Of a DNA stretch of 64,000 bases, positions 1 to 64,000 are shown in pieces. Location: assembly GCA_013348725.1 (NCBI GenBank), contig CP054689.1:1662501-1726500 (forward strand), written 5' to 3'. Origin of the DNA: Ectothiorhodospiraceae bacterium 2226 (GTDB lineage Bacteria; Pseudomonadota; Gammaproteobacteria; GCA-013348725). Made by a program: the position numbers and the translations under genes. A model generated the notes under the pieces. That model saw nothing but the letters and a program-made list of their open reading frames with translations, was not told the origin of the DNA and did no database searches. Positions within the stretch are counted from its first letter, which is position 1; the number at the start of each line of letters is the position of its first letter.

Positions 1-2
1 CC

Positions 3-407
3 ATGGCCGCCTTGCAGGAGGTCGAGGCCATGGAGTTGATGGAGCGTCTACGCGGGCTGGGCTGCCGCGTCATCCTCGACGATTTCGGCGTGGGTATCTC
101 CGCGCTGTACGCCCTGGAGCGCTTCCGCGTCGATTTCGTGAAGCTCGACGCGCGCCTGGTGCACCAGGTCAGTCAGGAGGCCAGCGAACGTTTGGTCACC
201 AGCCTGGTAGAAGTGAGCCACGGACTCGGTGCGCGCGTGATCGCCAAGTGCGTGGAGGACTGCGCCCGCATCGCACGCTTGCGCCACGCAGGCGTCGACC
301 TCGTGCAGGGCTACGCTATCGGCGTGCCGATCGAGGCCATTGACCCGCTGGTGAGCAGCGACTGCCCGCACGACCTGAGCGTCTCGGACCCGCGAGCCGC
401 CCCGTAA
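3..407 (+). CDS. C-terminal part of an EAL-domain (c-di-GMP phosphodiesterase-like) protein, cut by window edge
   Basis: This is the end of an EAL domain, the fold that hydrolyses or binds cyclic di-GMP. Visible motifs are DDFGVGISAL (family DDFGTGYSSL), FVKLD (the catalytic Lys and Asp) and DLVQGYAIGVP (family QGYxxGxP). The EAL signature itself and the N-terminal half lie outside the window, so the first Met is probably internal. One motif is unusual: where active enzymes have AEGVE, this protein reads IAKCVED, so an acidic active-site residue is replaced by Lys. That suggests a weak or inactive phosphodiesterase, possibly a c-di-GMP receptor. The stop is TAA. What sensory domain precedes it cannot be seen. 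Confidence 0.85.
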   Translation: MAALQEVEAMELMERLRGLGCRVILDDFGVGISALYALERFRVDFVKLDARLVHQVSQEASERLVTSLVEVSHGLGARVIAKCVEDCARIARLRHAGVDLVQGYAIGVPIEAIDPLVSSDCPHDLSVSDPRAAP

Positions 408-529
408 GCGATGCGCGCGTTCCTCCAGGTCACCTTCGAGGCACTGGTCTTGGCTTTCTTCGCCCCTTGCGCAGGTTGCTTCAGCCCCGCCGCTGGCGTG
501 CGTACCGAATTTTTGCAACACTCCCGCCG

Positions 530-1342
530 ATGAAGACCCTCCCCGATTTGGCTACCGTCGTCGAGGTGGTGCGCGACATCGCGCGCCGAGAGATCCTGCC
601 CCGCGCGCAGGACGTGCGCAGCACCCGCAAGGCCGACGGCAGCCTCGTGACCGAGGCCGATCACGCCGTGCAGGCCGCATTGCAGGCCGAGCTGCACCGG
701 CGCTGGCCCGAGGTCGCGCTGCTCGGCGAGGAGATGGCGTGCGAGGAGCAGGCGGGGCTGATCCAGCACTCCGCCAGTGCGCTGTGGTGCCTCGATCCGC
801 TGGACGGCACCAGCAACTTCGCCGTCGGGCTGCCTTTCTTTTGCACCTCGCTCGCCTTGCTGCACGAGGGGGAGGTGGTGCAGGGCGTCGTGTACGACCC
901 GCTGCGCGACGAGTGCTATGCGGCCGAAAAAGGCCGCGGTGCGTCGTTGAACGGTGTGCGGCTTGGCACCGTGCGCCCCGCCTCCCCCTTGCGGGGCGGC
1001 GTCGGGCTGGTCGACCTCAAGCGCCTGCCGCGCGCGCTCGCCGAGCGCCTGGTGCGCGAGCCCCCCTATGCCTCGCAGCGCAGCCTCGGTTCGGTGGCGC
1101 TGGACTGGTGCTGGGTCGCCGCCGGGCGCGTGCACGTCTATCTGCACGGCAAACAGAAGCTGTGGGACTACGCCGCCGGTGAGCTGATCCTGCGCGAAGC
1201 GGGCGGGCATTCCGCCACCCTCGATGGCGAGAGCGTCTCCCGCCCCTCGCTTGCCCCCCGCTCCTCGGTGGCCGCGCTGGACGAGGCGCTGTTCCAGGAA
1301 TGGGCGGCGTGGCTTGGGGTGCCGGGGCACCAGCGCGGCTGA
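530..1342 (+). CDS. Inositol monophosphatase-family phosphatase (SuhB/CysQ-like)
   Basis: A 270-residue Mg-dependent phosphatase of the inositol monophosphatase superfamily. It carries the three hallmark motifs: LLGEEM (metal-binding Glu pair), DPLDGTSNF (the DPxDGTxNF signature) and WDYAAGELILREAGG near the C terminus. The family includes SuhB (inositol-1-phosphatase), CysQ (3',5'-bisphosphate nucleotidase) and histidinol-phosphatase-like members, and the motifs alone do not separate them. The frame is open upstream to 467, but the ATG at 530 puts the start just before the usual N-terminal helix. It stands alone between the EAL gene and a repeat-rich spacer. Confidence 0.85.
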   Translation: MKTLPDLATVVEVVRDIARREILPRAQDVRSTRKADGSLVTEADHAVQAALQAELHRRWPEVALLGEEMACEEQAGLIQHSASALWCLDPLDGTSNFAVGLPFFCTSLALLHEGEVVQGVVYDPLRDECYAAEKGRGASLNGVRLGTVRPASPLRGGVGLVDLKRLPRALAERLVREPPYASQRSLGSVALDWCWVAAGRVHVYLHGKQKLWDYAAGELILREAGGHSATLDGESVSRPSLAPRSSVAALDEALFQEWAAWLGVPGHQRG

Positions 1343-1465
1343 GCCGCCGCGGAGCCATTGCGGCTGGTGCATTTGCGCCGCTCACTGGGCAGTGCAGGGC
1401 AGTGCCGGCTTCAAGTTTCCCCGCCTGCTGCGCAGGCGGCCCTCCCCCTAACCCCCTCCCACTGC

Positions 1466-1554
1466 GCGGGAGGGGGAATTGAAACATGCGGACGCTTGCC
1501 GCACCCGCGCGCCTTTACTCCCTACCCCCGCGCCAGTGCGGGAGGGCGGGGAGG
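1466..1554. repeat. Direct repeat copy 1 (about 89 bp, G-rich palindromic unit)
   Basis: First of two nearly identical units in the spacer 1343-1787. Each begins GCGGGAGGGGGAATTGAAAC, passes through ATGCGGACGC and CCTTTACTCCCT, and ends in a C-run/G-run palindrome centred on a CAGTG-type loop. The offset to the second copy is 105 bp. No ORF in the spacer looks real, so this is non-coding repeat DNA of unknown role. Transcribed, the C/G blocks would fold into strong hairpins. Confidence 0.75.
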
Positions 1555-1570
1555 GGGCCGGGCCGTAGGC

Positions 1571-1661
1571 GCGGGAGGGGGAATTGAAACAACATGCGGA
1601 CGCCGGCCGCACCCGCGCACCTTTACTCCCTCCCCCGCGTCAGTGGGGGAGGGCTGGGGAG
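1571..1661. repeat. Direct repeat copy 2 (G-rich palindromic unit)
   Basis: Second copy of the unit at 1466-1554. It differs by a 3-base insertion after GAATTGAAAC and scattered substitutions. A further half-palindrome of the same type (CCCTCCC-ACTGCGC-GGGAGGG) lies just before copy 1, near 1453-1475. Related hairpins recur at 21131 and 22607, so the core looks like a dispersed element. Confidence 0.75.
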
Positions 1662-1675
1662 TGTGCAAACCGGCT

Positions 1676-1713
1676 ACATAGGTAACACCTTGGACCGGGC
1701 ACATGGGTGACAG
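1676..1713. repeat. Pair of imperfect 13-bp direct repeats, possible transposon-end remnant
   Basis: ACATAGGTAACAC (1676-1688) and ACATGGGTGACAG (1701-1713) match at 10 of 13 positions with a 25-bp period. Spaced repeats like these resemble multi-site transposase-binding ends of some insertion sequences. No transposase is nearby, so the IS interpretation is speculative. The rest of the spacer up to the rep stop at 1788 shows nothing I can name. Confidence 0.3.
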
Positions 1714-1787
1714 GTACACCGCGTCGGCAGGAGGGCCTGCCGCACCGTGGATAACAACCTGGGCCCCGCGCCCAGCGGCGATGGCGG

Positions 1788-3794
1788 CTACTGCCCGAGC
1801 AGCCCGCGCAGGTTGGCCAGATGCGCCTGGCCGCGCGACTGGCGCTCTTCGGGGTCGACCTGTTCGCCTTTGCCTTCCCACTTGAGGTCGTCGGCAGGCA
1901 GTTCCTGGAGGAAGCGGCTGGGTTCGGTGTCGATCAACTCGCCGCCGCGCTTGCGCTTGCGCGCGTACGTGAAAGTGAGCGTGCGCTGGGCGCGGGTGAT
2001 GCCCACGTAGGCCAGGCGCCGTTCCTCCTCGAGACTCTCCTCGGCGAGGCTCACGCGGTGGGGCAGCAGCTCCTCCTCCATGCCGACCAGGAACACGTGC
2101 GGGAACTCCAGCCCCTTGGCGGCATGCAGGGTAAGGAGGTGCACGGCGTCCATCTCGGCCTCGTCTTCGTTGCGGTCCAGCATGTCGATCAGACTCATGT
2201 GCGCCACCACCTCGCCGAGCGATTTCTCGCCCTCGGCGGCGTCGATGATGCGCTGCATCCAGGCCAGCAGTTCCTCGACGTTGCCCACGCGGCGTTCGGC
2301 CGCCGCGGGCGTGGCCGCGCTGTCGGTGAGGTAGGCGTAGTAGTCGATCTGCTTGATCATGTCGCGCACCACGCCCAGCGTGTCGCCGCGCGCGGCGCGA
2401 TCGCCTACGTCCACCAGCCATTCGCCGAACTGCTGCAGGCGCGTGACCGCGCGCTCGGGCAGGTGCTGTGCGAGCCCGAGCTCGAGCGAGGCGGCCAGCA
2501 GCGACGTGCCCCGCCCCTGCGCGTAGTTGGCGAGCTTCTCCACCGTGGTCGGGCCGATCTCGCGCCGCGGGGTGTTCACCGCGCGCAGGTAGGCGGCGTC
2601 GTCGTCCGGGTTGACCAGCAGGCGCAGGTAGGCCATCAGGTCGCGCACCTCGGTGTGGGCAAAGAACGAGGTGCCGCCCGACAGCCGGTAGGGGATGTGG
2701 TGCTCGCGCAGCGCCTGCTCGAACAGGCGCGACTGGTGGTTGCCCCGATACAGGATGGCGTAATCGCGGTAGTCGCCGCGGTGGGTGAAGTGGTGGTGCA
2801 GGATCTCGCTTACGACCTTGGCGGCCTCGTGCTCGGGGTCGTTGGCGGCCAGCACCCGCAGCGGGTCGCCGTAGCCGAGCTCGCTCCACAGGCGCTTCTC
2901 GAACACGTGCGGGTTGTTCTGGATGAGCTGGTTGGCGGCCTTGAGGATGCGCCCGCTGGAGCGGTAGTTCTGCTCGAGCTTGACCACCTTGAGCTGCGGG
3001 AAGTCCTCGGCGAGTTGGGCGAGGTTCTCCGGGCGCGCGCCGCGCCAGGCGTAAATCGACTGATCGTCGTCGCCCACCGCGGTGAGCGCGCCGCGCGCCC
3101 CGACCAGCAGGCGCACCAGGCGGTACTGGCAGGCGTTGGTGTCCTGGTACTCGTCCACCAGCAGGTGGCGCACGCGGTTCTGCCAGCGCTCGCGCGCCTC
3201 GGCGTTCTCCTCGAACAGGCGCACCGGCACGGTGATCAGGTCGTCGAAGTCGACCGCGTTGTAGCTCTTCAGGTGGCGCTGGTACTGGGCGTAGACCTTG
3301 GCCGCCGCAACCTCGTGCGCCTGTGCGCCGGCGGCGGCCTGCTCGGGCGACACGCCGTCGTTCTTCCAGGTGGAGATGCGTTGCTGCAGTTCGGCGACCT
3401 GGTCCTTGTCGAGCTCCAGGCCCTTGCTGGCCAGCTCCTTGATGAGCGCGGCGCTGTCGGCGGCGTCGAAGATGGTGAAGCCGCTGCGGTAGCCGAGCAC
3501 GGCGGCCTCGCGGCGCAGGATGGACAGACCCAGGGTATGGAAGGTGGATACCTTGAGTCCGGCCCCTTCCTTCCCTTGCATCAGCGCGCCGGCGCGCGCC
3601 TTCATCTCGCGCGCGGCCTTGTTGGTGAAGGTCACGGCATAGATGTCGCGCGCCTTATAGCCGCACTCGCGCACCAGGTAGGCGATCTTGTGGGTGATCA
3701 CGCGCGTCTTGCCGCTGCCGGCACCAGCCAGCACCAGTAGGGGGCCGTCGATATGGCGCACGGCCTCGCGTTGGCGGGGATTCAAATCGGACAT
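1788..3794 (-). CDS. rep: ATP-dependent DNA helicase Rep (UvrD/Rep/PcrA superfamily 1A)
   Basis: A 668-residue 3'-5' DNA helicase, close to the length of E. coli Rep. Motifs appear in order: GAGSGKT (Walker A, about residues 24-30), VDEYQDTN (motif II), DDDQSIYAWRGA (motif III), LEQNYRS (motif IV region), TLHAAKGLEFPHVF (motif V) and LAYVGITRAQ (motif VI). The start MSDLNPRQ at 3794 matches the usual N terminus just before the Q-motif. The frame stays open to 3920, but that extension runs into the marR promoter region. Family members displace proteins ahead of replication forks. Transcription is divergent from the MarR gene. Confidence 0.95.
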   Translation of the reverse strand: MSDLNPRQREAVRHIDGPLLVLAGAGSGKTRVITHKIAYLVRECGYKARDIYAVTFTNKAAREMKARAGALMQGKEGAGLKVSTFHTLGLSILRREAAVLGYRSGFTIFDAADSAALIKELASKGLELDKDQVAELQQRISTWKNDGVSPEQAAAGAQAHEVAAAKVYAQYQRHLKSYNAVDFDDLITVPVRLFEENAEARERWQNRVRHLLVDEYQDTNACQYRLVRLLVGARGALTAVGDDDQSIYAWRGARPENLAQLAEDFPQLKVVKLEQNYRSSGRILKAANQLIQNNPHVFEKRLWSELGYGDPLRVLAANDPEHEAAKVVSEILHHHFTHRGDYRDYAILYRGNHQSRLFEQALREHHIPYRLSGGTSFFAHTEVRDLMAYLRLLVNPDDDAAYLRAVNTPRREIGPTTVEKLANYAQGRGTSLLAASLELGLAQHLPERAVTRLQQFGEWLVDVGDRAARGDTLGVVRDMIKQIDYYAYLTDSAATPAAAERRVGNVEELLAWMQRIIDAAEGEKSLGEVVAHMSLIDMLDRNEDEAEMDAVHLLTLHAAKGLEFPHVFLVGMEEELLPHRVSLAEESLEEERRLAYVGITRAQRTLTFTYARKRKRGGELIDTEPSRFLQELPADDLKWEGKGEQVDPEERQSRGQAHLANLRGLLGQ

Positions 3795-3866
3795 GGGGCG
3801 GCTTCGCGATCGGGCTGCGCATTGTAGCAGGCGCCCCGCGCGCTCCAAGCCGCACCTGGCCCCGTT

Positions 3867-3895
3867 TTGAAACATTTCCCGAAAAATGGTATTGT
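3867..3895 (+). promoter_or_regulatory. Putative sigma-70 promoter of the MarR gene with overlapping palindrome
   Basis: TTGAAA (3867-3872) and TATTGT (3890-3895) are separated by exactly 17 bp, a good match to -35/-10 spacing. The palindrome TTGTACAA (3892-3899) overlaps the -10 box. MarR proteins usually bind short palindromes and repress their own promoters, so this is a plausible autoregulatory operator. The surrounding stretch is clearly more AT-rich than its neighbourhood. Both assignments are by eye. Confidence 0.55.
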
Positions 3896-3970
3896 ACAAA
3901 AATATTCCGGCGGATCGCACAGCCTGAGGGGGCCGTGGGTCCGATCTTCCTTCGCGATGGCAGGCCCCGC

Positions 3971-4486
3971 ATGCACATGCCGAACGAATCCGTTTCCGGT
4001 CCGCGCCCCGATGACGGTCTGCGCAGTACGCGCCTGAACGCCATCATCCGCGACCTGCGCCTGGTGTTGGGCGCGATCCGCGAGCACTCGCGCTGGGTCG
4101 AATCGCACTGCGGCGTGAGCGCCGCGCAATTATGGGCTTTGTGGGAGCTGGCCACAGCCCCGGGGATGCGTGTGTCGGAGCTCTCGCGCGCGCTGACCAT
4201 TCATCAATCCACGGCCAGCAATATGCTCGACAAGCTCGAGCGCAAAGCGTTGGTGGAGCGCGTACGGGGCGGACCCGATCAACGGGTGGTGCGCCTGTAC
4301 CTCACGGAAGCGGGCATGAGCCTGCTGCAGGATGCGCCGCGGCCGGCACAGGGGGCGATCAGCAGCGCCCTGCAGAGTCTGCCGGACGCGGAGTTGGAGG
4401 GCTTGCATCGGCATCTGGATCGCCTGGTGCAGGCCATGGGTGTGACGGATCGGCAGGCGGCCTTGCGGCCGTTGGGTGCCGATTGA
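3971..4486 (+). CDS. MarR-family transcriptional regulator
   Basis: A 171-residue winged-helix regulator. The recognition region reads MRVSELSRALTIHQSTASNMLDKLERKALV, followed by the wing RGGPDQRVVRLYLTEAG; the DxR pattern in the wing (here DQR) is typical of MarR. MarR dimers repress and release DNA on binding small anionic or phenolic ligands or on oxidation. I chose ATG 3971; an in-frame GTG at 3935 lies very close to a GAGGGGG sequence and would add 12 residues. The gene heads the plus-strand run of carbamoyl/amidotransferase genes and is the natural candidate regulator of that run, though no direct evidence ties them. Confidence 0.85.
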   Translation: MHMPNESVSGPRPDDGLRSTRLNAIIRDLRLVLGAIREHSRWVESHCGVSAAQLWALWELATAPGMRVSELSRALTIHQSTASNMLDKLERKALVERVRGGPDQRVVRLYLTEAGMSLLQDAPRPAQGAISSALQSLPDAELEGLHRHLDRLVQAMGVTDRQAALRPLGAD

Positions 4487-4560
4487 CGAACGGCCGACGA
4501 GGGAGCGACATGATCCGTCGGGGGCTGTGGCAACTCGCATGAGCGAGTGGAGGAAAAGAC

Positions 4561-4803
4561 GTGGATAAGCAGATGTTCTTTTGTGCTCCGCAGCGGGCGT
4601 ATCTCAGTACCTTTGATTGCATGGAACTGCGTGAACGTCCGATCGGCAAGGCGCCCATGGGCAGCCAGCCGCGCCTGAAGGCCTGCGAGCGCTGCTCGCT
4701 GTACCCCTTGGTCGACGCGGGCGACGTGCCAACCGTCTCGCTCGCCGATTATCTGAACGGTGCGCGCCCGGAGGCGGCGGAGCTGCCCAAGCGCCGCGCC
4801 TGA
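4561..4803 (+). CDS. Small Cys-containing protein of unknown function (80 aa)
   Basis: Starts with GTG at 4561, preceded by GAGGAAAA at a suitable distance. The protein has four cysteines, in FFC, FDC and a CERC pair; two Cys plus a CxxC could hold one metal ion. There is no signal peptide or membrane segment. It sits 74 nt after marR and only 8 nt before the next start, so it is probably co-transcribed with the cluster downstream. I do not recognise a family. Confidence 0.6.
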   Translation: MDKQMFFCAPQRAYLSTFDCMELRERPIGKAPMGSQPRLKACERCSLYPLVDAGDVPTVSLADYLNGARPEAAELPKRRA

Positions 4804-4811
4804 GGTCCGGT

Positions 4812-5258
4812 TTGCGGGGATTCTTGTGCTGGTGTTTTTGCCTGCTGCTCCTGCTGCCGCCGGCCGCAGTAGCGCAGGTGCCCGTCCTCACGGTCAGTGA
4901 GGACGTGGCGCGGGCCGGGTACTACCGGCTCGATTGGTCCGGCGCCGTCGCGGGCGCCGGCGCGCGCTTCGTGCTCCAGCGGGCGGCGGACGCCACATTC
5001 GCCGAGGCGCAGACGGTCTACCGCGGCCTCGACTCCGCCCGGGTGCAGAGTGGCGTGCCGGACGGCACCTATTACTACCGTGTGCGGGTGGAGGGCCCCG
5101 AAGGGGCGGGTCCATGGAGCGCACCGCGACGCGTCGAGGTGGCTCATCACCCACTGCCCCGCGCGCTGGGTTTCCTGGGCGTGGGGCTGCTCGTATTCCT
5201 GATGACGCTGGGACTGATCGTCAGCGGTGCCCGCGCCGCGGCAAAGGAGCCTGCATGA
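4812..5258 (+). CDS. Exported, membrane-anchored protein with a fibronectin type III-like domain
   Basis: A 148-residue protein. A signal peptide (hydrophobic CWCFCLLLLLPPAAVAQ, cleavage likely after AVA) is followed by a compact beta domain with fibronectin type III features: YYRLDWSG, an FVLQRA strand, TYYYRVRVEG and GPWSAPRRVEV. A C-terminal transmembrane helix (about residues 118-138) ends in a short basic tail. It would display one FN3-like domain in the periplasm. The start is TTG at 4812 with GAGG upstream, since no ATG or GTG in frame precedes the signal sequence. Its stop overlaps the next start (ATGA at 5255), indicating translational coupling to the hydrolase. Confidence 0.65.
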   Translation: MRGFLCWCFCLLLLLPPAAVAQVPVLTVSEDVARAGYYRLDWSGAVAGAGARFVLQRAADATFAEAQTVYRGLDSARVQSGVPDGTYYYRVRVEGPEGAGPWSAPRRVEVAHHPLPRALGFLGVGLLVFLMTLGLIVSGARAAAKEPA

Positions 5259-6490
5259 GTTTGACGGTCGACTTCGAGCGACTGAAATCCGATATCCAGA
5301 CCCTCGCCACCATCGGCCTCGGCGAGGGGCAGGGCCTCTACCGCATGGCCTTCTCAGACGGCGATATGCAGGCGCGCGCCTGGCTCGCCGAGCGCATCCG
5401 CGCCGCGGGCCTCGACCTGCACGTGGACGGCGCGGCCAACATCCATGCCCGTCTCGGCTGGGACGAAGGGCGCACGCCCAGTGTGATGATGGGCTCGCAC
5501 ATGGACACCGTGCCGGGCGGCGGCCACCTGGACGGTGCGCTCGGCGTGCTGGTCGCGCTGGAGTGCGTGCGCCGTCTGAAGGAGGCCGGCACCGCGCTCG
5601 CGCGCCCGGTCGAGGCGGTCGCCTTCACCGACGAGGAAGGCCGCTTCGGCGGCATGCTCGGCTCGCAGGCCATCGCCGGGCGCCTCACCCCGCAGACAAT
5701 TTACGCCGCGCACGATCTCGACGGCATTTCGCTGGTCGAGGCCATGCAGGCCTACGGACTCGATCCGATGGACGCCCTCAGCGCCCAGCGCCGGCCGGAC
5801 AGCCTGCATGCCTTTCTGGAACTGCACATCGAACAGGGCCCGGTGCTCGATCGCCAGAAAATCAGTGTCGGCGTGGTGGAGGCCATTACCGGGCTGTTCA
5901 AGTGGAACGTGCGCCTGATCGGCGTCGCCAATCATGCCGGCACCACGCCCATGGACATGCGCCAGGACGCCTTCCAGGGGCTGGCCGAGTTCGCCGGCGA
6001 GATCGCCCGCATTCTGGAGGAGCACGGCAGTGCGCGCAGCGTGGCCACCATCGGCCGCGCCGAGCTCTATCCCGGCGCGGCCAACACCGTGCCGGGGCGG
6101 GTGGAATTCTCTCTGGACGTGCGCGACCCGGCGCCCGAGGTGCTCGCGGGCTTGGGTCACGCCTTCCGCCGGGCGCTGTCCGCCATCGCCCGGCGGCGCG
6201 ACCTGATGTTCGAGTTCGAGGTGCTGAGCGAGATCGAACCGGTCAAATGCGATGCGGGTATCGCGGACCTGATCGAAGAACACGCCAATGCACTGGACTT
6301 GCGGGCGCTGCGCATGGTGAGCGGCGCGGCGCACGACACGCAGATCATGGCGGGCATTACCCGCGCGGCTATGATTTTCGTGCCCAGCAAAGAGGGCCGC
6401 AGCCATTCCGCGGCGGAGTGGACGGCGTGGGAAGACATCGAACGCGGCGCGAACTTGGCCCTGGCCACGCTCGCCCGCTTGGCCGCCTAG
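5255..6490 (+). CDS. Zn-dependent hydantoinase/carbamoylase-family amidase (N-carbamoyl-L-amino acid hydrolase / allantoate amidohydrolase-like)
   Basis: A 411-residue M20-type metallo-amidase. Metal-site motifs are GSHMDTVPGGGHLDGALG (H82, D93), FTDEEG (E127/E128), LELHIEQGP and GRSHSAAEW; the dimerisation-domain motif NHAGTTPMDMRQD is intact. Family members hydrolyse N-carbamoyl amino acids, beta-ureido acids or allantoate, releasing ammonia and CO2. The ATG overlaps the stop of the FN3-like gene, and 8 nt separate it from the isochorismatase gene. An ATCase-like transcarbamoylase sits four genes downstream. One enzyme that makes and one that breaks carbamoyl-nitrogen bonds in a single run suggests a ureido-compound pathway. 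The true substrate cannot be read from the sequence. Confidence 0.9.
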   Translation: MSLTVDFERLKSDIQTLATIGLGEGQGLYRMAFSDGDMQARAWLAERIRAAGLDLHVDGAANIHARLGWDEGRTPSVMMGSHMDTVPGGGHLDGALGVLVALECVRRLKEAGTALARPVEAVAFTDEEGRFGGMLGSQAIAGRLTPQTIYAAHDLDGISLVEAMQAYGLDPMDALSAQRRPDSLHAFLELHIEQGPVLDRQKISVGVVEAITGLFKWNVRLIGVANHAGTTPMDMRQDAFQGLAEFAGEIARILEEHGSARSVATIGRAELYPGAANTVPGRVEFSLDVRDPAPEVLAGLGHAFRRALSAIARRRDLMFEFEVLSEIEPVKCDAGIADLIEEHANALDLRALRMVSGAAHDTQIMAGITRAAMIFVPSKEGRSHSAAEWTAWEDIERGANLALATLARLAA

Positions 6491-6498
6491 GAGCGCCC

Positions 6499-7227
6499 AT
6501 GGAAGACAAGCTCGATCCGCAATTTCTGAACGTCGATCCGCTCGAGGAGGCATATCGGGAGAGCATTACCGACCCGAAGGCCTTTCGGCGCTCGCTCGGT
6601 GAACATCACACCGCGCTGATGGTCATCGACGTGCAGTACCTGGACGCCGCGCCCGGCCACGGCGTGTTCGCCAACCTGGAAGAGAACGATGTGCCGCGTG
6701 AGGCGCAGGAATACTACTTCTCGCGTTTGCACGACATGGTGCTGCCCAACATCCGCTTGCTGCAGGACGCGTTTCGATCGCGTGGCCTGGAGGTGATCCA
6801 CACGCGTATCCAGTCGCTCACCCAGGACGGGCGCGAGCGCAGCCCGGGTCACAAGCGCCTCGGCGTACACGCGGCGCCCGGTTCCAAGGAGGCGCAATTC
6901 CTGGAACAGGTCGCCCCGCAGGGCGACGAGATCGTCATCAACAAGACCGCGAGCGGCGTGTTCACCTCCACCAACATGGAGTACGTGCTGCGTAACCTCG
7001 AGATCACCGGGCTGTTCGTCACCGGCGTGTACACCAACGAATGCGTGTCCACCACGGTGCGCGACGCCTGCGACCTCGGCTTTTACGTCACGCTGATCGA
7101 CGATGCGTGTGCCACGGTGACGCCGGATTTGCACGAGGCCACCATCCGCACCCTGCGTGATCGTTACGCCCGCGTGCAGTCCACCGAGGACGCCCTGCAG
7201 GACATCAAGGGGCTGGTCTTCGCGTGA
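6499..7227 (+). CDS. Isochorismatase-family cysteine hydrolase
   Basis: A 242-residue hydrolase with the catalytic triad of the family: Asp in MVIDVQ, Lys in VINKTASGVF and the nucleophilic Cys in GVYTNECVSTTVRDA. The superfamily includes N-carbamoylsarcosine amidase, ureidoacrylate amidohydrolase, nicotinamidase and isochorismatase. Next to a carbamoylase, an amidase acting on a carbamoyl or amide nitrogen is the likeliest role (inference). It has an extended N terminus of about 40 residues before the core. The stop overlaps the GTG of the symporter (GTGA at 7224), so translation is probably coupled. Confidence 0.88.
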   Translation: MEDKLDPQFLNVDPLEEAYRESITDPKAFRRSLGEHHTALMVIDVQYLDAAPGHGVFANLEENDVPREAQEYYFSRLHDMVLPNIRLLQDAFRSRGLEVIHTRIQSLTQDGRERSPGHKRLGVHAAPGSKEAQFLEQVAPQGDEIVINKTASGVFTSTNMEYVLRNLEITGLFVTGVYTNECVSTTVRDACDLGFYVTLIDDACATVTPDLHEATIRTLRDRYARVQSTEDALQDIKGLVFA

Positions 7228-8705
7228 ATGTGGTCGGCGATGCCATTCTGGATCCGGGGCTCGCCGGCCTATTACTGGTAATCCTGAGCGCGCTGTGGAT
7301 TGCGCTCGGATGGTATTGGGGCCGCGGGGCGCGCACCGCGGACGACTACATGCTGGCCGGGCGCAACGTCGGCATGGCGCTCGCCACCGCCACCGCGATG
7401 GCGACCTGGGTGACCAGCAATACCACCATGGCCGCGCCGCAGCTTGCGCTGCAGCTCGGCCTGTGGGGGATGATCGGCTACTCCTTGGGCTCGATCGGGC
7501 TGTTGCTGTTCGCGCCGCTCGCGCACCGCATCCGTACCTTGATGCCGGGCGGCTACACCAGCGGCGATTTTTTCCGCCTGCGCTACGGCAAGACCGGCTG
7601 GCGGGTGTTTCTCGCCATCTCGCTGTTCTACGGTCTGGGTTGGCTGATCAGCCTGGGCATGGCCGGCGGCGTGTTGATTCATGCCCTGTCCGGCATCGAC
7701 TACCGCATCGGCATGAGTGTCATTCTCGCGGTGTGCGTTGCGTACACCCTGCTCGGCGGGCTGCGTGCGGTGATCGGCACCGATTTCATTCAGACCATCC
7801 TGATCGTGGTCGGCGTGGTGGTGCTGGCGGTGCTGGCGGTGGGGCGCGTGGGCTTCGACGAGATGCACGGCACGCTGCTCAGCGAGCGTCCCGAGCTGCT
7901 GAACATGCTCATGCCGGCCGCGCTGATGTTTCTGTTCAACAACCTGTTGTTCGGGGTGGGCGAGATCTTCCACTCCAACGTGTGGTGGAGCCGCGCGCTG
8001 GCGTTTCGCGGCGACGTCGGGCGGCGCGCCTATCTGCTGTCGGGCATCTTTTGGATGCCGATCCCGATCGTCGCCGGTTTCGTGGCACTGGCCGCGCCGG
8101 CGCTGGCGCTGAACGTGCCGGACGCCGACATGGTCGGGCCGATGGTGGCCGCCGAGCTGCTCGGCGTGGCCGGCGCGGTGATCGTCTTCGTGGTGGTGTT
8201 CGCGGCGCTGGCCTCGAGCCTGGACTCGCTGCTCGCGGCGACCAGCGACCTGGTCACGCGCGACATCTATCAGGGGCATGTGCGTCAGCACATGACGCCC
8301 GAGCAGTTGCAGAGTGCGGCGCGCTACACGGTGCTCGGCTTGGGCGTGCTGACCTGGTTGCTGTGTCTGCCGCGCATCACCGACCTCGCGGCGCTGCTGC
8401 ATTTCACCGGCGCGTTTGTGGCCAGCACCATCTGGCCGGTGGCGGCCGGTCTGTATTGGCGGCGCACGAATCGCACCGGCGCGATCCTCGCCATGGTGCT
8501 GGGCAGCGCCGCGGGCTTGAGCGCGTATTTCATCATCGGGTTCTACGTCGCCGCGCTGGTCGGCGCCGCGGTGTCGATGACGCTGGTGTTGGTGAGCACC
8601 TGGCTGTGGCCCGAAGACTTCGACTGGCGGCGCCTGAACGAGACGCCGCCGAGCGGTGGTTCGGCGCCGAGTCCGAGCCCTAACCTGGGCGGGGGCGTGG
8701 CATGA
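7224..8705 (+). CDS. Sodium:solute symporter (SSS) family transporter
   Basis: A 493-residue polytopic protein with about 13 hydrophobic helices. Family features include an N terminus running into GRNVGMALATATAMATWVT and the segment GGYTSGDFFRLRYGK. SSS proteins couple uptake of solutes such as proline, pantothenate, urea, sugars or amino acids to sodium. The start is GTG at 7224 within the stop of the hydrolase gene. Its own stop overlaps the ATG of a 40-codon membrane ORF (ATGA at 8702), an arrangement seen when a transporter has a small accessory subunit. The substrate is not evident; given the neighbours, an amide, ureido or amino-acid compound is a reasonable guess. Confidence 0.9.
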   Translation: MNVVGDAILDPGLAGLLLVILSALWIALGWYWGRGARTADDYMLAGRNVGMALATATAMATWVTSNTTMAAPQLALQLGLWGMIGYSLGSIGLLLFAPLAHRIRTLMPGGYTSGDFFRLRYGKTGWRVFLAISLFYGLGWLISLGMAGGVLIHALSGIDYRIGMSVILAVCVAYTLLGGLRAVIGTDFIQTILIVVGVVVLAVLAVGRVGFDEMHGTLLSERPELLNMLMPAALMFLFNNLLFGVGEIFHSNVWWSRALAFRGDVGRRAYLLSGIFWMPIPIVAGFVALAAPALALNVPDADMVGPMVAAELLGVAGAVIVFVVVFAALASSLDSLLAATSDLVTRDIYQGHVRQHMTPEQLQSAARYTVLGLGVLTWLLCLPRITDLAALLHFTGAFVASTIWPVAAGLYWRRTNRTGAILAMVLGSAAGLSAYFIIGFYVAALVGAAVSMTLVLVSTWLWPEDFDWRRLNETPPSGGSAPSPSPNLGGGVA

Positions 8706-8824
8706 CGGCGAGTATCGAATTTCTCACGGTGCTGGTGAGCGTCGCGATCGGCGCGGCGGCGGTGGCGCCGGTGGTGCTGATTACACTTTGGATCAGGGAC
8801 AGGAAATCGGGGAGACTATGGTGA
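8702..8824 (+). CDS. Small single-pass membrane protein (40 aa), probable accessory subunit of the SSS transporter
   Basis: ATG at 8702 overlaps the symporter stop by 4 nt, and the TGA at 8822-8824 overlaps the transcarbamoylase start at 8818. The peptide begins MTASIEFLTVLVSVAIG, continues with a hydrophobic stretch through APVVLITLW and ends in a basic tail IRDRKSGRLW: one transmembrane helix with the charged end probably cytoplasmic. The double stop/start overlap with both neighbours argues that it is translated. Several SSS carriers are known to have short hydrophobic partners; whether this belongs to any named family is unknown. Confidence 0.65.
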   Translation: MTASIEFLTVLVSVAIGAAAVAPVVLITLWIRDRKSGRLW

Positions 8825-9894
8825 GCGAGCTGAATCCGCTGCTGGAACACCCTTTGCAGCCCAAGGACGGGACGGCGGGCATCGAACGCCCCACCGCCCT
8901 GCTGAATCACATCGAAGAGGATGCCGCGCCGCTGGTGGATCTGGCCAACCGCTGCATCGTCTCGGCGCGCCAATTCGACCGCGCCACCTGCGTGCAGTTG
9001 TTTCGCCTGGCGGCACAGTACGAGTCTACCCCGGCGCTGATGGCGCGGCCGCTGGCCAACAAGATCTTGATCAGCGCGTTCTACGAGCCGAGCACGCGCA
9101 CGCGCCTGTCGTTCGAGAGCGCGTGGCATCGGCTAGGCGGCGACATCATGTCGATCACCGATCGTGGCTCGACCGGCATCGCCAAGGGCGAGTCGCTGCC
9201 CGACATCGCCGAGATGTTCAACAACTACGGCGACGTCATCGTGCTGCGCGACTCGCACGACCAGTCGGTGTACGAGATGTTACCCGCGCTGCGCATCCCA
9301 ATCATCAATGCGGGCAACGGCGTGGACGAGCATCCCACGCAGGCGCTCGCCGATCTGTACGCCATCTTCAAGTGGCGCCCGGAGCTGCTCGACGAGGACC
9401 TGCCCGAGGATCAGCGCATCCGTATCGGCGTGATCGGGGTACCGGACCGCATGCGCACCGTGCGCAGTCTGCTGCTGATGTTGAGCCTGTTCCCCGAGGC
9501 GATCGCCGAGATCGTGATCATCAGCCCCGAGGAGGGGCTGTTTCGCGAAGGCCAGCGCGAGGAGCTCGAACAGCGCGGACTGCGCGTGCGCGTCTCCAAG
9601 CGCCTGGACGAGACCCTGCCCGCGCTCGACGTGGTGTACATCAACTCCATCGCCTGGGTGGGCGATACCTACGAGCAACTCGGGGTGGACATGCGCCTGT
9701 CGGCCGACTCGCCGCTCAAGTCCGGCGCGATCGTGCTGCATCCGCTGGCGCGCGGTGCCGAGCTGGCCACCGATCTCGATGACACGCCGCACAACTGGTA
9801 CTTCGCGCAGGCGCGCGGTGCCGTGTTCGTGCGCATGGCGCTGCTCACCTGTCTGGTGCAACGCATCGGGCAGGTGATGGACGCGCAGGACTGA
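8818..9894 (+). CDS. Aspartate carbamoyltransferase-like transcarbamoylase with altered substrate site
   Basis: A 358-residue paralogue of the ATCase catalytic subunit with an extra N-terminal arm of about 40 residues. The carbamoyl-phosphate site is kept: STRTR (92-96), R144 in IVLRD, HPTQ (172-175) and R213 in RMRTVRS; the end TPHNWYFAQ matches ATCase closely. The amino-acid side differs. The ATCase segment TRVQ, carrying Arg229 and Gln231 that hold aspartate, reads NSIA here (residues 276-279), and the HPLP loop is HPLA (308-311). A substrate other than aspartate is therefore likely. Start is ATG 8818, with GTG 8821 as an alternative. It lies between the small membrane protein and the amidotransferase, not with pyrimidine genes. 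Confidence 0.88.
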   Translation: MVSELNPLLEHPLQPKDGTAGIERPTALLNHIEEDAAPLVDLANRCIVSARQFDRATCVQLFRLAAQYESTPALMARPLANKILISAFYEPSTRTRLSFESAWHRLGGDIMSITDRGSTGIAKGESLPDIAEMFNNYGDVIVLRDSHDQSVYEMLPALRIPIINAGNGVDEHPTQALADLYAIFKWRPELLDEDLPEDQRIRIGVIGVPDRMRTVRSLLLMLSLFPEAIAEIVIISPEEGLFREGQREELEQRGLRVRVSKRLDETLPALDVVYINSIAWVGDTYEQLGVDMRLSADSPLKSGAIVLHPLARGAELATDLDDTPHNWYFAQARGAVFVRMALLTCLVQRIGQVMDAQD

Positions 9895-9961
9895 CACGCC
9901 CGACCGAAATGGACCTGGCGCGCCGCGGTCGCGCGCCCCCGCTTTACGAGGACGCTTCTTT

Positions 9962-11983
9962 ATGTGCGGAATTGCTGGTTACATGAACGCCGATCCGGCG
10001 AAACCCATCGACCCCGAGACCCTGGTCGCCATGGTGGCGATCCAGCATCATCGCGGCCCCGACGGCTTCGGCTGGAAGCGCATGGAGGATCGCGGCGTGG
10101 GCTTTTCGCACGCGCGCCTGACCATCGTCGACCTGAACGAGAACCGCGGCCGCCAGCCGTTCGTCTCCGACGACGGCAAGCTGATGATGGCGCACAACGG
10201 CGAGTTCTACGACTACCAGCGCATCCGCGCCGATCTCACCTCGCGCGGTGCGCGCTTTCGCGCCAAGAGCGATTCCGAGCTGGTGCTCCACCTGTACCCG
10301 CGCTACGGCCTGGAGGGCATGCTGCCGCACCTGCGCGGCGAGTTCGCCTTCGCGCTGTACGACCGCGAGCGCGACCGCCTGATGCTGGTGCGCGACCGCT
10401 TCGGCGTCAAGCCGCTGTACTGGACGCAGACCGGCGACACCTTCGTGTTCGGCTCCGAGCTGAAGGTGCTGTTTGCGCACCCCGAGGTGCCCCGGCGCTT
10501 CAATCCGCAGGGGCTGTACCACCAGCTCATGCAGACCGTGGTGCCCGGCACCACGGCATTCGACGGCATCCAGCAGGTGCAGCCCGGCTGCGTGCTGATC
10601 GTCGAGCGCCGTCACGGCCGCTTCCACCTACGCCAGGAAAAATACTGGGACATGGATTTCCCGGTGATGGGGGAGCGCGACGACAACCGCCCCGAGGAGG
10701 AGTGCGTGGAGGAGGTGCGCGCGGGCCTGCTGGAGGCGGTGAACCTGCGCCTGGAGGCCGACGTGCCGGTGGGCTGTTACCTCTCGGGCGGCATCGACTC
10801 CTGTTCGATTATCGGCTTGGCGGCGGCCTGCCGCCAGGACCCGGTGAAGGCCTTCACCATCGGCTTCGACGACAAGGCCTACGACGAGACCGCCATCGCG
10901 CGCGAAATGGCCGAGTCGGTGGAGGCCGAGCAAGACGTGATGATGCTCAGCGCCGACCACCTGTACGACAACCTGGTCGAAACGCTGTGGCACGCCGAGC
11001 GCACCATCTACAACACCCTGGGCGTGGCCAAGTTGCTCATGAGCCGCCACGTGCGCGAGACCGGCTACAAGGTGGTGGTGACCGGCGAGGGGTCCGATGA
11101 GCTCTTCGCGGGCTATCCGGCGTTTCGGCGCGACATGTTCCTGTACGGGCTCGATACCTTGAGCGACGCCGAGCGCGCCGACTGGCAGGCCTTGCTGGAC
11201 GAGGGCAACCAGTTGTTCCGCGGCGCCATGCTGGCCGAGGAGGCGTTGGCCGATCCGGCGCTGGACCAGCTGTGCGGCTTCACCCCGAGCTGCCTGCAGC
11301 CGTGGCTGCGCGCCGGCGAGCGCGTACCGGCGCTGATGGCGCCCGAGTTGCGCCGCGAGGTGGAGGGCTATTCCCCGGGCGCGGGCATCGCCAGCGTGCT
11401 CGACGGCGACATGCTCCACGACCGCCACCCGCTCGACAAGGCGCAGTACGTGTGGATCAAGACTATGCTCGAGGGACAGATCCTCACCTGGGGCGGCGAC
11501 CGCGTGGACATGGCCAATTCGATGGAGGCGCGCCCGGCGTTCCTCGACCATCACCTGGCCGAGGCGGCCACCCAGCTGCCGCCGGGGATGCGCATCAAGG
11601 GCCGCACCGAGAAGTACGTGCTGCGCGAGGCCATGCGCGGCCTGCTGCCGAAGGTGCTGTACGAACGCCAAAAGTTCGCCTTTATGGCGCCGCCCGCGCA
11701 TACCGATCCCAAGAAGTACGCGGCCATGAAGGCGCTGGCGTCCGAGTTCCTGTCCGATCAGGCGATCGCCGATGCGGGGCTGCTCGATCCCAAGGGCGTA
11801 CAGGAGCTGTTCGCCGTGCACGAGGATCCCGAGGCGAGTGCCGGCACTCAGGTGCAGCTCGACGCCATCATCAATCACATGCTGGGGGTGCAGATCCTGC
11901 ACCGCCACTTCGTGGCCACCGACGTGCCGCGCCAGGCGCGCGAGCGGGCGCGGGAGTTGGGTTGGGAGGCTCGCTCCGCCTGA
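9962..11983 (+). CDS. Asparagine synthase-like glutamine amidotransferase
   Basis: A 673-residue class II glutamine amidotransferase plus ATP-dependent synthetase. The N terminus MCGIAGY exposes the catalytic Cys2, and RGPDG, the NGEFYDY loop and SDSELV follow. The synthetase half has LSGGIDS (pyrophosphate loop) and VTGEGSDELFAGY. Such enzymes activate a carboxylate with ATP and amidate it with glutamine-derived ammonia. It is about 120 residues longer than E. coli AsnB. Homologues of this size (AsnB, AsnO) include enzymes that amidate small peptides or osmolytes, so the acceptor need not be aspartate. GAGGAC precedes the ATG. It follows the transcarbamoylase after 67 nt. Confidence 0.9.
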   Translation: MCGIAGYMNADPAKPIDPETLVAMVAIQHHRGPDGFGWKRMEDRGVGFSHARLTIVDLNENRGRQPFVSDDGKLMMAHNGEFYDYQRIRADLTSRGARFRAKSDSELVLHLYPRYGLEGMLPHLRGEFAFALYDRERDRLMLVRDRFGVKPLYWTQTGDTFVFGSELKVLFAHPEVPRRFNPQGLYHQLMQTVVPGTTAFDGIQQVQPGCVLIVERRHGRFHLRQEKYWDMDFPVMGERDDNRPEEECVEEVRAGLLEAVNLRLEADVPVGCYLSGGIDSCSIIGLAAACRQDPVKAFTIGFDDKAYDETAIAREMAESVEAEQDVMMLSADHLYDNLVETLWHAERTIYNTLGVAKLLMSRHVRETGYKVVVTGEGSDELFAGYPAFRRDMFLYGLDTLSDAERADWQALLDEGNQLFRGAMLAEEALADPALDQLCGFTPSCLQPWLRAGERVPALMAPELRREVEGYSPGAGIASVLDGDMLHDRHPLDKAQYVWIKTMLEGQILTWGGDRVDMANSMEARPAFLDHHLAEAATQLPPGMRIKGRTEKYVLREAMRGLLPKVLYERQKFAFMAPPAHTDPKKYAAMKALASEFLSDQAIADAGLLDPKGVQELFAVHEDPEASAGTQVQLDAIINHMLGVQILHRHFVATDVPRQARERARELGWEARSA

Positions 11984-12009
11984 CGGCAGGCCGCCGATGC
12001 TTTTCATTC

Positions 12010-12033
12010 GCCCGGCCAGGGAGAGGGCCGGGC
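12010..12033 (+). promoter_or_regulatory. Intercistronic hairpin between amidotransferase and aminomutase genes
   Basis: GCCCGGCC (12010-12017) pairs perfectly with GGCCGGGC (12026-12033) over an 8-nt loop. It lies in a 188-nt gap, the largest between genes in this otherwise overlapping run. There is no T-run after it, so it is not a classic intrinsic terminator; it could stabilise the upstream transcript or attenuate downstream expression. The rest of the gap shows no convincing ORF. Confidence 0.4.
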
Positions 12034-12171
12034 CGCACCAGAGGGGTGAGTCACGCGATGGCGCGTCGCGGTCTCCACGCGAGGCCGCGGCCCCCTTTTG
12101 CTCCGAGAAGGACGAGACAACACCGGCCGCCGCGCCCGCCGCGCGGACGGTTGCAACAGCGAGGCTCAGGT

Positions 12172-13536
12172 ATGAACACCATTGCCAAGATCAAGCACAC
12201 GGGCGCGGGCGCGCTCGGCTCCCACACCCGCTTCGAGGTCTACACCGAACGGCACCTCGACCAAATCGAGCCGCTCAAGGTGCTGTCGGCCGAGCAGCGC
12301 TTCGCGATGCGGGTGGTGGCCAACGTGCTGCCGTTTCGGGTCAATCGCTATGTCATCGACGAACTCATCGACTGGGACCGCGTGCCCGCGGATCCGATCT
12401 TCCAACTGGTGTTTCCGCAGCCCGAGATGCTCGACCCGCAGGCCTTCGATCGCATGGCCGACGCGCTGCGCCGCGAGGCCCCGCGCGAGGAGCTGCGCGC
12501 CATCGCCCGCGAGCTGCGCGCCGACCTGAACCCGCACCCGGCCGGTCAGCAGCAACTCAACGTGCCGAGCGTGGACGGCGAGGCGCTGGAGGGGCTGCAG
12601 CATAAGTACCGCGAGACGGTGCTGTTCTTCCCCAGCCAGGGCCAGACCTGTCACTCCTATTGCACCTTCTGCTTCCGCTGGGCGCAGTTCGTGGGCGACA
12701 AGGAGCTGCGCTTCTCGGCGCGCGAGGCCTCGCACCTGCACGACTACTTGGCCGCCCACCCCGAGGTGTCCGATCTGCTGCTCACCGGCGGCGATCCGAT
12801 GGTGATGAAGAGCCAGCACCTCGTGGATTACCTCGACCCGCTGCTCGAGCCGCGCTTCGAGCACGTGCAGACCATCCGCATCGGCACCAAGTCGCTCACC
12901 TTCTGGCCGCAGCGCTACGTCAGCGACAAGGACGCCGACCTGCTGCTGTTCCAGCTCGAGCGCCTGGTGAAGGGCGGTAAGCACGTGGCGCTGATGGCGC
13001 ACTTCAACCACTGGCGCGAGATGGAAACCCCGATCGTGCGCGAGGCGATTCGCCGCGTGCGCGACACCGGCGCCGTGATCCGCACCCAGGCGCCGCTGCT
13101 CGCGCACATCAACGACGACGCGGCGGTGTGGGCCCGCATGTGGCGCACGCAGGTGCGCCTCGGGCTGGTGCCGTACTACCTGTTCGTCGAGCGCGACACG
13201 GGAGCGCGGCGCTACTTCGAGGTACCGCTCGCGCGCGCCTGGGAGATCTACCGCGACGCCATGCAGCAGGTCTCGGGGCTGGGGCGTACCGCGCGCGGGC
13301 CGTCCATGAGCGCCGGCCCCGGCAAGGTGGAGATCCAGGGTGTGGCCGAGATCGCCGGCGAGAAGGTGTTCGTGTTGCGCTTTATCCAGGCCCGCAATCC
13401 GGACTGGGTGCAGCGGCCGTTCTTCGCGCGCTTCGACCCCGAGGCCACGTGGCTCGAGCAGCTCAAGCCCGCGTTCGGCGAGCCGGAGTTCTTCTTTGCG
13501 CCCGAGTACCGGCGCATGAAGGGCGCCGCCGCCTAA
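12172..13536 (+). CDS. KamA-family radical SAM aminomutase with non-lysine substrate site
   Basis: A 454-residue homologue of lysine 2,3-aminomutase. The iron-sulfur motif is CHSYCTFC (C160, C164, C167; CX3CX2C), followed by LLLTGGDP. The PLP-binding lysine is K385 in GPGK. In clostridial lysine 2,3-aminomutase the substrate amine is held by Asp293 and Asp330, 44 and 7 residues before the PLP Lys337. At the same spacings this protein has R341 and S378, so lysine is unlikely; an Arg there would suit a carboxylate side chain, as in glutamate 2,3-aminomutases. Beta-amino acids of that kind are known compatible solutes. Start is ATG 12172 behind GAGGCTCAGG. MscS follows after 11 nt. Confidence 0.87.
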   Translation: MNTIAKIKHTGAGALGSHTRFEVYTERHLDQIEPLKVLSAEQRFAMRVVANVLPFRVNRYVIDELIDWDRVPADPIFQLVFPQPEMLDPQAFDRMADALRREAPREELRAIARELRADLNPHPAGQQQLNVPSVDGEALEGLQHKYRETVLFFPSQGQTCHSYCTFCFRWAQFVGDKELRFSAREASHLHDYLAAHPEVSDLLLTGGDPMVMKSQHLVDYLDPLLEPRFEHVQTIRIGTKSLTFWPQRYVSDKDADLLLFQLERLVKGGKHVALMAHFNHWREMETPIVREAIRRVRDTGAVIRTQAPLLAHINDDAAVWARMWRTQVRLGLVPYYLFVERDTGARRYFEVPLARAWEIYRDAMQQVSGLGRTARGPSMSAGPGKVEIQGVAEIAGEKVFVLRFIQARNPDWVQRPFFARFDPEATWLEQLKPAFGEPEFFFAPEYRRMKGAAA

Positions 13537-13547
13537 GGCCCTGAGCG

Positions 13548-14486
13548 ATGGACGTCGTGGAGCAGATTCTCGGCGAGATCACCTGGGCGACCGTGATCGG
13601 CTCGTCACTGCGCATTTTGTTCATCCTGCTGCTGGCATGGATCGGCGTGATGGTGATCAAGCACGCGCTGCGGCGACTGGAGCGGCACCTGGTGCGCCAG
13701 GGCGTGGTCGAGGGGCAGCCGGCCAGCGAATCGGCCAAGCGGGCCGAGACCCTGGTGCGCTTGTTGCGCCAGGCGGTGGTGATCATGGTGTGGGTCACCG
13801 CTTCGCTGGTGGTGCTGCGCGAGGTGGGGGTGGAGATCGCGCCCATCCTCGCCAGCGCCGGCGTGGCGGGCCTGGCGATCGGCTTCGGCGCCCAGAATCT
13901 GGTGCGCGACGTGATCGCGGGATTCTTCATCATCCTCGAGAACCAGGTGCGCGTGGGTGACGTGGCGGTGATCAACGGCACCGGCGGCCTGGTGGAGGAG
14001 GTGAACTTCCGCACCCTGGTGCTGCGCGACCTGTCGGGCACGGTGCATATCTTTCCGAACGGCACCATCGGCTCCATGGCCAATATGACCACCGGCTGGT
14101 CCGGCTACGTGATGGACATCGGCGTGGCCTATAAGGAGGACACGGATCACGTGGTGGAGGTGATGCGCCAGGTGGCCGAGGAGATGCGCAAGGATGAGGA
14201 GTGGGGGCCGAGTATCCTGCAGGAGATGGAGGTGTTCGGCGTGGACGACTTCGCCGACTCCGCCGTGGTCATCAAGGCGCGCCTGAAGACCCTGCCGATC
14301 CAGCAGTGGGCGGTGGGGCGCGAATACCGGCGCCGGCTCAAGAAGGCCTTCGACGCGGCGGGGATCGAGATCCCGTTCCCGCACCGATCCATTTACTTCG
14401 GCGAGGCGAGCAAACCCATTATCGCCGAGCTCATCGAGCGCAGCGGCCACGTCGTGGAGAGCGGTACGGAGCGCTCGAAGGTCTAG
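13548..14486 (+). CDS. MscS-family small-conductance mechanosensitive channel
   Basis: A 312-residue inner-membrane channel. Two N-terminal hydrophobic helices (residues about 12-35 and 75-98) precede the pore-lining helix with AGVAGLAIGFGAQNLVRD, the hallmark Ala/Gly packing stretch. The beta domain (GDVAVINGTGGLVEEV, FPNG) and alpha/beta C-terminal vestibule follow. MscS channels release small solutes on hypo-osmotic shock. It starts 11 nt after the aminomutase gene and closes the plus-strand run, which links the run to osmotic adaptation by context. The next gene converges on it with a 10-nt gap. Confidence 0.92.
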   Translation: MDVVEQILGEITWATVIGSSLRILFILLLAWIGVMVIKHALRRLERHLVRQGVVEGQPASESAKRAETLVRLLRQAVVIMVWVTASLVVLREVGVEIAPILASAGVAGLAIGFGAQNLVRDVIAGFFIILENQVRVGDVAVINGTGGLVEEVNFRTLVLRDLSGTVHIFPNGTIGSMANMTTGWSGYVMDIGVAYKEDTDHVVEVMRQVAEEMRKDEEWGPSILQEMEVFGVDDFADSAVVIKARLKTLPIQQWAVGREYRRRLKKAFDAAGIEIPFPHRSIYFGEASKPIIAELIERSGHVVESGTERSKV

Positions 14487-14496
14487 GCGGTCGGTC

Positions 14497-16055
14497 TTAG
14501 GGCGCCAGTAATGCGTGCCTTACAAAGGTCTGAACGAGACGTGTGACATTGCGGCGCACGCCGCGCAGTCTCGCGTCCGGCGCACCTTCCGTCGGAATCG
14601 CAAGCTGTCCGCGCTCGGCCTCCTCGAGCAGGTGGGCGGCCACCTCGTCCAGGGTGCGGGAGCCGTCCAACAGGCCGAGCAGGCGCGTGGCGAAGGCGTC
14701 GAGTTGTGCGCCCACGTGCCGCGGCGAGGCGGCGCAGCCGAAGCCCAGCGCGGCCTGCGCCGCGGCGAGCGCGGTGGCCCGCGGCTGCTGGTCCGGGCGG
14801 GTCCGGTAGCCGGTAGCACGCGGCGTGAGCCGCAGTGCCTGCGCGGCGAACAACTCGAACAGCTCGCCGTAGAAGGCATCCAGGGCGGCCGCCTGCGGCG
14901 CGCCGCGCCCGCCGCCATTGCCGGGCACGCGCTGCGCGGCCTGCTGCGCGAGCTCCTCCACCCGCACCGCGTCAGGATAGACCTCGGCCAACAGCGTGAG
15001 CGCCGCCTTGGTGAGCGGTTCCTGCACCTCGAAGCGTCCGCCGGTGGGGGCGACCCAGGTCTGCGGGCGTCGGCGGGCCAGATCGGGCTTGCCCTTTTCC
15101 GGGGCGAGATCGGCGTAGGCGTACCAGCCCAACATGCCGGCGAGGTCGATATCCCGCGACGCGGGCGCATCGGCCCGACACAACAAAGACTTGCGGAACA
15201 GGCGTGCGCGTAGAAAGTCCATCAGCTGCTCCTGCTCGAGCAGCTCGTCCAGGGCATCGACCTGCGCCGCCGCCGCCGGCGGCAGGGTGCTGGAGAACAG
15301 CGTGTGCAACTCGCAATCGGCCAGGTACTGCAGGTCGGCGGCACGCGCGTCGGCCACGAAGTCGCTGAACAGGAAGGCCTCGTTCGTGTCTTCCAGGTAC
15401 TCGTGGTAGAGGTAGCTGTCCGAGGCCTGGGTGAGCTGCTGCACCTCGGCGTGCATGAGGCCCATCATCGGGCTCTGCTTACCGGCGCTGGCGGCGCCGA
15501 GCAGCGCGATCACCTCGCGGGCGCGCGCGAGGCGGGCGCGGTGGCCGGTGACGCCGCGCGTCTCGTACAGCAGGATCTCGCGCACCATGCCGCGCACGTG
15601 CCAGCCCGGACGGGTGTTGTAGCTGATGTAGGCTATGCCGTGCGGGGCGAGCAACTCGCGTGCCAGGGCGAGGATCTTGCTGCGCACCGGCGCCGGCACC
15701 CAGGAGTACAGCCCGTGCGCGATGATGTAGTCGAATTCACCGAGTTCGCGCCCGAGATCCATCACGTTTGCGTGCATTAGCTGCACGTTGTCGAGAGCAA
15801 GCCCTTCGATCAGCCGCCGGCCGTCCTCGACCTGGCGCGCGGAGAGGTCCACGCCCACGAAGCGGCTGTCGGGCAGGTAATAGGCCATCGGGGTGATATT
15901 GCCCCCCGCCGCGCAGCCCAGCTCGAGCACGCGGCAGCGCGCCGGATCGGCCGCGGGCAGGCCGAACAGCCGCCCGATCACGTACAGGTGGTCGGGATGG
16001 GTGTCCGTAAGCGGGACGCTCTCGTAGGGGATCTCGTCGTAGCTCTCGAGGGTGC

Positions 16056-16059
<4 letters not shown>
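14497..16059 (-). CDS. SAM-dependent methyltransferase with C-terminal regulatory-type domain
   Basis: A 520-residue protein. Its N terminus YDEIPYESVPLTDTHPDHL is the hallmark of methyltransferases that carry a methyltransferase regulatory domain. The class I SAM-binding core follows: VLELGCAAGGN (motif I), FVGVDLS (motif II) and DYIIAHGLYSWV (motif IV region). The C-terminal 300 residues are helical and rich in Ala/Leu/Arg, as in that family. The substrate is unknown. The ATG at 16059 overlaps the stop of the upstream MscS gene (ATGA), so the two are translationally coupled. Confidence 0.85.
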
Positions 16060-16931
<872 letters not shown>

Positions 16932-17033
16932 GTCTGGTTGTCCTCGTCGTTAGCGGTCCGGCGAATTCGCAGCCTGACGCGAGGCACCAGGTGCGGGCGC
17001 TGTCCGGGCGGCGCTGTCGCTTGCGTGTGCCGC

Positions 17034-17828
17034 TCAACTAAACAGCGCGCTGAAGGCGCGTGTCATGAAGCTGCGGTTGGAGGCCTGCCGCGGTCCGTTG
17101 ACCAGCGTGGCGCGCTTGGCCGCCGACGGCGGGGCCGCTTCCAGGCGCAGCGCCGCCATCTCCATGCCCGGCTTGCGCTCCAGCGTGACGCCCTGGGTCC
17201 ACAGGTGCCCGTGGTCGTCGCTGTAGATGGAGAGGTTGGGTACCGGCAGGTTGAGCCGCTCCAGCCAGAGGGCGTCCGCTGCGCCGTTACCGAGCGCGAC
17301 CGCGGTGATCACCCGATGCGGGCGGCGCTCCACCGCGGCAAGGTCCTGCCGGCAGTGCGTGCGGCTGGCATAACACAGCTCGCCCTCGATGGTGGAGGAC
17401 CCGAACCAGGTGTCCGAGGGGGTATACACGGGCACTTCCTGCAGCAGGCGGTTGCCGGCGGCCAGCTCGATACGAACCCACAGCGGCGTGCTGAGGTAGA
17501 GCGTGACCTCCTCGCCCGGCAGGATCTGGAACGCGGTTTCGGGGCGGGTCACCACCGAGCGATCGGCCAGCATGGGCAGCAGGCGCAGGCCGCTGCCCAT
17601 CGCGGCGAGCGCGTAGCGCGTCACCGTGACGTCTTCATCCGGGAAGGGCTCGGCGGCCGGAATATGGACCTCGACCGTGGTGTCGCGCGGGTTCTTGCCC
17701 TCGCGCACCCCGATGCGCCACTCGTGCGTCAGGTGCTCGATCCAGATGTGGGTGTCGCTGAGCCGCCAGTGGCCCACCTCGCCCGGCCGCAACTCGAAGT
17801 CTCCCCACCAGCGGACGAAGGTTTCCAC
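17034..17828 (-). CDS. Conserved hypothetical protein, DUF432-like
   Basis: A 264-residue soluble protein starting at GTG 17828 (VETFVRWWGDFELRPGEV); no ATG lies nearby in frame. It is mostly beta-strand, with segments such as HWRLSDTHIWIEHLTHEW, RDTTVEVHIP, TVTRYALAAMGSG, LYLSTPLWVRI and DTWFGSSTIEGELCYASRT. There is no signal peptide. Proteins of this general appearance encoded beside MscS channels have been grouped as DUF432; I suggest that family tentatively from composition and context. It lies between a thioredoxin fusion and the MscS gene on the same strand. Confidence 0.65.
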   Translation of the reverse strand: METFVRWWGDFELRPGEVGHWRLSDTHIWIEHLTHEWRIGVREGKNPRDTTVEVHIPAAEPFPDEDVTVTRYALAAMGSGLRLLPMLADRSVVTRPETAFQILPGEEVTLYLSTPLWVRIELAAGNRLLQEVPVYTPSDTWFGSSTIEGELCYASRTHCRQDLAAVERRPHRVITAVALGNGAADALWLERLNLPVPNLSIYSDDHGHLWTQGVTLERKPGMEMAALRLEAAPPSAAKRATLVNGPRQASNRSFMTRAFSALFS

Positions 17829-17908
17829 CGCGTGCGCTCTCCCGGTCGTAAACAGTGGCGGCTATTTAAACACCTTCGCCCGCGCCCTCACCAGCGGCCG
17901 CGCGCGCC

Positions 17909-19177
17909 TTACTCGTTGGCCAGGGCGCGCAGCTGCTCGACCACGGCGGGTTGGTCCCAATCGATGGCTCCGAACAGCGCGTAGCGGATCCGGCCCGCCT
18001 TGTCGATCACGAAGGTGGTGGGGAAGGCGAACACGTTCCAGGCCTGTAGCGCGGCCCCCTTCTCGTCCATCACGATCGGGAAGTCCACATCCACCTTCTC
18101 GTCGAGGAAGGTGCGCACCGTGGCCTCGTCCTCGGCCATGTTGGCGGCGAGGATGGTAAAGGGTTCCTCGGCCAGGGTGTCCTGCAGGCGCTGCATGGAC
18201 GGCATCTCGTGCACGCAGGGCGGGCACCAACTGGCCCAGAAGTTGAGCAGTACCACCTGGCCCTGGTAGTCGGCGAGGTCCATCTCACCGCCCTCCAGGC
18301 GCGGCAGCACCAGCGGCGGCGGCGTGGGATCGCCCCGGTAGGGCTTGAGCGTGCGCTCCTCGGGGCCGGCGCGCGCCACGGTGCGTTGCTCGGGCACGGG
18401 CGCCGCGGCGCGCGGGCCCGCGTCCTGGTCGACCGCCGCGAGCAGGCGCAGGCCCTGGCCGACCATCCACGGCAGCTTGCGCGCCTGCTGGTGCTCGTGG
18501 CCCTCGCCGTCGGGGCGGTAGAAGAACCGGTCGCGTACGCCGTCGACGAACAGCACGAACACGTCGCTGCCTCCCTCGCGCAGTGCGGGCACCGTCTCGT
18601 TCAGCCGCCAGCGCCAGGGCGAGAGCTCGGGCTGGATTAGGAACACCGGCAGGTTGGTGGCGCGCACGATCGGCAGGATCTCCGGCTCAACCCCCGGGTC
18701 CGGCGTCTCCACGTACAGGATCGGATGCATCAGCACGATGCCGCCGAGCACCCCCGCGCGCTCGGGATTGGCCTCCTGCCAGGCGCGCGCGCCGCGCAGC
18801 GCGGGCACCGCGCCGCGGTCGGAGGCGAGCAGGAACACCGGCTTGCCGGTCTCGAGGTGGGCGTATTCGATGAGGTTGGCGACGTCGTCCGGCGGCAGGC
18901 GCTCCAGCACGCTGCGGCTGGGCGGTTCGAAGTGGGCGGCGAACAGGTCCGCCAGCCAGGTCTCCATGCCAGCGCGCGCGAGTTGCTCGGCGACCCGCCG
19001 CTCCGCCTCCAGTACGCCGCGCTCCTGCGGTACCCACAGCAGCACCGCCGGCGCCTCGTAGCGCTCGTCCGCCTGATAGATCTCCAGCGGGATCTCGGCC
19101 GCGTCCTCCAGCGGCTGGGGCGCCGCCATGGCCGGCACGGCGGCGACCAACAGTAAGACGAACAATAGCTTGGCCAT
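17909..19177 (-). CDS. Exported fusion of an alpha/beta-hydrolase-like domain and a TlpA-type thioredoxin domain
   Basis: A 422-residue protein. A signal peptide (MAKLLFVLLLVAAVPAMAA) leads to a domain of about 240 residues with alternating strands and helices (PAVLLWVPQ, LEYAHLETGKPVFLLAS, GIVLMHP, PVFLIQPELSPW, VFVLFVDGV) resembling an alpha/beta hydrolase. The usual GxSxG elbow is replaced by SDRGA, so it may not be catalytic. The C-terminal 140 residues are a thioredoxin fold with WASWCPPC and FPTTFVID (cis-Pro loop), as in TlpA/ResA periplasmic reductases. ATG 19177 gives a clean signal peptide; ATG 19192 adds five residues. It diverges from oxyR, with an OxyR-type site between them. Confidence 0.75.
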   Translation of the reverse strand: MAKLLFVLLLVAAVPAMAAPQPLEDAAEIPLEIYQADERYEAPAVLLWVPQERGVLEAERRVAEQLARAGMETWLADLFAAHFEPPSRSVLERLPPDDVANLIEYAHLETGKPVFLLASDRGAVPALRGARAWQEANPERAGVLGGIVLMHPILYVETPDPGVEPEILPIVRATNLPVFLIQPELSPWRWRLNETVPALREGGSDVFVLFVDGVRDRFFYRPDGEGHEHQQARKLPWMVGQGLRLLAAVDQDAGPRAAAPVPEQRTVARAGPEERTLKPYRGDPTPPPLVLPRLEGGEMDLADYQGQVVLLNFWASWCPPCVHEMPSMQRLQDTLAEEPFTILAANMAEDEATVRTFLDEKVDVDFPIVMDEKGAALQAWNVFAFPTTFVIDKAGRIRYALFGAIDWDQPAVVEQLRALANE

Positions 19178-19300
19178 GGTGCGGGGTCGCATCCTTTGGT
19201 CTGTGAGCGCAATGGGGCAGCCGACCCCGAACGGGAGCGGCCTGTGTTCTGACACGCGTCCTGCTCGAGGGTTCGCCGACCTATGATAGCCCGGACCGCC

Positions 19301-19315
19301 ATAGGACATTACTAT
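19301..19315. promoter_or_regulatory. OxyR half-operator upstream of oxyR
   Basis: ATAG-N7-CTAT occurs exactly at 19301-19315, ending six bases before the oxyR ATG. The OxyR consensus is four ATAG/CTAT tetramers spaced by seven bases, so this is half a full operator and perfect at all eight positions. A further CTAT-G-ATAG lies at 19281-19289. It is placed for autoregulation of oxyR and could also act on the divergent thioredoxin fusion gene. Confidence 0.55.
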
Positions 19316-19321
19316 GAGCCT

Positions 19322-20239
19322 ATGACCCTCAGCGAACTGCGTTACGTCGTCGCCCTTGCCCGCGAGCGCCACTTCGGCCGCGCGGCCGCCGCGTGCTACG
19401 TCAGCCAACCGACCCTCAGCACGGCGATCAAGAAACTGGAGGAGGAGCTCGGCGCGCCGCTGTTCGAGCGCTCGCGCGCGGAGGTGAGCATCACGCCCCT
19501 GGGGCGCGAGGTGGTGGAGCATGCGCGGCGCGCGTTGGAGGAGGTCGAGCGCATCGAGCAGCTCACGCGTCAGGGCGGCGACCCGCTCGCCGAGCCCTTG
19601 CGCCTGGGGGCGATCTACACCATCGGCCCGTACCTGCTGCCGAGCCTCATTCCGGCGCTGCACAAGCGCGCGCCGCAGATGCGCGTGTTGATCGAGGAGA
19701 ACTACACCGCCGAACTCGCCGTGCGCCTCAAGCAGCGCGAGCTGGACGTGGTGATCCTCTCCTTGCCCTTCCAGGAGCCGGGGGTGGAGGTGCGGGCGCT
19801 CTACGACGAGCCCTTCATGGCGGCGTTTCCGGCCGGCCACCCTTGGGAGGCCCGGCAGGCGGTGCCGGTCGATCAGCTCGACGGCGCGGAGCTGCTCATG
19901 CTGGGCCCCGGTCACTGCTTCCGCGAACAGGTGATCAGCTTCTGCCCCCCGCTGCAGCGCGCCGCCGCCGGGCGCCTGCAACAGACCCTGGAGGGCGGCT
20001 CGCTGGAGACCATCCGCCACATGGTGGCGAGCGGCGCCGGCGTCACGGTGCTGCCCTGCGGCGCGGCCGGCCCCGACCGCTCCGACCAGGGCCTGCTGCG
20101 TTACCGGCCGCTCTCCGGCGCCGAGCCTACCCGCCGCGTGGCCCTCGCCTGGCGGCGTTCGTTCAACCGCCCGGCGGTGTTGGAGGTGCTGGGGGAGGCG
20201 CTGGCCGAGGCGCGCCCGCCCTGCACGCGCGGCTTGTGA
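19322..20239 (+). CDS. oxyR: LysR-family hydrogen-peroxide sensor OxyR
   Basis: A 305-residue LysR-type activator. The N-terminal winged helix reads LRYVVALARERHFGRAA and YVSQPTLSTAIKKLE. The sensing motif GHCFREQVISFC places cysteines at residues 199 and 208, the same numbers as the redox pair of E. coli OxyR. H2O2 converts them to a disulfide and switches the tetramer to activate antioxidant genes. ATG 19322 is preferred to the longer frame from 19283. The peroxiredoxin-glutaredoxin gene follows, with an OxyR operator at this gene's stop codon. Confidence 0.95.
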   Translation: MTLSELRYVVALARERHFGRAAAACYVSQPTLSTAIKKLEEELGAPLFERSRAEVSITPLGREVVEHARRALEEVERIEQLTRQGGDPLAEPLRLGAIYTIGPYLLPSLIPALHKRAPQMRVLIEENYTAELAVRLKQRELDVVILSLPFQEPGVEVRALYDEPFMAAFPAGHPWEARQAVPVDQLDGAELLMLGPGHCFREQVISFCPPLQRAAAGRLQQTLEGGSLETIRHMVASGAGVTVLPCGAAGPDRSDQGLLRYRPLSGAEPTRRVALAWRRSFNRPAVLEVLGEALAEARPPCTRGL

Positions 20240-20275
20240 TAGGCGTACGCTATCATTTCAATACAAACAATTCAT
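20239..20275 (+). promoter_or_regulatory. OxyR operator in front of the peroxiredoxin-glutaredoxin gene
   Basis: Reading from the last base of the oxyR stop: ATAG (20239-20242), N7, CTAT (20250-20253), N7, ATAC (20261-20264), N7, TCAT (20272-20275). The spacing is exact for all four tetramers of the OxyR consensus; the first two match perfectly and the last two at 3/4 and 2/4. Downstream, GGGGG-AACGG-CCCCC (20317-20331) could form a leader hairpin before the GGAGG ribosome site. Confidence 0.7.
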
Positions 20276-20363
20276 TTCACAGATCAATGCCCGACGTCTA
20301 AGGTAGTCACCGTGGTGGGGGAACGGCCCCCGCGGAAGACATCGAGACAGACGGAGGCTACAC

Positions 20364-21113
20364 ATGTTGCAGAATCGCGAAGGTCAGCGGGTACCCGAGG
20401 TCACCTTCAAGACCCGCCGTAACAACGATTGGGTGGACGTCGCCAGCCGCGACGTGTTCGCCGGCAAGACCGTGGTGGTGTTCGCCCTGCCGGGCGCCTT
20501 CACGCCCACGTGTTCGTCGACGCACGTGCCGCGCTATAACGAGTTGGCCGATACCCTGCGCGCCAATGGGGTGGATGAGATCGTGTGCATCTCGGTCAAC
20601 GACGCGTTCGTGATGGACGAGTGGCAGCGCGAGCAGGGCGCGGACAAGATCACCTTCCTGCCCGACGGCAACGCCGAGTTCACCGCCGGGATGGGGATGC
20701 TGGTGGACAAGGACGACCTCGGCTTCGGCAAGCGTTCCTGGCGCTACTCCATGCTGGTGCGCGACGGGGTGATCGAGAAGATGTTCATCGAGCCGCAGAA
20801 GCCCGGCGACCCGTTCGAGGTCTCCGACGCCGATACCATGCTCGAGTACATCAACCCCAAGGCCGAGAAGCCGCTGGACGTGACGCTGTTCACCCGCGAG
20901 GGCTGCCCCTACTGCGCCCGCGCCAAGGGCATGCTGCACGAGCAGGGCCTCACCTACGAGGAGATCGTGATCGACCGCAAGGTGAGCCAGCGCACGCTGC
21001 GCGCGGTGGCCGGCGCGGAGTCGGTGCCGCAGGTCTACATCGATGGCGATCACATCGGCGACTCCGACCGCTTGGCGGACTGGATTGCCGAGCGCAAGCG
21101 CAAGGCGGCGTAA
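20364..21113 (+). CDS. Peroxiredoxin 5-glutaredoxin hybrid peroxidase
   Basis: A 249-residue fusion. The N-terminal 160 residues are a Prx5-type peroxiredoxin with the peroxidatic cysteine in [13 protein letters not shown] short linker (PKAEKPLD) leads to a glutaredoxin with the CPYC active site in [11 protein letters not shown] and the SVPQVYIDG substrate loop. Such hybrids reduce H2O2 and alkyl hydroperoxides directly with glutathione. GGAGG precedes ATG 20364. The gene sits between oxyR and glutathione reductase with an OxyR operator upstream, forming a complete peroxide-detoxification unit. Confidence 0.95.
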
Positions 21114-21130
21114 GCACGCAGCCCCTACAC

Positions 21131-21159
21131 CCCCTCCCCGGCAGGGGAGGGGTATTTTT
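21131..21159 (+). terminator. Rho-independent terminator after the peroxiredoxin-glutaredoxin gene
   Basis: CCCCTCCCC (21131-21139) pairs perfectly with GGGGAGGGG (21144-21152) over a GGCA loop, followed by TATTTTT. The strong GC stem plus T-tract is a textbook intrinsic terminator, 18 nt after the stop codon. The stem resembles the C/G-run palindromes at 1453-1661 and 22607. Confidence 0.85.
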
Positions 21160-21224
21160 AAGAGAAGGTTGAGGGTCGTTTCCGGGATTCTTCAGAGCAG
21201 CACGCGCAGCCCAAGGAGCATGCA

Positions 21225-22595
21225 ATGACGCACTACGATTTGATCGCTATCGGCGGCGGCAGCGGCGGGCTGGCCGTGGCGGAGCGCGCCGCGGCGTACG
21301 GCAAGCGCGTGGCGCTGGTCGACCCGGGTCCCCTCGGCGGCACCTGCGTCAACGCCGGCTGCGTGCCCAAGAAGGTCATGTGGTACGCCGCCCAGCTCGC
21401 GCACGCGGTCCACGACGCGGCCGGATTCGGCGTGCTCGCCGAGCCCGGCGAGATCGACTGGCCGCACCTGGTGGACGGCCGCGATCAGTACATCGCCAAC
21501 ATCAACACCTATTGGAAGGACTACGTGGCCGGTCTCGGCATCGACTGGCTGGAAGGTCAGGCGCGCTTCGAGGACGCCCACACGGTGCGCGTGGCCGACA
21601 AGACCTACCGCGCCGAGCACATCGTCATCGCCACCGGCAGCCGCCCGCGCGTGCCCGAGGTGGAAGGCGCCGAACTCGGCATCGACTCGGACGGCTTCTT
21701 CCACCTCAAGGAGCACCCGATGCGGGTGGCGGTGGCCGGCGGCGGTTACATCGGCGTGGAGATCGCCGGCGTGCTGCGCGCGCTGGGCAGCGAGGTGACG
21801 CTGTTCGCGCGCGACCGGGCGGTGCTGCCGCGCTTCGACACCATGGTGTCGGAGACCATGGCCCAGGCCATGACCGAGCAGGGCATTACGCTGCGCGTAC
21901 GCGAGGAGATCGGCGCGCTGACGCGCGCCGATGACGGCATCGTGGTGAGCACCAAGAGCGGCGAGCGCCTGAGCGGCTTCGACGCCGTGATCTGGGCGGT
22001 GGGACGTTTGCCCAATAACGACCTGGGGCTCGATGCCGCGGGGGTGGCCACCGATCGTGCGGGCTTCATTCCGGTGGACGATTTCCAGAACACCAACGTG
22101 CCCGGCGTGTACGCGGTGGGCGACGTGACCGGCCGCGCGCCGCTCACGCCGGTCGCGATCGCCGCGGGGCGGCGTCTCGCCGATCGCCTGTTCGCCGACC
22201 GGCCCGAGGCGCGTCTCGATTACGAAAACATCCCCACCGTGGTGTTCGCCCACCCGCCCATCGGCACCGTGGGCCTCACCGAGGCGCAGGCGGTGGAGCG
22301 CCACGGCGAGGCGCGCATCTACGAAACGGCGTTCACGCCGATGCGCTATGCGCTCGCCAAGGGCGCGATGCCGACCGCCATGAAGCTGGTGTGCGTGGGC
22401 GAGGAGGAGCGCGTGGTCGGCATCCATCTGGTGGGCGACGGCGCCGACGAGATGCTGCAGGGTTTCGCCGTGGCGGTGAAGATGGGCGCGCGCAAGGCCG
22501 ACTTCGACAACACCGTGGCGATCCACCCGACCAGCGCCGAGGAACTGGTCACCCTCAAGACCGCCCGCATCGCCCGCGCGCGCGACGCGGCCTGA
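21225..22595 (+). CDS. gor: Glutathione-disulfide reductase
   Basis: A 456-residue FAD-dependent pyridine-nucleotide disulfide oxidoreductase. The FAD motif IGGGSGGLA and redox-active [16 protein letters not shown] (CVNAGC) match glutathione reductase rather than dihydrolipoamide dehydrogenase. The second nucleotide motif [13 protein letters not shown], with Arg residues in [13 protein letters not shown], is typical of NADPH use. The C-terminal [10 protein letters not shown] supplies the base His-Glu pair for the dimer active site. It regenerates the GSH used by the preceding hybrid peroxidase. A terminator separates the two genes, so it probably has its own promoter. Confidence 0.95.
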
Positions 22596-22606
22596 GTAGC
22601 GCGAAC

Positions 22607-22628
22607 TCCCTCCCGCTGACGGGAGGGA
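22607..22628. repeat. Perfect palindrome after gor
   Basis: TCCCTCCCG (22607-22615) and CGGGAGGGA (22620-22628) form a perfect 9-bp stem over CTGA. No T-run follows, so termination is uncertain. Its sequence is like the stems at 21131 and in the 1466-1661 repeats, suggesting one dispersed palindromic element. Confidence 0.55.
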
Positions 22629-22685
22629 GCGTCCGCGGTCCCTGCGGCGCGGTGCGAGCGGCTACCCGTTTGATACCATGCGCCG

Positions 22686-23255
22686 ATGTTGATCTTTTAT
22701 CTGCATGGTTTCAGCAGTACCTCGCAAAGCCGCAAAGGCCAGGCGCTGAAGCGCCTGCTGCCCGAGCACCGCGTGGTGTGTCTCGATTATCCCTATCCGC
22801 CATTCGAGGCCGCGCGCGCCCTGGTGCATCAGGCGAGCGAGCACGGCGCCGGTCACCAACCGTGCGTGTTCATCGGCGCCTCGCTCGGCGGCCTGTTCGC
22901 GCGCTATCTCGCCACGCGCTTCGCCGCCAAGGCGGTGCTCATCAACCCGGTGGTGCGCGCCGAACTCATGCGCGCGCTGATCGGCCCGGTCGAGAACTAC
23001 TACACCGGCGAGCATTATGAGTGGCGCGCCGAAGACGTCGAGGAGTTGAAGCGCTACGACGCCCCGCTTACCTTTCCCACCCTGGTGCTGCTCGACGAGG
23101 CCGACGAGGTATTGGATTACCGCATGGCGGTGGCGGCCTATCGCGACGCCGCCGAGGTCATCGTGTTCCCCGGCGGCGACCACGCCTTTCAGCATCTCGA
23201 CGACAGCATCCCGCACATTCGGCAGTTCCTGTTCGATTCAACCTGCAATCGTTGA
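22686..23255 (+). CDS. YqiA/YcfP-family alpha/beta-hydrolase esterase
   Basis: A 189-residue compact esterase. The oxyanion segment YLHGFSSTSQS, nucleophile elbow IGASLGGLFA, acidic LLDEADEVLDY and catalytic His in GGDHAFQH match the YqiA/UPF0227 family, small esterases of about 190 residues. The family cleaves short-chain esters in vitro, and its physiological role is unsettled. It is a monocistronic cytoplasmic protein downstream of the palindrome behind gor. Confidence 0.88.
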   Translation: MLIFYLHGFSSTSQSRKGQALKRLLPEHRVVCLDYPYPPFEAARALVHQASEHGAGHQPCVFIGASLGGLFARYLATRFAAKAVLINPVVRAELMRALIGPVENYYTGEHYEWRAEDVEELKRYDAPLTFPTLVLLDEADEVLDYRMAVAAYRDAAEVIVFPGGDHAFQHLDDSIPHIRQFLFDSTCNR

Positions 23256-23393
23256 ACTCATCTCCTAGCGGCGCCTGACGCGTAAGCGTTGCCCCCGAAC
23301 GTGTAGGGAAACAGCGACACGTCGTGGTTCATGCTTGCGCTCCCCTTGTCGAACCCGGTAGCGTCCGGAGCGCAAATGAGGGGGTGCGGATTC

Positions 23394-23903
23394 ATGGAAA
23401 ACACGGACGCAGAACTGGAGTCGCTCAGAGCCGCCCTACGGTGGTGGAAGGGCGTGGCCGTCGTGTCGGTGCTATTGCTCCTGTCGGGGATTGTCGGCGT
23501 GATCAATATGAGTCGTGTCACACCCACTCCAGCTCAGGCTGTGGAAGCTATGGGCGCGACGGAACGTGCCGCCGAAGCCGTGAGGGCGGGCGATTACATG
23601 GCCGCGCTTGCACTCCTCTCCGAAGAAGCGGAGCGAGGCCGTGCCGCGGCGCAGTACATGCTCGGCCAGCTTTATGCCGACGGGCATGGCGTGAATCAAG
23701 ACTATCGCGCGGCATACCAGTGGTTCAAACGGGCGGCCGAGCAAGACGAACCCGATGCTCAGTACGCGCTCGCTTCGATGTACGCCTACGGACAAGGCGT
23801 GGCGCGCGACGACGCGAAAGCAGCTATGTGGTCGATTCGAGCGCGCGAACGAGGCTACGGCGCGCCGGCGGTCGACCAGCAAGCAGAACCTGAAAACGAG
23901 TAA
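23394..23903 (+). CDS. Membrane-anchored Sel1-repeat protein
   Basis: A 169-residue protein with one transmembrane helix (GVAVVSVLLLLSGIVGVI, about residues 22-39) followed by a periplasmic segment with two Sel1-type repeats: AAQYMLGQLYADGHGVNQDY and AQYALASMYAYGQGV. Sel1 repeats form TPR-like helical hairpins that mediate protein contacts. I chose ATG 23394 (MENTDAELES) behind GAGGGGG; the frame is open to 23331. The acidic N terminus would be cytoplasmic. It lies just upstream of the large exported-protein locus, without clear functional linkage. Confidence 0.75.
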   Translation: MENTDAELESLRAALRWWKGVAVVSVLLLLSGIVGVINMSRVTPTPAQAVEAMGATERAAEAVRAGDYMAALALLSEEAERGRAAAQYMLGQLYADGHGVNQDYRAAYQWFKRAAEQDEPDAQYALASMYAYGQGVARDDAKAAMWSIRARERGYGAPAVDQQAEPENE

Positions 23904-24017
23904 TCAACTTTAGCCATTCGTCGGCTGCGGAACGAGAGTCTCCTTCCAATCCGACCGGGGAAATTCCGTGTCCGCTAGCGCGCCTCCCGGCCTGCTCCAG
24001 TCAATAAGTGATCGTCC

Positions 24018-26945
24018 GTGAACGCGGGAGCGCGTGGGCGGCGCGTCCTGTTCGCGGCCCTTGCGATGATGGGCGTGCTGCTCACTTTGCCCCTCGCAGC
24101 GAGCGATGTCCGCTATTCATACGACGAGCTGGGGCGCCTGATCGAAGCGTTCGATACCGCCACAGGTCTGACCCGCTATACCTATGATCCTGCGGGTAAC
24201 CTGATCGGCGTAAACAGGTATCAGGGGGCGGCTCCTCCTAACGTAGACGATCAAGAAGTGGCGCATCTCCGTTGTGGCGCTTCGGTTGAGATGTCGATCA
24301 GTGGGTCAGGCTTTGACGGCGTGCGGTTGGAGGCCTCCGATCCCGACATCCTCATCGACGAGGTCCGCCTCGTCGAGGGGGTGTTGATGTTCACCCTGAC
24401 CCCTCTTTGCTCCGCGCCGCACGGGGACCACCGGATTACCATCATTGGGATTGCGGGAAGCACCGAAGTGCCGCTCAGTCTTGGGCCTAAGCTGCCCACG
24501 CTGTCGGTCCATCCCACGCCGCTCGCGGTTCCGCCCGACGGCAGTACCCGGCAGTTTTACATTCGCTTGTCGTCGCCCGACACCATCCAACATGCGATAG
24601 CGCTCGCGACGGATGCGCCGGATGTGGCCGCAGCGGGTGAGGGGGAGCTGGTGATTCCTCCGGGCGAGACCGAAGTGGTGGGAGCCCTGCGCGGACTCTC
24701 AGCCGGCTTCACCACGCTGCGCGTTTCCGCCGATGCGCTGAAAGATATCGCGGTTCCGGTCTTCGTCACCGCCGAGTTCGCAGGCATCAATACGAGCTAT
24801 ACGCCCGTCATTGGTGTCGTTATCCCGATCGCAGAACAGGCGCCCGACGAGGCCGATGTCGCGATACCTGCAAGCGCTATCGGTGTCGTGCTAGGGGCGG
24901 CTGTGACGGGCGTGGACCCGTCCACCGTGGCGCTGGGCAGCGAGCAGGTGCCGGTGCATGTGCGGGGGGTCGGCCTCTACGAAGTGGCGCATGTGACGAT
25001 CGTGCCCCACGACGGGCTTGTATGGAGCGCACCCGCGCCGCTCCCGGACGGTGCGGGCATCAGCTTCCTGCTGGATGTCGACGAAGCGGCACCGACCACT
25101 TTGCGGCGCATCGTGCTGCACACGGATGAGGGCGCTGCCATCCCAGCTCAGCCTGGTGCGGACCGGCTACGCGTGACGCTGCGCGCGCCGGTCCTGCACT
25201 CCGTCAGTCCCATCAATCTGGTTCCTGGGACGTCAGGCATGGAGGTGGTCTTGCGCGGCGCGAATTTCCATGATGCCCTGAGCGTCGACGTTGTGCCGCC
25301 AGAGGGAATCGCCGTCGGGGAGTCGCCCGTCATCAGCGCGGATGGCACCATGGCGACGACCACGCTCTCGGTTTCCCCGACCGCGAGCTACGGCGAGCGG
25401 GTGGTCCGCATCGTGACGCCCGGCGGGTCCACCTCGGTCACGCCGACGCCGTTCAACACCGTTCGCATCGTTCCCGATATCGACGCCGATATCCCCAATC
25501 TCCTGGCCGCTCAGGTCGGCGTGCGGCGTGAGGTGGAGATAGCCGATGCGGAGCGTGCAAGCGCCGCGCAAACGGTACCCGTCGGCGTCACGCGTGGCGC
25601 CGTTTTGGCCGCGACGGAGCCCAGCGCGCTGATGGTCGGAGAGACCCGCCTGCTGACGGTGAGCGGCCGCGGCCTGCAGAACGTCGATCAACTTGCGTTC
25701 ATGCCGGACGAGGGCATCGCTTTGGACAGCGCGGTACTGGCGTCCGGCGACGGAACTGCGGTGTCTGTTCAGGTCACCGTCGCGCCGGATGCGGTAACGA
25801 CGCGCCGCCAGATCGTTCTCCACAGCGCCGGGCAGCGCGTCCCGCCCGTTCGCGCGGACGCCGATCGCATCTGGATCGCGAGCGGCGCGCCTCAGGTTCA
25901 GTCGGTGTCGCCGCTCGTGTTCGTCGCCGGCGAGGTCGTGCCGATTACGCTGCGGGGCGTGCATCTGGAGGATGCCTTCGAGGTGGAGTTCGTGCCGCAG
26001 AATGGAATCAGCATCGGCGAGCTCGTCCCCGGCGGAAACGGCACCTGGTTGAGCACGGTCGTGTCGGTCGCGCAGGACGCCTCGCTTGGCGAAAGGACAA
26101 TCCGGGTGCGTACGCCGGCCGGAGCGACCAGTCCCCTACCCGGCCCATCCAATCGCGTCTACATCACCGAATCGCCGGGCACGGACGTCAGCGCACTCGC
26201 GGGCCCCTCTGTGGGCGTTCTTCGCGAGCAGGTTCCGCAGGACTCACCCCCGGAGTCTCGCAGCACGCACGCCGTCACGGTCGGCGTTCTGAAAGAGGAG
26301 GCCGTCGATCCCAGTGAGATTCCGCGATTGGTGAGCGCTGCGCGCGCCGGTGTTGCGAAAGGTCCAGTCGCACTCGGCCTCTCCCCCGTGGCGGGACTTC
26401 CCGGGCAGCAGGTTGACTTGCACATCACCGGGCACGGATTGACGGAGCCGATGGACGTTCGGTTTGAACCGGGCACGGGCATCGTCGTGGAAGAGAGTCA
26501 AGCGCACGACGCAGGCGGCATCCTCATCCGGGTCACGCTCGAAGCAGACGCCCCGCCCGTCGTGCACTCGCTCACGATCGAGGGCGAGCAAGGCGCCGTA
26601 CACCACGCCAAGCCCGCACAGATGCTGTTCGAAGTTGGGTACGGTTCGCCGGCAATCCATTCCATCGAGCCCATCCTGGGTGGGCGCGGCGATCTCGTTG
26701 ATCTGCTGATCCGTGGCGAGAGCCTGAATGGCGCATGGCGCGTCTATGCGGAGCCTGGCGAAGGTGTGGTGTTCGACAGTCATACGACGGTAAACGCCGC
26801 GGGCACAGAGGTGCGTGTCCCGGTGCAGATCGAAGCCACAGCCCCGCTTGGCCCACGCGTCATACGCGTCGTGGTGCCCGGCGCGGTATCCGAGGGACCG
26901 GCGGAGCCGGCCAACACCTTCACGATTTATGAGGCCGTGCCATGA
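24018..26945 (+). CDS. Large exported protein with one RHS/YD repeat and multiple IPT/TIG-like domains
   Basis: A 975-residue protein with a signal peptide (basic GRR then LFAALAMMGVLLTLPLAA). Right after it comes a single YD-type repeat pair (YSYDELGRLIEAFD, RYTYDPAGNLIGV) and then repeated Ig-like beta domains. Recurrent segments such as LVPGTSGMEVVLRGANF, FVAGEVVPITLRGVHL and GLPGQQVDLHITGHGL are typical of IPT/TIG domains found in bacterial surface proteins. The start is GTG at 24018. Its stop overlaps an ATG (26942), and the glycine-rich and Rhs genes follow in the same direction, so it is probably an extracellular partner of the Rhs system. Function unknown. Confidence 0.75.
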   Translation: MNAGARGRRVLFAALAMMGVLLTLPLAASDVRYSYDELGRLIEAFDTATGLTRYTYDPAGNLIGVNRYQGAAPPNVDDQEVAHLRCGASVEMSISGSGFDGVRLEASDPDILIDEVRLVEGVLMFTLTPLCSAPHGDHRITIIGIAGSTEVPLSLGPKLPTLSVHPTPLAVPPDGSTRQFYIRLSSPDTIQHAIALATDAPDVAAAGEGELVIPPGETEVVGALRGLSAGFTTLRVSADALKDIAVPVFVTAEFAGINTSYTPVIGVVIPIAEQAPDEADVAIPASAIGVVLGAAVTGVDPSTVALGSEQVPVHVRGVGLYEVAHVTIVPHDGLVWSAPAPLPDGAGISFLLDVDEAAPTTLRRIVLHTDEGAAIPAQPGADRLRVTLRAPVLHSVSPINLVPGTSGMEVVLRGANFHDALSVDVVPPEGIAVGESPVISADGTMATTTLSVSPTASYGERVVRIVTPGGSTSVTPTPFNTVRIVPDIDADIPNLLAAQVGVRREVEIADAERASAAQTVPVGVTRGAVLAATEPSALMVGETRLLTVSGRGLQNVDQLAFMPDEGIALDSAVLASGDGTAVSVQVTVAPDAVTTRRQIVLHSAGQRVPPVRADADRIWIASGAPQVQSVSPLVFVAGEVVPITLRGVHLEDAFEVEFVPQNGISIGELVPGGNGTWLSTVVSVAQDASLGERTIRVRTPAGATSPLPGPSNRVYITESPGTDVSALAGPSVGVLREQVPQDSPPESRSTHAVTVGVLKEEAVDPSEIPRLVSAARAGVAKGPVALGLSPVAGLPGQQVDLHITGHGLTEPMDVRFEPGTGIVVEESQAHDAGGILIRVTLEADAPPVVHSLTIEGEQGAVHHAKPAQMLFEVGYGSPAIHSIEPILGGRGDLVDLLIRGESLNGAWRVYAEPGEGVVFDSHTTVNAAGTEVRVPVQIEATAPLGPRVIRVVVPGAVSEGPAEPANTFTIYEAVP

Positions 26946-26992
26946 ACAGCCTCGCGACGCAACAAACGCCCAGAGTGAACGGGAGAGGAACC

Positions 26993-28495
26993 ATGAAAAC
27001 TGCCACAACCTACAATCGCTACAAGTGGTCGGCAGCGGTCGCGCTGCTCATGATGCCGCTGACGGCGTCGGCCTTCGAGAGCGGGAGTACCGGCGCAGAC
27101 GGCGCCTTCAACCCCACGGTGAACACCCGACTCGCGTTGCCGCCGGGCGGGGTGTTCAATTTCACCAACGTCAATATCCCCGCCGACGTGACCGTTACCT
27201 TCGAGAAGAACACCACCAACACACCGGTAACGTGGTTGGTGGCGGGCGATGTGAACATCGCCGGGACGGTCAGCGTCTCCGGTCGTTGGTCGACTGCCGT
27301 GGGCGCTGCCGGTGACGGCAATATCGGCGACGATGGGCTGCCGGGGGAAGCGGGACCGGGTGGATTCGCGGGAGGCCGCGGGGGCGAGATTGATCCCTCG
27401 TTCGCTGGGCGGGGAGGGTCCGGGCTTGGCCCCGGCGGTGGCCAAGGAGGCCGGTACTACTCCGCCTACGGGGTTCCGAGTGGTGGCGGTGGCGGCGGGT
27501 ATGGAGTGGCTGGCGCGCGGGCCGCACAGCTCAGCAGTCACGCGACCCAAGCGGCCGGGGGTGGCGCATACGGCTCGGAACTTCTTCTGCCGCTCATCGG
27601 TGGATCCGGCGGCGGGGGCGGGATGGGGGGAAGCTTGTTCCACGGCTCCGGCGGCGGCGGCGGAGGCGGCGGGTTGCTGATCGCCGCGTCCGGCACGGTC
27701 ACCGTATCGGGGCGCATCCTCGCCGTCGGCGGCAATTCCGGGGCCGCTGCCGGCGCCGGGGTCGGCGGAACGGGCGGCGCAGGCAGCGGCGGGGCGATTC
27801 GCATCGTTGCCACGGCGATTACCGGGAATGGCGTTATAGATGCCCGCGGCGGGCAGAGCGGCGCGCAAACCAGCCAATCTGGTGTAAGCACCTCATACAT
27901 GCGGGGTGGCAACGGCGGCGTGGGGCGTGTCCGTCTCGAAGCGGAGGTGTTCAATCGCACGGCGGCTACGACACCCCCTTTCAGCTTCTCTCAGCCCACG
28001 GCCGTGTTCGTGGCCGGGCTGCCATCGTTGCGCATCCACAGCGTGGCCGGCGTCGAAGTCCCGGAATTTCCGACCGGCTACGCCGACGTGACACTGCCGT
28101 CCGACGCGCCCAATCCGGTAACCGTCGCTTTCGCTACCACCGGAGTTCCAGTGGGTAACACGGTGCGACTCACGGTCACGCCCGCCTATGGCCCTAGTAC
28201 CACTGTCGTGAGCCCGGCACTGACCGGTAGCACCGACAGTGCGACGGCGAGCGTGTCGGTCAACATCCCCGATGGCCCCAGCACCTTGACCGCCCAGACG
28301 ACTTACACGGTGATCGCGTCGGTGGGCGACGCGCTTGCACCCTTCGCGAGTGGCGAACGTGTGGAGCAGGTGCGTCTGGCCACCTCCTCGGACGGCGGCT
28401 CGAGCATCACGCTCATCACGGTTTCGGGAAAGGAGTATGCGCTTCCCGGCCGATTGCCGGCGATGCCCGCGGCACCTGAGTCCGACCACAGCTAG
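26993..28495 (+). CDS. Exported glycine-rich repeat protein
   Basis: A 500-residue protein starting at ATG 26993 behind GGGAGAGGA. A signal peptide (YKWSAAVALLMMPLTASAF) is followed by a beta-rich head, where NVNIPADVTVTFEKN, WLVAGDVNIAGTVSVSG and GTVTVSGRILAVGGN suggest parallel beta-helix turns. About 250 residues are very Gly-rich, including runs of six or more glycines, and end in RIVATAITGNGVIDARGG. A non-Gly C-terminal domain of about 150 residues follows. The composition suggests a surface or secreted adhesive fibre. An alternative ATG at 26942 overlaps the previous stop but would bury the signal peptide. It lies 12 nt before the Rhs gene. Confidence 0.75.
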   Translation: MKTATTYNRYKWSAAVALLMMPLTASAFESGSTGADGAFNPTVNTRLALPPGGVFNFTNVNIPADVTVTFEKNTTNTPVTWLVAGDVNIAGTVSVSGRWSTAVGAAGDGNIGDDGLPGEAGPGGFAGGRGGEIDPSFAGRGGSGLGPGGGQGGRYYSAYGVPSGGGGGGYGVAGARAAQLSSHATQAAGGGAYGSELLLPLIGGSGGGGGMGGSLFHGSGGGGGGGGLLIAASGTVTVSGRILAVGGNSGAAAGAGVGGTGGAGSGGAIRIVATAITGNGVIDARGGQSGAQTSQSGVSTSYMRGGNGGVGRVRLEAEVFNRTAATTPPFSFSQPTAVFVAGLPSLRIHSVAGVEVPEFPTGYADVTLPSDAPNPVTVAFATTGVPVGNTVRLTVTPAYGPSTTVVSPALTGSTDSATASVSVNIPDGPSTLTAQTTYTVIASVGDALAPFASGERVEQVRLATSSDGGSSITLITVSGKEYALPGRLPAMPAAPESDHS

Positions 28496-28507
28496 CGAGG
28501 GCTTACG

Positions 28508-31500
28508 ATGTCGGTGGGGCGTACTTGCATGCAGAGGGCCTGGCGCAGGCTAGCAGTGCTGATGCTGGCCGCAGTCGCGGTGCTCGCCGGTTCTTCTGGC
28601 TGGTCGTTGGCGCCTGAAGCGCAGCTCGTCGCCACGTTCGCGGAGCCGCTGAAAGGGCTCGCCCTCGATCAGCCTGGAGAACGGGCCCTGGTGCTGGCGA
28701 ACGAGCGTGTTCACCTCGTTGATCTAAGCGCTGACGCCGGCACGTCCGTGGATTGGGCGGGCAGTCCCGCACTGGCGGCCGTCGCCGATAGGGGCCGCGG
28801 TAGTTTCGTCATTGCCGATCAAGGCAACCGCATCCACTTCGTCAGCGCCCAGGATCTCCAACCCATTCACCCGCCGCTCAAGCTTGCGCCCTTAGCGCCG
28901 ATGTTGAGGCTCGATCCGGAGCGCGGCATGGTCGTCGCGCCGCGGCGCAACGGGCGCACCATCTTCTTCGTCGATGCCGTCTCCGGCATGGCCGTGTCGG
29001 AGTTGCGCCTGGACGGAACGCTCCAGCACTTCGATGTCCACCCAGAAAGCGGCAAAGTCCTACTGCTCGAGCGGCCCCGAGGAGGAGCGCGGCTTGCCGA
29101 CCGAATTGTCGTCGTGGACATCGCGACGCAAACGGTCGACGTCAGGACCGCCCTGGCCGAAAGATATGCGGCCATAGCGGTCAGCGACACGCAGCAGGCA
29201 GCTGTCATGGCCGTCAGTGACGCGCGCCGTGTGGACTTGTTGGACCTGGCATCCCGCCAGGTGATGCGCTCGTATGATACAGCCCACCAGGTAAGCGATC
29301 TGATCCTTTTTGCCGGCGGCAACTATGCGCTGTTGTTGGATGAGCGCGGTGGGTACGTGTCGGTCCTCGACCTGGAGACCGGTGACGTTCACGCCTACGG
29401 CAAACTTCCCGAGTGGGTGGGCGTTGGCGTCTCGGCGCGCTACAACCAGGCCCTTTTCGCCGTGAGTCACAAGCATCACCGGGTCGTGTCGCTCGCACTG
29501 CCGAGCCGCGCGCCGTCCCTGTCGTGGATCGATCCGGACGAGGTTCTGGAGGGCGCCCAGCCCTTCGAGTTGCACCTCCATGGCAGCGGCTTCGTCGACG
29601 GGGCGGAAGTAATGCTCGACGAAGAGCGCATGGCGTCTCGCTGGATGGACGCGACGTACTTGACCGTAGAGGTGCCCGCCGACGCGGTCGCTACCGCCGG
29701 CGTGCGGAATGTCAGCGTCGAGAATCCTGGCCCGGTTCCCGCACCATCGAATGCGCTCGTCCTGACGGTGCGTGCGCCCAACCCGGTTCCTGTAATCGAT
29801 GCCCTCCATCCTTCGGAGATTGAAACCGGCGAGATACCGGTCAGTATCGCCCTTTCAGGCAGTGGGTTCATCGGGGAGTCGAACGTGTATGCGGGCGCAG
29901 AAGCCCTCGAAACGGTCTATGTCAGCGAACACATGCTGGAAGCTGTTATCCCGTCCCGTCTGAGGCAGGATACCGGGACTCTGCCCTTGATGGTGGTCAA
30001 TCCGCCGCCCGGTGGCGGCGCTTCGAACGTTGCCGACCTCACTGTCTCCGGCGGCGCGCCGACCGTCGCGGACTTCTCTCCCCAAAGCGGATCGGCGGGG
30101 ACGTTGGTCACCATCCGCGGTAGCAACTTCGACGCGATTCAGCCGGGTGCCAACACCGTGCGCTTCGCCGGCACCTCTGCCGTGGTGGCCTCCGCCAGCG
30201 GCGAGCAGCTGCGCGTCGTGGTCCCGCTTGCGGCGGTCAGCGGACCGATTACCGTTTCCACCTCCCGAGGAAGCGCCACCTCTGACGACGAGTTCCTCCT
30301 GCAGGCACGAGAGTCTTTCGACGTGGTCCCGTCCGCGGATTCGCTCACCGTGCCCGCCGGCGGCGACGGAAGCCTCCAGCTCCTCCTGGAGAGTTTGGGC
30401 GCGCACGAGTACAGCCATCTGGTGGATCTTTCTTTCGAAGGTCTGCCTGCAGGTTTGACGCCACATCTGAGTCACGGGCAGCTGTCCCTCCATCAGCCGA
30501 CCGTCATCACCCTGCAAGCTTCCGGCGATGTGGCGCCGGGAACATATCAAGTGACCGTGACCGCGTCGGGCCTCATCGACGGGCGGCTCGTGCACCGGCA
30601 CTTCGATGTCGAGGTGGCGCTGCTTCCGCCCGGTACGACCACCCTGACAGGCCGCGTGCTGCAGGCCGACGACGACACGCCATTCGAAGGCGCCCTCATC
30701 CGCCTTGGCGAGGAGGTCGCGGTGACCGACGCGAGCGGGCGTTACCTCTTCCTGGAGCCCCAGCTTACCGGCGACCAGGTGATCTTGATCGACGGCCATA
30801 CGCGCAACACCGACGCCGTGCACTACGCATCGAGCATCGTCATGCCGGTCATGATCGAGCCCGGCAAGGCCAACCGCGCCATCACCAGCTATCTATCCGC
30901 GGTGGACGCCACCTCCTATACGGAGATCGCCCCCGGCCAGGCGGCCAGCGTCACCCATCCCGCGCTCGAGAACTATGAGCTACGCATCCCGGAGGGGGCG
31001 GTGCTTTGGGGATGGGACGGCACGCCCATCGATAAGATCAATGTCCGGGTGAGTCCACCCGACAGACTTCCGATCCGCCCTGTACCGGAGGGTGTCACCA
31101 CACGCAGTGTTTATCTCTATTACTTCTTCCGCGCGGGCGGCGCGGAGCCGACAGTCCCGATCCCCGTTACGATGGCGAACGACGTCGGCCTGCTGCCGGG
31201 CGAGAAGGCGGACCTTTGGTACTACGACGAGACGCCGGAACCGGATCCCGATTCGAACCAATGGCGCATCATGGGTCAGGGCACGGTCTCGGAAGACGGC
31301 AAGCGCATTGTCTCCGACCCTGGCGTAGGCATTCCCAGGTTCTGCTGCGGCGCGTCCTTCCCCAGCCCGCCGTCGCCGCCCGACGATGCCCCGGGCGGCG
31401 ACGGATGTGGGCCTTCCGGCGGCAATCCCGTAGACCTTGCCAGCGGCATTGGGTCGCTCCTACGGGACAAGGGTCTTCGTACGCATGGCCCGTTCTCCGC

Positions 31501-34438
31501 CGAGCTTTCATTCGGCTACTCGGGCATGACCGGCCGCGACGGACCGCTGGGCCTCGGCACCTGGGCGAGCTATGAATGGCGCATGATTCTTGCCGGCGCC
31601 GCCGCCACCGTCGTCACGCCGCAAGGCATCCGGTACACGCTTAGCAGGGGCGCGGACGGCGCCTACCGCGCCGCCTCCGGGCGCGCGGCTGGCCTTGGCA
31701 TGGAAGCGACGGTGCTTGATGGTCAGACGGTGCTGCGCTTTCCCGATGGAAGACGGTTCGAGTTCAGCCGCATCGGGGTGACGAACGGGCTGCTCACGGC
31801 GATGGTGGATGCGCGTGGCAACCGTACCACCCTCGTGCGCGACAGCGCCGATAGCGCAGGGCGCCTGCTGGAGATCCGTGACCCGGCCGGCCAGCGCTAC
31901 CGGTTCGACTACGAGTCGATCAACCGACTGGCGGCCATTCGTGACCCCCTGGGCCGCGTGCAGGCGTTCGACTACGACAACCTCGGACGCCTGCGCAGCA
32001 TTACGGATTTTCTCGGCCAGACGACCACCTACCATTGGGACGCCGCGAGCCGTATCAACCAAACGGGCGGCCCCGCCGCCCGTCCCCTGCGGTATGAATA
32101 CGACGATGATGGCCGGGTGATCAGCCAGCGACTTCCCTCTGGCGACGCCTCTTCGGTGCTTTACGATTTCGAGTATCAGCTGGTCGGCCGCACCGTGATG
32201 GGCACCACCGTGCGCAACCCGAAGGGTCATATCACTTCGTATCGGTTCAATGGGCAAGGCTACATCACGCGCGTCACCGACGCCCTCGGCGGCGTGACCG
32301 AGACGCGCTACGACAATACGCGGAACGTGCCCCTGTGGCGGCGCGATGCCACCGGCAGAACCACCTACCTCTCGCACGACGAGCGCGGCAACGTGACGGG
32401 CATACGCGACGTGCGTGACCGCGTCGCCTCGTTCGAGTATCACCCCCGCTTCGACAAACCGACACGCATCGTCGACACCGCGGGCCGCGATTTCCGCTTC
32501 GACTATACGAGCGACGGCGCCCTGCGACGCGCCGTCGACCCGCTCGGCAACGTCCATGAGTACCAATACGATTCGCGCGGCTTGATGACGCAGGCCACCG
32601 ACCCGCTGGGCAACGCTTTGCACTTCCAGTACGACGAGCGCGGATACCTGTCCTCCTTCACGGACAGCCTTGGACACGCCTGGCGCTTCGCGCACGACGC
32701 CGCCGGGCGTCTGGTGGCCGAGACCGACCCCCTCGGCCACACATCGCGCTACACCTACGACGATCTGGACCGCCTCATCCAGATCCAGGACGCCCGCGGC
32801 GGCATCACCACGATCACCTACACACCGCGCCACAAACTCGCCACAGTGCGCAACCCGAGCGGCGCCCTGATCGAGACCAATACCTACGATGTCTTCGACC
32901 GCCTGATCGAACGGCGCGACGCCGCCGGAAACGCCTGGCACTACGAGCGCGACCAAGTGGGCAACATCACCACCTACCGCGACCCGCAGGGCCGCAGCAC
33001 GCATTTCCAGTACGACCCGATGAACCGCCTCACGCAGGCGTCGTATCCCGACGGACGGACCACCATCTACGTCTATGACGCGGCCGGGCGCCTCGCGCAC
33101 GTCTTCGACAACGAAAGCGGCGAAGCCCGCTACGAGTACGACGATCTGGATCGGCTCGTGCGGGAGATCTCCGACCGCGGGATGATCGAGTACGCCTATG
33201 ACGACGCCGATCAAGTCGCCGAACGACGCATCAACGGGACGGAGATCACCGCCTTCAGCTACGACGGCGCGGGCCGCGTGACACACATCACGCACAACGG
33301 GCGCACCGCGCGCTACGACTGGGACGCCGCAGGCCGGCTCAACAACAAGCACCTGCCCAACGGACTCACCCAGGCCTACGAATACGATGCCGCCAGCCGC
33401 CTGACCGCTATCCGCTATCTCGCGGAAGGTCAGGAAGTCGACGCCATCGAGTACGGCTACGACCCCAGCGGCCGGATCATCCAGCGCCGCCACAGCCACG
33501 GCCTCACGGTCGCCGACACCCCCTTTACGGCCACCTACGACGCCGACAATCGCCTCACCACCTTCAACGGCCACGCGCTGCACTACGACCCCAACGGCAA
33601 CCTCGTCGAGCGCGAGACCGACGCGGGCAGTGTCTACTACACCTGGGACGCCGGCGACCGCCTGATCGCCATCCAAGGCCCCCACGGCTACGCCGCGTTC
33701 CGCTACGACCACGCCGGGCGGCGCATCGAGAAGACCGTGAACGGGCACAGCGTCCAGTACCTCTACGATGGCCTGCAGGCCGTGGCCGAGCTGCAGGGCG
33801 GCGCGCTCGGCGCCGTCTACCACACCGGACTGATGATCGACGAGGTGCTAGCCCGCTACAGCGCAGAAGGCGACCGCGCGCACCTGACCGACCTGCTGGG
33901 CAGTGTGCTTGCCCTGACGGACGAGGACGGCAGCCTCCTTACCCGCTACCACTACAGCCCGTACGGCGAGGTGCACCACGCAGGCGAGGACAACGACAAC
34001 CCCCTCCAATACACCGGCCGCGAGAACGATCAGACGGGGCTGTACTACTACCGGGCGCGCTATTACGATCCGGTGTTGAAGCGGTTTGTGTCGCGGGATC
34101 CAATTGGGCTTGAAGCAGGTTTGAATTTCTATGGGTATGTGTTGGGCGATCCAATTAACTTTGTTGATCCGGATGGTCTTAGGAGCAGAGGGACAAATCA
34201 AAGCATAATTCGACACTACCAGCGACAGATTGAAAGGAAGCTTGAGCCAGTCAGTAAGGTGCCGCGACAAGAGTATTCTATTGCAGATATACTACCCTCG
34301 CCGTCTGACTGGCATCATTTCTATAAGAATATTGATTTTGGGGAAAACTGTAAGGTAGTTTGTGATCGCGCGGGCTTAATGTCATGCCCTGCTTCAGGAA
34401 CGCCTTATATGACGAGTTGTCGGGTTGAGTGCCGATAA
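28508..34438 (+). CDS. Sec-exported Rhs/YD-repeat polymorphic toxin-type protein
   Basis: A 1976-residue protein, in order: signal peptide (RRLAVLMLAAVAVLAGSSG); beta-propeller-like region (about 30-340); IPT/TIG domains (345-600); a carboxypeptidase-regulatory-like fold around 715-760; a Pro-rich hinge (FPSPPSPPDDAPGG) and NPVDLASGIG start of the Rhs cage (about 970); YD repeats to about 1850; the core motif RFVSRDPIGL; and an 85-residue variable tip. The tip has five cysteines and a DWHHF motif and is unfamiliar to me. The Rhs cage normally encloses a C-terminal toxin and cleaves near the DPxG core. There is no PAAR or VgrG, so Sec export and surface display (WapA-like) fit better than type VI secretion. 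ATG 28529 is an alternative start. Confidence 0.9.
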   Translation: MSVGRTCMQRAWRRLAVLMLAAVAVLAGSSGWSLAPEAQLVATFAEPLKGLALDQPGERALVLANERVHLVDLSADAGTSVDWAGSPALAAVADRGRGSFVIADQGNRIHFVSAQDLQPIHPPLKLAPLAPMLRLDPERGMVVAPRRNGRTIFFVDAVSGMAVSELRLDGTLQHFDVHPESGKVLLLERPRGGARLADRIVVVDIATQTVDVRTALAERYAAIAVSDTQQAAVMAVSDARRVDLLDLASRQVMRSYDTAHQVSDLILFAGGNYALLLDERGGYVSVLDLETGDVHAYGKLPEWVGVGVSARYNQALFAVSHKHHRVVSLALPSRAPSLSWIDPDEVLEGAQPFELHLHGSGFVDGAEVMLDEERMASRWMDATYLTVEVPADAVATAGVRNVSVENPGPVPAPSNALVLTVRAPNPVPVIDALHPSEIETGEIPVSIALSGSGFIGESNVYAGAEALETVYVSEHMLEAVIPSRLRQDTGTLPLMVVNPPPGGGASNVADLTVSGGAPTVADFSPQSGSAGTLVTIRGSNFDAIQPGANTVRFAGTSAVVASASGEQLRVVVPLAAVSGPITVSTSRGSATSDDEFLLQARESFDVVPSADSLTVPAGGDGSLQLLLESLGAHEYSHLVDLSFEGLPAGLTPHLSHGQLSLHQPTVITLQASGDVAPGTYQVTVTASGLIDGRLVHRHFDVEVALLPPGTTTLTGRVLQADDDTPFEGALIRLGEEVAVTDASGRYLFLEPQLTGDQVILIDGHTRNTDAVHYASSIVMPVMIEPGKANRAITSYLSAVDATSYTEIAPGQAASVTHPALENYELRIPEGAVLWGWDGTPIDKINVRVSPPDRLPIRPVPEGVTTRSVYLYYFFRAGGAEPTVPIPVTMANDVGLLPGEKADLWYYDETPEPDPDSNQWRIMGQGTVSEDGKRIVSDPGVGIPRFCCGASFPSPPSPPDDAPGGDGCGPSGGNPVDLASGIGSLLRDKGLRTHGPFSAELSFGYSGMTGRDGPLGLGTWASYEWRMILAGAAATVVTPQGIRYTLSRGADGAYRAASGRAAGLGMEATVLDGQTVLRFPDGRRFEFSRIGVTNGLLTAMVDARGNRTTLVRDSADSAGRLLEIRDPAGQRYRFDYESINRLAAIRDPLGRVQAFDYDNLGRLRSITDFLGQTTTYHWDAASRINQTGGPAARPLRYEYDDDGRVISQRLPSGDASSVLYDFEYQLVGRTVMGTTVRNPKGHITSYRFNGQGYITRVTDALGGVTETRYDNTRNVPLWRRDATGRTTYLSHDERGNVTGIRDVRDRVASFEYHPRFDKPTRIVDTAGRDFRFDYTSDGALRRAVDPLGNVHEYQYDSRGLMTQATDPLGNALHFQYDERGYLSSFTDSLGHAWRFAHDAAGRLVAETDPLGHTSRYTYDDLDRLIQIQDARGGITTITYTPRHKLATVRNPSGALIETNTYDVFDRLIERRDAAGNAWHYERDQVGNITTYRDPQGRSTHFQYDPMNRLTQASYPDGRTTIYVYDAAGRLAHVFDNESGEARYEYDDLDRLVREISDRGMIEYAYDDADQVAERRINGTEITAFSYDGAGRVTHITHNGRTARYDWDAAGRLNNKHLPNGLTQAYEYDAASRLTAIRYLAEGQEVDAIEYGYDPSGRIIQRRHSHGLTVADTPFTATYDADNRLTTFNGHALHYDPNGNLVERETDAGSVYYTWDAGDRLIAIQGPHGYAAFRYDHAGRRIEKTVNGHSVQYLYDGLQAVAELQGGALGAVYHTGLMIDEVLARYSAEGDRAHLTDLLGSVLALTDEDGSLLTRYHYSPYGEVHHAGEDNDNPLQYTGRENDQTGLYYYRARYYDPVLKRFVSRDPIGLEAGLNFYGYVLGDPINFVDPDGLRSRGTNQSIIRHYQRQIERKLEPVSKVPRQEYSIADILPSPSDWHHFYKNIDFGENCKVVCDRAGLMSCPASGTPYMTSCRVECR
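33562..34110 (+). repeat. Rhs core repeat, copy A (549 bp)
   Basis: This stretch of the Rhs gene recurs almost base for base at 35035-35583, with a constant offset of 1473 bp. It runs from CTTCAACGG to the GGGCT just after RDPIGL. One variable patch interrupts it near 33934-34000. Similarity fades before it (from 33509, with a 6-bp indel) and stops abruptly at the toxin-tip boundary. Confidence 0.9.
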
Positions 34439-34457
34439 CAATTTACTTGAATAGACC

Positions 34458-34904
34458 TTGGAACACGCTGCCGTTGTGGACAAAGTGTTTAGGCAACTTG
34501 TGCTTGCTTCTGTATTTCTGTACACGTTTGTATGGTTCTCGCCATATTTCAGTTATTTATGGATGGATGAGAATGTAGTAGAAATGCTTGTTATTTACGG
34601 AGGGTATGGGGCGGTGTTTCCCCATGAGCAGCATTCAACATTCTTTCTCATTTTTGATGCGGTGACATACGTCGGCTTTGTTCTATCCTCAATCGGAATG
34701 CTTTTCTTTCAAGCGATTGCCCGTGCGATATTCACTCTTCTGATTGTAATTTCACAGGTAATGGTGCTTGTTTCTGGGACGGTAGTGACTATTGAAGGTA
34801 TTGCCTTTCTGGAGTCGGTTCTTTCGATGATGGATGGTGCAATTCTAGCACTGGCATATTTAAGCCCGCTTAGTAACAGGTTCAGCCCGCGTAGCGTGGG
34901 CTGA
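34458..34904 (+). CDS. AT-rich membrane protein, probable immunity protein for the Rhs tip
   Basis: A 148-residue hydrophobic protein with about four transmembrane helices (LVLASVFLYTFVWFS, YVGFVLSSIGMLFF, FTLLIVISQVMVLVSGTVV, MMDGAILALAYLSPL). It begins 20 nt after the Rhs stop, at TTG 34458 or GTG 34476; no strong ribosome site is visible. Base composition is far more AT-rich than the flanking genome, as is the toxin tip just before it. Position directly after a variable Rhs tip is where cognate immunity genes lie. A membrane-embedded immunity protein would suggest a toxin acting at the membrane or periplasm (inference). Confidence 0.65.
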   Translation: MEHAAVVDKVFRQLVLASVFLYTFVWFSPYFSYLWMDENVVEMLVIYGGYGAVFPHEQHSTFFLIFDAVTYVGFVLSSIGMLFFQAIARAIFTLLIVISQVMVLVSGTVVTIEGIAFLESVLSMMDGAILALAYLSPLSNRFSPRSVG

Positions 34905-34954
34905 CGAAGGAAGCCCCGCGTTATTTGATTGAATGTTAGGTCGCTGGTCGGCGC

Positions 34955-35950
34955 GTGCATCAGGTGCCGTCACGGCATGCCAACTCAGTCGCCGACAGCC
35001 TCTTCACGGCCACCTTCCGCGTCGACCTGACCCACTTCAACGGCCACGCGCTGCACTACGACCCCAACGGCAACCTCGTCGAGCGCGAGACCGACGCGGG
35101 CAGTGTCTACTACACCTGGGACGCCGGCGACCGCCTGATCGCCATCCAAGGCCCCCACGGCTACGCCGCGTTCCGCTACGACCACGCCGGGCGGCGCATC
35201 GAGAAGACCGTGAACGGGCACAGCGTCCAGTACCTCTACGATGGCCTGCAGGCCGTGGCCGAGCTGCAGGGCGGCGCGCTCGGCGCCGTCTACCACACCG
35301 GACTGATGATCGACGAGGTGCTAGCCCGCTACAGCGCAGAAGGCGACCGCGCGCACCTGACCGACCTGCTGGGCAGTGTGCTTGCCTTGACGGACGAGGA
35401 CGGCAGTGTGAGCACCCGCTACCACTACAGCCCCTACGGCGAGGTGCTGTCTGCAGGTGAGGCGAGCGACAACCCGCTCCAATACACCGGCCGCGAGAAC
35501 GACCAGACGGGGCTGTACTACTACCGGGCGCGCTATTACGATCCGGTGTTGAAGCGGTTTGTGTCGCGGGATCCAATTGGGCTCGGAGGAGGCCTGAATT
35601 TCTATGCCTATGTGGGAGGCTCGCCAATTGGATATGTCGATCCCGAGGGGCAGAGGGGGCAGCGGAGCACGGGTGGCCGGTCGAACCCTCAGGCATACAA
35701 TTCTACGGCGCGCCGCGGGCCGGTACTTCGATCAGACAATTTTCACCGTGACCGTGAGGCAGCAGCCCGTAAAGCTGAGTTCCTCAACCGATACGTCCCG
35801 CGGTCGCAGGAGCAGCTAAGGCGGGATCGCATCCTCATTGATACCGTGTTGCACAGAAATCTCGAGAACCTCCCTGACCTGAGGCATGAAAATGAATACA
35901 GAAGGTGGTTGCAGGAGCGGATGGAGTCGGCTCAAGCGTGTAGGCCATGA
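34955..35950 (+). CDS. Orphan Rhs C-terminal tip (displaced core plus second toxin-like domain)
   Basis: A 331-residue frame starting at GTG 34955 with no signal peptide and no cage. It repeats the end of the full-length Rhs protein: YD repeats, GRENDQTGLYYYRARYYDP and RFVSRDPIGL, then carries a different tip of about 100 residues beginning after YVDPEGQ. That tip is basic and helical (FHRDREAAARKAEFLNRY, EEQLRRDRILIDTVLHR-type segments) and is unlike the tip of the main gene. The arrangement is that of displaced tips awaiting recombination onto the main rhs gene. It may be silent. The MORN gene overlaps its end. Confidence 0.8.
   Translation: MHQVPSRHANSVADSLFTATFRVDLTHFNGHALHYDPNGNLVERETDAGSVYYTWDAGDRLIAIQGPHGYAAFRYDHAGRRIEKTVNGHSVQYLYDGLQAVAELQGGALGAVYHTGLMIDEVLARYSAEGDRAHLTDLLGSVLALTDEDGSVSTRYHYSPYGEVLSAGEASDNPLQYTGRENDQTGLYYYRARYYDPVLKRFVSRDPIGLGGGLNFYAYVGGSPIGYVDPEGQRGQRSTGGRSNPQAYNSTARRGPVLRSDNFHRDREAAARKAEFLNRYVPRSQEQLRRDRILIDTVLHRNLENLPDLRHENEYRRWLQERMESAQACRP
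35035..35583 (+). repeat. Rhs core repeat, copy B (549 bp)
   Basis: Second copy of 33562-34110, forming the 5' part of the orphan tip. The near identity at the DNA level offers a long homology for recombination that would replace the main tip and delete the intervening immunity gene. The variable patch is at about 35407-35473. Confidence 0.9.
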
Positions 35951-36650
35951 GAGGGTATTGTGGATGCTAATCGCGCTCGTTGCATCTGCGCATGGTACGG
36001 CCGAGATGGCCAGTGCACAGGAATCAGGAATTCGCCTGCCGGACAGCTCGGTCTATGCCGGCGAGTTAGAGAACGGGCTGTTCAGTGGCCTTGGGATCTT
36101 AACGTGGCGCGACGGGGCCCGGTACGAGGGAGGGTTTAAGGACGGATTGAAGCATGGAGAGGGAAGCTATACGTTGCGCAACGGATGGTCGTATACGGGC
36201 ACGTTTAAGGACGGGCTTGCGCACGGGCGCGGGACGGAGAAGTCTCCCGCTGGAGGGTATTACACAGGCGAGTTTGTTGACGGGCTACCCCATGGTGAAG
36301 GCGTTGAGGGGTTTGCGGACGCCGGCGTGTACAAGGGCTCTTTTCAGCACGGGCTTGCGCACGGATGGGGGCGGTACGAAGGACCCGGTGGGCTCGTTTA
36401 CGAAGGGGAGTATCACCTTGGTCTCTGGCAGGGACATGGTGCGCTCACGTACCAGAACGGGGATATCTACATGGGAGAGTTCTTGCAGGGTCTCCCTCAC
36501 GGCAAAGGGGCGCTCGTGCAAGCCGAGGGCGATGAGTACGAGGGAGAGTTCCGTGAAGGGCAGTTTCACGGCCGCGGGACTTACACCTTCTCAGATGGCA
36601 AGGTGCTTCGGGGCCAGTTCCGGGAAGGGATGTTCGTAGAACAAGAGTAG
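35886..36650 (+). CDS. Exported MORN-repeat protein
   Basis: A protein of up to 254 residues made almost wholly of about nine MORN repeats of roughly 23 residues, with patterns such as YEGGFKDGLKHGEGSYT, YTGTFKDGLAHGRG, YTGEFVDGLPHGEG and YEGEFREGQFHGRGTY. An N-terminal hydrophobic segment (VLWMLIALVASAHGTAEMASAQ) looks like a signal peptide. The start could be ATG 35886, ATG 35892, TTG 35958 or ATG 35964; the longer forms overlap the orphan Rhs tip by about 65 nt. MORN repeats mediate membrane or protein contacts. As the next gene after the orphan tip it occupies an immunity position, but its fold is not a usual immunity type. Confidence 0.75.
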   Translation: MKMNTEGGCRSGWSRLKRVGHERVLWMLIALVASAHGTAEMASAQESGIRLPDSSVYAGELENGLFSGLGILTWRDGARYEGGFKDGLKHGEGSYTLRNGWSYTGTFKDGLAHGRGTEKSPAGGYYTGEFVDGLPHGEGVEGFADAGVYKGSFQHGLAHGWGRYEGPGGLVYEGEYHLGLWQGHGALTYQNGDIYMGEFLQGLPHGKGALVQAEGDEYEGEFREGQFHGRGTYTFSDGKVLRGQFREGMFVEQE

Positions 36651-37030
36651 GCGGAGCAGTGGGCAGGCGAAGAAGCCCGAAGCTTGGCCTGAGCGCGCGC
36701 CCGCAACTTGCACGAAGTCCCGGTCCGCTACAGAACCGACGCAGATCGCACGCACCATGCCGGCGCTGCCGGGCAGCGCCTTTGGTTAATTCCCCCTCTT
36801 GATCGCAGGCAGACGTAAGCTCGGCCGCCAGCATTCCGCACATCCGGCGCTTCTGCTCGGTCTGGCGTGCCAAGCTGCGTCTCGACGGTGACGCCGATGC
36901 GGCGCTTGGGGTACGCTAGCGCGCTGTTGAAGAAGGGTGCGTCGCGCCTTTTTCAGCAGGGCTTGCGGACCTTGCTCGAAGGTCCGCTTTGTCGGCCGCA
37001 GGGACGCGCGCCTGTACCGAAGGGGGCGTG
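36651..37030. other. Intergenic stretch with one imperfect inverted repeat
   Basis: No ORF here resembles a gene. The only structure I see is CTGTTGAAGAAGG (36923-36935) facing CCTTTTTCAGCAG (36946-36958), an imperfect inverted repeat (11 of 13) with a 10-nt loop. Termini of the CTGTTGAAAAAG type occur on some insertion sequences, so it may be a relic, or a hairpin feeding into the next gene. Confidence 0.4.
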
Positions 37031-37369
37031 ATGAATACCGAGATGATCTGGATCGTGGTCGGCATCTTGCTGATCTTGGCGGAGCTGGTAGCAACGCAGG
37101 TCGTCGCCGTGTTTATCGGCATCGCCGCCATCGAGGTGGGGCTGTTGATGCTGACGGGCGTGGTCGAGGCGCCGGCGGCGCAGTTCGCCGGGTTCGCGGT
37201 GCTGAGCGTGGTGCTTCTGTTCGCCACGCGCCGCCACCTGAAGAATATGCTGGTCGGTGCCGTGGCCGATGAGCGCGACGCCCCCTTCGGTTTCACGAGA
37301 ACCTTGGCGAGCACGTGCAGGTCGTCAGCGACTTCGTCGACGGGCGCGGCCGAAGGAGTAGTCGGTTGA
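37031..37369 (+). pseudogene. NfeD-like membrane protein, frameshifted in the C-terminal OB-fold
   Basis: The N-terminal half (MNTEMIWIVVGILLILAELV, FIGIAAIEVGLLMLTG, AQFAGFAVLSVVLLFATRR) has the three membrane segments of a short NfeD protein. The frame then reads a Ser/Thr-rich tail. In the +1 frame the DNA instead encodes NLGEHVQVVSDFVDGRG, which looks like the start of the NfeD OB-fold, before breaking again. At least one frameshift therefore separates the membrane part from a decayed soluble domain. Intact short NfeD proteins usually accompany SPFH/stomatin genes; none is present here. Confidence 0.6.
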
Positions 37370-37397
37370 CGGCGGGGTTCCGGTCGGCGCGCGGCCG

Positions 37398-37733
37398 ATG
37401 AAGGAACTCGAGCGTTTGCTGGTGTGGATTGTGCCCCTGGCGATCCTGCAGGCGCTGGGTCACGCGCTGGTTGCGGGTGGGTTCAGGCATGTCCTGGCGA
37501 GCGATGGGTTGCTGGGGCTCTCGCCCGCTGAAACGCTCAGCGTGTTGACCACCGGCGGCATGGCGCTCGGTCTGCTTGTGAACCTCGCGGTGGCTCTGTG
37601 GTTGCTGAAGGCCGCCCGCAAGGTTGGGGGCTCGCGTGCGTTGTGGTCCCTGTTCGGGGCGACGTTCGGGGTGCTCGCGTTGGTGGTGTTCTTGCTCGCG
37701 CGCCTGTACGAGGCGCAGAGGGCGACGGGCTGA
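37398..37733 (+). CDS. Small integral membrane protein (111 aa), unknown
   Basis: Three hydrophobic segments: LLVWIVPLAILQALGHALV, LTTGGMALGLLVNLAVALWLL and SLFGATFGVLALVVFLLARLY. The start ATG 37398 gives a short charged N terminus MKELER. It is followed after 14 nt by another membrane protein gene in the same direction. I recognise no family. Confidence 0.6.
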   Translation: MKELERLLVWIVPLAILQALGHALVAGGFRHVLASDGLLGLSPAETLSVLTTGGMALGLLVNLAVALWLLKAARKVGGSRALWSLFGATFGVLALVVFLLARLYEAQRATG

Positions 37734-37747
37734 ACGTCCCCACGCCT

Positions 37748-38461
37748 ATGCCGCCGAAGCTCGCGCTGCGCCGCGTGCTCCGCGCGACCGTCGCGATCCC
37801 GTGGCGAAACCGGGCTGCGTTCGTGCGCGTGCTCGCCGCGCCCGTGGTCGCGTTGGTGGTGATGGACCTCGTGGTGGAGTGGGCCGAGCATGCCCTTGGG
37901 GGATGGCGGTCTGTGGTCCTGTCCGTCGCGTGGTGGGCGCTCTTTGTAGTGATTGCCGTTCGGACTCACCGCTTGGTGCTGGCCAAGGATGAGGAGCAGA
38001 TGGCCAAGGCTTCCCTGCGCTGGTCGTGGCGGGAGACGCGGTTCTTCGGCTGGCTGCTGGTCATCTACTTTCAGGTGGCGTTGCTCGGCTTACTGCTTGC
38101 GATGTTGGGGCTGGCGATCATGTGGGTCGTTCCTAGCGGTCCTTTTCAGTTAATGGTCGTGGTTGCCGTACTCCCCGCCGCATACCTCTTGGCGCGGTTG
38201 AGTCTGATCTTTCCGGCCGTCGCCCTGGATAGGCCTGTGGACTTCGGCTGGGCATGGGCGCGAAGCGCAGGCAATGGCTGGCGCTTGGTCCTCGTCGTGG
38301 CCGTCTTGCCGCTCGCGTTTTCCGTGGTCGCGACCGCCGCGAACTCCGCGCTCGTCGCCGCCGTGCTGGCCGCGCCGCTGGTTGTGCTGGAGGTCGTGGC
38401 GCTGTCGGCGGCTTATCGGGCGCTGGTGGTCGAAACCGCGCCTGCAGGCGTGGGCCACTAG
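37748..38461 (+). CDS. Polytopic membrane protein (237 aa), unknown
   Basis: About six hydrophobic helices, among them VLAAPVVALVVMDLVV, VVLSVAWWALFVVIAV, WLLVIYFQVALLGLLLAML, LMVVVAVLPAAYLLARLSLIFPA and LVLVVAVLPLAFSVVATAA. A motif LIFPAVALDRPVDFGWAWARSAGNGWRL near residue 150 recalls membrane proteins of the YciC/GlyGly-loop kind, in which an intramembrane segment is followed by a W-rich turn, but I do not assign a family. Start is ATG 37748 (MPPKLALRR); the frame is open upstream but overlaps the previous gene. It probably shares a transcript with it. Confidence 0.65.
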   Translation: MPPKLALRRVLRATVAIPWRNRAAFVRVLAAPVVALVVMDLVVEWAEHALGGWRSVVLSVAWWALFVVIAVRTHRLVLAKDEEQMAKASLRWSWRETRFFGWLLVIYFQVALLGLLLAMLGLAIMWVVPSGPFQLMVVVAVLPAAYLLARLSLIFPAVALDRPVDFGWAWARSAGNGWRLVLVVAVLPLAFSVVATAANSALVAAVLAAPLVVLEVVALSAAYRALVVETAPAGVGH

Positions 38462-38537
38462 ACGCATTGCAGGACGCGCCGGCGAAGCAAGGGCAAACCG
38501 ACGCCCCTCGCTTCGCGTGGAGTCACTCGGACCTGGC

Positions 38538-40040
38538 TTAGGGTGCGGTGCGGTCCAGCCGCCGGTAGCCGATGGCCTCGGCGAGGTGGGATGTTTCGAT
38601 GTGCTCGGCCTCGGCGAGGTCGGCGATGGTGCGCGCGACCTTGAGGATGCGGTGGTAGGCGCGCGCGGACAGCCCCAGGCGGTCGGCGGCGCTGTCGAGC
38701 AGGGCGCGGTCGCTGCCGTCGAGGATGCAGTGGCGTTCCACTTCGGCGCCCTCGAGTTGGGCGTTGGGTTTGTCGGCGCGGGCGAGTTGGCGGGCGCGGG
38801 CCGCGATCACGCGGGCGCGCACGGCGGCGGAGTCCTCGCCCGGTTCGGCGGCGTGCAGCGCGCCGGGCGGCACGGGCGGCACTTCCACGTGCATGTCGAT
38901 GCGGTCGAGCAGCGGACCGGAGATGCGCGCGCGGTAGCGTTGTACCTGCTCGGCGGTGCAGCGGCAGCGCGCGCTGGGGTGGCCGAGATAACCGCAGGGG
39001 CAGGGGTTCATCGCGGCCACCAGTTGAAAGCGCGCCGGGTACTCGGCCTGGCGCGCGGCGCGCGAGATGGTGATGTTGCCGCTCTCCAGCGGCTCGCGCA
39101 ACACCTCCAGCACCTTGCGATCGAACTCCGGCAGTTCGTCCAGAAACAGCACGCCGTGGTGGGCGAGTGAGATCTCGCCCGGGCGCGGCTGCGTGCCGCC
39201 GCCGACCAGCGCCACGCCGGAGGCGGTGTGGTGCGGGGCGCGAAACGGGCGCTGGGCCCAAGCCTCGATCCGGAACGCCTGGCTGCTCAGGGAGCGCACC
39301 GCGGCTGACTCCAGCGCCTCCTGTTCGCTCATGGGCGGCAGAATGCTCGGCAGGCGCGAGGCGAGCAGCGTCTTGCCGGTGCCGGGCGGGCCGAGCATGA
39401 GCAGGGGATGGGCGCCGGCGGCGGCGATCTCCAGCGCGCGCCGCGCGTGCGGCTGGCCGCGCACGTCGCGCAGGTCGGGCAGCGCCGGCGGCGCGGCCGC
39501 TTCGCTACGCGTCACGGGGGCCAGTTCGCCGAGGCCGTTCAGGTGGGCGCACAGCGCCAGCAGGTCCGGCGCGGCGAGCACCTTCAGGCCCTCGACCAGG
39601 GTGGCCTCGGCGGCGTTGTCCTCCGGCACCACCAGCGTGCGCCCGGCGTCGCGCGCGTGCAGCGCGGTGGGCAGCACACCGGCCACCGGCCGCAGCGCGC
39701 CGCCGAGCGCGAGCTCGCCCACGAACTCGTAGTGCTCCAGTGCCTCGCTGGGAATCTGCGCGGAGGCGGCGAGGATGCCGATGGCGATGGGCAGGTCGAA
39801 GCGGCTGCCTTCCTTGGGCAGGTCGGCGGGCGCGAGGTTGATGGTGATGCGTCGGGTGGGGAAATCGAAACGGCAGTTCAACAGGGCGCCGCGCACGCGG
39901 TCCTTGCTCTCCTTCACCGCCGCCTCGGGCAATCCCACGATCGACAGGCTGGGCAGCCCGTTGGCCAGGTGCACCTCCACGCTGACCAGCGGCGCCTGCA
40001 CGCCCGCCAGCGCGCGGCCGTAGCTGACGGCGAGCGTCAC
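38538..40040 (-). CDS. comM: YifB/ComM-family Mg chelatase-like AAA+ ATPase
   Basis: A 500-residue hexameric AAA+ ATPase. The N-terminal Lon-like domain (LPSLSIVGLPEAAVKESKDRV, LPIAIGIL) is followed by the Mg-chelatase core: Walker A LGPPGTGKT, FRAPHHTAS, Walker B GVLFLDELPEF and the sensor region AAMNPCPCGYLGH. The C terminus (LDRIDMHVEVPPV, SARAYHRILKVARTIADL) completes the family pattern. In naturally competent bacteria ComM is a branch-migration helicase that extends recombination during transformation. Start is GTG 40040 (MTLAVSYGRALAGVQ), matching the conserved N terminus. It lies 24 nt after ubiK and is probably co-transcribed with it. Confidence 0.93.
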   Translation of the reverse strand: MTLAVSYGRALAGVQAPLVSVEVHLANGLPSLSIVGLPEAAVKESKDRVRGALLNCRFDFPTRRITINLAPADLPKEGSRFDLPIAIGILAASAQIPSEALEHYEFVGELALGGALRPVAGVLPTALHARDAGRTLVVPEDNAAEATLVEGLKVLAAPDLLALCAHLNGLGELAPVTRSEAAAPPALPDLRDVRGQPHARRALEIAAAGAHPLLMLGPPGTGKTLLASRLPSILPPMSEQEALESAAVRSLSSQAFRIEAWAQRPFRAPHHTASGVALVGGGTQPRPGEISLAHHGVLFLDELPEFDRKVLEVLREPLESGNITISRAARQAEYPARFQLVAAMNPCPCGYLGHPSARCRCTAEQVQRYRARISGPLLDRIDMHVEVPPVPPGALHAAEPGEDSAAVRARVIAARARQLARADKPNAQLEGAEVERHCILDGSDRALLDSAADRLGLSARAYHRILKVARTIADLAEAEHIETSHLAEAIGYRRLDRTAP

Positions 40041-40064
40041 GCGTGTAGCTCCGCCGCCCGGCGG

Positions 40065-40379
40065 TCAGCTATCGGACTTGGGGGCGGCCTTGGGGGCCGC
40101 CTTGCCCGAGGTCTTGGTGCTCTTGTTGGGAGCCGCGGTCGGAAGCAGCCGTGCCTCCAGCTCCATCACCTTCGCCTCCAAGGCCTCGAGCTTGGCGCGG
40201 GTGCGCGCCAACACTTCCATCTGCACGTCGAACTCCTCGCGGGTGACCACGTCGAGCTGGGCCAGGCCGCTGCGCAGCGCCTGGCGCACGTTCTTGTCCA
40301 CATCGGCCTTGAGCTCCGCCCCCGAGGGGACGGCTTGCAGTACCCGCCGCGCCAGGTCGTCAAACATCTTCAAATCCAT
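40065..40379 (-). CDS. ubiK: Ubiquinone biosynthesis accessory factor UbiK (YqiC/BMFP family)
   Basis: A 104-residue protein. The conserved N terminus MDLKMFDDLARRV and VTREEFDVQMEVLARTRAKL, a C-terminal coiled coil, match UbiK, which helps assemble the Ubi complex for aerobic ubiquinone synthesis with UbiJ. An Ala/Lys/Pro-rich tail follows (KTSGKAAPKAAP). ATG 40379 is preceded by AGGAGA. The gene pair ubiK-comM is divergent from glnK-amtB. Confidence 0.9.
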   Translation of the reverse strand: MDLKMFDDLARRVLQAVPSGAELKADVDKNVRQALRSGLAQLDVVTREEFDVQMEVLARTRAKLEALEAKVMELEARLLPTAAPNKSTKTSGKAAPKAAPKSDS

Positions 40380-40435
40380 TGCCTGTCTCCTTCTATCCGG
40401 CTGTTTCGCATGTCCTGAGTGTACCGCGTCCGCGG

Positions 40436-40506
40436 TGGTGCATCGCGCCTTGGCTCCATGCACCAAATAGGTGCGCGTTGCGGCAACGGGCGGTGCATGA
40501 CGGTGC
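40436..40506 (+). promoter_or_regulatory. NtrC-type enhancer sites upstream of glnK
   Basis: TGCACC-AAATA-GGTGCG (40459-40475) fits the NtrC site GCACC-N5-GGTGC exactly. Additional half sites lie around it: TGGTGCAT (40436-40443), which forms a perfect inverted repeat with ATGCACCA (40458-40465), and GGTGC at 40492 and 40502. The cluster begins about 100 bp before the sigma-54 promoter, a normal enhancer distance. The rest of the ubiK-glnK gap (40380-40735) holds no gene. Confidence 0.75.
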
Positions 40507-40571
40507 GCCGGGTGTCAAGGCGCGCCGCCGATACGCTCGCAAGCCGCCGAAATAACAAGATATTCCTTGGT

Positions 40572-40587
40572 TGGCACGGTGCCTGCT
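40572..40587 (+). promoter_or_regulatory. Sigma-54 promoter of glnK-amtB
   Basis: TGGCAC-GGTGC-CTGCT matches the -24/-12 consensus TGGCAC-N5-TTGCA with GG and GC separated by exactly 10 bp. It lies 149 nt before the glnK ATG and downstream of an NtrC-type enhancer. This is the expected control for a nitrogen-starvation glnK-amtB operon. Confidence 0.8.
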
Positions 40588-40732
40588 CTGCCCGGGTGTG
40601 GCCCCCGTCCGCGGCCCCCTTACAGCAGAGGTGCGAAACAGCGATGTGTTCCAGCGACGAAGTCTTACACGGCGCCCGCGCGGCGTCCCCCTCGTATCCC
40701 CGACCGGCCGCGCCGCCGGCCCCAGGAGGTGA

Positions 40733-41074
<342 letters not shown>

Positions 41075-41092
41075 CCGGCGGAGGACAAAAAC

Positions 41093-42352
41093 GTGGAAGC
41101 ATTAGAACAACTCGCCCAGTTGAGCTACGCGCTCGACACCTTTTATTTTCTCATCGCCGGCGCGTTCGTGATGTGGATGGCCGCGGGCTTTACCATGCTC
41201 GAGTCGGGGCTGGTGCGCTCGAAGAACACCGCCGAGATCCTCACCAAGAACATCGCCCTCTACTCGGTCGCCTGCATCATGTACATGCTGGTCGGCTACA
41301 ACATCATGTACGGCGAGGGCGGCGCGGTGATCCCCGGCCTGTCGTTCCTGATCGGCGGTGACAACAGCGTCGCCGAGGTCACGGCGGGCGGCGAGGATGC
41401 GCCCTACTACTCGAACATGGCCGACTTCTTTTTCCAGGTGGTGTTCGTGGCCACCGCCATGTCGATCGTCTCGGGCGCGGTGGCGGAGCGCATGAAGCTG
41501 TGGGCCTTCCTGGTGTTCGCGGTGATCCTCACCGGCTTCATCTATCCCATCCAGGGCTACTGGAGCTGGGGCGGCGGCTTCCTGGACGAACTCGGCTACG
41601 CCGACTACGCGGGCTCGGGCATCGTGCACATGGCGGGCGCCACCGCCGCGCTGGCCGGGGTGCTGCTGCTCGGCGCGCGCAAGGGCAAGTACGGCCCCAA
41701 TGGTGCGGTGCACCCGATTCCCGGCGCCAACCTGCCGCTCGCCACGCTGGGTACCTTCATCCTGTGGATGGGCTGGTTCGGCTTCAACGGCGGTTCCGAG
41801 CTGAAGGTGTCGGATGTCGATTCGGCCAACGCCGTGGCGAGCGTGTTCGTCAACACCAACCTCGCGGCCGCGGGCGGCGTGATTGCCGCGCTCATCACCG
41901 CGCGCCTCATGTTCGGTAAGGCGGACCTGACCATGATCCTGAACGGCGCGCTGGCGGGCCTGGTGGCCATCACCGCGGGGCCCGACACGCCTTCGGCGCT
42001 GCTCGCCGCGATCATCGGCGGAATCGGCGGCGTGCTGGTGGTGTTCTCCATCGTGGGGCTCGACAAGTTGCGCATCGACGATCCGGTGGGCGCCATCTCG
42101 GTGCACGGCACGGTGGGTATCTGGGGCATCCTCGCGGTGCTGCTGTCGAACCCGGAGGCCACGTTCTTCGGGCAGATCGTGGGCATCCTGGCCATCTTCG
42201 GCTTCGTGTTCGTCGCCAGTCTGATCGTGTGGGCCATCCTCAAGGCGACCATGGGCATTCGCGTCGACCCGGAGATGGAATACGAGGGGATGGACCTGGT
42301 GGAGTGCGGCCTGGAGGCCTATCCGGAGTTCACCGGCAAGGGCGCGGCCTAA
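41093..42352 (+). CDS. amtB: Ammonium transporter AmtB
   Basis: A 419-residue Amt/Mep/Rh channel with about 11 helices. The twin-histidine pore residues are visible in SGIVHMAGATAAL and ISVHGTVGIWG, and the signature GAVAERMKLWAF and FNGGSELKV are intact. The N terminus MEALEQLAQLSYALDTFYFL has no obvious cleaved signal. Start is GTG 41093 behind GGAGG. It moves ammonium into the cell under nitrogen limitation and is blocked by the co-encoded GlnK. Confidence 0.95.
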   Translation: MEALEQLAQLSYALDTFYFLIAGAFVMWMAAGFTMLESGLVRSKNTAEILTKNIALYSVACIMYMLVGYNIMYGEGGAVIPGLSFLIGGDNSVAEVTAGGEDAPYYSNMADFFFQVVFVATAMSIVSGAVAERMKLWAFLVFAVILTGFIYPIQGYWSWGGGFLDELGYADYAGSGIVHMAGATAALAGVLLLGARKGKYGPNGAVHPIPGANLPLATLGTFILWMGWFGFNGGSELKVSDVDSANAVASVFVNTNLAAAGGVIAALITARLMFGKADLTMILNGALAGLVAITAGPDTPSALLAAIIGGIGGVLVVFSIVGLDKLRIDDPVGAISVHGTVGIWGILAVLLSNPEATFFGQIVGILAIFGFVFVASLIVWAILKATMGIRVDPEMEYEGMDLVECGLEAYPEFTGKGAA

Positions 42353-42391
42353 GGGCCCGGCAAGGGGGCGGCCAGGGACGGCCGCCCGCCA

Positions 42392-42838
42392 TCAGCCGCC
42401 GGGCCGCTGCGGCGGTTCGGGGGGTTTGACGGCCGGCGCCTCGTCCGTATAGCTCTCGTAAGGGAAGCGCACGTGACCGTAGCGGATGACCAGCACGGCC
42501 GCCGCGAGCAGCAGGATCCCCAGGGTGACCCCCACCAGTTCCCAGAAATCCATGCCCTTCATGTCCAGCACCAAGTAGCGCGCCAGCGCCACAATGGCGA
42601 TATAAATCGGCATGCGCACGGGCAGCTGCCCGGAACGCAGGTACATGCCGACCATGGCGAGCACTTCCAGGTAGATGAACAGCAGCAGCAGGTCGGCCAG
42701 GCGGACCTCGAGCTGCTCGATCATCACCACCACCTCCTGGATGATGGCGACGACGGTGGCCAGCGCGATGATCACGAGCGCCGCGTGCTCCACCATCTTG
42801 AGCGAGTTGAGGCCGGTGCGCCGGTTGAGCATGGACAA
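42392..42838 (-). CDS. PsiE-family phosphate-starvation-inducible membrane protein
   Basis: A 148-residue protein with four helices and the PsiE-type core LEVRLADLLLLFIYLEVLAMVGMYLRSGQLPVR (read in part), followed by PIYIAIVALARYLVLD. A Pro-rich cytoplasmic tail ends it. Two starts are possible: TTG 42838, six bases after GGAGG, and ATG 42832. The family is induced by phosphate limitation in E. coli; its biochemical role is unknown. It converges with amtB. Confidence 0.85.
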   Translation of the reverse strand: MSMLNRRTGLNSLKMVEHAALVIIALATVVAIIQEVVVMIEQLEVRLADLLLLFIYLEVLAMVGMYLRSGQLPVRMPIYIAIVALARYLVLDMKGMDFWELVGVTLGILLLAAAVLVIRYGHVRFPYESYTDEAPAVKPPEPPQRPGG

Positions 42839-42883
42839 GGGTAGCCTCCGCGGCAGGGCGTTGTTCTTGTTCAGGCGGTCATT

Positions 42884-43225
42884 CTACGCCGAGCGGCGCG
42901 CGCGCCGCTCGCTCAGGCGCGCCAGTTGCGCCGCGCTGAGCGCCGCGCAACCGCATACGCGCACCACCTTCTCGGGATGGCTGTGGCCCGCCACCAGTTC
43001 CAGCGCCTTGGTGCCGAGCCGCTCGGCCAGCAGGGCGAGCACCGCGCGGTTCGCTTTGCCCCCTTCGGGTGGGGCCGCCACGCGCACCTTGAGGTGAGCG
43101 CCCAGCGCTCCCGCGAGCTCGGTGCGCGAGGCGCCGGGCACCACCTTGAGGTGCAGCTCCACACCCGCTGCGCCGGGGCGTACGAAGGGCGGTGCGGCGG
43201 CGGGCGCTTCAGGTGCGCGCGGCAT
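42884..43225 (-). CDS. DUF167 (YggU)-family protein
   Basis: A 113-residue small protein with the DUF167 core: LHLKVVPGASRTELAG, HLKVRVAAPPEGGKANRAVL and the C-terminal SHPEKVVRVCG strand. An N-terminal Ala/Pro-rich extension of about 20 residues precedes it. The family is widespread and structurally known, without an agreed function. Its start overlaps the stop of the gene upstream by 17 nt, so they are likely co-transcribed. Confidence 0.88.
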   Translation of the reverse strand: MPRAPEAPAAAPPFVRPGAAGVELHLKVVPGASRTELAGALGAHLKVRVAAPPEGGKANRAVLALLAERLGTKALELVAGHSHPEKVVRVCGCAALSAAQLARLSERRARRSA

Positions 43226-43565
43226 AGCCGAACTCGCCCTGCCAAGTACCGCCGCGGTAGTCCAGCTTGAGCCAGTGCGGCACGAAGCGCGCCGGGTCGC
43301 CCGCGATAGGCATGGCCACCAGCGGTGGCGTCCCCGCGTCCACCGGGCAGCCTTGGCTCATCACCGGCCGAAATCGCAACACCAGGCCCTGCTCGGCGGC
43401 GTCCTCGGGCGCGGCGTCGGCGAAGCGCACCGCCTTGCGGATCAGGCAGCTGAAATAGAGCTCCATTTCCACCGCCAGCGGCGCGCGCCGCTCGGCGAGC
43501 GTGGCTTGTGCGGCCGGCGTGAGCTCGACCCGCACGGGCCGCCCCAACACGTTGAAGTCGCTCAT
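43209..43565 (-). CDS. Conserved hypothetical protein (118 aa)
   Basis: A soluble protein with a mixed composition: [50 protein letters not shown] and [18 protein letters not shown]. There is no signal peptide or membrane helix. It precedes and overlaps the DUF167 gene. I cannot name a family; the tight overlap supports that it is real. Confidence 0.65.
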
Positions 43566-43693
43566 GTGACCCCTCCCGTGGCCGCGTCGCCTTCATGGTC
43601 GCGCGCGCGTGGGGCGGGCGCAAGTGCGGCCACCCCGCGACACTTATCTACAATGGTTGCTTAGTGCACGTCCATGGATGGAGAGACAACGGC

Positions 43694-44305
43694 ATGAGCA
43701 AGATACTCGTTCTGTATTACAGCACCTGGGGACACGTGGAGCGCATGGCCGAGGCGGTGGCCGAGGGTGCGCGCGCGGTGCAGGGCGCCGAGGTCACCAT
43801 CAAGCGCGTACCCGAGGTGATGCCCGCCGAGACGCTGCAGCGTATCGGCGCCAAGACCGACCAGAGCTGGCCGGTGGCCGAGCCCGACGAGCTGGGGGAC
43901 TACGACGCGCTGATCCTCGGCACCTCCAGCCGCTTCGGCAACATGGCCGGGCAGATGCGCAACTTTCTCGATCGCACCGGGAATCTCTGGGCCAGCGGCG
44001 CCCTGGTCGGCAAGGTCGGCAGCGCGTTCACCAGCACCGCCACGCAGCACGGCGGACAGGAGACCACGCTGACCTCGATCCATACCACGCTGTTCCATCA
44101 GGGGATGATTGTGGTCGGCGTGCCGTACACCTGCGACGGCCTGAACTACGTGGACGAGATGGCGGGCGGCTCGCCCTACGGCGCCACCACTATCGCCAAG
44201 AACGACGGCAGCCGCTGGCCCAGCGAGGTGGAACTGGACATCGCGCGCTTCCAAGGACGGCACGTAGCGGAGATCAGCGAGCGCCTGCTACGCGGCGCCC
44301 GCTAG
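43694..44305 (+). CDS. wrbA: NAD(P)H:quinone oxidoreductase, WrbA family
   Basis: A 203-residue flavodoxin-fold enzyme. The FMN phosphate loop is [13 protein letters not shown], and the flavin-edge loops [18 protein letters not shown] and [24 protein letters not shown] are diagnostic of WrbA. It performs two-electron reduction of quinones, avoiding semiquinone radicals. ATG 43694 begins [10 protein letters not shown]; the longer frame from 43595 adds non-family sequence. It is monocistronic. Confidence 0.93.
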
Positions 44306-44631
44306 AGAAGATCTGAATAAATCCAGCTCGGTTTCTCAGCCCAACGCTAGCGAAGAACGTGGCTTTCGCTTTCACTCGCGCGGAACTGCGAGCAAACTCA
44401 AGGCCTTGCCGCGGCTGTGCAAAGCCGTCGCGGCGGGTTAAAGTGATCCCTTGACCTTTCCCCCGCTCCGAGGCGCGTACGCGCCGGCGTGCAGCACTCC
44501 CAAGGCGCAGCTGCCGCCTCGGCGGGCTAGCGAGGACATCGGTGGCGTACTTGAACCCGACAAAGTCCGGCGCAGCGGCGCCGCACAGCCTGCATTCACC
44601 CGCCCTCGCGCGGGCAATGCCGTAGCGAGCC
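44306..44631. other. Intergenic region, no feature recognised
   Basis: A 326-bp spacer between wrbA and the diguanylate cyclase. I see no convincing ORF, no terminator with a T-run and no recognisable operator. A partial C/G inverted pattern (GCCGCGGCTGTGCAAAGCC) is present near 44407. Confidence 0.5.
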
Positions 44632-45948
44632 ATGGCGGCGCCGAATCGAGTGACCCGCGTCCATCCGCGCTTCGGCATTCGGCAGAAGGTTATCCTCATC
44701 CTGGTGAGCGTGCTGCTCGGTGCCATGACCGTCAGCGGCTGGTGGGCGCTCGAACAGGCGCGCGAGGATGTATGGACCGAGGCCGAGCAGCGCGGCGCCG
44801 ATATCAGTCGCTTCGTGGCCAAGTCGCTCGCGTATAACGTGGTCGGCTACGACTACCACACCTTGCAACTCCTCCTCGATTCCGTTACAGGGACGGCCGA
44901 CGTGGACTACGCGCGCGTGGTCGGCGCGCGCGGCAACACCATGGCCGAGGCCGGACTACGCCGCGACCCGGCGCAGCGGCGGCTGCTGTTCGAAGAGCCG
45001 ATCGTGCTGGATGGCATGCCGCTAGGCCATCTGGAGCTCCACTTGAGCGCCCAGCCGACTGTCAGTCGCCTGCAGGCACAGACCGTTGCACTGTTGCAGC
45101 GCGAGGCGGTCATCATCCTGCTGATCGCGGTCGCCGAGTTCATCGCTTTGTCCTTGATCATCGTGCGGCCCGCGCGGCGGATGACGAATGCCTTGGCAGG
45201 CCGGCTGGACGAGGAGGGCGCGATCATCGCCAAGCTGCCCGAGGTGTCGCGGGATGAGTTCGGCGTGCTGGCCGCGCAGTTCAACCGCCTCGCCGACCAG
45301 CTCAATCGTGCCAACCGTCGCCTGCGCTCGCGCATCGCCGCCGCCGACGAGCGCCTGCGCCAAAGCAACCGCGAGCTGACGGTCCAGGCACAGGAACTGC
45401 AGCGCATGAACGCCGAGCTGAAGCGCATCTCGATCACCGATGCGCTAACCGGCCTGTACAACCGCCGCCACTTCGAGGAGATCCTCGAGACCGAGCTCGC
45501 GCTGTGCGATCGCTACGGCGACCAGAGCAGCCTCGTCCTGATCGACATCGACCACTTCAAGCGCATCAACGACACCTACGGACACGCCGCCGGCGACGCT
45601 GTATTGAAGGGGCTGGCGGAGCTGCTGCGTCAGCAGTTTCGTAAGACGGACGTGTTGTGTCGCATCGGCGGCGAGGAGTTCAGCGCCCTGTGCAAGCGCA
45701 CCACGGAGGCCGAAGCGATGCGCCTCGCGGAGAAGTTGCGCGCCGCAGTGGCCGAGCGCGTGTTTGCTTTGCCGGAGGGGGAGCTGGGCATCACCATCAG
45801 CGCGGGTGTGGCGACCGTGCCGGCGGACACGCCGACGCTGCGGGCGGATATCTTTTATCAGCGCGCCGATGCGGCGCTGTATTTGAGTAAGAAGCAAGGC
45901 CGGGACTGCGTGACCTCGGCCGGCACGCACGACGTGCGGGCCGATTGA
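44632..45948 (+). CDS. Membrane-bound diguanylate cyclase (sensor-HAMP-GGDEF)
   Basis: A 438-residue protein. Helix 1 (VILILVSVLLGAMTVSGWW), a periplasmic region of about 110 residues, helix 2 (AVIILLIAVAEFIALSLIIV), a HAMP linker with a coiled coil (LRQSNRELTVQAQELQRMNAEL) and a C-terminal GGDEF domain. The active site is GGEEF in CRIGGEEFSAL, preceded by RKTD at the position of the inhibitory RxxD site; ITDALTGLYNRRHFEE opens the domain. It should make cyclic di-GMP and be product-inhibited. Its stop overlaps the next ATG (TGATG), tying it to a PhnD-like periplasmic protein that may feed its sensor. Confidence 0.92.
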   Translation: MAAPNRVTRVHPRFGIRQKVILILVSVLLGAMTVSGWWALEQAREDVWTEAEQRGADISRFVAKSLAYNVVGYDYHTLQLLLDSVTGTADVDYARVVGARGNTMAEAGLRRDPAQRRLLFEEPIVLDGMPLGHLELHLSAQPTVSRLQAQTVALLQREAVIILLIAVAEFIALSLIIVRPARRMTNALAGRLDEEGAIIAKLPEVSRDEFGVLAAQFNRLADQLNRANRRLRSRIAAADERLRQSNRELTVQAQELQRMNAELKRISITDALTGLYNRRHFEEILETELALCDRYGDQSSLVLIDIDHFKRINDTYGHAAGDAVLKGLAELLRQQFRKTDVLCRIGGEEFSALCKRTTEAEAMRLAEKLRAAVAERVFALPEGELGITISAGVATVPADTPTLRADIFYQRADAALYLSKKQGRDCVTSAGTHDVRAD

Positions 45949-46808
45949 TGGCGACGCGACGCCTCATTCTCCTGCTGTTGCTCGTCCTGCTCACGCCATT
46001 CGGGGTCCGCGCCGAGGCGCCGCGCGAGGAGCTGGTGCTCGGATCCGTCGCTATGGATATCCCCGCCATCATGCACCGGCGTCTGCTGCCGCTCACCGAT
46101 TATCTGAGCGAGACGGTCGAGCGGCCGGTTTCGCTGCGTCTCTCGCCCAACATGGAGGATGCCATCGACGCCCTCGCCGCCGGCACGGTGGACTTGGCCT
46201 ACCTCACCCCGGTGGCCTACCTGCGGGCGCGCGAGCGTGGCGCCGAATTGGTGGTGAAGACCGTCACCCAGGGCAAGGCCTCATTTCAGTTAATGATCGT
46301 GGTGCGTGAGGACAGCCTCATTCGCGAGGTCGATGACTTGCGCGGCAAGGTGTTCGCGTTCGGCGATCGTGGCGCGGTCCTGCAGCGCGCGGTGGTGGTC
46401 GGCGCCGGCCTCGCGCTGGAGGAGTTCGCCGATTACAAGTTCATCGGGCACTACGACAACATCGTGCGCGGGGTGATCGCCGGCGACTTCGACGCCGGCA
46501 TCCTCAAGGACACCATGGCGTTCGATTGGGAGGCGCGCGGCATTCGCATCCTCTACGCCTCGCCCGCGCTGCCGCCTTATAACATCAGCGCGCGCCCCGG
46601 CCTCGATCCCGCGTTGGTGGCGCGGCTGCGCGCGGCGTTCCTTGCACTGGATGTGGCCGATCCCGCCCATGTCCCGGTGGTAGCGGCGATGGACCCCGAG
46701 TACACCGGCTTTGCGCCGATCGACGATGCCGAATACGACGTGGTGCGGCGCCTCATCCGCCCGTTCGAGACCGCTTCCAGCCCTGACTCCCGGGCCGCGC
46801 GCCCCTGA
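45948..46808 (+). CDS. Periplasmic PhnD-like substrate-binding protein
   Basis: A 286-residue protein with a signal peptide (RRLILLLLLVLLTPFGVRA). The body resembles phosphate/phosphonate-type binding proteins: LVLGSVAMDIPAIMHRRLLPL, TVDLAYLTPVAYLRA, KVFAFGDRGAVLQRA and GHYDNIVRGVIAGDFDAGILKD. No permease or ATPase gene accompanies it. Start codon ATG overlaps the stop of the diguanylate cyclase. A solitary binding protein coupled to a transmembrane cyclase suggests a sensory role, presenting an anion or small ligand to the cyclase. Confidence 0.82.
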   Translation: MATRRLILLLLLVLLTPFGVRAEAPREELVLGSVAMDIPAIMHRRLLPLTDYLSETVERPVSLRLSPNMEDAIDALAAGTVDLAYLTPVAYLRARERGAELVVKTVTQGKASFQLMIVVREDSLIREVDDLRGKVFAFGDRGAVLQRAVVVGAGLALEEFADYKFIGHYDNIVRGVIAGDFDAGILKDTMAFDWEARGIRILYASPALPPYNISARPGLDPALVARLRAAFLALDVADPAHVPVVAAMDPEYTGFAPIDDAEYDVVRRLIRPFETASSPDSRAARP

Positions 46809-46866
46809 GCCGCACCGGGCCCGCGTGCTAAGCTAGTTTCCCCTTTCGCCCTCGGCCAAGACGTCC

Positions 46867-48357
46867 ATGACGCACGCTCACGACCACAGTCAGCCGCCGC
46901 CCGCGGGTCTCGCGCCGGAGGTGTTGGCGGGCCTGCGCGCGGCGCTCCCCGCCGAGGCCTTGCTGTCCGAGCCCGAGGAACTGCGCCCCTACGAGTGCGA
47001 CGGTCTGTCCGCCTACCGCGCGCTGCCGGGGGCGGTGGTTCTGCCGCAAGACCTCGACCAGTTGCGCGCGGTGCTGCGCGTGTGTCACGCGGCGCGGGTG
47101 CCGGTCATCGCGCGCGGCGCCGGGACCGGGCTCTCGGGCGGCGCCCTGCCGCGGCCAGACGCGGTGGTGGTCTCGCTGGCGCGCTTCAGTCGCATCCTGG
47201 ACATCGACCCGCGGAACCGCGTGGCGCGCGTGCAGCCCGGGGTGCGCAACCTCGCCATCTCACAGGCCGCGCAGCCGCACGGGCTGTACTACGCGCCCGA
47301 CCCCTCCTCGCAGATCGCCTGCACCATCGGCGGTAACGTGGCCGAGAACTCCGGCGGCGTGCACTGCCTGAAGTACGGCCTCACGGTGCACAACGTGCTG
47401 GGGCTCAAGGTCATGACGCTGGAGGGCGAGTTGCTGGAGCTCGGCGGCGCCGCCCTGGATGGGCCGGGCTACGATCTGCTCGCGCTGATGCACGGCTCGG
47501 AGGGGCTGCTCGGCGTGATCGTGGAGGTGACGGTGCGGCTGTTGCCGATCCCCGAGCGCGCCCAGGTGGTGCTGGCCGCGTTCGACAGCGTGGAGCAGGC
47601 GGGCACCGCGGTGGCGCGCATCATCTCGGCCGGCATCATCCCCGCCGGCCTGGAGATGATGGACCGGCTCGCCATCCAGGCGGCCGAGGCCTATGTGCAC
47701 GCGGGCTACCCGCAGGCCGAGGCCATTCTGCTGTGCGAGCTCGACGGCACCAACGAGGAGGTCTCCGAGCAGATCTTCCAAGTGCAGCAGCTCATCCAGG
47801 CCTGCGGGGCGACCGAGTTTCGCACCGCCCGCTCGGCCGAGGAGCGCGCCCGTCTGTGGGCGGGGCGCAAGGCGGCGTTTCCGGCGGTGGGGCGCATCGC
47901 GCCAGACTATTACTGCATGGACGGCACCATCTCGCGCAAGCACTTGGCGCAGGTGCTCGCGCGCATCAGCGCGCTGGCGCGCGAGTTCGGTCTGCCGGTG
48001 GCCAATGTGTTCCACGCCGGAGACGGCAACCTGCACCCGCTCATCCTGTACGACGCCAATCTGCCGGGGCAGCTCGCGCGCGCCGAGGCCTTCGGCGCCA
48101 AGATCCTCGAGCTGTGCGTGGAGGTCGGCGGCACCATCACCGGCGAGCACGGCGTCGGCATGGAGAAGATCGACCAGATGTGCGTGCAGTTCGCGCCGCC
48201 CGAGCTCGCCCAGTTCCATGCCGTGAAGGCGGCCTTCGACCCTGCGGGCCTGTTGAATCCCGGCAAGGCCGTGCCGACCCTGCACCGCTGCGCCGAGTTC
48301 GGCGCCATGCACGTGCACGGCGGGCGCCTGCCGCACCCCGAACTGGAGCGTTTCTGA
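46867..48357 (+). CDS. glcD: Glycolate oxidase FAD subunit GlcD
   Basis: A 496-residue FAD-linked oxidase. FAD-binding segments are ARGAGTGLSGGALP and SSQIACTIGGNVAENSGG; the C-terminal domain has VFHAGDGNLHPLILYD and GEHGVGMEKI with the catalytic-site His residues of the GlcD/D-lactate-dehydrogenase family. With GlcE and GlcF it oxidises glycolate to glyoxylate at the membrane. The stop overlaps the GlcE start. Glycolate arises from phosphoglycolate when Rubisco oxygenates, so the operon would suit an autotroph, but Rubisco is not in view. Confidence 0.93.
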   Translation: MTHAHDHSQPPPAGLAPEVLAGLRAALPAEALLSEPEELRPYECDGLSAYRALPGAVVLPQDLDQLRAVLRVCHAARVPVIARGAGTGLSGGALPRPDAVVVSLARFSRILDIDPRNRVARVQPGVRNLAISQAAQPHGLYYAPDPSSQIACTIGGNVAENSGGVHCLKYGLTVHNVLGLKVMTLEGELLELGGAALDGPGYDLLALMHGSEGLLGVIVEVTVRLLPIPERAQVVLAAFDSVEQAGTAVARIISAGIIPAGLEMMDRLAIQAAEAYVHAGYPQAEAILLCELDGTNEEVSEQIFQVQQLIQACGATEFRTARSAEERARLWAGRKAAFPAVGRIAPDYYCMDGTISRKHLAQVLARISALAREFGLPVANVFHAGDGNLHPLILYDANLPGQLARAEAFGAKILELCVEVGGTITGEHGVGMEKIDQMCVQFAPPELAQFHAVKAAFDPAGLLNPGKAVPTLHRCAEFGAMHVHGGRLPHPELERF

Positions 48358-49415
48358 TGCGCGCCGCCGATGCCGATCTCGCCGCCGAGGTGGCGGCGCG
48401 GGTCGCCGAGGCGGCCGCGCAGGGCAACGCCTTGCGGCTGGTGGCCGGTGACACCAAGGCCGCGCTGGGACGGGCGGTGCAGGGCGCGCCGCTGTCGCTC
48501 GCCGCGCACCGGGGCATCGTCGACTACGAGCCCACCGAGCTCACCGTGACCGCGCGCAGCGGTACCCCACTCGCGGAACTCGAGACGGCGCTGGCCGACG
48601 AGGGGCAGATGCTGGCCTTCGAGCCGCCGCACTTCGGCGCGGGCGCCACGCTCGGCGGCACCGTCGCCTGCGGCCTGTCGGGCCCGCGCCGCCCCTATGC
48701 CGGCGCGTTGCGCGACCATGTACTCGGTGCCGTGATCGTGAACGGCCGGGGGGAGGTGCTGCGCTTCGGCGGGCGGGTCATGAAGAACGTGGCCGGCTAC
48801 GACCTCGCGCGCCTGATGTGCGGCGCGCACGGGACGCTAGGCGTGCTGCTCGAGCTCTCGCTGAAGGTCCTGCCGCGCCCGGCCGAGGAGCGCACCCTGC
48901 GCCGTCCGGCCGGGGCGGAGGAGGCGCTGGAGCTGATGAACCAATGGGCCGGTCGGCCGCTGCCGCTGAGTGCCACCTGTTACGACGGCGAGGCGCTCAG
49001 CTTCCGCCTCTCGGGGGCGCCGAGTGCCGTGCAGGCGGCCGCGCGGCGGCTCGGCGGCGAGCCGGTGCCGGACGCCGAGGCCTATTGGCGCGGTCTGCGC
49101 GAGCAGACCCACGGCTATTTCCGCGGCGGCACGCCGCTGTGGCGCCTGTCGGTGCCGCCCGCCACGCCCGTCTTGCCGCTGGAGGGCCGGTGGCTGTACG
49201 AGTGGGGCGGGGCGCAGCGCTGGTATCGCGGCAGCGCGTCCGCCGAGCAGGTGCGCGCCGCGGCGCTGCGCGCCGGCGGCCATGCGACCCGATGGCGCGG
49301 CGCCGAGCCGTTCCAACCCCTGCCGACGGCGCTCGCCGCCCTGCACCGGCGCGTGAAGGCCGCGCTCGACCCGGCCGAGATCCTCAACCCCGGCCGCCTC
49401 TACCCGGATCTCTGA
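48357..49415 (+). CDS. glcE: Glycolate oxidase FAD-binding subunit GlcE
   Basis: A 352-residue FAD-binding protein. Features are LVAGDTKAALGR, the FAD motif GAGATLGGTVACGLSGPRR and VMKNVAGYDLARLMCGAHGTLG, all conserved in GlcE. The C terminus ends KAALDPAEILNPGRL as in the family. ATG 48357 overlaps the glcD stop, and glcF begins immediately after the stop, so the three subunits are translated as a block. Confidence 0.93.
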   Translation: MRAADADLAAEVAARVAEAAAQGNALRLVAGDTKAALGRAVQGAPLSLAAHRGIVDYEPTELTVTARSGTPLAELETALADEGQMLAFEPPHFGAGATLGGTVACGLSGPRRPYAGALRDHVLGAVIVNGRGEVLRFGGRVMKNVAGYDLARLMCGAHGTLGVLLELSLKVLPRPAEERTLRRPAGAEEALELMNQWAGRPLPLSATCYDGEALSFRLSGAPSAVQAAARRLGGEPVPDAEAYWRGLREQTHGYFRGGTPLWRLSVPPATPVLPLEGRWLYEWGGAQRWYRGSASAEQVRAAALRAGGHATRWRGAEPFQPLPTALAALHRRVKAALDPAEILNPGRLYPDL

Positions 49416-50642
49416 ATGCAGACGCGTCTCGCCGATTTCATCAAGGACACCCCCAAGGGCAAGGAGGCGGAGGCCATCCTGCGCGCCTGCGTGCACTGCG
49501 GCTTCTGCACCGCCACCTGCCCGACCTATCAGCTGCTGGGCGACGAGCTGGACGGCCCGCGCGGGCGGATCTACCTGATCAAACAGGCGCTGGAGGGGGA
49601 GGCGGTCTCCGAACGCACGCAGCGCCACCTGGACCGCTGCCTGACCTGCCGGGCCTGCGAGACGACCTGCCCCTCGGGGGTGCGCTACGCGCGCCTGCTC
49701 GACATCGGCCGCGAGGTGGTGGAAGCGCGGGTGCCGCGCCCGCTGGGCACGCGCATCAAGCGCACGCTGCTGCGGCGCCTGCTGCCGCGCCGGCGCTTGG
49801 TCGCGAGCGGGCTGACGCTGGGGCGCTGGCTGCGGCCCTGGTTGCCGACGCGCATGCGGGCCAAGGTGCCCGCGGCGCCCGCCGCCGGCCGCGCCGCCGA
49901 CTGGCCTAGCGCGGTGCATGCGCGCAAGGTGGTGTTGCTAGAGGGCTGCGTGCAGCCGGCGCTCGCGCCGAACATCGACGCGGCCGCGGCGCGGGTGCTG
50001 GATCGTCTGGGGATCAGCGTGGTGCGGGCGGGCGCCGGGTGCTGCGGCGCGCTCAGCCATCACCTGAGTGCGGAGGAGGCCGCGCTGGCCTACGCGCGCG
50101 CCAACATCGACGCCTGGTGGCCGCATATCGAGGCCGGCGCCGAGGCCGTGCTGGTCACCGCCAGCGGCTGCGGGGTGATGGTCAAGGACTACGGGACGCT
50201 GCTGCGCCACGACATCGCCTATGCCGCCAAGGCGCAGCGCATCAGCGAACTGCTGCGCGACCCGGGCGAGCTGATCGGCGCCGAGGCGGTGGCGGGGCTC
50301 GCGCTGCGGCCGGGCCCCCGGCCGCGGGTGGCCTTCCAAGCCCCGTGTACGCTACAGCACGGCCTGCGCCGCGCCGCTGAGGTGGAGGCGGCGCTGCGGG
50401 CGGCGGGCTTTGCGCTCACGCCGGTGCCGGACAGCCATCTCTGCTGCGGGTCGGCCGGGACCTATTCCCTGCTGCAGCCGACGCTTGCCGAGCGCCTGCG
50501 TGCCGACAAGCTGGCCGCGCTTCGAAGCGGCGAGCCGGAGGTCATCGCCACCGCGAACATCGGCTGCCTGACCCACCTTGCGGCCGCCACCGAGCTGCCG
50601 GTGCGCCACTGGCTGGAACTGCTGGACGAGCAGCTCGCCTGA
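49416..50642 (+). CDS. glcF: Glycolate oxidase iron-sulfur subunit GlcF
   Basis: A 408-residue protein with two 4Fe-4S clusters near the N terminus, CVHCGFCTATCPTY and CLTCRACETTCPSG, and two CCG-type cysteine domains (GAGCCGALSHHL, DSHLCCGSAGTYS). It passes electrons from GlcDE to the quinone pool. It directly abuts glcE with no spacer. Confidence 0.94.
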   Translation: MQTRLADFIKDTPKGKEAEAILRACVHCGFCTATCPTYQLLGDELDGPRGRIYLIKQALEGEAVSERTQRHLDRCLTCRACETTCPSGVRYARLLDIGREVVEARVPRPLGTRIKRTLLRRLLPRRRLVASGLTLGRWLRPWLPTRMRAKVPAAPAAGRAADWPSAVHARKVVLLEGCVQPALAPNIDAAAARVLDRLGISVVRAGAGCCGALSHHLSAEEAALAYARANIDAWWPHIEAGAEAVLVTASGCGVMVKDYGTLLRHDIAYAAKAQRISELLRDPGELIGAEAVAGLALRPGPRPRVAFQAPCTLQHGLRRAAEVEAALRAAGFALTPVPDSHLCCGSAGTYSLLQPTLAERLRADKLAALRSGEPEVIATANIGCLTHLAAATELPVRHWLELLDEQLA

Positions 50643-50877
50643 AGCCGCAGCGCGGGGTGCCTGACGTGGCGAAATTGGGTGCTACGCTAACTAGCATGCC
50701 CGCAGAATTGTGACGACGTTCAACACAGTGCCGCGGCGCGCATAAGAACCAGGGGGAGGGTCTGAGACATCCAGTGCTGGATTCATCAGACCGCGCAAGG
50801 CGAAGAGGCGATTGTGCGCTTTGCTTCGTTATCCACGGCTTGGCGCCATTGATAACGGCGGCACCCGGTGCCGCAGG

Positions 50878-50900
50878 AAACCCTGAATTGATCAGGGTTT
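50878..50900. promoter_or_regulatory. Perfect hairpin in the glcF-garR gap
   Basis: AAACCCTGA (50878-50886) and TCAGGGTTT (50892-50900) form a perfect 9-bp palindrome around ATTGA. It sits 55 nt before the garR start. It lacks a downstream T-run and could be an operator or leader structure. The remainder of the 312-bp gap (50643-50954) shows no gene. Confidence 0.45.
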
Positions 50901-50954
50901 GCTAGGGCCGCAACGGCGGCCAGCCCGAATACAGCCCGCCAGGGGAGGTCCAGC

Positions 50955-51863
50955 ATGGCCAACGTCGGATTCGTGGGATTGGGGATCATGGGGCGCCCCA
51001 TGGCGCTCAACCTGTTGCGTGGCGGTCACCGCCTCTGGGTGCATGCGCGCCAGCCGGAGGTGATGAAGCCGCTGGTCGAGTCGGGCGCCACCCGCTGCAA
51101 GACCTGTGCGGCCGTGGCCGAGCACGCCGACGTCCTGTTCGTGTGCGTCTCCGACACCCCCGACGTCGAGCAGGTCACCGTCGGTGCCACCGGCTTCATC
51201 CAACGCGCGCGCCCCGGCAGCGTGGTGGTGGACATGAGTACCATTTCGCCCAAGGTAACGCGGGAGGTGGCGCGGCGCTTGGCCGAGCGCGGCGTGGACA
51301 TGCTCGACGCCCCGGTGTCGGGCGGTGAGCGCGGGGCCATCGCCGGCACCTTGTCGATCATGGTGGGCGGCAAGCCGGACGTGCTCGAACGCGTGCGCCC
51401 GCTGCTGAATCTGCTGGGCAAGAACATCGTGCACGTGGGCGACCACGGCGCCGGTCAGGTCGCCAAGGCCTGCAACCAGATCGTGGTCGGGCAGACCATC
51501 GCCGCGGTGGCCGAGGGACTGCTGCTCGCGCGGGCGGCGGGGGCCGATCCGGCGCGGGTACGCGAGGCGCTGCTCGGCGGTATGGCCGCCAGCCGCGCGC
51601 TGGAGGTGCACGGCGAGCGCATGCTGGTGCGCAACTTCGCGCCCGGCTTCAAGGCGCGCCTACATCAAAAGGACCTGCGCATCGCCCTGGAGGCGGCGCG
51701 CGAGGCGGGCGTGGAACTACCCGGCGCGAGCCTGACGGCGCAGCATGTCGATGCGCTGGTGGAAGGCGGCGCGGGAGACCTCGATTCCGCGGCCCTGGCC
51801 GAGGTCCTGGAGCGGCTTGCGGTGCAGACGCTACCGGCCGCCGCCGGGGGCGGTTCGCGTTAA
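50955..51863 (+). CDS. garR: 2-hydroxy-3-oxopropionate (tartronate semialdehyde) reductase
   Basis: A 302-residue beta-hydroxyacid dehydrogenase. The dinucleotide motif is VGFVGLGIMGRPMALNLL, the substrate motif LDAPVSGGERGA and the catalytic Lys in GAGQVAKACNQIV. It reduces tartronate semialdehyde to glycerate, the step after glyoxylate carboligase in glyoxylate salvage. Next to glcDEF it forms part of a glycolate-to-glycerate route; the carboligase is not in this window. GGAGG precedes ATG 50955. Confidence 0.9.
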   Translation: MANVGFVGLGIMGRPMALNLLRGGHRLWVHARQPEVMKPLVESGATRCKTCAAVAEHADVLFVCVSDTPDVEQVTVGATGFIQRARPGSVVVDMSTISPKVTREVARRLAERGVDMLDAPVSGGERGAIAGTLSIMVGGKPDVLERVRPLLNLLGKNIVHVGDHGAGQVAKACNQIVVGQTIAAVAEGLLLARAAGADPARVREALLGGMAASRALEVHGERMLVRNFAPGFKARLHQKDLRIALEAAREAGVELPGASLTAQHVDALVEGGAGDLDSAALAEVLERLAVQTLPAAAGGGSR

Positions 51864-52167
51864 TCAGCCGCCGAGTTCGCTCAAGGTCTGCACCGCCTCC
51901 ACCCCCGCGCGGGCGCAGGCCTCGTCCGTTCGCCGGCCGTCTGACGCCGCGGCACCCCGGACGCGCCGATCGCGCCGTAGAACTGCCCCGCCACCTCGAT
52001 GGGCAGGCCGCCGCCCACCCGCAGCACCCCCGGCGTGGCCGCCAGTTCCGCCTCGTCCGCCAGCACTTCGATACGCAGGGTGCCGGTCTGCGCGGACGCC
52101 CCGCTAGCGAACATCAGCATCGCCAAGCCCGCAAGTGCCCGGTCATCACCGACTTGTGTCCGCGCAT
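51864..52167 (-). pseudogene. Broken GlcG/HbpS-type heme-binding-like protein
   Basis: Pieces of an exported GlcG-family protein lie in different frames. One frame reads LAMLMFASGASAQ (signal peptide end) and VGGGLPIEVAGQFYGAIGASGV, the family's conserved GG-P-GAIGVSG segment. Another reads TDEACARAGVEAVQTLSELGG followed by the stop at 51864, the expected C terminus. A normal protein of about 140 residues has some 70 more between signal and core, so there is an internal deletion as well as a frameshift. GlcG normally accompanies glc genes, so this is a decayed member of the neighbouring glycolate operon. Confidence 0.75.
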
Positions 52168-52302
52168 CGCCGCCCCTCCCTCCGGATGACCCGACAATAC
52201 GAACGGGTGCGCGCGCCCGCGGAAGCGGGTCGCGCTTAGGCACCTTGCGCCTAAGCCGCTATACTGCCGGGCTGTTTTCGCCAGGCCGCCGGGGGTGCCC
52301 GC

Positions 52303-52905
52303 GTGTCACGTCTGCATATCCAAAATCTGCGCACCCACCACGTCGGCCCCGTGGACCTCGCCGTGGAAGCGGGCGAATGCGTCGCGCTGGCCGGGCCGTC
52401 AGGTTCGGGCAAGACGCTGCTGCTGCGCGCCCTGGTCGACCTCGACCCGCACGAGGGGGGTGTACTGCTCGACGGTGAGGCGTGCGAGGCGATGCCCGCG
52501 CCGCAGTGGCGACGGCAGGTCGGTCTGCTGCCCAGCGAGAGCCAGTGGTGGTACGAAACCGTGGGCGAGCACTTCGACGCCCCGGTGCCGGAGGCCTGGC
52601 TCGCGCGCCTCGGGCTCGAGGTCGGCGCCATGGACTGGCAGGTGGCGCGCGCCTCCACCGGCGAGCGCCAGCGCCTGGCGCTGTTGCGCCTGCTGGTCAA
52701 CCGCCCGCGCGCCCTGCTGCTGGACGAGCCGACCGCCAGCCTGGACCCGGCGGGGGTGCGGGCGGTGGAGGCCCTGGTGGGGGAGTATCGCCAAGCCGCG
52801 CACGCGCCGGTGCTGTGGGTCAGTCACGACCCCGAGCAGGCGCGGCGCGTGGCCGGGCGCCGCTTCCGGATTGCCGATGGGCGTCTGCACGAGGAGGCGG
52901 CGTGA
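52303..52905 (+). CDS. fetA: ABC transporter ATP-binding protein, FetA (YbbL)-like
   Basis: A 200-residue ABC ATPase. Walker A GPSGSGKT, a signature reading STGERQRLALLRLL, Walker B ALLLDEPTASLD and the switch His in WVSHDPEQ are intact. The small size and a downstream YbbM-type permease match FetAB, reported to export iron and protect against peroxide stress in E. coli. Start is GTG 52303. The stop overlaps the permease start (GTGA). Confidence 0.87.
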   Translation: MSRLHIQNLRTHHVGPVDLAVEAGECVALAGPSGSGKTLLLRALVDLDPHEGGVLLDGEACEAMPAPQWRRQVGLLPSESQWWYETVGEHFDAPVPEAWLARLGLEVGAMDWQVARASTGERQRLALLRLLVNRPRALLLDEPTASLDPAGVRAVEALVGEYRQAAHAPVLWVSHDPEQARRVAGRRFRIADGRLHEEAA

Positions 52906-53717
52906 GCCCCCGGGACAGCCTGATCTACCTCTCGCCGTGGGACCTGGGGCTCGCGTCCCTGCTGATACTCGCCTTGGCCGGGCTGTCGCTGTGGACACGG
53001 CTGGGCGTCGAGCGGCGGCTGATCGTCGCCGCGCTGCGCACCGTCATCCAGCTCACGCTGATCGGCTTGGTGCTGCGTGCCTTGTTCGACCACGTGCATC
53101 TGGCCTGGGTCGGCCTGCTGGCGCTCATCATGCTGTCGGTGGCCGGCTGGGAGGTGATGTCGCGCCAACGCCGGCGCCTGCGCGGCTGGTGGGGCTATGG
53201 GGTCGGCACCCTGTCGATGTTCGTGTCCTCGTTCACGGTGACCGTCCTGGCCTTGCTCGTCTTCATCGGCCCGCAGCCCTGGTATACCCCCCAATACGCA
53301 ATTCCGCTGCTCGGCATGGTGCTCGGCAACACCATGAGCGGCATCGCGCTCGGGGTGGACCGCCTCACCCAGGACGCCTGGCAGCAGCGCATGCAGATCG
53401 AGAGTCGTCTGATGCTCGGGCAGGAGTGGAGCCGCGCGGTCGGGCATACCCGCCGCGAGGCGGTGCGGGTGGGCATGATCCCCACTATCAACGCCATGGC
53501 TGCGGCCGGCATCGTCAGCCTGCCGGGCATGATGACCGGACAGATCCTGGCGGGCGCCCCGCCGATGGAGGCGGTCAAGTATCAGATCCTCGTGATGTTC
53601 CTGATCGCTGCCGGGACCGGCTTCGGCACCATGACCGCAGTATGGGTCGGCTCCCGGCGCCTGTTCGATCGGCGCCAGCGGCTGCGCATCGATCGGCTCA
53701 GCGCCCCGCGGGACTGA
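52902..53717 (+). CDS. fetB: ABC transporter permease, FetB (YbbM)-like
   Basis: A 271-residue membrane protein of the UPF0014 family with about seven helices. Characteristic segments are RTVIQLTLIGLVLRALFD, PLLGMVLGNTMSGIALGVDRL, AVRVGMIPTINAMAAAGIVSLPGMMTGQILAGAPPMEAVKYQI (read in part) and a basic C terminus. Start is GTG 52902 within the ATPase stop. Together with FetA it would export iron, linking to the peroxide-defence genes elsewhere in the window. Confidence 0.9.
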   Translation: MSPRDSLIYLSPWDLGLASLLILALAGLSLWTRLGVERRLIVAALRTVIQLTLIGLVLRALFDHVHLAWVGLLALIMLSVAGWEVMSRQRRRLRGWWGYGVGTLSMFVSSFTVTVLALLVFIGPQPWYTPQYAIPLLGMVLGNTMSGIALGVDRLTQDAWQQRMQIESRLMLGQEWSRAVGHTRREAVRVGMIPTINAMAAAGIVSLPGMMTGQILAGAPPMEAVKYQILVMFLIAAGTGFGTMTAVWVGSRRLFDRRQRLRIDRLSAPRD

Positions 53718-53913
53718 CCCGCCACCGGCCGCTGCTTGACACGCTGCCCGCCGCTGCTTGACTTACGGGACCGTCATGGCGGCTTGGCCGCCAAGATAAG
53801 AATAAGGGAAGCGGGGGCGCCCCGGCCCGGATGGGCGGACGACGCCTCGCCAAGGCTCAGCAGCAGCGCCGCCCCTTTGTCCGACTCACCGAAGGAAACG
53901 GAATGCCTTTGGC

Positions 53914-55371
53914 ATGCACAAGCTAGTCATCGCGCTGTTCATCGTGGCGCTGCTGGTGGAGCACGTGGCCGTGAAGTACGGCGGCAGCCCCGGCCGCTTC
54001 CTCACCCTGCTGCCGGAGCTGTTCTCGGTCATCCTGATCGTGGTGCTGCTGGTGCGCCTGGCGATCGTGCGCACCGTCTCGCTGCCGGCCAAGTACGGCA
54101 TTTTCTTCGCCATCTTCTTTCTGCATATGCTGGTGGGCGTACTAGTGAACGCCGTCGAGCCCGGCGTACTCGTCGCAGGGTTTCGTAACTATCTAAAATA
54201 TCTTCCGTTCTTTCTGCTGCCCGCGATGTACGCGTACAGCGACCAGCAGATGCGCCGACAGCTCTACTGGTTGATGGGCTTTGCCTTCCTGCAGTTTCCG
54301 TTCTCGGTCTGGCAGCGCCTGGAGACCATCCGCGCACGGGCCATGACCGGCGACTGGGTCGTGGGTACCCTGAACACCCACTCGACCAAGATGCTGTTTC
54401 TGGTGTGCATCATGTCGGTGCTGGTGGCCTTCGTGATCAAGGGGCGGCTGCGCCCGGGCGTCGCGGCGATCACCATCATCGTGCTCCTCATACCCATCGC
54501 CATCAGCGAGACCAAGGCGACCATCTTCTTCTTGCCGCTGGCCCTGTTGGTGCCCGTGGTTTTCTACCACGCCAAGGACTGGGCGGCGCGGGTCAAGAAG
54601 CGCAAGCAGCTGGTTACGGTGACCGTGGTCGGCGCGCTCGCCCTGGCTATCTTCGTCCCGATCTACGATCACTATCAGAAACCGCGTTGGGGCTACGGAC
54701 TGGTCGACTTCTTCTTGATGGAGAACCGCGTTGCGGGCTACCTCGCGCCGAGCACCAGCGGTCTGCGCCCGGAACGTGTGGGCCGCATCGACGGTGTGGT
54801 CTCCGCCAACGAGATCCTCAGCGAAGAGCCGGTGCGCTGGATGGTGGGCCTGGGTATGGGCAACATCTCGCCCTCGTTCATTCCGCGCTTCTCCGGCGAA
54901 TATGTGCACTACCAGGAGTTGATCGGCGGCGGCGCGCTCGCGCCCTATCTGTTCGAGCTCGGCTTCGTGGGCGTGGGCCTTTTATTGTTCTTCTATTTCA
55001 TGGTGTTCCGAGACGCCATGCGGCTCAGTCGCCAGGACTCGCTGGCGGGGGCGGTGGCGCTCGGTTGGCTCGGCGTGATCGTGATCCTGGCAGTCGCGCT
55101 GGCGTACAACTCCTACACCATGCGCAACGTGAACTACCTGTTCTGGTACTTTTCGGGTTATGTCGCCGCGTCGCTATACCGCGCCCAGGTGGCCGCCCGC
55201 GCGGCGTCGGCACAGCCTATGCCGACGGCCCACGTAACGCCCGCACCCGCGCTGTCAGGCGCCGGCGCCTTGAGCCCGAATGGCCAGAGCCGGGCGCCAC
55301 GCCGGCCGCGCGGTCGCACTCCCGGTCCCGGCCCGATCGGTCCCACCCGGCCGCTGCGCCCCCAGGGCTGA
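53914..55371 (+). CDS. O-antigen ligase/polymerase-like polytopic membrane protein
   Basis: A 485-residue protein with about 11 helices and a large periplasmic loop (about residues 245-340) holding GLGMGNISPSFIPRFSGEYVHYQ, as in Wzy polymerases and WaaL ligases, whose loop before a late helix carries catalytic Arg/His. A Pro/Arg-rich cytoplasmic tail ends it. ATG 53914 lacks an ideally placed ribosome site; the GAAGGAAAC just upstream better suits ATG 53903, a 7-codon ORF (MPLACTS) in another frame that overlaps this start. Surface-polysaccharide assembly is the likely role, supported by the flippase gene next door. Confidence 0.72.
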   Translation: MHKLVIALFIVALLVEHVAVKYGGSPGRFLTLLPELFSVILIVVLLVRLAIVRTVSLPAKYGIFFAIFFLHMLVGVLVNAVEPGVLVAGFRNYLKYLPFFLLPAMYAYSDQQMRRQLYWLMGFAFLQFPFSVWQRLETIRARAMTGDWVVGTLNTHSTKMLFLVCIMSVLVAFVIKGRLRPGVAAITIIVLLIPIAISETKATIFFLPLALLVPVVFYHAKDWAARVKKRKQLVTVTVVGALALAIFVPIYDHYQKPRWGYGLVDFFLMENRVAGYLAPSTSGLRPERVGRIDGVVSANEILSEEPVRWMVGLGMGNISPSFIPRFSGEYVHYQELIGGGALAPYLFELGFVGVGLLLFFYFMVFRDAMRLSRQDSLAGAVALGWLGVIVILAVALAYNSYTMRNVNYLFWYFSGYVAASLYRAQVAARAASAQPMPTAHVTPAPALSGAGALSPNGQSRAPRRPRGRTPGPGPIGPTRPLRPQG

Positions 55372-55562
55372 CGTCCTTCATCGGGTCCGTCCTCCCGTGC
55401 GGCGGCCGCGCCCCGGCGGTCGCCTTGCGTTCGGCGGCTGACCGTTTCAGAGAGCGCATGTTGGACGTGCGTCCCAAAATCGGCATTCCCTTTCCGGGTT
55501 ATCCCTCGTCTCCGGCGTATCCGGTGGCGCGCGCCTAGCTCCAAGCTATGTTTAGTGACCAT

Positions 55563-55586
55563 ACCAATCACAAGTAACCAATCACA
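55563..55586 (+). repeat. Tandem ACCAATCACA repeat at the ABC exporter start
   Basis: ACCAATCACA occurs at 55563-55572 and again at 55577-55586, with a 14-bp period; the last A begins the ATG of the next gene. There is no Shine-Dalgarno sequence in the usual window. The repeat could be a binding site or could affect initiation. The rest of the 214-bp gap shows nothing further. Confidence 0.55.
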
Positions 55587-57397
55587 TGCTCGACACCTAC
55601 CGCAAACTGCACGATCTGTTGGACCGTCGCGAACGCCGGCAGGCCCTGCTGCTGTTCATGATGATGCTGGTCATGGGGCTGCTCGAAGCTTTGGGGGTTG
55701 CTTCGATCATGCCCTTCATCGCCGTGCTGGCTAACCCGGAGTTGATTAACACCAACCCGGTGCTGAACGCGGTGTACGTTGCGCTGGGCTTCAGCAATAC
55801 CCATACGTTTCTCATGTTCCTTGGCTTCATCGTGTTCGCCGTGGTTGTCGGCAGCCTGAGCTTCCAGGCCTTGACCCACTGGGTCATGGCGCGCTTTGCC
55901 AACATGCGCAACTTCAGCATCAGTAGCCGCCTGCTGAGCGGCTATCTGGCTAGGCCCTATAGCTGGTTTCTGCGCCGTCACAGTTCCGATCTCGGCAAGA
56001 CGGTGCTGGATGAGGTACAGCAGGTCATCAGCCATGCGCTGATGCCGGCGCTGCAGCTGGTCGCCAGTCTCATCGCGGCCATCTTCCTGGTGGCGCTGGT
56101 GGTGGTGGTCGAGCCGACCGTGGCACTGGTCGCCCTTGTCGTGTTGGGCGGCACCTATGCCTTGATCTACCTCGCCCTGCGCAAGTACCTGCGCTGGATC
56201 GGCGAAGACCGCCTGATCGCCAATCGCGAGCGCTTCCGCATCGCGCATGAGGCGCTTGGCGGCATCAAGGAGGTGAAGGTGCTCGGCCTGGAGAATGCGC
56301 AGCTGCGTGCCTTCCGCAAGCCTGCTCTGCGCTTCGCTCGGCGTCAGGCCACCAACCAGATCATCTCCGAACTGCCGCACTTCGCGCTGCAGGCGCTGGT
56401 GTTCGGCGGCATGGTGATCCTGCTGCTGACCATGCTCGCCGCGCGCGACGGCAACCTGACCGCCGCCCTGCCGCTGCTCGCGCTGTACGCCTTCGCCGGC
56501 TACCGCCTGATGCCGGCGTTGCAGAAGGTGTACCGCTCCATGACCAAGCTGCGTTTCGGCGAGGCCCCGCTGAAGGCGCTCCATGACGACGTGGTGGCCA
56601 CCGGCATCATCCAACGCGCAGTAGATGCCGCGCCGCTGCCCCCGCCGCCCGAGCCGATCCGCTTGCGCAAGGAGCTGGAACTGCGCGAGGTGAGCTACTC
56701 CTACCCGGGCGCCGCGCGCCCCGCGCTCAGCAAGATCGAGATGAGCATCCCGGCGCGAACCACGGTGGGCATCGTGGGCAGCACCGGCGCCGGCAAGACC
56801 ACGGTGGTGGACCTGATCCTCGGGCTGCTTTCGGCGGATGCGGGCGAGCTGCGGGTGGACGGCAGCGTCATCACGCCCGAGCGTGTCCGCGCTTGGCAGC
56901 AGTCACTGGGCTACGTCCCGCAGAGCATCTTCCTCACCGACGATACCGTGGCCGGCAATATCGCCTTCGGCGTGCCACCGGATCAGATCGACATGGCGGC
57001 CGTGGAGCGCGCTGCGCGTATCGCCGAGCTGCACGATCTCGTGGTCAACGACATGCCGGAAGGCTATGCGACCGAGATCGGCGAGCGCGGGGTGCGCCTG
57101 TCGGGCGGGCAGCGCCAGCGCATCGGGATCGCGCGCGCGCTCTACCACGACCCCGACGTGTTGATCCTGGACGAGGCGACCAGCGCGCTGGACAACCTGA
57201 CCGAGCGGGCCGTGATGGACGCGGTCCACAACCTTGGCCACCGCAAGACCATCATCTTGATCGCGCACCGCCTCACCACGGTTCGCGAGTGCGACACTAT
57301 CTTCTTACTGGAGCACGGTCGCGTGAGCGAGTCCGGAACCTACAATCAACTGCTGGCTAACAGCCAGCGCTTCAAGGCCATGGCCGCCACCGCCTAG
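55586..57397 (+). CDS. ABC exporter with fused permease and ATPase (MsbA/PglK-like lipid flippase)
   Basis: A 603-residue half-transporter: six N-terminal helices (LLLFMMMLVMGLLEALGVASIMPF first) then an ABC domain with Walker A GSTGAGKTT, Q-loop YVPQSIFLTDDTV, signature RLSGGQRQRIGIARAL, Walker B LILDEATSALD and H-loop AHRLTTV. The phrase ALGVASIMPFIAVL recalls flippases such as PglK and WlaB that move lipid-linked oligosaccharides. Following an O-antigen-ligase-like gene, export of a lipid-linked glycan is likely. There is no canonical ribosome site before ATG 55586. Confidence 0.85.
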   Translation: MLDTYRKLHDLLDRRERRQALLLFMMMLVMGLLEALGVASIMPFIAVLANPELINTNPVLNAVYVALGFSNTHTFLMFLGFIVFAVVVGSLSFQALTHWVMARFANMRNFSISSRLLSGYLARPYSWFLRRHSSDLGKTVLDEVQQVISHALMPALQLVASLIAAIFLVALVVVVEPTVALVALVVLGGTYALIYLALRKYLRWIGEDRLIANRERFRIAHEALGGIKEVKVLGLENAQLRAFRKPALRFARRQATNQIISELPHFALQALVFGGMVILLLTMLAARDGNLTAALPLLALYAFAGYRLMPALQKVYRSMTKLRFGEAPLKALHDDVVATGIIQRAVDAAPLPPPPEPIRLRKELELREVSYSYPGAARPALSKIEMSIPARTTVGIVGSTGAGKTTVVDLILGLLSADAGELRVDGSVITPERVRAWQQSLGYVPQSIFLTDDTVAGNIAFGVPPDQIDMAAVERAARIAELHDLVVNDMPEGYATEIGERGVRLSGGQRQRIGIARALYHDPDVLILDEATSALDNLTERAVMDAVHNLGHRKTIILIAHRLTTVRECDTIFLLEHGRVSESGTYNQLLANSQRFKAMAATA

Positions 57398-57444
57398 CAG
57401 CGGCGCGCCGCGCGCCGCGCGCCCTGGCCCGGCAGGGAGGCCGC

Positions 57445-58305
57445 GTGCGGAGCAGTCTGCTGAACTGGATAGGGATCGCGCTGCTGGGCTGGCCGCTGGC
57501 GGCAGCGGCGCAAGGGCCGAGCACCGAGTGGCTCGGTGTGCGCCTGGAGGCCTTGCCGATCGGCGAGCCGTATCCTCCCTATCTCGCCGATCCACACCGG
57601 CGCGCGCTGTCGCTGAAATGGCTCGGATTCGACCGGGTCGACATCCCGGACACGGGTTCCAGTCGCCTGTTGGTGCGCGCCGGCATGCGCTTCGGCCTGT
57701 TGCGCTTCACCCCTGTCGATCGCCCCGACGAGGCTTGGCAGCTGAGTTTCGAAGGTGGCTACGACGCCCAGTTCGACAATGACCGACGCCAGGACAACAT
57801 CGGCTGGGACGGCCATTACGGCCTGCTGCTCACCACCCGCCGCGGGCCCTTTGCCTACAAGCTGGGCGCGCTACACGTGTCCGGTCACGTCGGCGACGAG
57901 TACATGGAGCGGGTGGGGCGCCCACGCATCAACTACACCCGCGAGGAGTGGGTCGCGGGTATCGCCTGGTCGCCCGATCCTCACTGGACCGCCTACGCCG
58001 AGACCGGCCGCGCCTACCATCGGGGCAGCCCGCTGCTCGAGCGCTGGCGGGCTCAGGCCGGCGTGCAGGTCGAGCGCCGCCCCCCGCAGTGGGAGCGCCT
58101 CGGTTGGTATGCGGGTCTCGACCTGCAGGGCATGGAAGAGCGCGATTGGCGGGTCGACGTGGCGCTACAGGTCGGGCTCAGCATCCCGAGCGGGCACCGC
58201 CTGTGGCGCGTCGGCCTGGAGTTGTACGAGGGCCGCCCGCCCATGACGGAGTTCTTTGAGCATACCGAACGCTACATCGCGCTGGGCGCCTGGCTCGACA
58301 TCTAG
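57445..58305 (+). CDS. Exported DUF1207-like protein
   Basis: A 286-residue protein with a signal peptide (LLNWIGIALLGWPLAAAAQ). It alternates aromatic beta-strands: LLVRAGMRFGLLRF, WQLSFEGGYDAQFD, GHYGLLLTTRRGPFAYKLGALHVSGHVGDEY and GWYAGLDLQGMEERDW (last two read in part). The regular strand pattern suggests an outer-membrane barrel. The composition and PYLADPHRR near the N terminus agree with DUF1207, which I offer tentatively. Start is GTG 57445, 47 nt after the ABC exporter. Confidence 0.65.
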   Translation: MRSSLLNWIGIALLGWPLAAAAQGPSTEWLGVRLEALPIGEPYPPYLADPHRRALSLKWLGFDRVDIPDTGSSRLLVRAGMRFGLLRFTPVDRPDEAWQLSFEGGYDAQFDNDRRQDNIGWDGHYGLLLTTRRGPFAYKLGALHVSGHVGDEYMERVGRPRINYTREEWVAGIAWSPDPHWTAYAETGRAYHRGSPLLERWRAQAGVQVERRPPQWERLGWYAGLDLQGMEERDWRVDVALQVGLSIPSGHRLWRVGLELYEGRPPMTEFFEHTERYIALGAWLDI

Positions 58306-58405
58306 CCCCGGCGCGGCCTGGAGAGCGGCGACGCGCTCCCAGATTCGCGCCCGACAGGCGCCGACCGTTCCGGCGCCCGCCGTGACTGGCCTACACTGGA
58401 CCTCT

Positions 58406-59710
58406 ATGTCCGAGAGCCGTCCTGAACCCCAAGGGCTGCGCCACCTGTTTCGTGCGCTGCGATTTCGCAACTACCGACTGTACTTCACCGGTCAGCTGAT
58501 CTCGCTGGCCGGTACCTGGATGAGCTTCGTCGCGCTCGGCTGGCTGGTGTACCGCCTGACCGGCGATCCGCTCATGCTGGGCCTGGTCGGTTTCTGCCTG
58601 CACGTGCCCACCTTTCTGCTCTCGCCGGTGGCGGGCGCGCTGGTCGATCGCTGGGACAGCCGCCGCGTGCTGGTCACCGCCCAGGGCCTGGATCTCGTGG
58701 TGATGCTCGGTCTCGCCGGCCTCACCCTGAGCGGCGCAGTGGAGGTTTGGCACTTGCTGCTCGGTTGCGTGGCGCTCGGGCTGACCAAGGCCTTCGAGAT
58801 CCCGGCCCGCCACGCCCTGGTGGTCGAGGTGGTGGAAGAGCGCAGCTACCTCGCCAACGCCATCGCGCTCAATTCCTCGCTGTTCCACGGCGCCCGCCTG
58901 GTGGGGCCGATGATGGCCGGCGCCTTGCTGACGGTCGCCGGCGAGGGGCTGATTTTTCTGCTCGACGCCCTGAGCTATCTGCCGGTGATGGCCTCGCTGC
59001 TGTTGTTGCGCCTGGCGCGCCGGCTGCCACCGCCGCCGCCGCGCCCGTTGTTGCAGGAGGTGGGTGAGGGCCTGGCCTATGTCCTCGGCTTCCGGCCGGT
59101 GCGAGCCCTGATGGGCCTGGTGGCGCTGGTGGCTCTGCTCGGGCTGCCCTACGGCACGCTGCTGCCGGTGTTCGCCGATGCGGTGTTGGGCGGCGGCGCG
59201 CGGACGTACGCCCTGCTCATGGCCGCGAGCGGCGCGGGCGCGCTGTTCGGCGCGCTCTACCTCGCCGCGCGTACCTCCGTGCTCGGCCTCGGCCGCCTGA
59301 TCGCCGGCGCCACTACGGCCTTCGGCGCCGCGCTGGTACTGCTCGCGCTATCCGACGTGCTGTGGTTCTCCGTGTTGGTGCTGGTTGTCGCGGGGCTGAG
59401 CTCCATGTTGGCCATGGCGGGTGCCAACACCATCATCCAGACCCTGGTGGGAGACGCCTTGCGCGGCCGGGTGATGAGCCTGTTTGCGATGACCTTCATG
59501 GGCGCCATGCCGCTCGGTACGCTGCTGGCCGGCAAGGTGGCGCGGCTGGCCGGCGCGCCCGCCATGGTGATGGTGGGCGGCCTGGCCTGTATCGCGGCGG
59601 GCGCGGCCTTCGGCTACCGCCTGCCGGGGCTGCGCGCGCAGGTGCGGGAGGTGTACGTCGAGCGGGGGATTCTGCCACCGCTGCCCGAGGCCCCTGCGCG
59701 CGGACCCTGA
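58406..59710 (+). CDS. MFS transporter of the EntS/MFS_3 type
   Basis: A 434-residue major-facilitator protein with 12 predicted helices. The N terminus ALRFRNYRLYFTGQLISLAGTWMS and the motif-A loop ALVDRWDSRRVL are typical of EntS-like exporters; GARLVGPMMAGAL closes the N half. The substrate is unknown; relatives export siderophores or drugs. Start is ATG 58406, since the upstream frame from 58256 has no hydrophobic or family sequence. Confidence 0.85.
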   Translation: MSESRPEPQGLRHLFRALRFRNYRLYFTGQLISLAGTWMSFVALGWLVYRLTGDPLMLGLVGFCLHVPTFLLSPVAGALVDRWDSRRVLVTAQGLDLVVMLGLAGLTLSGAVEVWHLLLGCVALGLTKAFEIPARHALVVEVVEERSYLANAIALNSSLFHGARLVGPMMAGALLTVAGEGLIFLLDALSYLPVMASLLLLRLARRLPPPPPRPLLQEVGEGLAYVLGFRPVRALMGLVALVALLGLPYGTLLPVFADAVLGGGARTYALLMAASGAGALFGALYLAARTSVLGLGRLIAGATTAFGAALVLLALSDVLWFSVLVLVVAGLSSMLAMAGANTIIQTLVGDALRGRVMSLFAMTFMGAMPLGTLLAGKVARLAGAPAMVMVGGLACIAAGAAFGYRLPGLRAQVREVYVERGILPPLPEAPARGP

Positions 59711-59772
59711 CGTCGCCGCGCCCGCGGCGCCAAGCGCTAAGCTTGTGGCGGAACCCGCAGACGAGGAACGCT

Positions 59773-60366
59773 ATGACGGCGAGCGATGAGGCCAAGACCC
59801 TGGCCGAGGTGGTGGACGAGATCACCGGCGCGGGCGATGGCGAGGGCGACATCAGCGTGGCGGAGATTCTCCAGTCCGTGGGGCAGCGCTCGTTCGGTCC
59901 CATGCTGCTGGTGCCCGGGCTGATCGTGCTGTCACCGATCAGCGGCATCCCGGGCGTGCCCACCCTGGGCGGCATCGTGGTGCTGCTCATCGCGGGGCAA
60001 CTCCTGATCGGGCGCCAGTGCTTCTGGGTGCCGCAGATGATCCAGCGCCGCGCGATCAGCCGCAAGCGCATGAAACAGGCGGGCCGCTTTCTGATGGCGG
60101 TGGCGCGCGTGGTGGACAAGGTGGTCAAGCCGCGCCTCAGTTTCCTGGTCCAGGCACCATTCAACTACGTGATCGCCGCGACCTGCGTGCTCATCGCCGT
60201 CTCCATGCCCCCGCTGGAGGCGATCCCGTTCGCCAATGTGGTCACGGCCGCCGCCATCTCTGCCTTCGGGCTCGCACTGGTGGCGTATGACGGTGTGCTC
60301 GCGCTGATCGCGTTCGCCCTCACCGGCGTGAGCTTCTACTTTTTGTTCACGGGGCTGCTGTTCTAG
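59773..60366 (+). CDS. ExoD-family exopolysaccharide synthesis protein
   Basis: A 197-residue membrane protein. The ExoD pattern is visible as ISVAEILQSVGQRSFGPMLL, LSPISGIPGVPTLGG and the hydrophobic C terminus ending SFYFLFTGLLF. In rhizobia ExoD influences exopolysaccharide; the mechanism is unknown. A second, tiny copy of this C terminus lies at 62495-62572. An intrinsic-type hairpin follows at 60486. Confidence 0.87.
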   Translation: MTASDEAKTLAEVVDEITGAGDGEGDISVAEILQSVGQRSFGPMLLVPGLIVLSPISGIPGVPTLGGIVVLLIAGQLLIGRQCFWVPQMIQRRAISRKRMKQAGRFLMAVARVVDKVVKPRLSFLVQAPFNYVIAATCVLIAVSMPPLEAIPFANVVTAAAISAFGLALVAYDGVLALIAFALTGVSFYFLFTGLLF

Positions 60367-60485
60367 GCCGCTCGCCTTGACACGCGCGCCTCGCAGTACA
60401 GACTGACTACAAGAAGTGGCTGATTAATCACTAACAATGCGCGGGGGAACCCACCGCGCCAGTTTGTGGGCACACGGACGTGCCG

Positions 60486-60510
60486 CCGGCGCTTCGGCGC
60501 CGGTTCTTCC
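60486..60510 (+). terminator. Likely terminator hairpin with UUCG loop
   Basis: CCGGCGC (60486-60492), TTCG, GCGCCGG (60497-60503), followed by TTCTTCC. A stable UUCG tetraloop stem with a short pyrimidine tail, between exoD and the phosphoethanolamine transferase gene. The tail is weak, so efficiency is uncertain. The gap 60367-60576 has no gene. Confidence 0.6.
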
Positions 60511-60576
60511 ATGGATGGCTCCTTTCGACTTACCACCGTACGCGCTCCAGAGTGACGTGCGCAGGAGTTTATCGCC

Positions 60577-62475
60577 ATGGAGGGGGCACGCCGTTCGCCT
60601 GTCTTTGTTCGCCTGCGGGAACACTGGCCCGTACTCGGATCCATGCTCGTCCTGTTCGGCGTGCTGCTCGCGCTGCAGCCCTTCGGTGCGCCCTATGCCG
60701 GTGGACTACAGCTCGTTACCAGCGCGAAATACACCCTGCTGTTGCTCCTGTGGAGTTCGCTCACGCTGCTGCTGGTGTCCGCGCGCCAGGGACCGCGCGC
60801 GGCCTTGTACTGCGTGGCGCTCGGCCTCGCCTTGTACGCCGAGGCGCGCAATTTCCAGGAGTTCTCCCTGTGGGCGCCGGTGGCGTGGACCACCCTTGCC
60901 GTGCTCGCGCTGGTCGCCGAGACCGCCCTGCGCGAGCGCCTGCTGACCAGTCCACGCAGTCAGACATGGCGCGCGGCCGGTTACACCCTGGTGCAGCTCC
61001 CGCTGTTCGGTGTGCCGCTTGCGGTGCTTGCCTACAACGGCGCCACCGGCGCGACCCTGAGCGATGACTCCCTGCTCGCGATCTACCAGACCAATCCCGG
61101 CGAGGCGCTAGCGTTCGCGCGCGAGTTCATCCCGCTGCATTATCTGCTGTTGGTGGTGGGGTTGCCGGTCGTCCTGTACGCGGCCAACCGCGTGCAGGTG
61201 GCGGGCGAGACCGCCCCCCGCCGGCCGGCGCCGGTCTTCTTGCTCGCGCTCGCGGGCTCGCTGTCGGTGCTGCACCTCGGGGTGGTGTACGAGAAGTCGC
61301 CGCTGCTCGGCATGGGCGGCGCGACCTACAGCGACTACCGTGCCGAGCTGCGCGCATTTCGCGCGGTGCGTGCCGAACGCGGCGAGCGCCTGCCAGAATT
61401 CACCGCCTCGACGAGCGGCGCGCCGCGCACCTACCTGGTGGTGATCGGCGAGTCCCACAGCCGCCACCACATGAGCGCGTACGGCTATGCCCGTCCCACC
61501 ACCCCGTGGCTCGACCGGATGCGCGCCGACCCCGGTTTGATCCTGTTCGGCAATGCGTACGCCAATCACCCCCACACCATGCCCGCGCTCACGCTCGCGC
61601 TCACCGAAGCCAGCCAGTACAACGAACAGGACTACGTGAACTCGGCGTCACTCGTCGACATCGCCAAGGCCGCCGGCTTCACCACCACCTGGATCAGCAA
61701 CCAGGTGGCCTACGGGAGCTGGGACAATCAGGTCACCGCGATCGCCGAGTACGCCGACCGCCAGTACCGCCTCAACCGCCATGTCGGCCAGACCACCCGC
61801 ACCACACACTTCGACGAGGCCACGGTGCCGCAGCTCGCGCGCGCGCTGGAGACCCTCGATCCGCAGGCCCACAACCTGATCGTGGTGCACCTCATGGGCA
61901 GCCACTGGATCTACTGCAACCGCTTCCCCCGCGACGGGGACTCGCCCTACGCGGCCTTCGTGCCCGGCGACTGGGCGCAGGAGGAACGGCTGGACTGCTA
62001 CGACCACAGCGTGCGCTACAACGACTACGTGATGCGCGCCTTGTACGAGACCGCGCGCGGCTTCGAGAACTTCGCGGGCCTGGTCTACTTCCCCGACCAC
62101 GGCGAGAGCGTCGAGTCCGGGCTGGGGCACTACGTGGGGAATTTCCGTTACGAGATGATGCACATACCGTTGTACGCGTGGTTCTCAGAGGACTATCGGG
62201 CGCAGCGCCCCGAGCGGGTGGCGCGACTGCGTGCCCGTGCCGCGCGGCCGTTCACCAACGACATCATGTACGACACCTTGCTCGGCATCATGGGCATCGA
62301 GACGCCCCACTACCGCGCCGGCCACGACCTCGGCGCACCGGAATACGGCATTGCCAAGGATGCGCTGCTCACCCTGCACGGCGAGCGGCGCGTGCTCGAC
62401 GACCCATGGATCCGAAAAGGGGTCCGCGACGGCGTACCGGAAACCGGCGGCATGCGCCGGGTGACACACCGCTGA
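60577..62475 (+). CDS. Phosphoethanolamine transferase (sulfatase-fold, EptA/CptA-like)
   Basis: A 632-residue inner-membrane enzyme. Five N-terminal helices are followed by a periplasmic sulfatase-type domain with VIGESHSRHHMSAYGYARPTTP, YANHPHTMPALTLAL (probable nucleophile Thr/His region), HLMGSHW and FPDHGESVE (metal ligands). Such enzymes move phosphoethanolamine from lipid to lipid A or core sugars, changing surface charge and polymyxin sensitivity. ATG 60577 gives a short basic N terminus. The nearby ligase-like and flippase genes agree with envelope glycolipid decoration. Confidence 0.88.
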   Translation: MEGARRSPVFVRLREHWPVLGSMLVLFGVLLALQPFGAPYAGGLQLVTSAKYTLLLLLWSSLTLLLVSARQGPRAALYCVALGLALYAEARNFQEFSLWAPVAWTTLAVLALVAETALRERLLTSPRSQTWRAAGYTLVQLPLFGVPLAVLAYNGATGATLSDDSLLAIYQTNPGEALAFAREFIPLHYLLLVVGLPVVLYAANRVQVAGETAPRRPAPVFLLALAGSLSVLHLGVVYEKSPLLGMGGATYSDYRAELRAFRAVRAERGERLPEFTASTSGAPRTYLVVIGESHSRHHMSAYGYARPTTPWLDRMRADPGLILFGNAYANHPHTMPALTLALTEASQYNEQDYVNSASLVDIAKAAGFTTTWISNQVAYGSWDNQVTAIAEYADRQYRLNRHVGQTTRTTHFDEATVPQLARALETLDPQAHNLIVVHLMGSHWIYCNRFPRDGDSPYAAFVPGDWAQEERLDCYDHSVRYNDYVMRALYETARGFENFAGLVYFPDHGESVESGLGHYVGNFRYEMMHIPLYAWFSEDYRAQRPERVARLRARAARPFTNDIMYDTLLGIMGIETPHYRAGHDLGAPEYGIAKDALLTLHGERRVLDDPWIRKGVRDGVPETGGMRRVTHR

Positions 62476-62493
62476 GCCCCCTCAAAGGGGGCT
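62475..62493 (+). terminator. Stem-loop after the phosphoethanolamine transferase gene
   Basis: AGCCCCC (62475-62481), TCAAA, GGGGGCT (62487-62493) is a perfect 7-bp stem overlapping the stop codon's last base. No T-run follows. It could act as a weak terminator or mRNA end stabiliser. Confidence 0.5.
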
Positions 62494-62494
62494 G

Positions 62495-62572
62495 GTGACC
62501 ACGGCGCCGATCACCGCGTTCGGCCTCAACGCGACGAGTTTCTACTTCCTCTTCACCGGCTTGTTGTTTTAG
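62495..62572 (+). pseudogene. Remnant of a second ExoD gene (last 25 codons)
   Basis: From GTG 62495 the frame reads VTTAPITAFGLNATSFYFLF and ends TGLLF at a TAG. The last 11 residues, SFYFLFTGLLF, are identical to the end of the intact ExoD at 59773-60366, while the codons differ at many third positions. This is therefore a divergent paralogue, not a recent copy. Everything before it is missing. Its end overlaps the convergent gene at 62553. Confidence 0.7.
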
Positions 62573-63278
62573 TCGGCGATGTGGGCCGGGCGCTGGCGAG
62601 CAGCAGCGCCAACACCGCCACCCAGAGCGCCGCCAGCCAGTGTGCGAGCAGCAGCGCCACCGCCCCCGCGAGCAGCGCTACCGCCACCACGTAGCGCCAG
62701 GCCGCACTCCAGCGCGTTGCCCGGCGCATGTCGCCGCGCCGGGCCAGCAGCGCGCGCAATAGACGCCCGCCGTCCAGCGGATAGCCGGCCAGCAGATAGA
62801 ACACCATCAGTGCGCCGTGGCCGAGCATCAGCACGAACGCCACGCCGATCGCGGGCAGCGGGGGGGTGGTGCCGAAGCCGCGCGAGAACAGCACGAAGCA
62901 CAGGATCGCGAGCAGCGCGGTCACCAGCAGGTGCAGCACCGCCAACAGCGCCTCCGTGCGCGGCCGCGTGGCGGCGGCGGGCGTGTCGAACGCCGGGCCG
63001 AACAGGTACAGGGTGAGCACGCCCTCGGTGTGCAACGCGCGCGCCGCGAGCAGCAGCGCCGCGCCGCGGATCACGGTGCCGACTACGAGGCCAAGAGTGG
63101 CGACGAGGGCCATGCCCCAGTAGACGCCGGCGCCGAGCTCCGGCGCCAGCGGCGGCAGGACCCACTGGGCCAGAGTCCAGACCAGCGGTGCGAGCAGTAC
63201 CAGCGAGACGAGGTCGATACGCACGGGGGCCCCCATCGTGCGCGTAACCGTCGGGCGCAGGTCGGTCAGGCGGCGCAT
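62553..63278 (-). CDS. Site-2 protease (M50)-like membrane protein lacking the zinc motif
   Basis: A 241-residue protein with about six helices. It keeps the second M50 signature, LLAGYPLDGGRLLRALLARR (family PxDGGR), in the usual place near residues 165-185. The first signature, HExxH in an early helix, is absent; the aligned region reads VIRGAALLLAARAL. It is probably a non-proteolytic homologue. ATG 63278 overlaps the stop of the alpha/beta-hydrolase gene, indicating co-translation. The gene converges with the ExoD remnant. Confidence 0.7.
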   Translation of the reverse strand: MRRLTDLRPTVTRTMGAPVRIDLVSLVLLAPLVWTLAQWVLPPLAPELGAGVYWGMALVATLGLVVGTVIRGAALLLAARALHTEGVLTLYLFGPAFDTPAAATRPRTEALLAVLHLLVTALLAILCFVLFSRGFGTTPPLPAIGVAFVLMLGHGALMVFYLLAGYPLDGGRLLRALLARRGDMRRATRWSAAWRYVVAVALLAGAVALLLAHWLAALWVAVLALLLASARPTSPTKTTSR

Positions 63279-63994
63279 CACGTCGGCCCGTCCTCGAACA
63301 GGAACGGACGGCTGACCTCCACCAACTCCGGGGCCGCGGTGTACACCAGGGTATGCGCGACGTCCGGGATGACGTTCAGGCGACCGCGCGGCAGCCGGCG
63401 CGTCACCTCTTCGGCCCAAGCTTGGCTGCAGATCGGATCCTCGCTGCCGCGCACCACCAGGCTGGGCGCCTGCACCTGCGGGAGCTTGTCCTCCACGGCG
63501 TCGTCCAGCGAGACCTGAAAGGTGCGCAACGCGCGCACCAGGCCGGTCTTGGCATAGTCCGCGTCGGCAATCTCCTCCATGCTGGGCGGGTTGTAAGGCG
63601 AGTTTTGGCGCCAGCGCACGAACTGCCAGAACCAGCTGCGTTCCTCGGGCGGGGTGGTCGGCCCCTGCAGCACGGTGCGGGCGACGCGTTCGGGATAACG
63701 CGCGGCGAAATCGACGATGATCTGGCAGCCGAAGGAGTTGCCGAGCAGGCTGGCGCGCGGCAGGTCCACGGCCGCCATCCAGGCGTGCAAGGCGTCGGCC
63801 AGCGCCGGTACGTCCAGTACCCGTCCCGGTTTGTCGCTGTCGCCGAAGCCGGGCAGGTCGGGGACGTACACCGGGTGCGTCTCGGCCAGCAGTTCGGCGG
63901 TGGGCATCATGTAGGTGCCGGACAGGGCCATGCCATGCACCAGCACCACCGGCGTGCGGTTCCCCGGCGCGTGGTCCGCCACGCGCGCGTGCAT
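63278..63994 (-). CDS. Alpha/beta-hydrolase, possibly cut by the window end
   Basis: At least 238 residues of a hydrolase related to meta-cleavage-product hydrolases and haloperoxidase-like esterases. Features are VVLVHGMALSG (oxyanion loop), PDLPGFGDSDKP, the nucleophile elbow LLGNSFGCQI, RGSEDPICS (acid) and PDVAHTLVY (catalytic His). ATG 63994 is possible, but the frame runs to the window edge. Its stop overlaps the start of the M50-like gene. Confidence 0.85.
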   Translation of the reverse strand: MHARVADHAPGNRTPVVLVHGMALSGTYMMPTAELLAETHPVYVPDLPGFGDSDKPGRVLDVPALADALHAWMAAVDLPRASLLGNSFGCQIIVDFAARYPERVARTVLQGPTTPPEERSWFWQFVRWRQNSPYNPPSMEEIADADYAKTGLVRALRTFQVSLDDAVEDKLPQVQAPSLVVRGSEDPICSQAWAEEVTRRLPRGRLNVIPDVAHTLVYTAAPELVEVSRPFLFEDGPT

Positions 63995-64000
63995 GCGTTG

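Follow-up and report, generated by a model that had tools for sequence, protein, structure and literature searches.

The gene at positions 8818–9894 (+) of the window (the whole stretch of 64,000 nucleotides analysed here, from Ectothiorhodospiraceae bacterium 2226) probably encodes a transcarbamoylase whose acceptor has changed: in place of L-aspartate it would use an L-amino acid whose side chain is neutral, L-glutamine being the most likely, for the synthesis of N-carbamoyl-glutamine amide (CGA). This reading builds on the residue pattern of a distinct protein family, its obligate pairing with an AsnB-like amidotransferase, a conserved operon and the presence of that operon in a CGA-producing strain, from which we infer the acceptor, the product, the order of the steps and the roles of the transporter and the hydrolases.

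The transcarbamoylase family and its acceptor site

The predicted protein of 358 amino acids (P0001) is read from an ATG start to a stop codon at position 9894 and carries both transcarbamoylase domains (PF02729, E = 2e-36; PF00185, E = 2e-11). Its nearest matches in sequence and fold are aspartate transcarbamoylases (ATCases), and on the ATCase equivalog model TIGR00670 it scores 195.9 bits, under the curated cut-off of 236.95. The AF2 model (pLDDT 88.8) has the two-domain transcarbamoylase fold, and the best PDB matches in a fold search are all ATCases (TM about 0.71–0.78 by query, 25–32% identity). In a maximum-likelihood tree the P0001 family forms a single long-stemmed clade (100/100) within the ATCase half, as a neighbour of E. 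coli PyrB with moderate support (87/87), and apart from the ornithine transcarbamylases (OTCases) and from the PyrB of its own genome. The latter is encoded at a separate locus (G000:C1:2204731–2205624), adjoins a dihydroorotase-like gene and keeps the R-x-Q motif. Phylogenetically, the P0001 clade is a family separate from PyrB. It shares with PyrB the ATCase fold, the SxRT and HPxQ motifs and the residues R105, R167 and K84, but lacks RxQxER and P268, and differs further by about 40 additional residues at the N terminus and by its AsnB-like partner.

For the active site, 81 family sequences from genomes of Ectothiorhodospira, Thioalkalivibrio, Thiohalobacter, Idiomarina, Kangiella and Leptospiraceae were aligned to PyrB of E. 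coli MG1655 and its orthologues. The STRT motif of P0001 falls at S92–T95, R105 of E. coli PyrB corresponds to R144, H134 and Q137 to H172 and Q175, K84 to K123, R167 to R213, and R296 to R339. The carbamoyl-phosphate motifs SxRT and HPxQ are kept in all 81 rows, as the sequence-only reading of this DNA had claimed of that site; relative to E. coli PyrB, S80 is Gly across the whole family and the other carbamoyl-phosphate residues are present. The same reading had placed S277, A279 and A311 opposite R229, Q231 and P268, and the alignment gives exactly these pairs. The position of R229 is occupied by A, S and T in 62, 15 and 4 rows, respectively, that of Q231 by A, S and V in 67, 12 and 2 rows and in no row by Q, and that of P268 by A in 81 of 81. 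A compensating Arg or Gln had been named as the finding that would speak against a changed pocket, and there is no Arg, Lys or Gln at any of the three positions in the 81 rows. The RxQxER motif of the 240s loop, present in all known ATCases (PMC4581275), is lost throughout (81/81), and the family has I-N-[AST]-I-[ASV]-W instead; K232 and E233 of E. coli fall opposite a gap here, so that the C terminus does not align gap-free as had been stated. At the HxLP position, where some variation is allowed (PMC4581275), all 81 rows have HPLA, in which the Pro is replaced and the rest is kept. Since they are fixed in 81 of 81 rows, the replacements are a feature of the family rather than the result of chance or sequencing error.

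It is known that R229 and Q231 anchor the beta-carboxyl group of aspartate, while R167 and K84 help to position its alpha-carboxyl group (PMC4581275). R167 and K84 are kept in 81 of 81 rows. By this pattern the aspartate site is lost where it binds the side chain and not as a whole, so the earlier claim of a lost aspartate site holds for the beta-carboxylate anchors and fails for the alpha-carboxylate ones. Because R167 and K84 are kept and R229 and Q231 are lost, the expected acceptor would be an L-alpha-amino acid whose carboxylate is free and whose side chain is not acidic. The proposal that the acceptor differs from aspartate is thus supported by the loss of the beta-carboxylate anchors beside an intact carbamoyl-phosphate site. 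The residue pattern excludes the anchor for an acidic side chain, and by itself would fit glutamine, asparagine or another neutral amino acid alike.

Among known relatives, the ornithine, putrescine and YgeW transcarbamylases share the common carbamoyl-phosphate site with P0001, but the latter belongs to the ATCase branch and its family has, in the alignment, neither the DxxxSMG motif of the OTCases nor the PTCase loop. Closer in kind is the ureidoglycine transcarbamylase (UGTCase), likewise an enzyme of the ATCase branch with a changed acceptor that was annotated as ATCase (PMC4581275). Unlike P0001, it carries an H(T/S)LP motif, which was not found in the aligned family, and belongs to a purine-degradation context. 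A glutamine transcarbamoylase would, on the best reading, be a new acceptor specificity within a known superfamily. In addition, a transcarbamoylase-like fragment with 40% identity lies at a contig end in another genome (G009, loci L093/L135, 8016–8786); VENPSQAL replaces the HPTQ motif there and RxQ is missing, and the fragment may have degenerated or represent a further acceptor variant.

The constant AsnB-like partner and the operon

The gene downstream of the transcarbamoylase gene (9962–11983, +) encodes an AsnB-like glutamine-dependent amidotransferase of 673 amino acids, with the Cys2 nucleophile and the SGGIDS PP-loop; among the family ORFs, SGGIDS is present in 81/81 and MCGIAG in 72/81. 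Apart from the generic AsnB equivalog TIGR01536, no function-specific NCBIfam model is matched above cut-off, and on TIGR03104 the protein reaches 311 bits against a cut-off of 570. The class was sampled with 369 genomes; 22 of them (about 6%), from 15 families, carry the transcarbamoylase gene, and the genomes with the AsnB-like gene are these same 22. The two are adjacent in all 19 genomes that have both on one contig, and in the remaining three, which are fragmented assemblies, they lie on different contigs. The corresponding Fisher p of about 7e-36 ignores relatedness and is a descriptive figure. Moreover, the AsnB-like gene is found in 59 of the 60 transcarbamoylase loci that have enough flanking sequence, and the only locus without it, in Thiorhodospira sibirica (L020), belongs to a genome with an AsnB-like gene elsewhere (74% identity). 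The AsnB-like amidotransferase is the constant partner of the transcarbamoylase. Its motifs and co-occurrence are consistent with a role in amidation of the alpha-carboxylate of N-carbamoyl-glutamine.

The conserved unit consists of a carbamoylase-type M20 protein, an isochorismatase-type amidase, a Na+ symporter with a helper of 40 amino acids, the transcarbamoylase and the AsnB-type amidotransferase, all on the + strand in the window. The M20 protein (5255–6490; 45/60 loci), of the hydantoinase/carbamoylase family, scores 385 bits on TIGR01879 (cut-off 204), and its nearest solved relative is an N-carbamoyl-L-amino acid hydrolase (3n5f, E = 3e-77); on the N-carbamyl-L-glutamate amidohydrolase model it reaches 382 bits, under the cut-off of 520. 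By these matches it belongs to the L-carbamoylase group, and it may hydrolyse N-carbamoyl-glutamine. It is followed by an isochorismatase-fold amidohydrolase related to biuret and N-carbamoylsarcosine amidases (6499–7227; 39/60 loci), which may break down the solute as an amide or ureido hydrolase, and by a sodium:solute symporter of the SSF family (7224–8705; 51/60 loci), a candidate for solute uptake. In Idiomarina-type loci the symporter, transcarbamoylase and AsnB genes are kept without the M20-isochorismatase pair. The ORF for the 40-residue microprotein (8702–8824), which has a single transmembrane segment and ends in ...LW, overlaps the stop codon of the symporter gene as well as the start of the transcarbamoylase gene. 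It had no match in Pfam or NCBIfam; it is present in 62 of the 66 loci with a symporter and in none of the 10 without one, and it is probably a helper subunit of the symporter.

Upstream lies a gene for a MarR-family regulator (3935–4486, +), for which no specific regulator family matched above cut-off and which is also upstream in Ectothiorhodospira and Thioalkalivibrio loci. On the other side of the unit are genes for a KamA-family radical SAM protein (12172–13536, +), a neighbour in the window's genome only and outside the conserved unit, and for an MscS-type mechanosensitive channel (13548–14486, +), an occasional neighbour. A promoter scan around the operon gave no matches, and terminator-like sites numbered 4 against 1.7 expected. 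Further along the window, positions 24018–35950 (+) hold several long ORFs, one of 1976 amino acids, of which at least two have YD/RHS-like starts (975 and 331 amino acids), and their third-position GC is below that of the operon region.

A proposed route to carbamoyl-glutamine amide

In the proposed route, a transcarbamoylase of trimeric type would transfer the carbamoyl group of carbamoyl phosphate onto the alpha-amine of L-glutamine, and the AsnB-like enzyme would then convert the N-carbamoyl-L-glutamine with glutamine and ATP to CGA. Carbamoylation is placed before amidation because R167 and K84 still hold the alpha-carboxylate. The symporter and its helper would take up the solute, and in breakdown the 1-amide might be the substrate of the isochorismatase-type hydrolase while the M20 carbamoylase would restore glutamine, although this assignment of steps is a guess. 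A similar logic is known from the synthesis of N-acetylglutaminylglutamine amide (NAGGN), in which the amine of a glutamine derivative carries a mask and its alpha-carboxylate is turned into an amide by an enzyme of AsnB type; the proposed CGA route would likewise combine amine masking with AsnB-type alpha-amidation, but with a carbamoyl instead of an acetyl group as the mask. The window's organism probably makes NAGGN as well, since the protein encoded at G000:C1:619327–621087, outside the window, scores 967.6 bits on TIGR03104, over the cut-off, as a NAGGN amidotransferase. A second uncharged osmolyte derived from glutamine would therefore fit the physiology of this organism. A search of the genome for ectoine synthase gave no match, and the control likewise gave no match anywhere, which leaves this negative uninformative.

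The CGA hypothesis was drawn from gene content before named genomes were scanned, and in the scan Ectothiorhodospira mobilis DSM 4180 then proved to carry the operon, with a transcarbamoylase (74% identical) that is among the best matches. The locus in this strain (L014) contains MarR, M20, isochorismatase, transcarbamoylase and AsnB genes. DSM 4180T is listed as E. marismortui (PMC7824335), which is the only reported source of CGA and contains it as a minor solute beside glycine betaine (PMC3857566). Other Ectothiorhodospira species also carry the operon, and because of this kinship the match in DSM 4180 is a weakened test; the rate at which the gene turns up by background across the class is about 6%. 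Against the CGA reading, the compound is reported from one species, while many bacteria have the operon. Thioalkalivibrio and Idiomarina are, to our knowledge, not known as CGA producers. All of the named carrier genera seen are ones that we take to be marine, halophilic or haloalkaliphilic. On balance it is somewhat more likely than not that many marine, halophilic and haloalkaliphilic bacteria, some Leptospiraceae among them, synthesize CGA, import it and recycle it. In the literature searched, which lacks most subscription papers, there is no glutamine transcarbamoylase and no genes are named for CGA, so an earlier assignment in subscription papers is possible; no relevant paper was found there that connects ATCase to Thioalkalivibrio or osmolytes to the gene set.

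If the proposal is true, a family that is read as aspartate carbamoyltransferase bears the wrong name throughout marine, halophilic and haloalkaliphilic bacteria, and a pathway would be at hand for a rare salt-protection molecule that has been known for 30 years from one bacterium without its genes. Culturable strains would then allow a direct test, with NMR or LC-MS, of how widely CGA is spread. Furthermore, the family would be a natural case of acceptor switching via the loss of two residues in a textbook family of allosteric enzymes.

Alternative readings

The two-enzyme logic could also hold with asparagine or another non-acidic L-amino acid as the acceptor, the product being a different N-carbamoyl amino acid amide osmolyte. 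The pocket excludes a beta-carboxylate anchor only, and the generic model is the only one on which the AsnB-like enzyme is above cut-off, both of which would agree with this reading; but E. marismortui, which carries the pair, makes the glutamine compound, and the uniform loop suggests one acceptor family-wide, so we hold it to be unlikely. It is quite improbable that the operon is catabolic, with a symporter importing a ureido compound, hydrolases degrading it and the transcarbamoylase running in reverse to give carbamoyl phosphate as UGTCase does in purine breakdown. The M20 protein does lie above the cut-off on a subfamily named allantoate amidohydrolase, whereas the genome has no allantoinase over the cut-off (its best match, a neighbour of PyrB, is probably a dihydroorotase), HPLA stands in place of H(T/S)LP, the M20-isochorismatase pair is dispensed with in Idiomarina-type loci, and the constant partner is an ATP-consuming synthetase of AsnB type. 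Purine or ureide catabolism is disfavoured by the lack of an allantoinase over the cut-off and by the constancy of AsnB.

That P0001 is an ordinary or redundant ATCase with compensating residues in the aspartate site would agree with its nearest structures and family models, which are ATCases, yet the RxQxER motif is lost and uncompensated, and the genome has a PyrB of its own next to a dihydroorotase-like gene; on these grounds we reject this reading, which we consider very improbable. Still less credence is given to the suggestion of the sequence-only reading that the acceptor is a beta-amino acid produced by the KamA-like aminomutase encoded downstream. The KamA-like gene follows the AsnB gene on the same strand in the window and is over-represented among transcarbamoylase carriers (13/22, against 27/347 of the other genomes; 40 of 369 in all), an enrichment that possibly came about through shared ancestry. 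The flanking sequence fetched around the transcarbamoylase contains no KamA-like gene in any of the 60 other loci; the gene was not found in 9 of the 22 carrier genomes and is unlinked elsewhere: outside the window's genome the two genes are 0.8–0.9 Mb apart where they share a contig, and otherwise lie on different contigs. CGA, moreover, is an alpha compound, and the aminomutase product was rejected as the acceptor on the distribution of KamA. As for the KamA-like protein itself, it scores under all function-specific cut-offs, and its counterparts in 39 other genomes of the 369 sampled are 53–79% identical to it.
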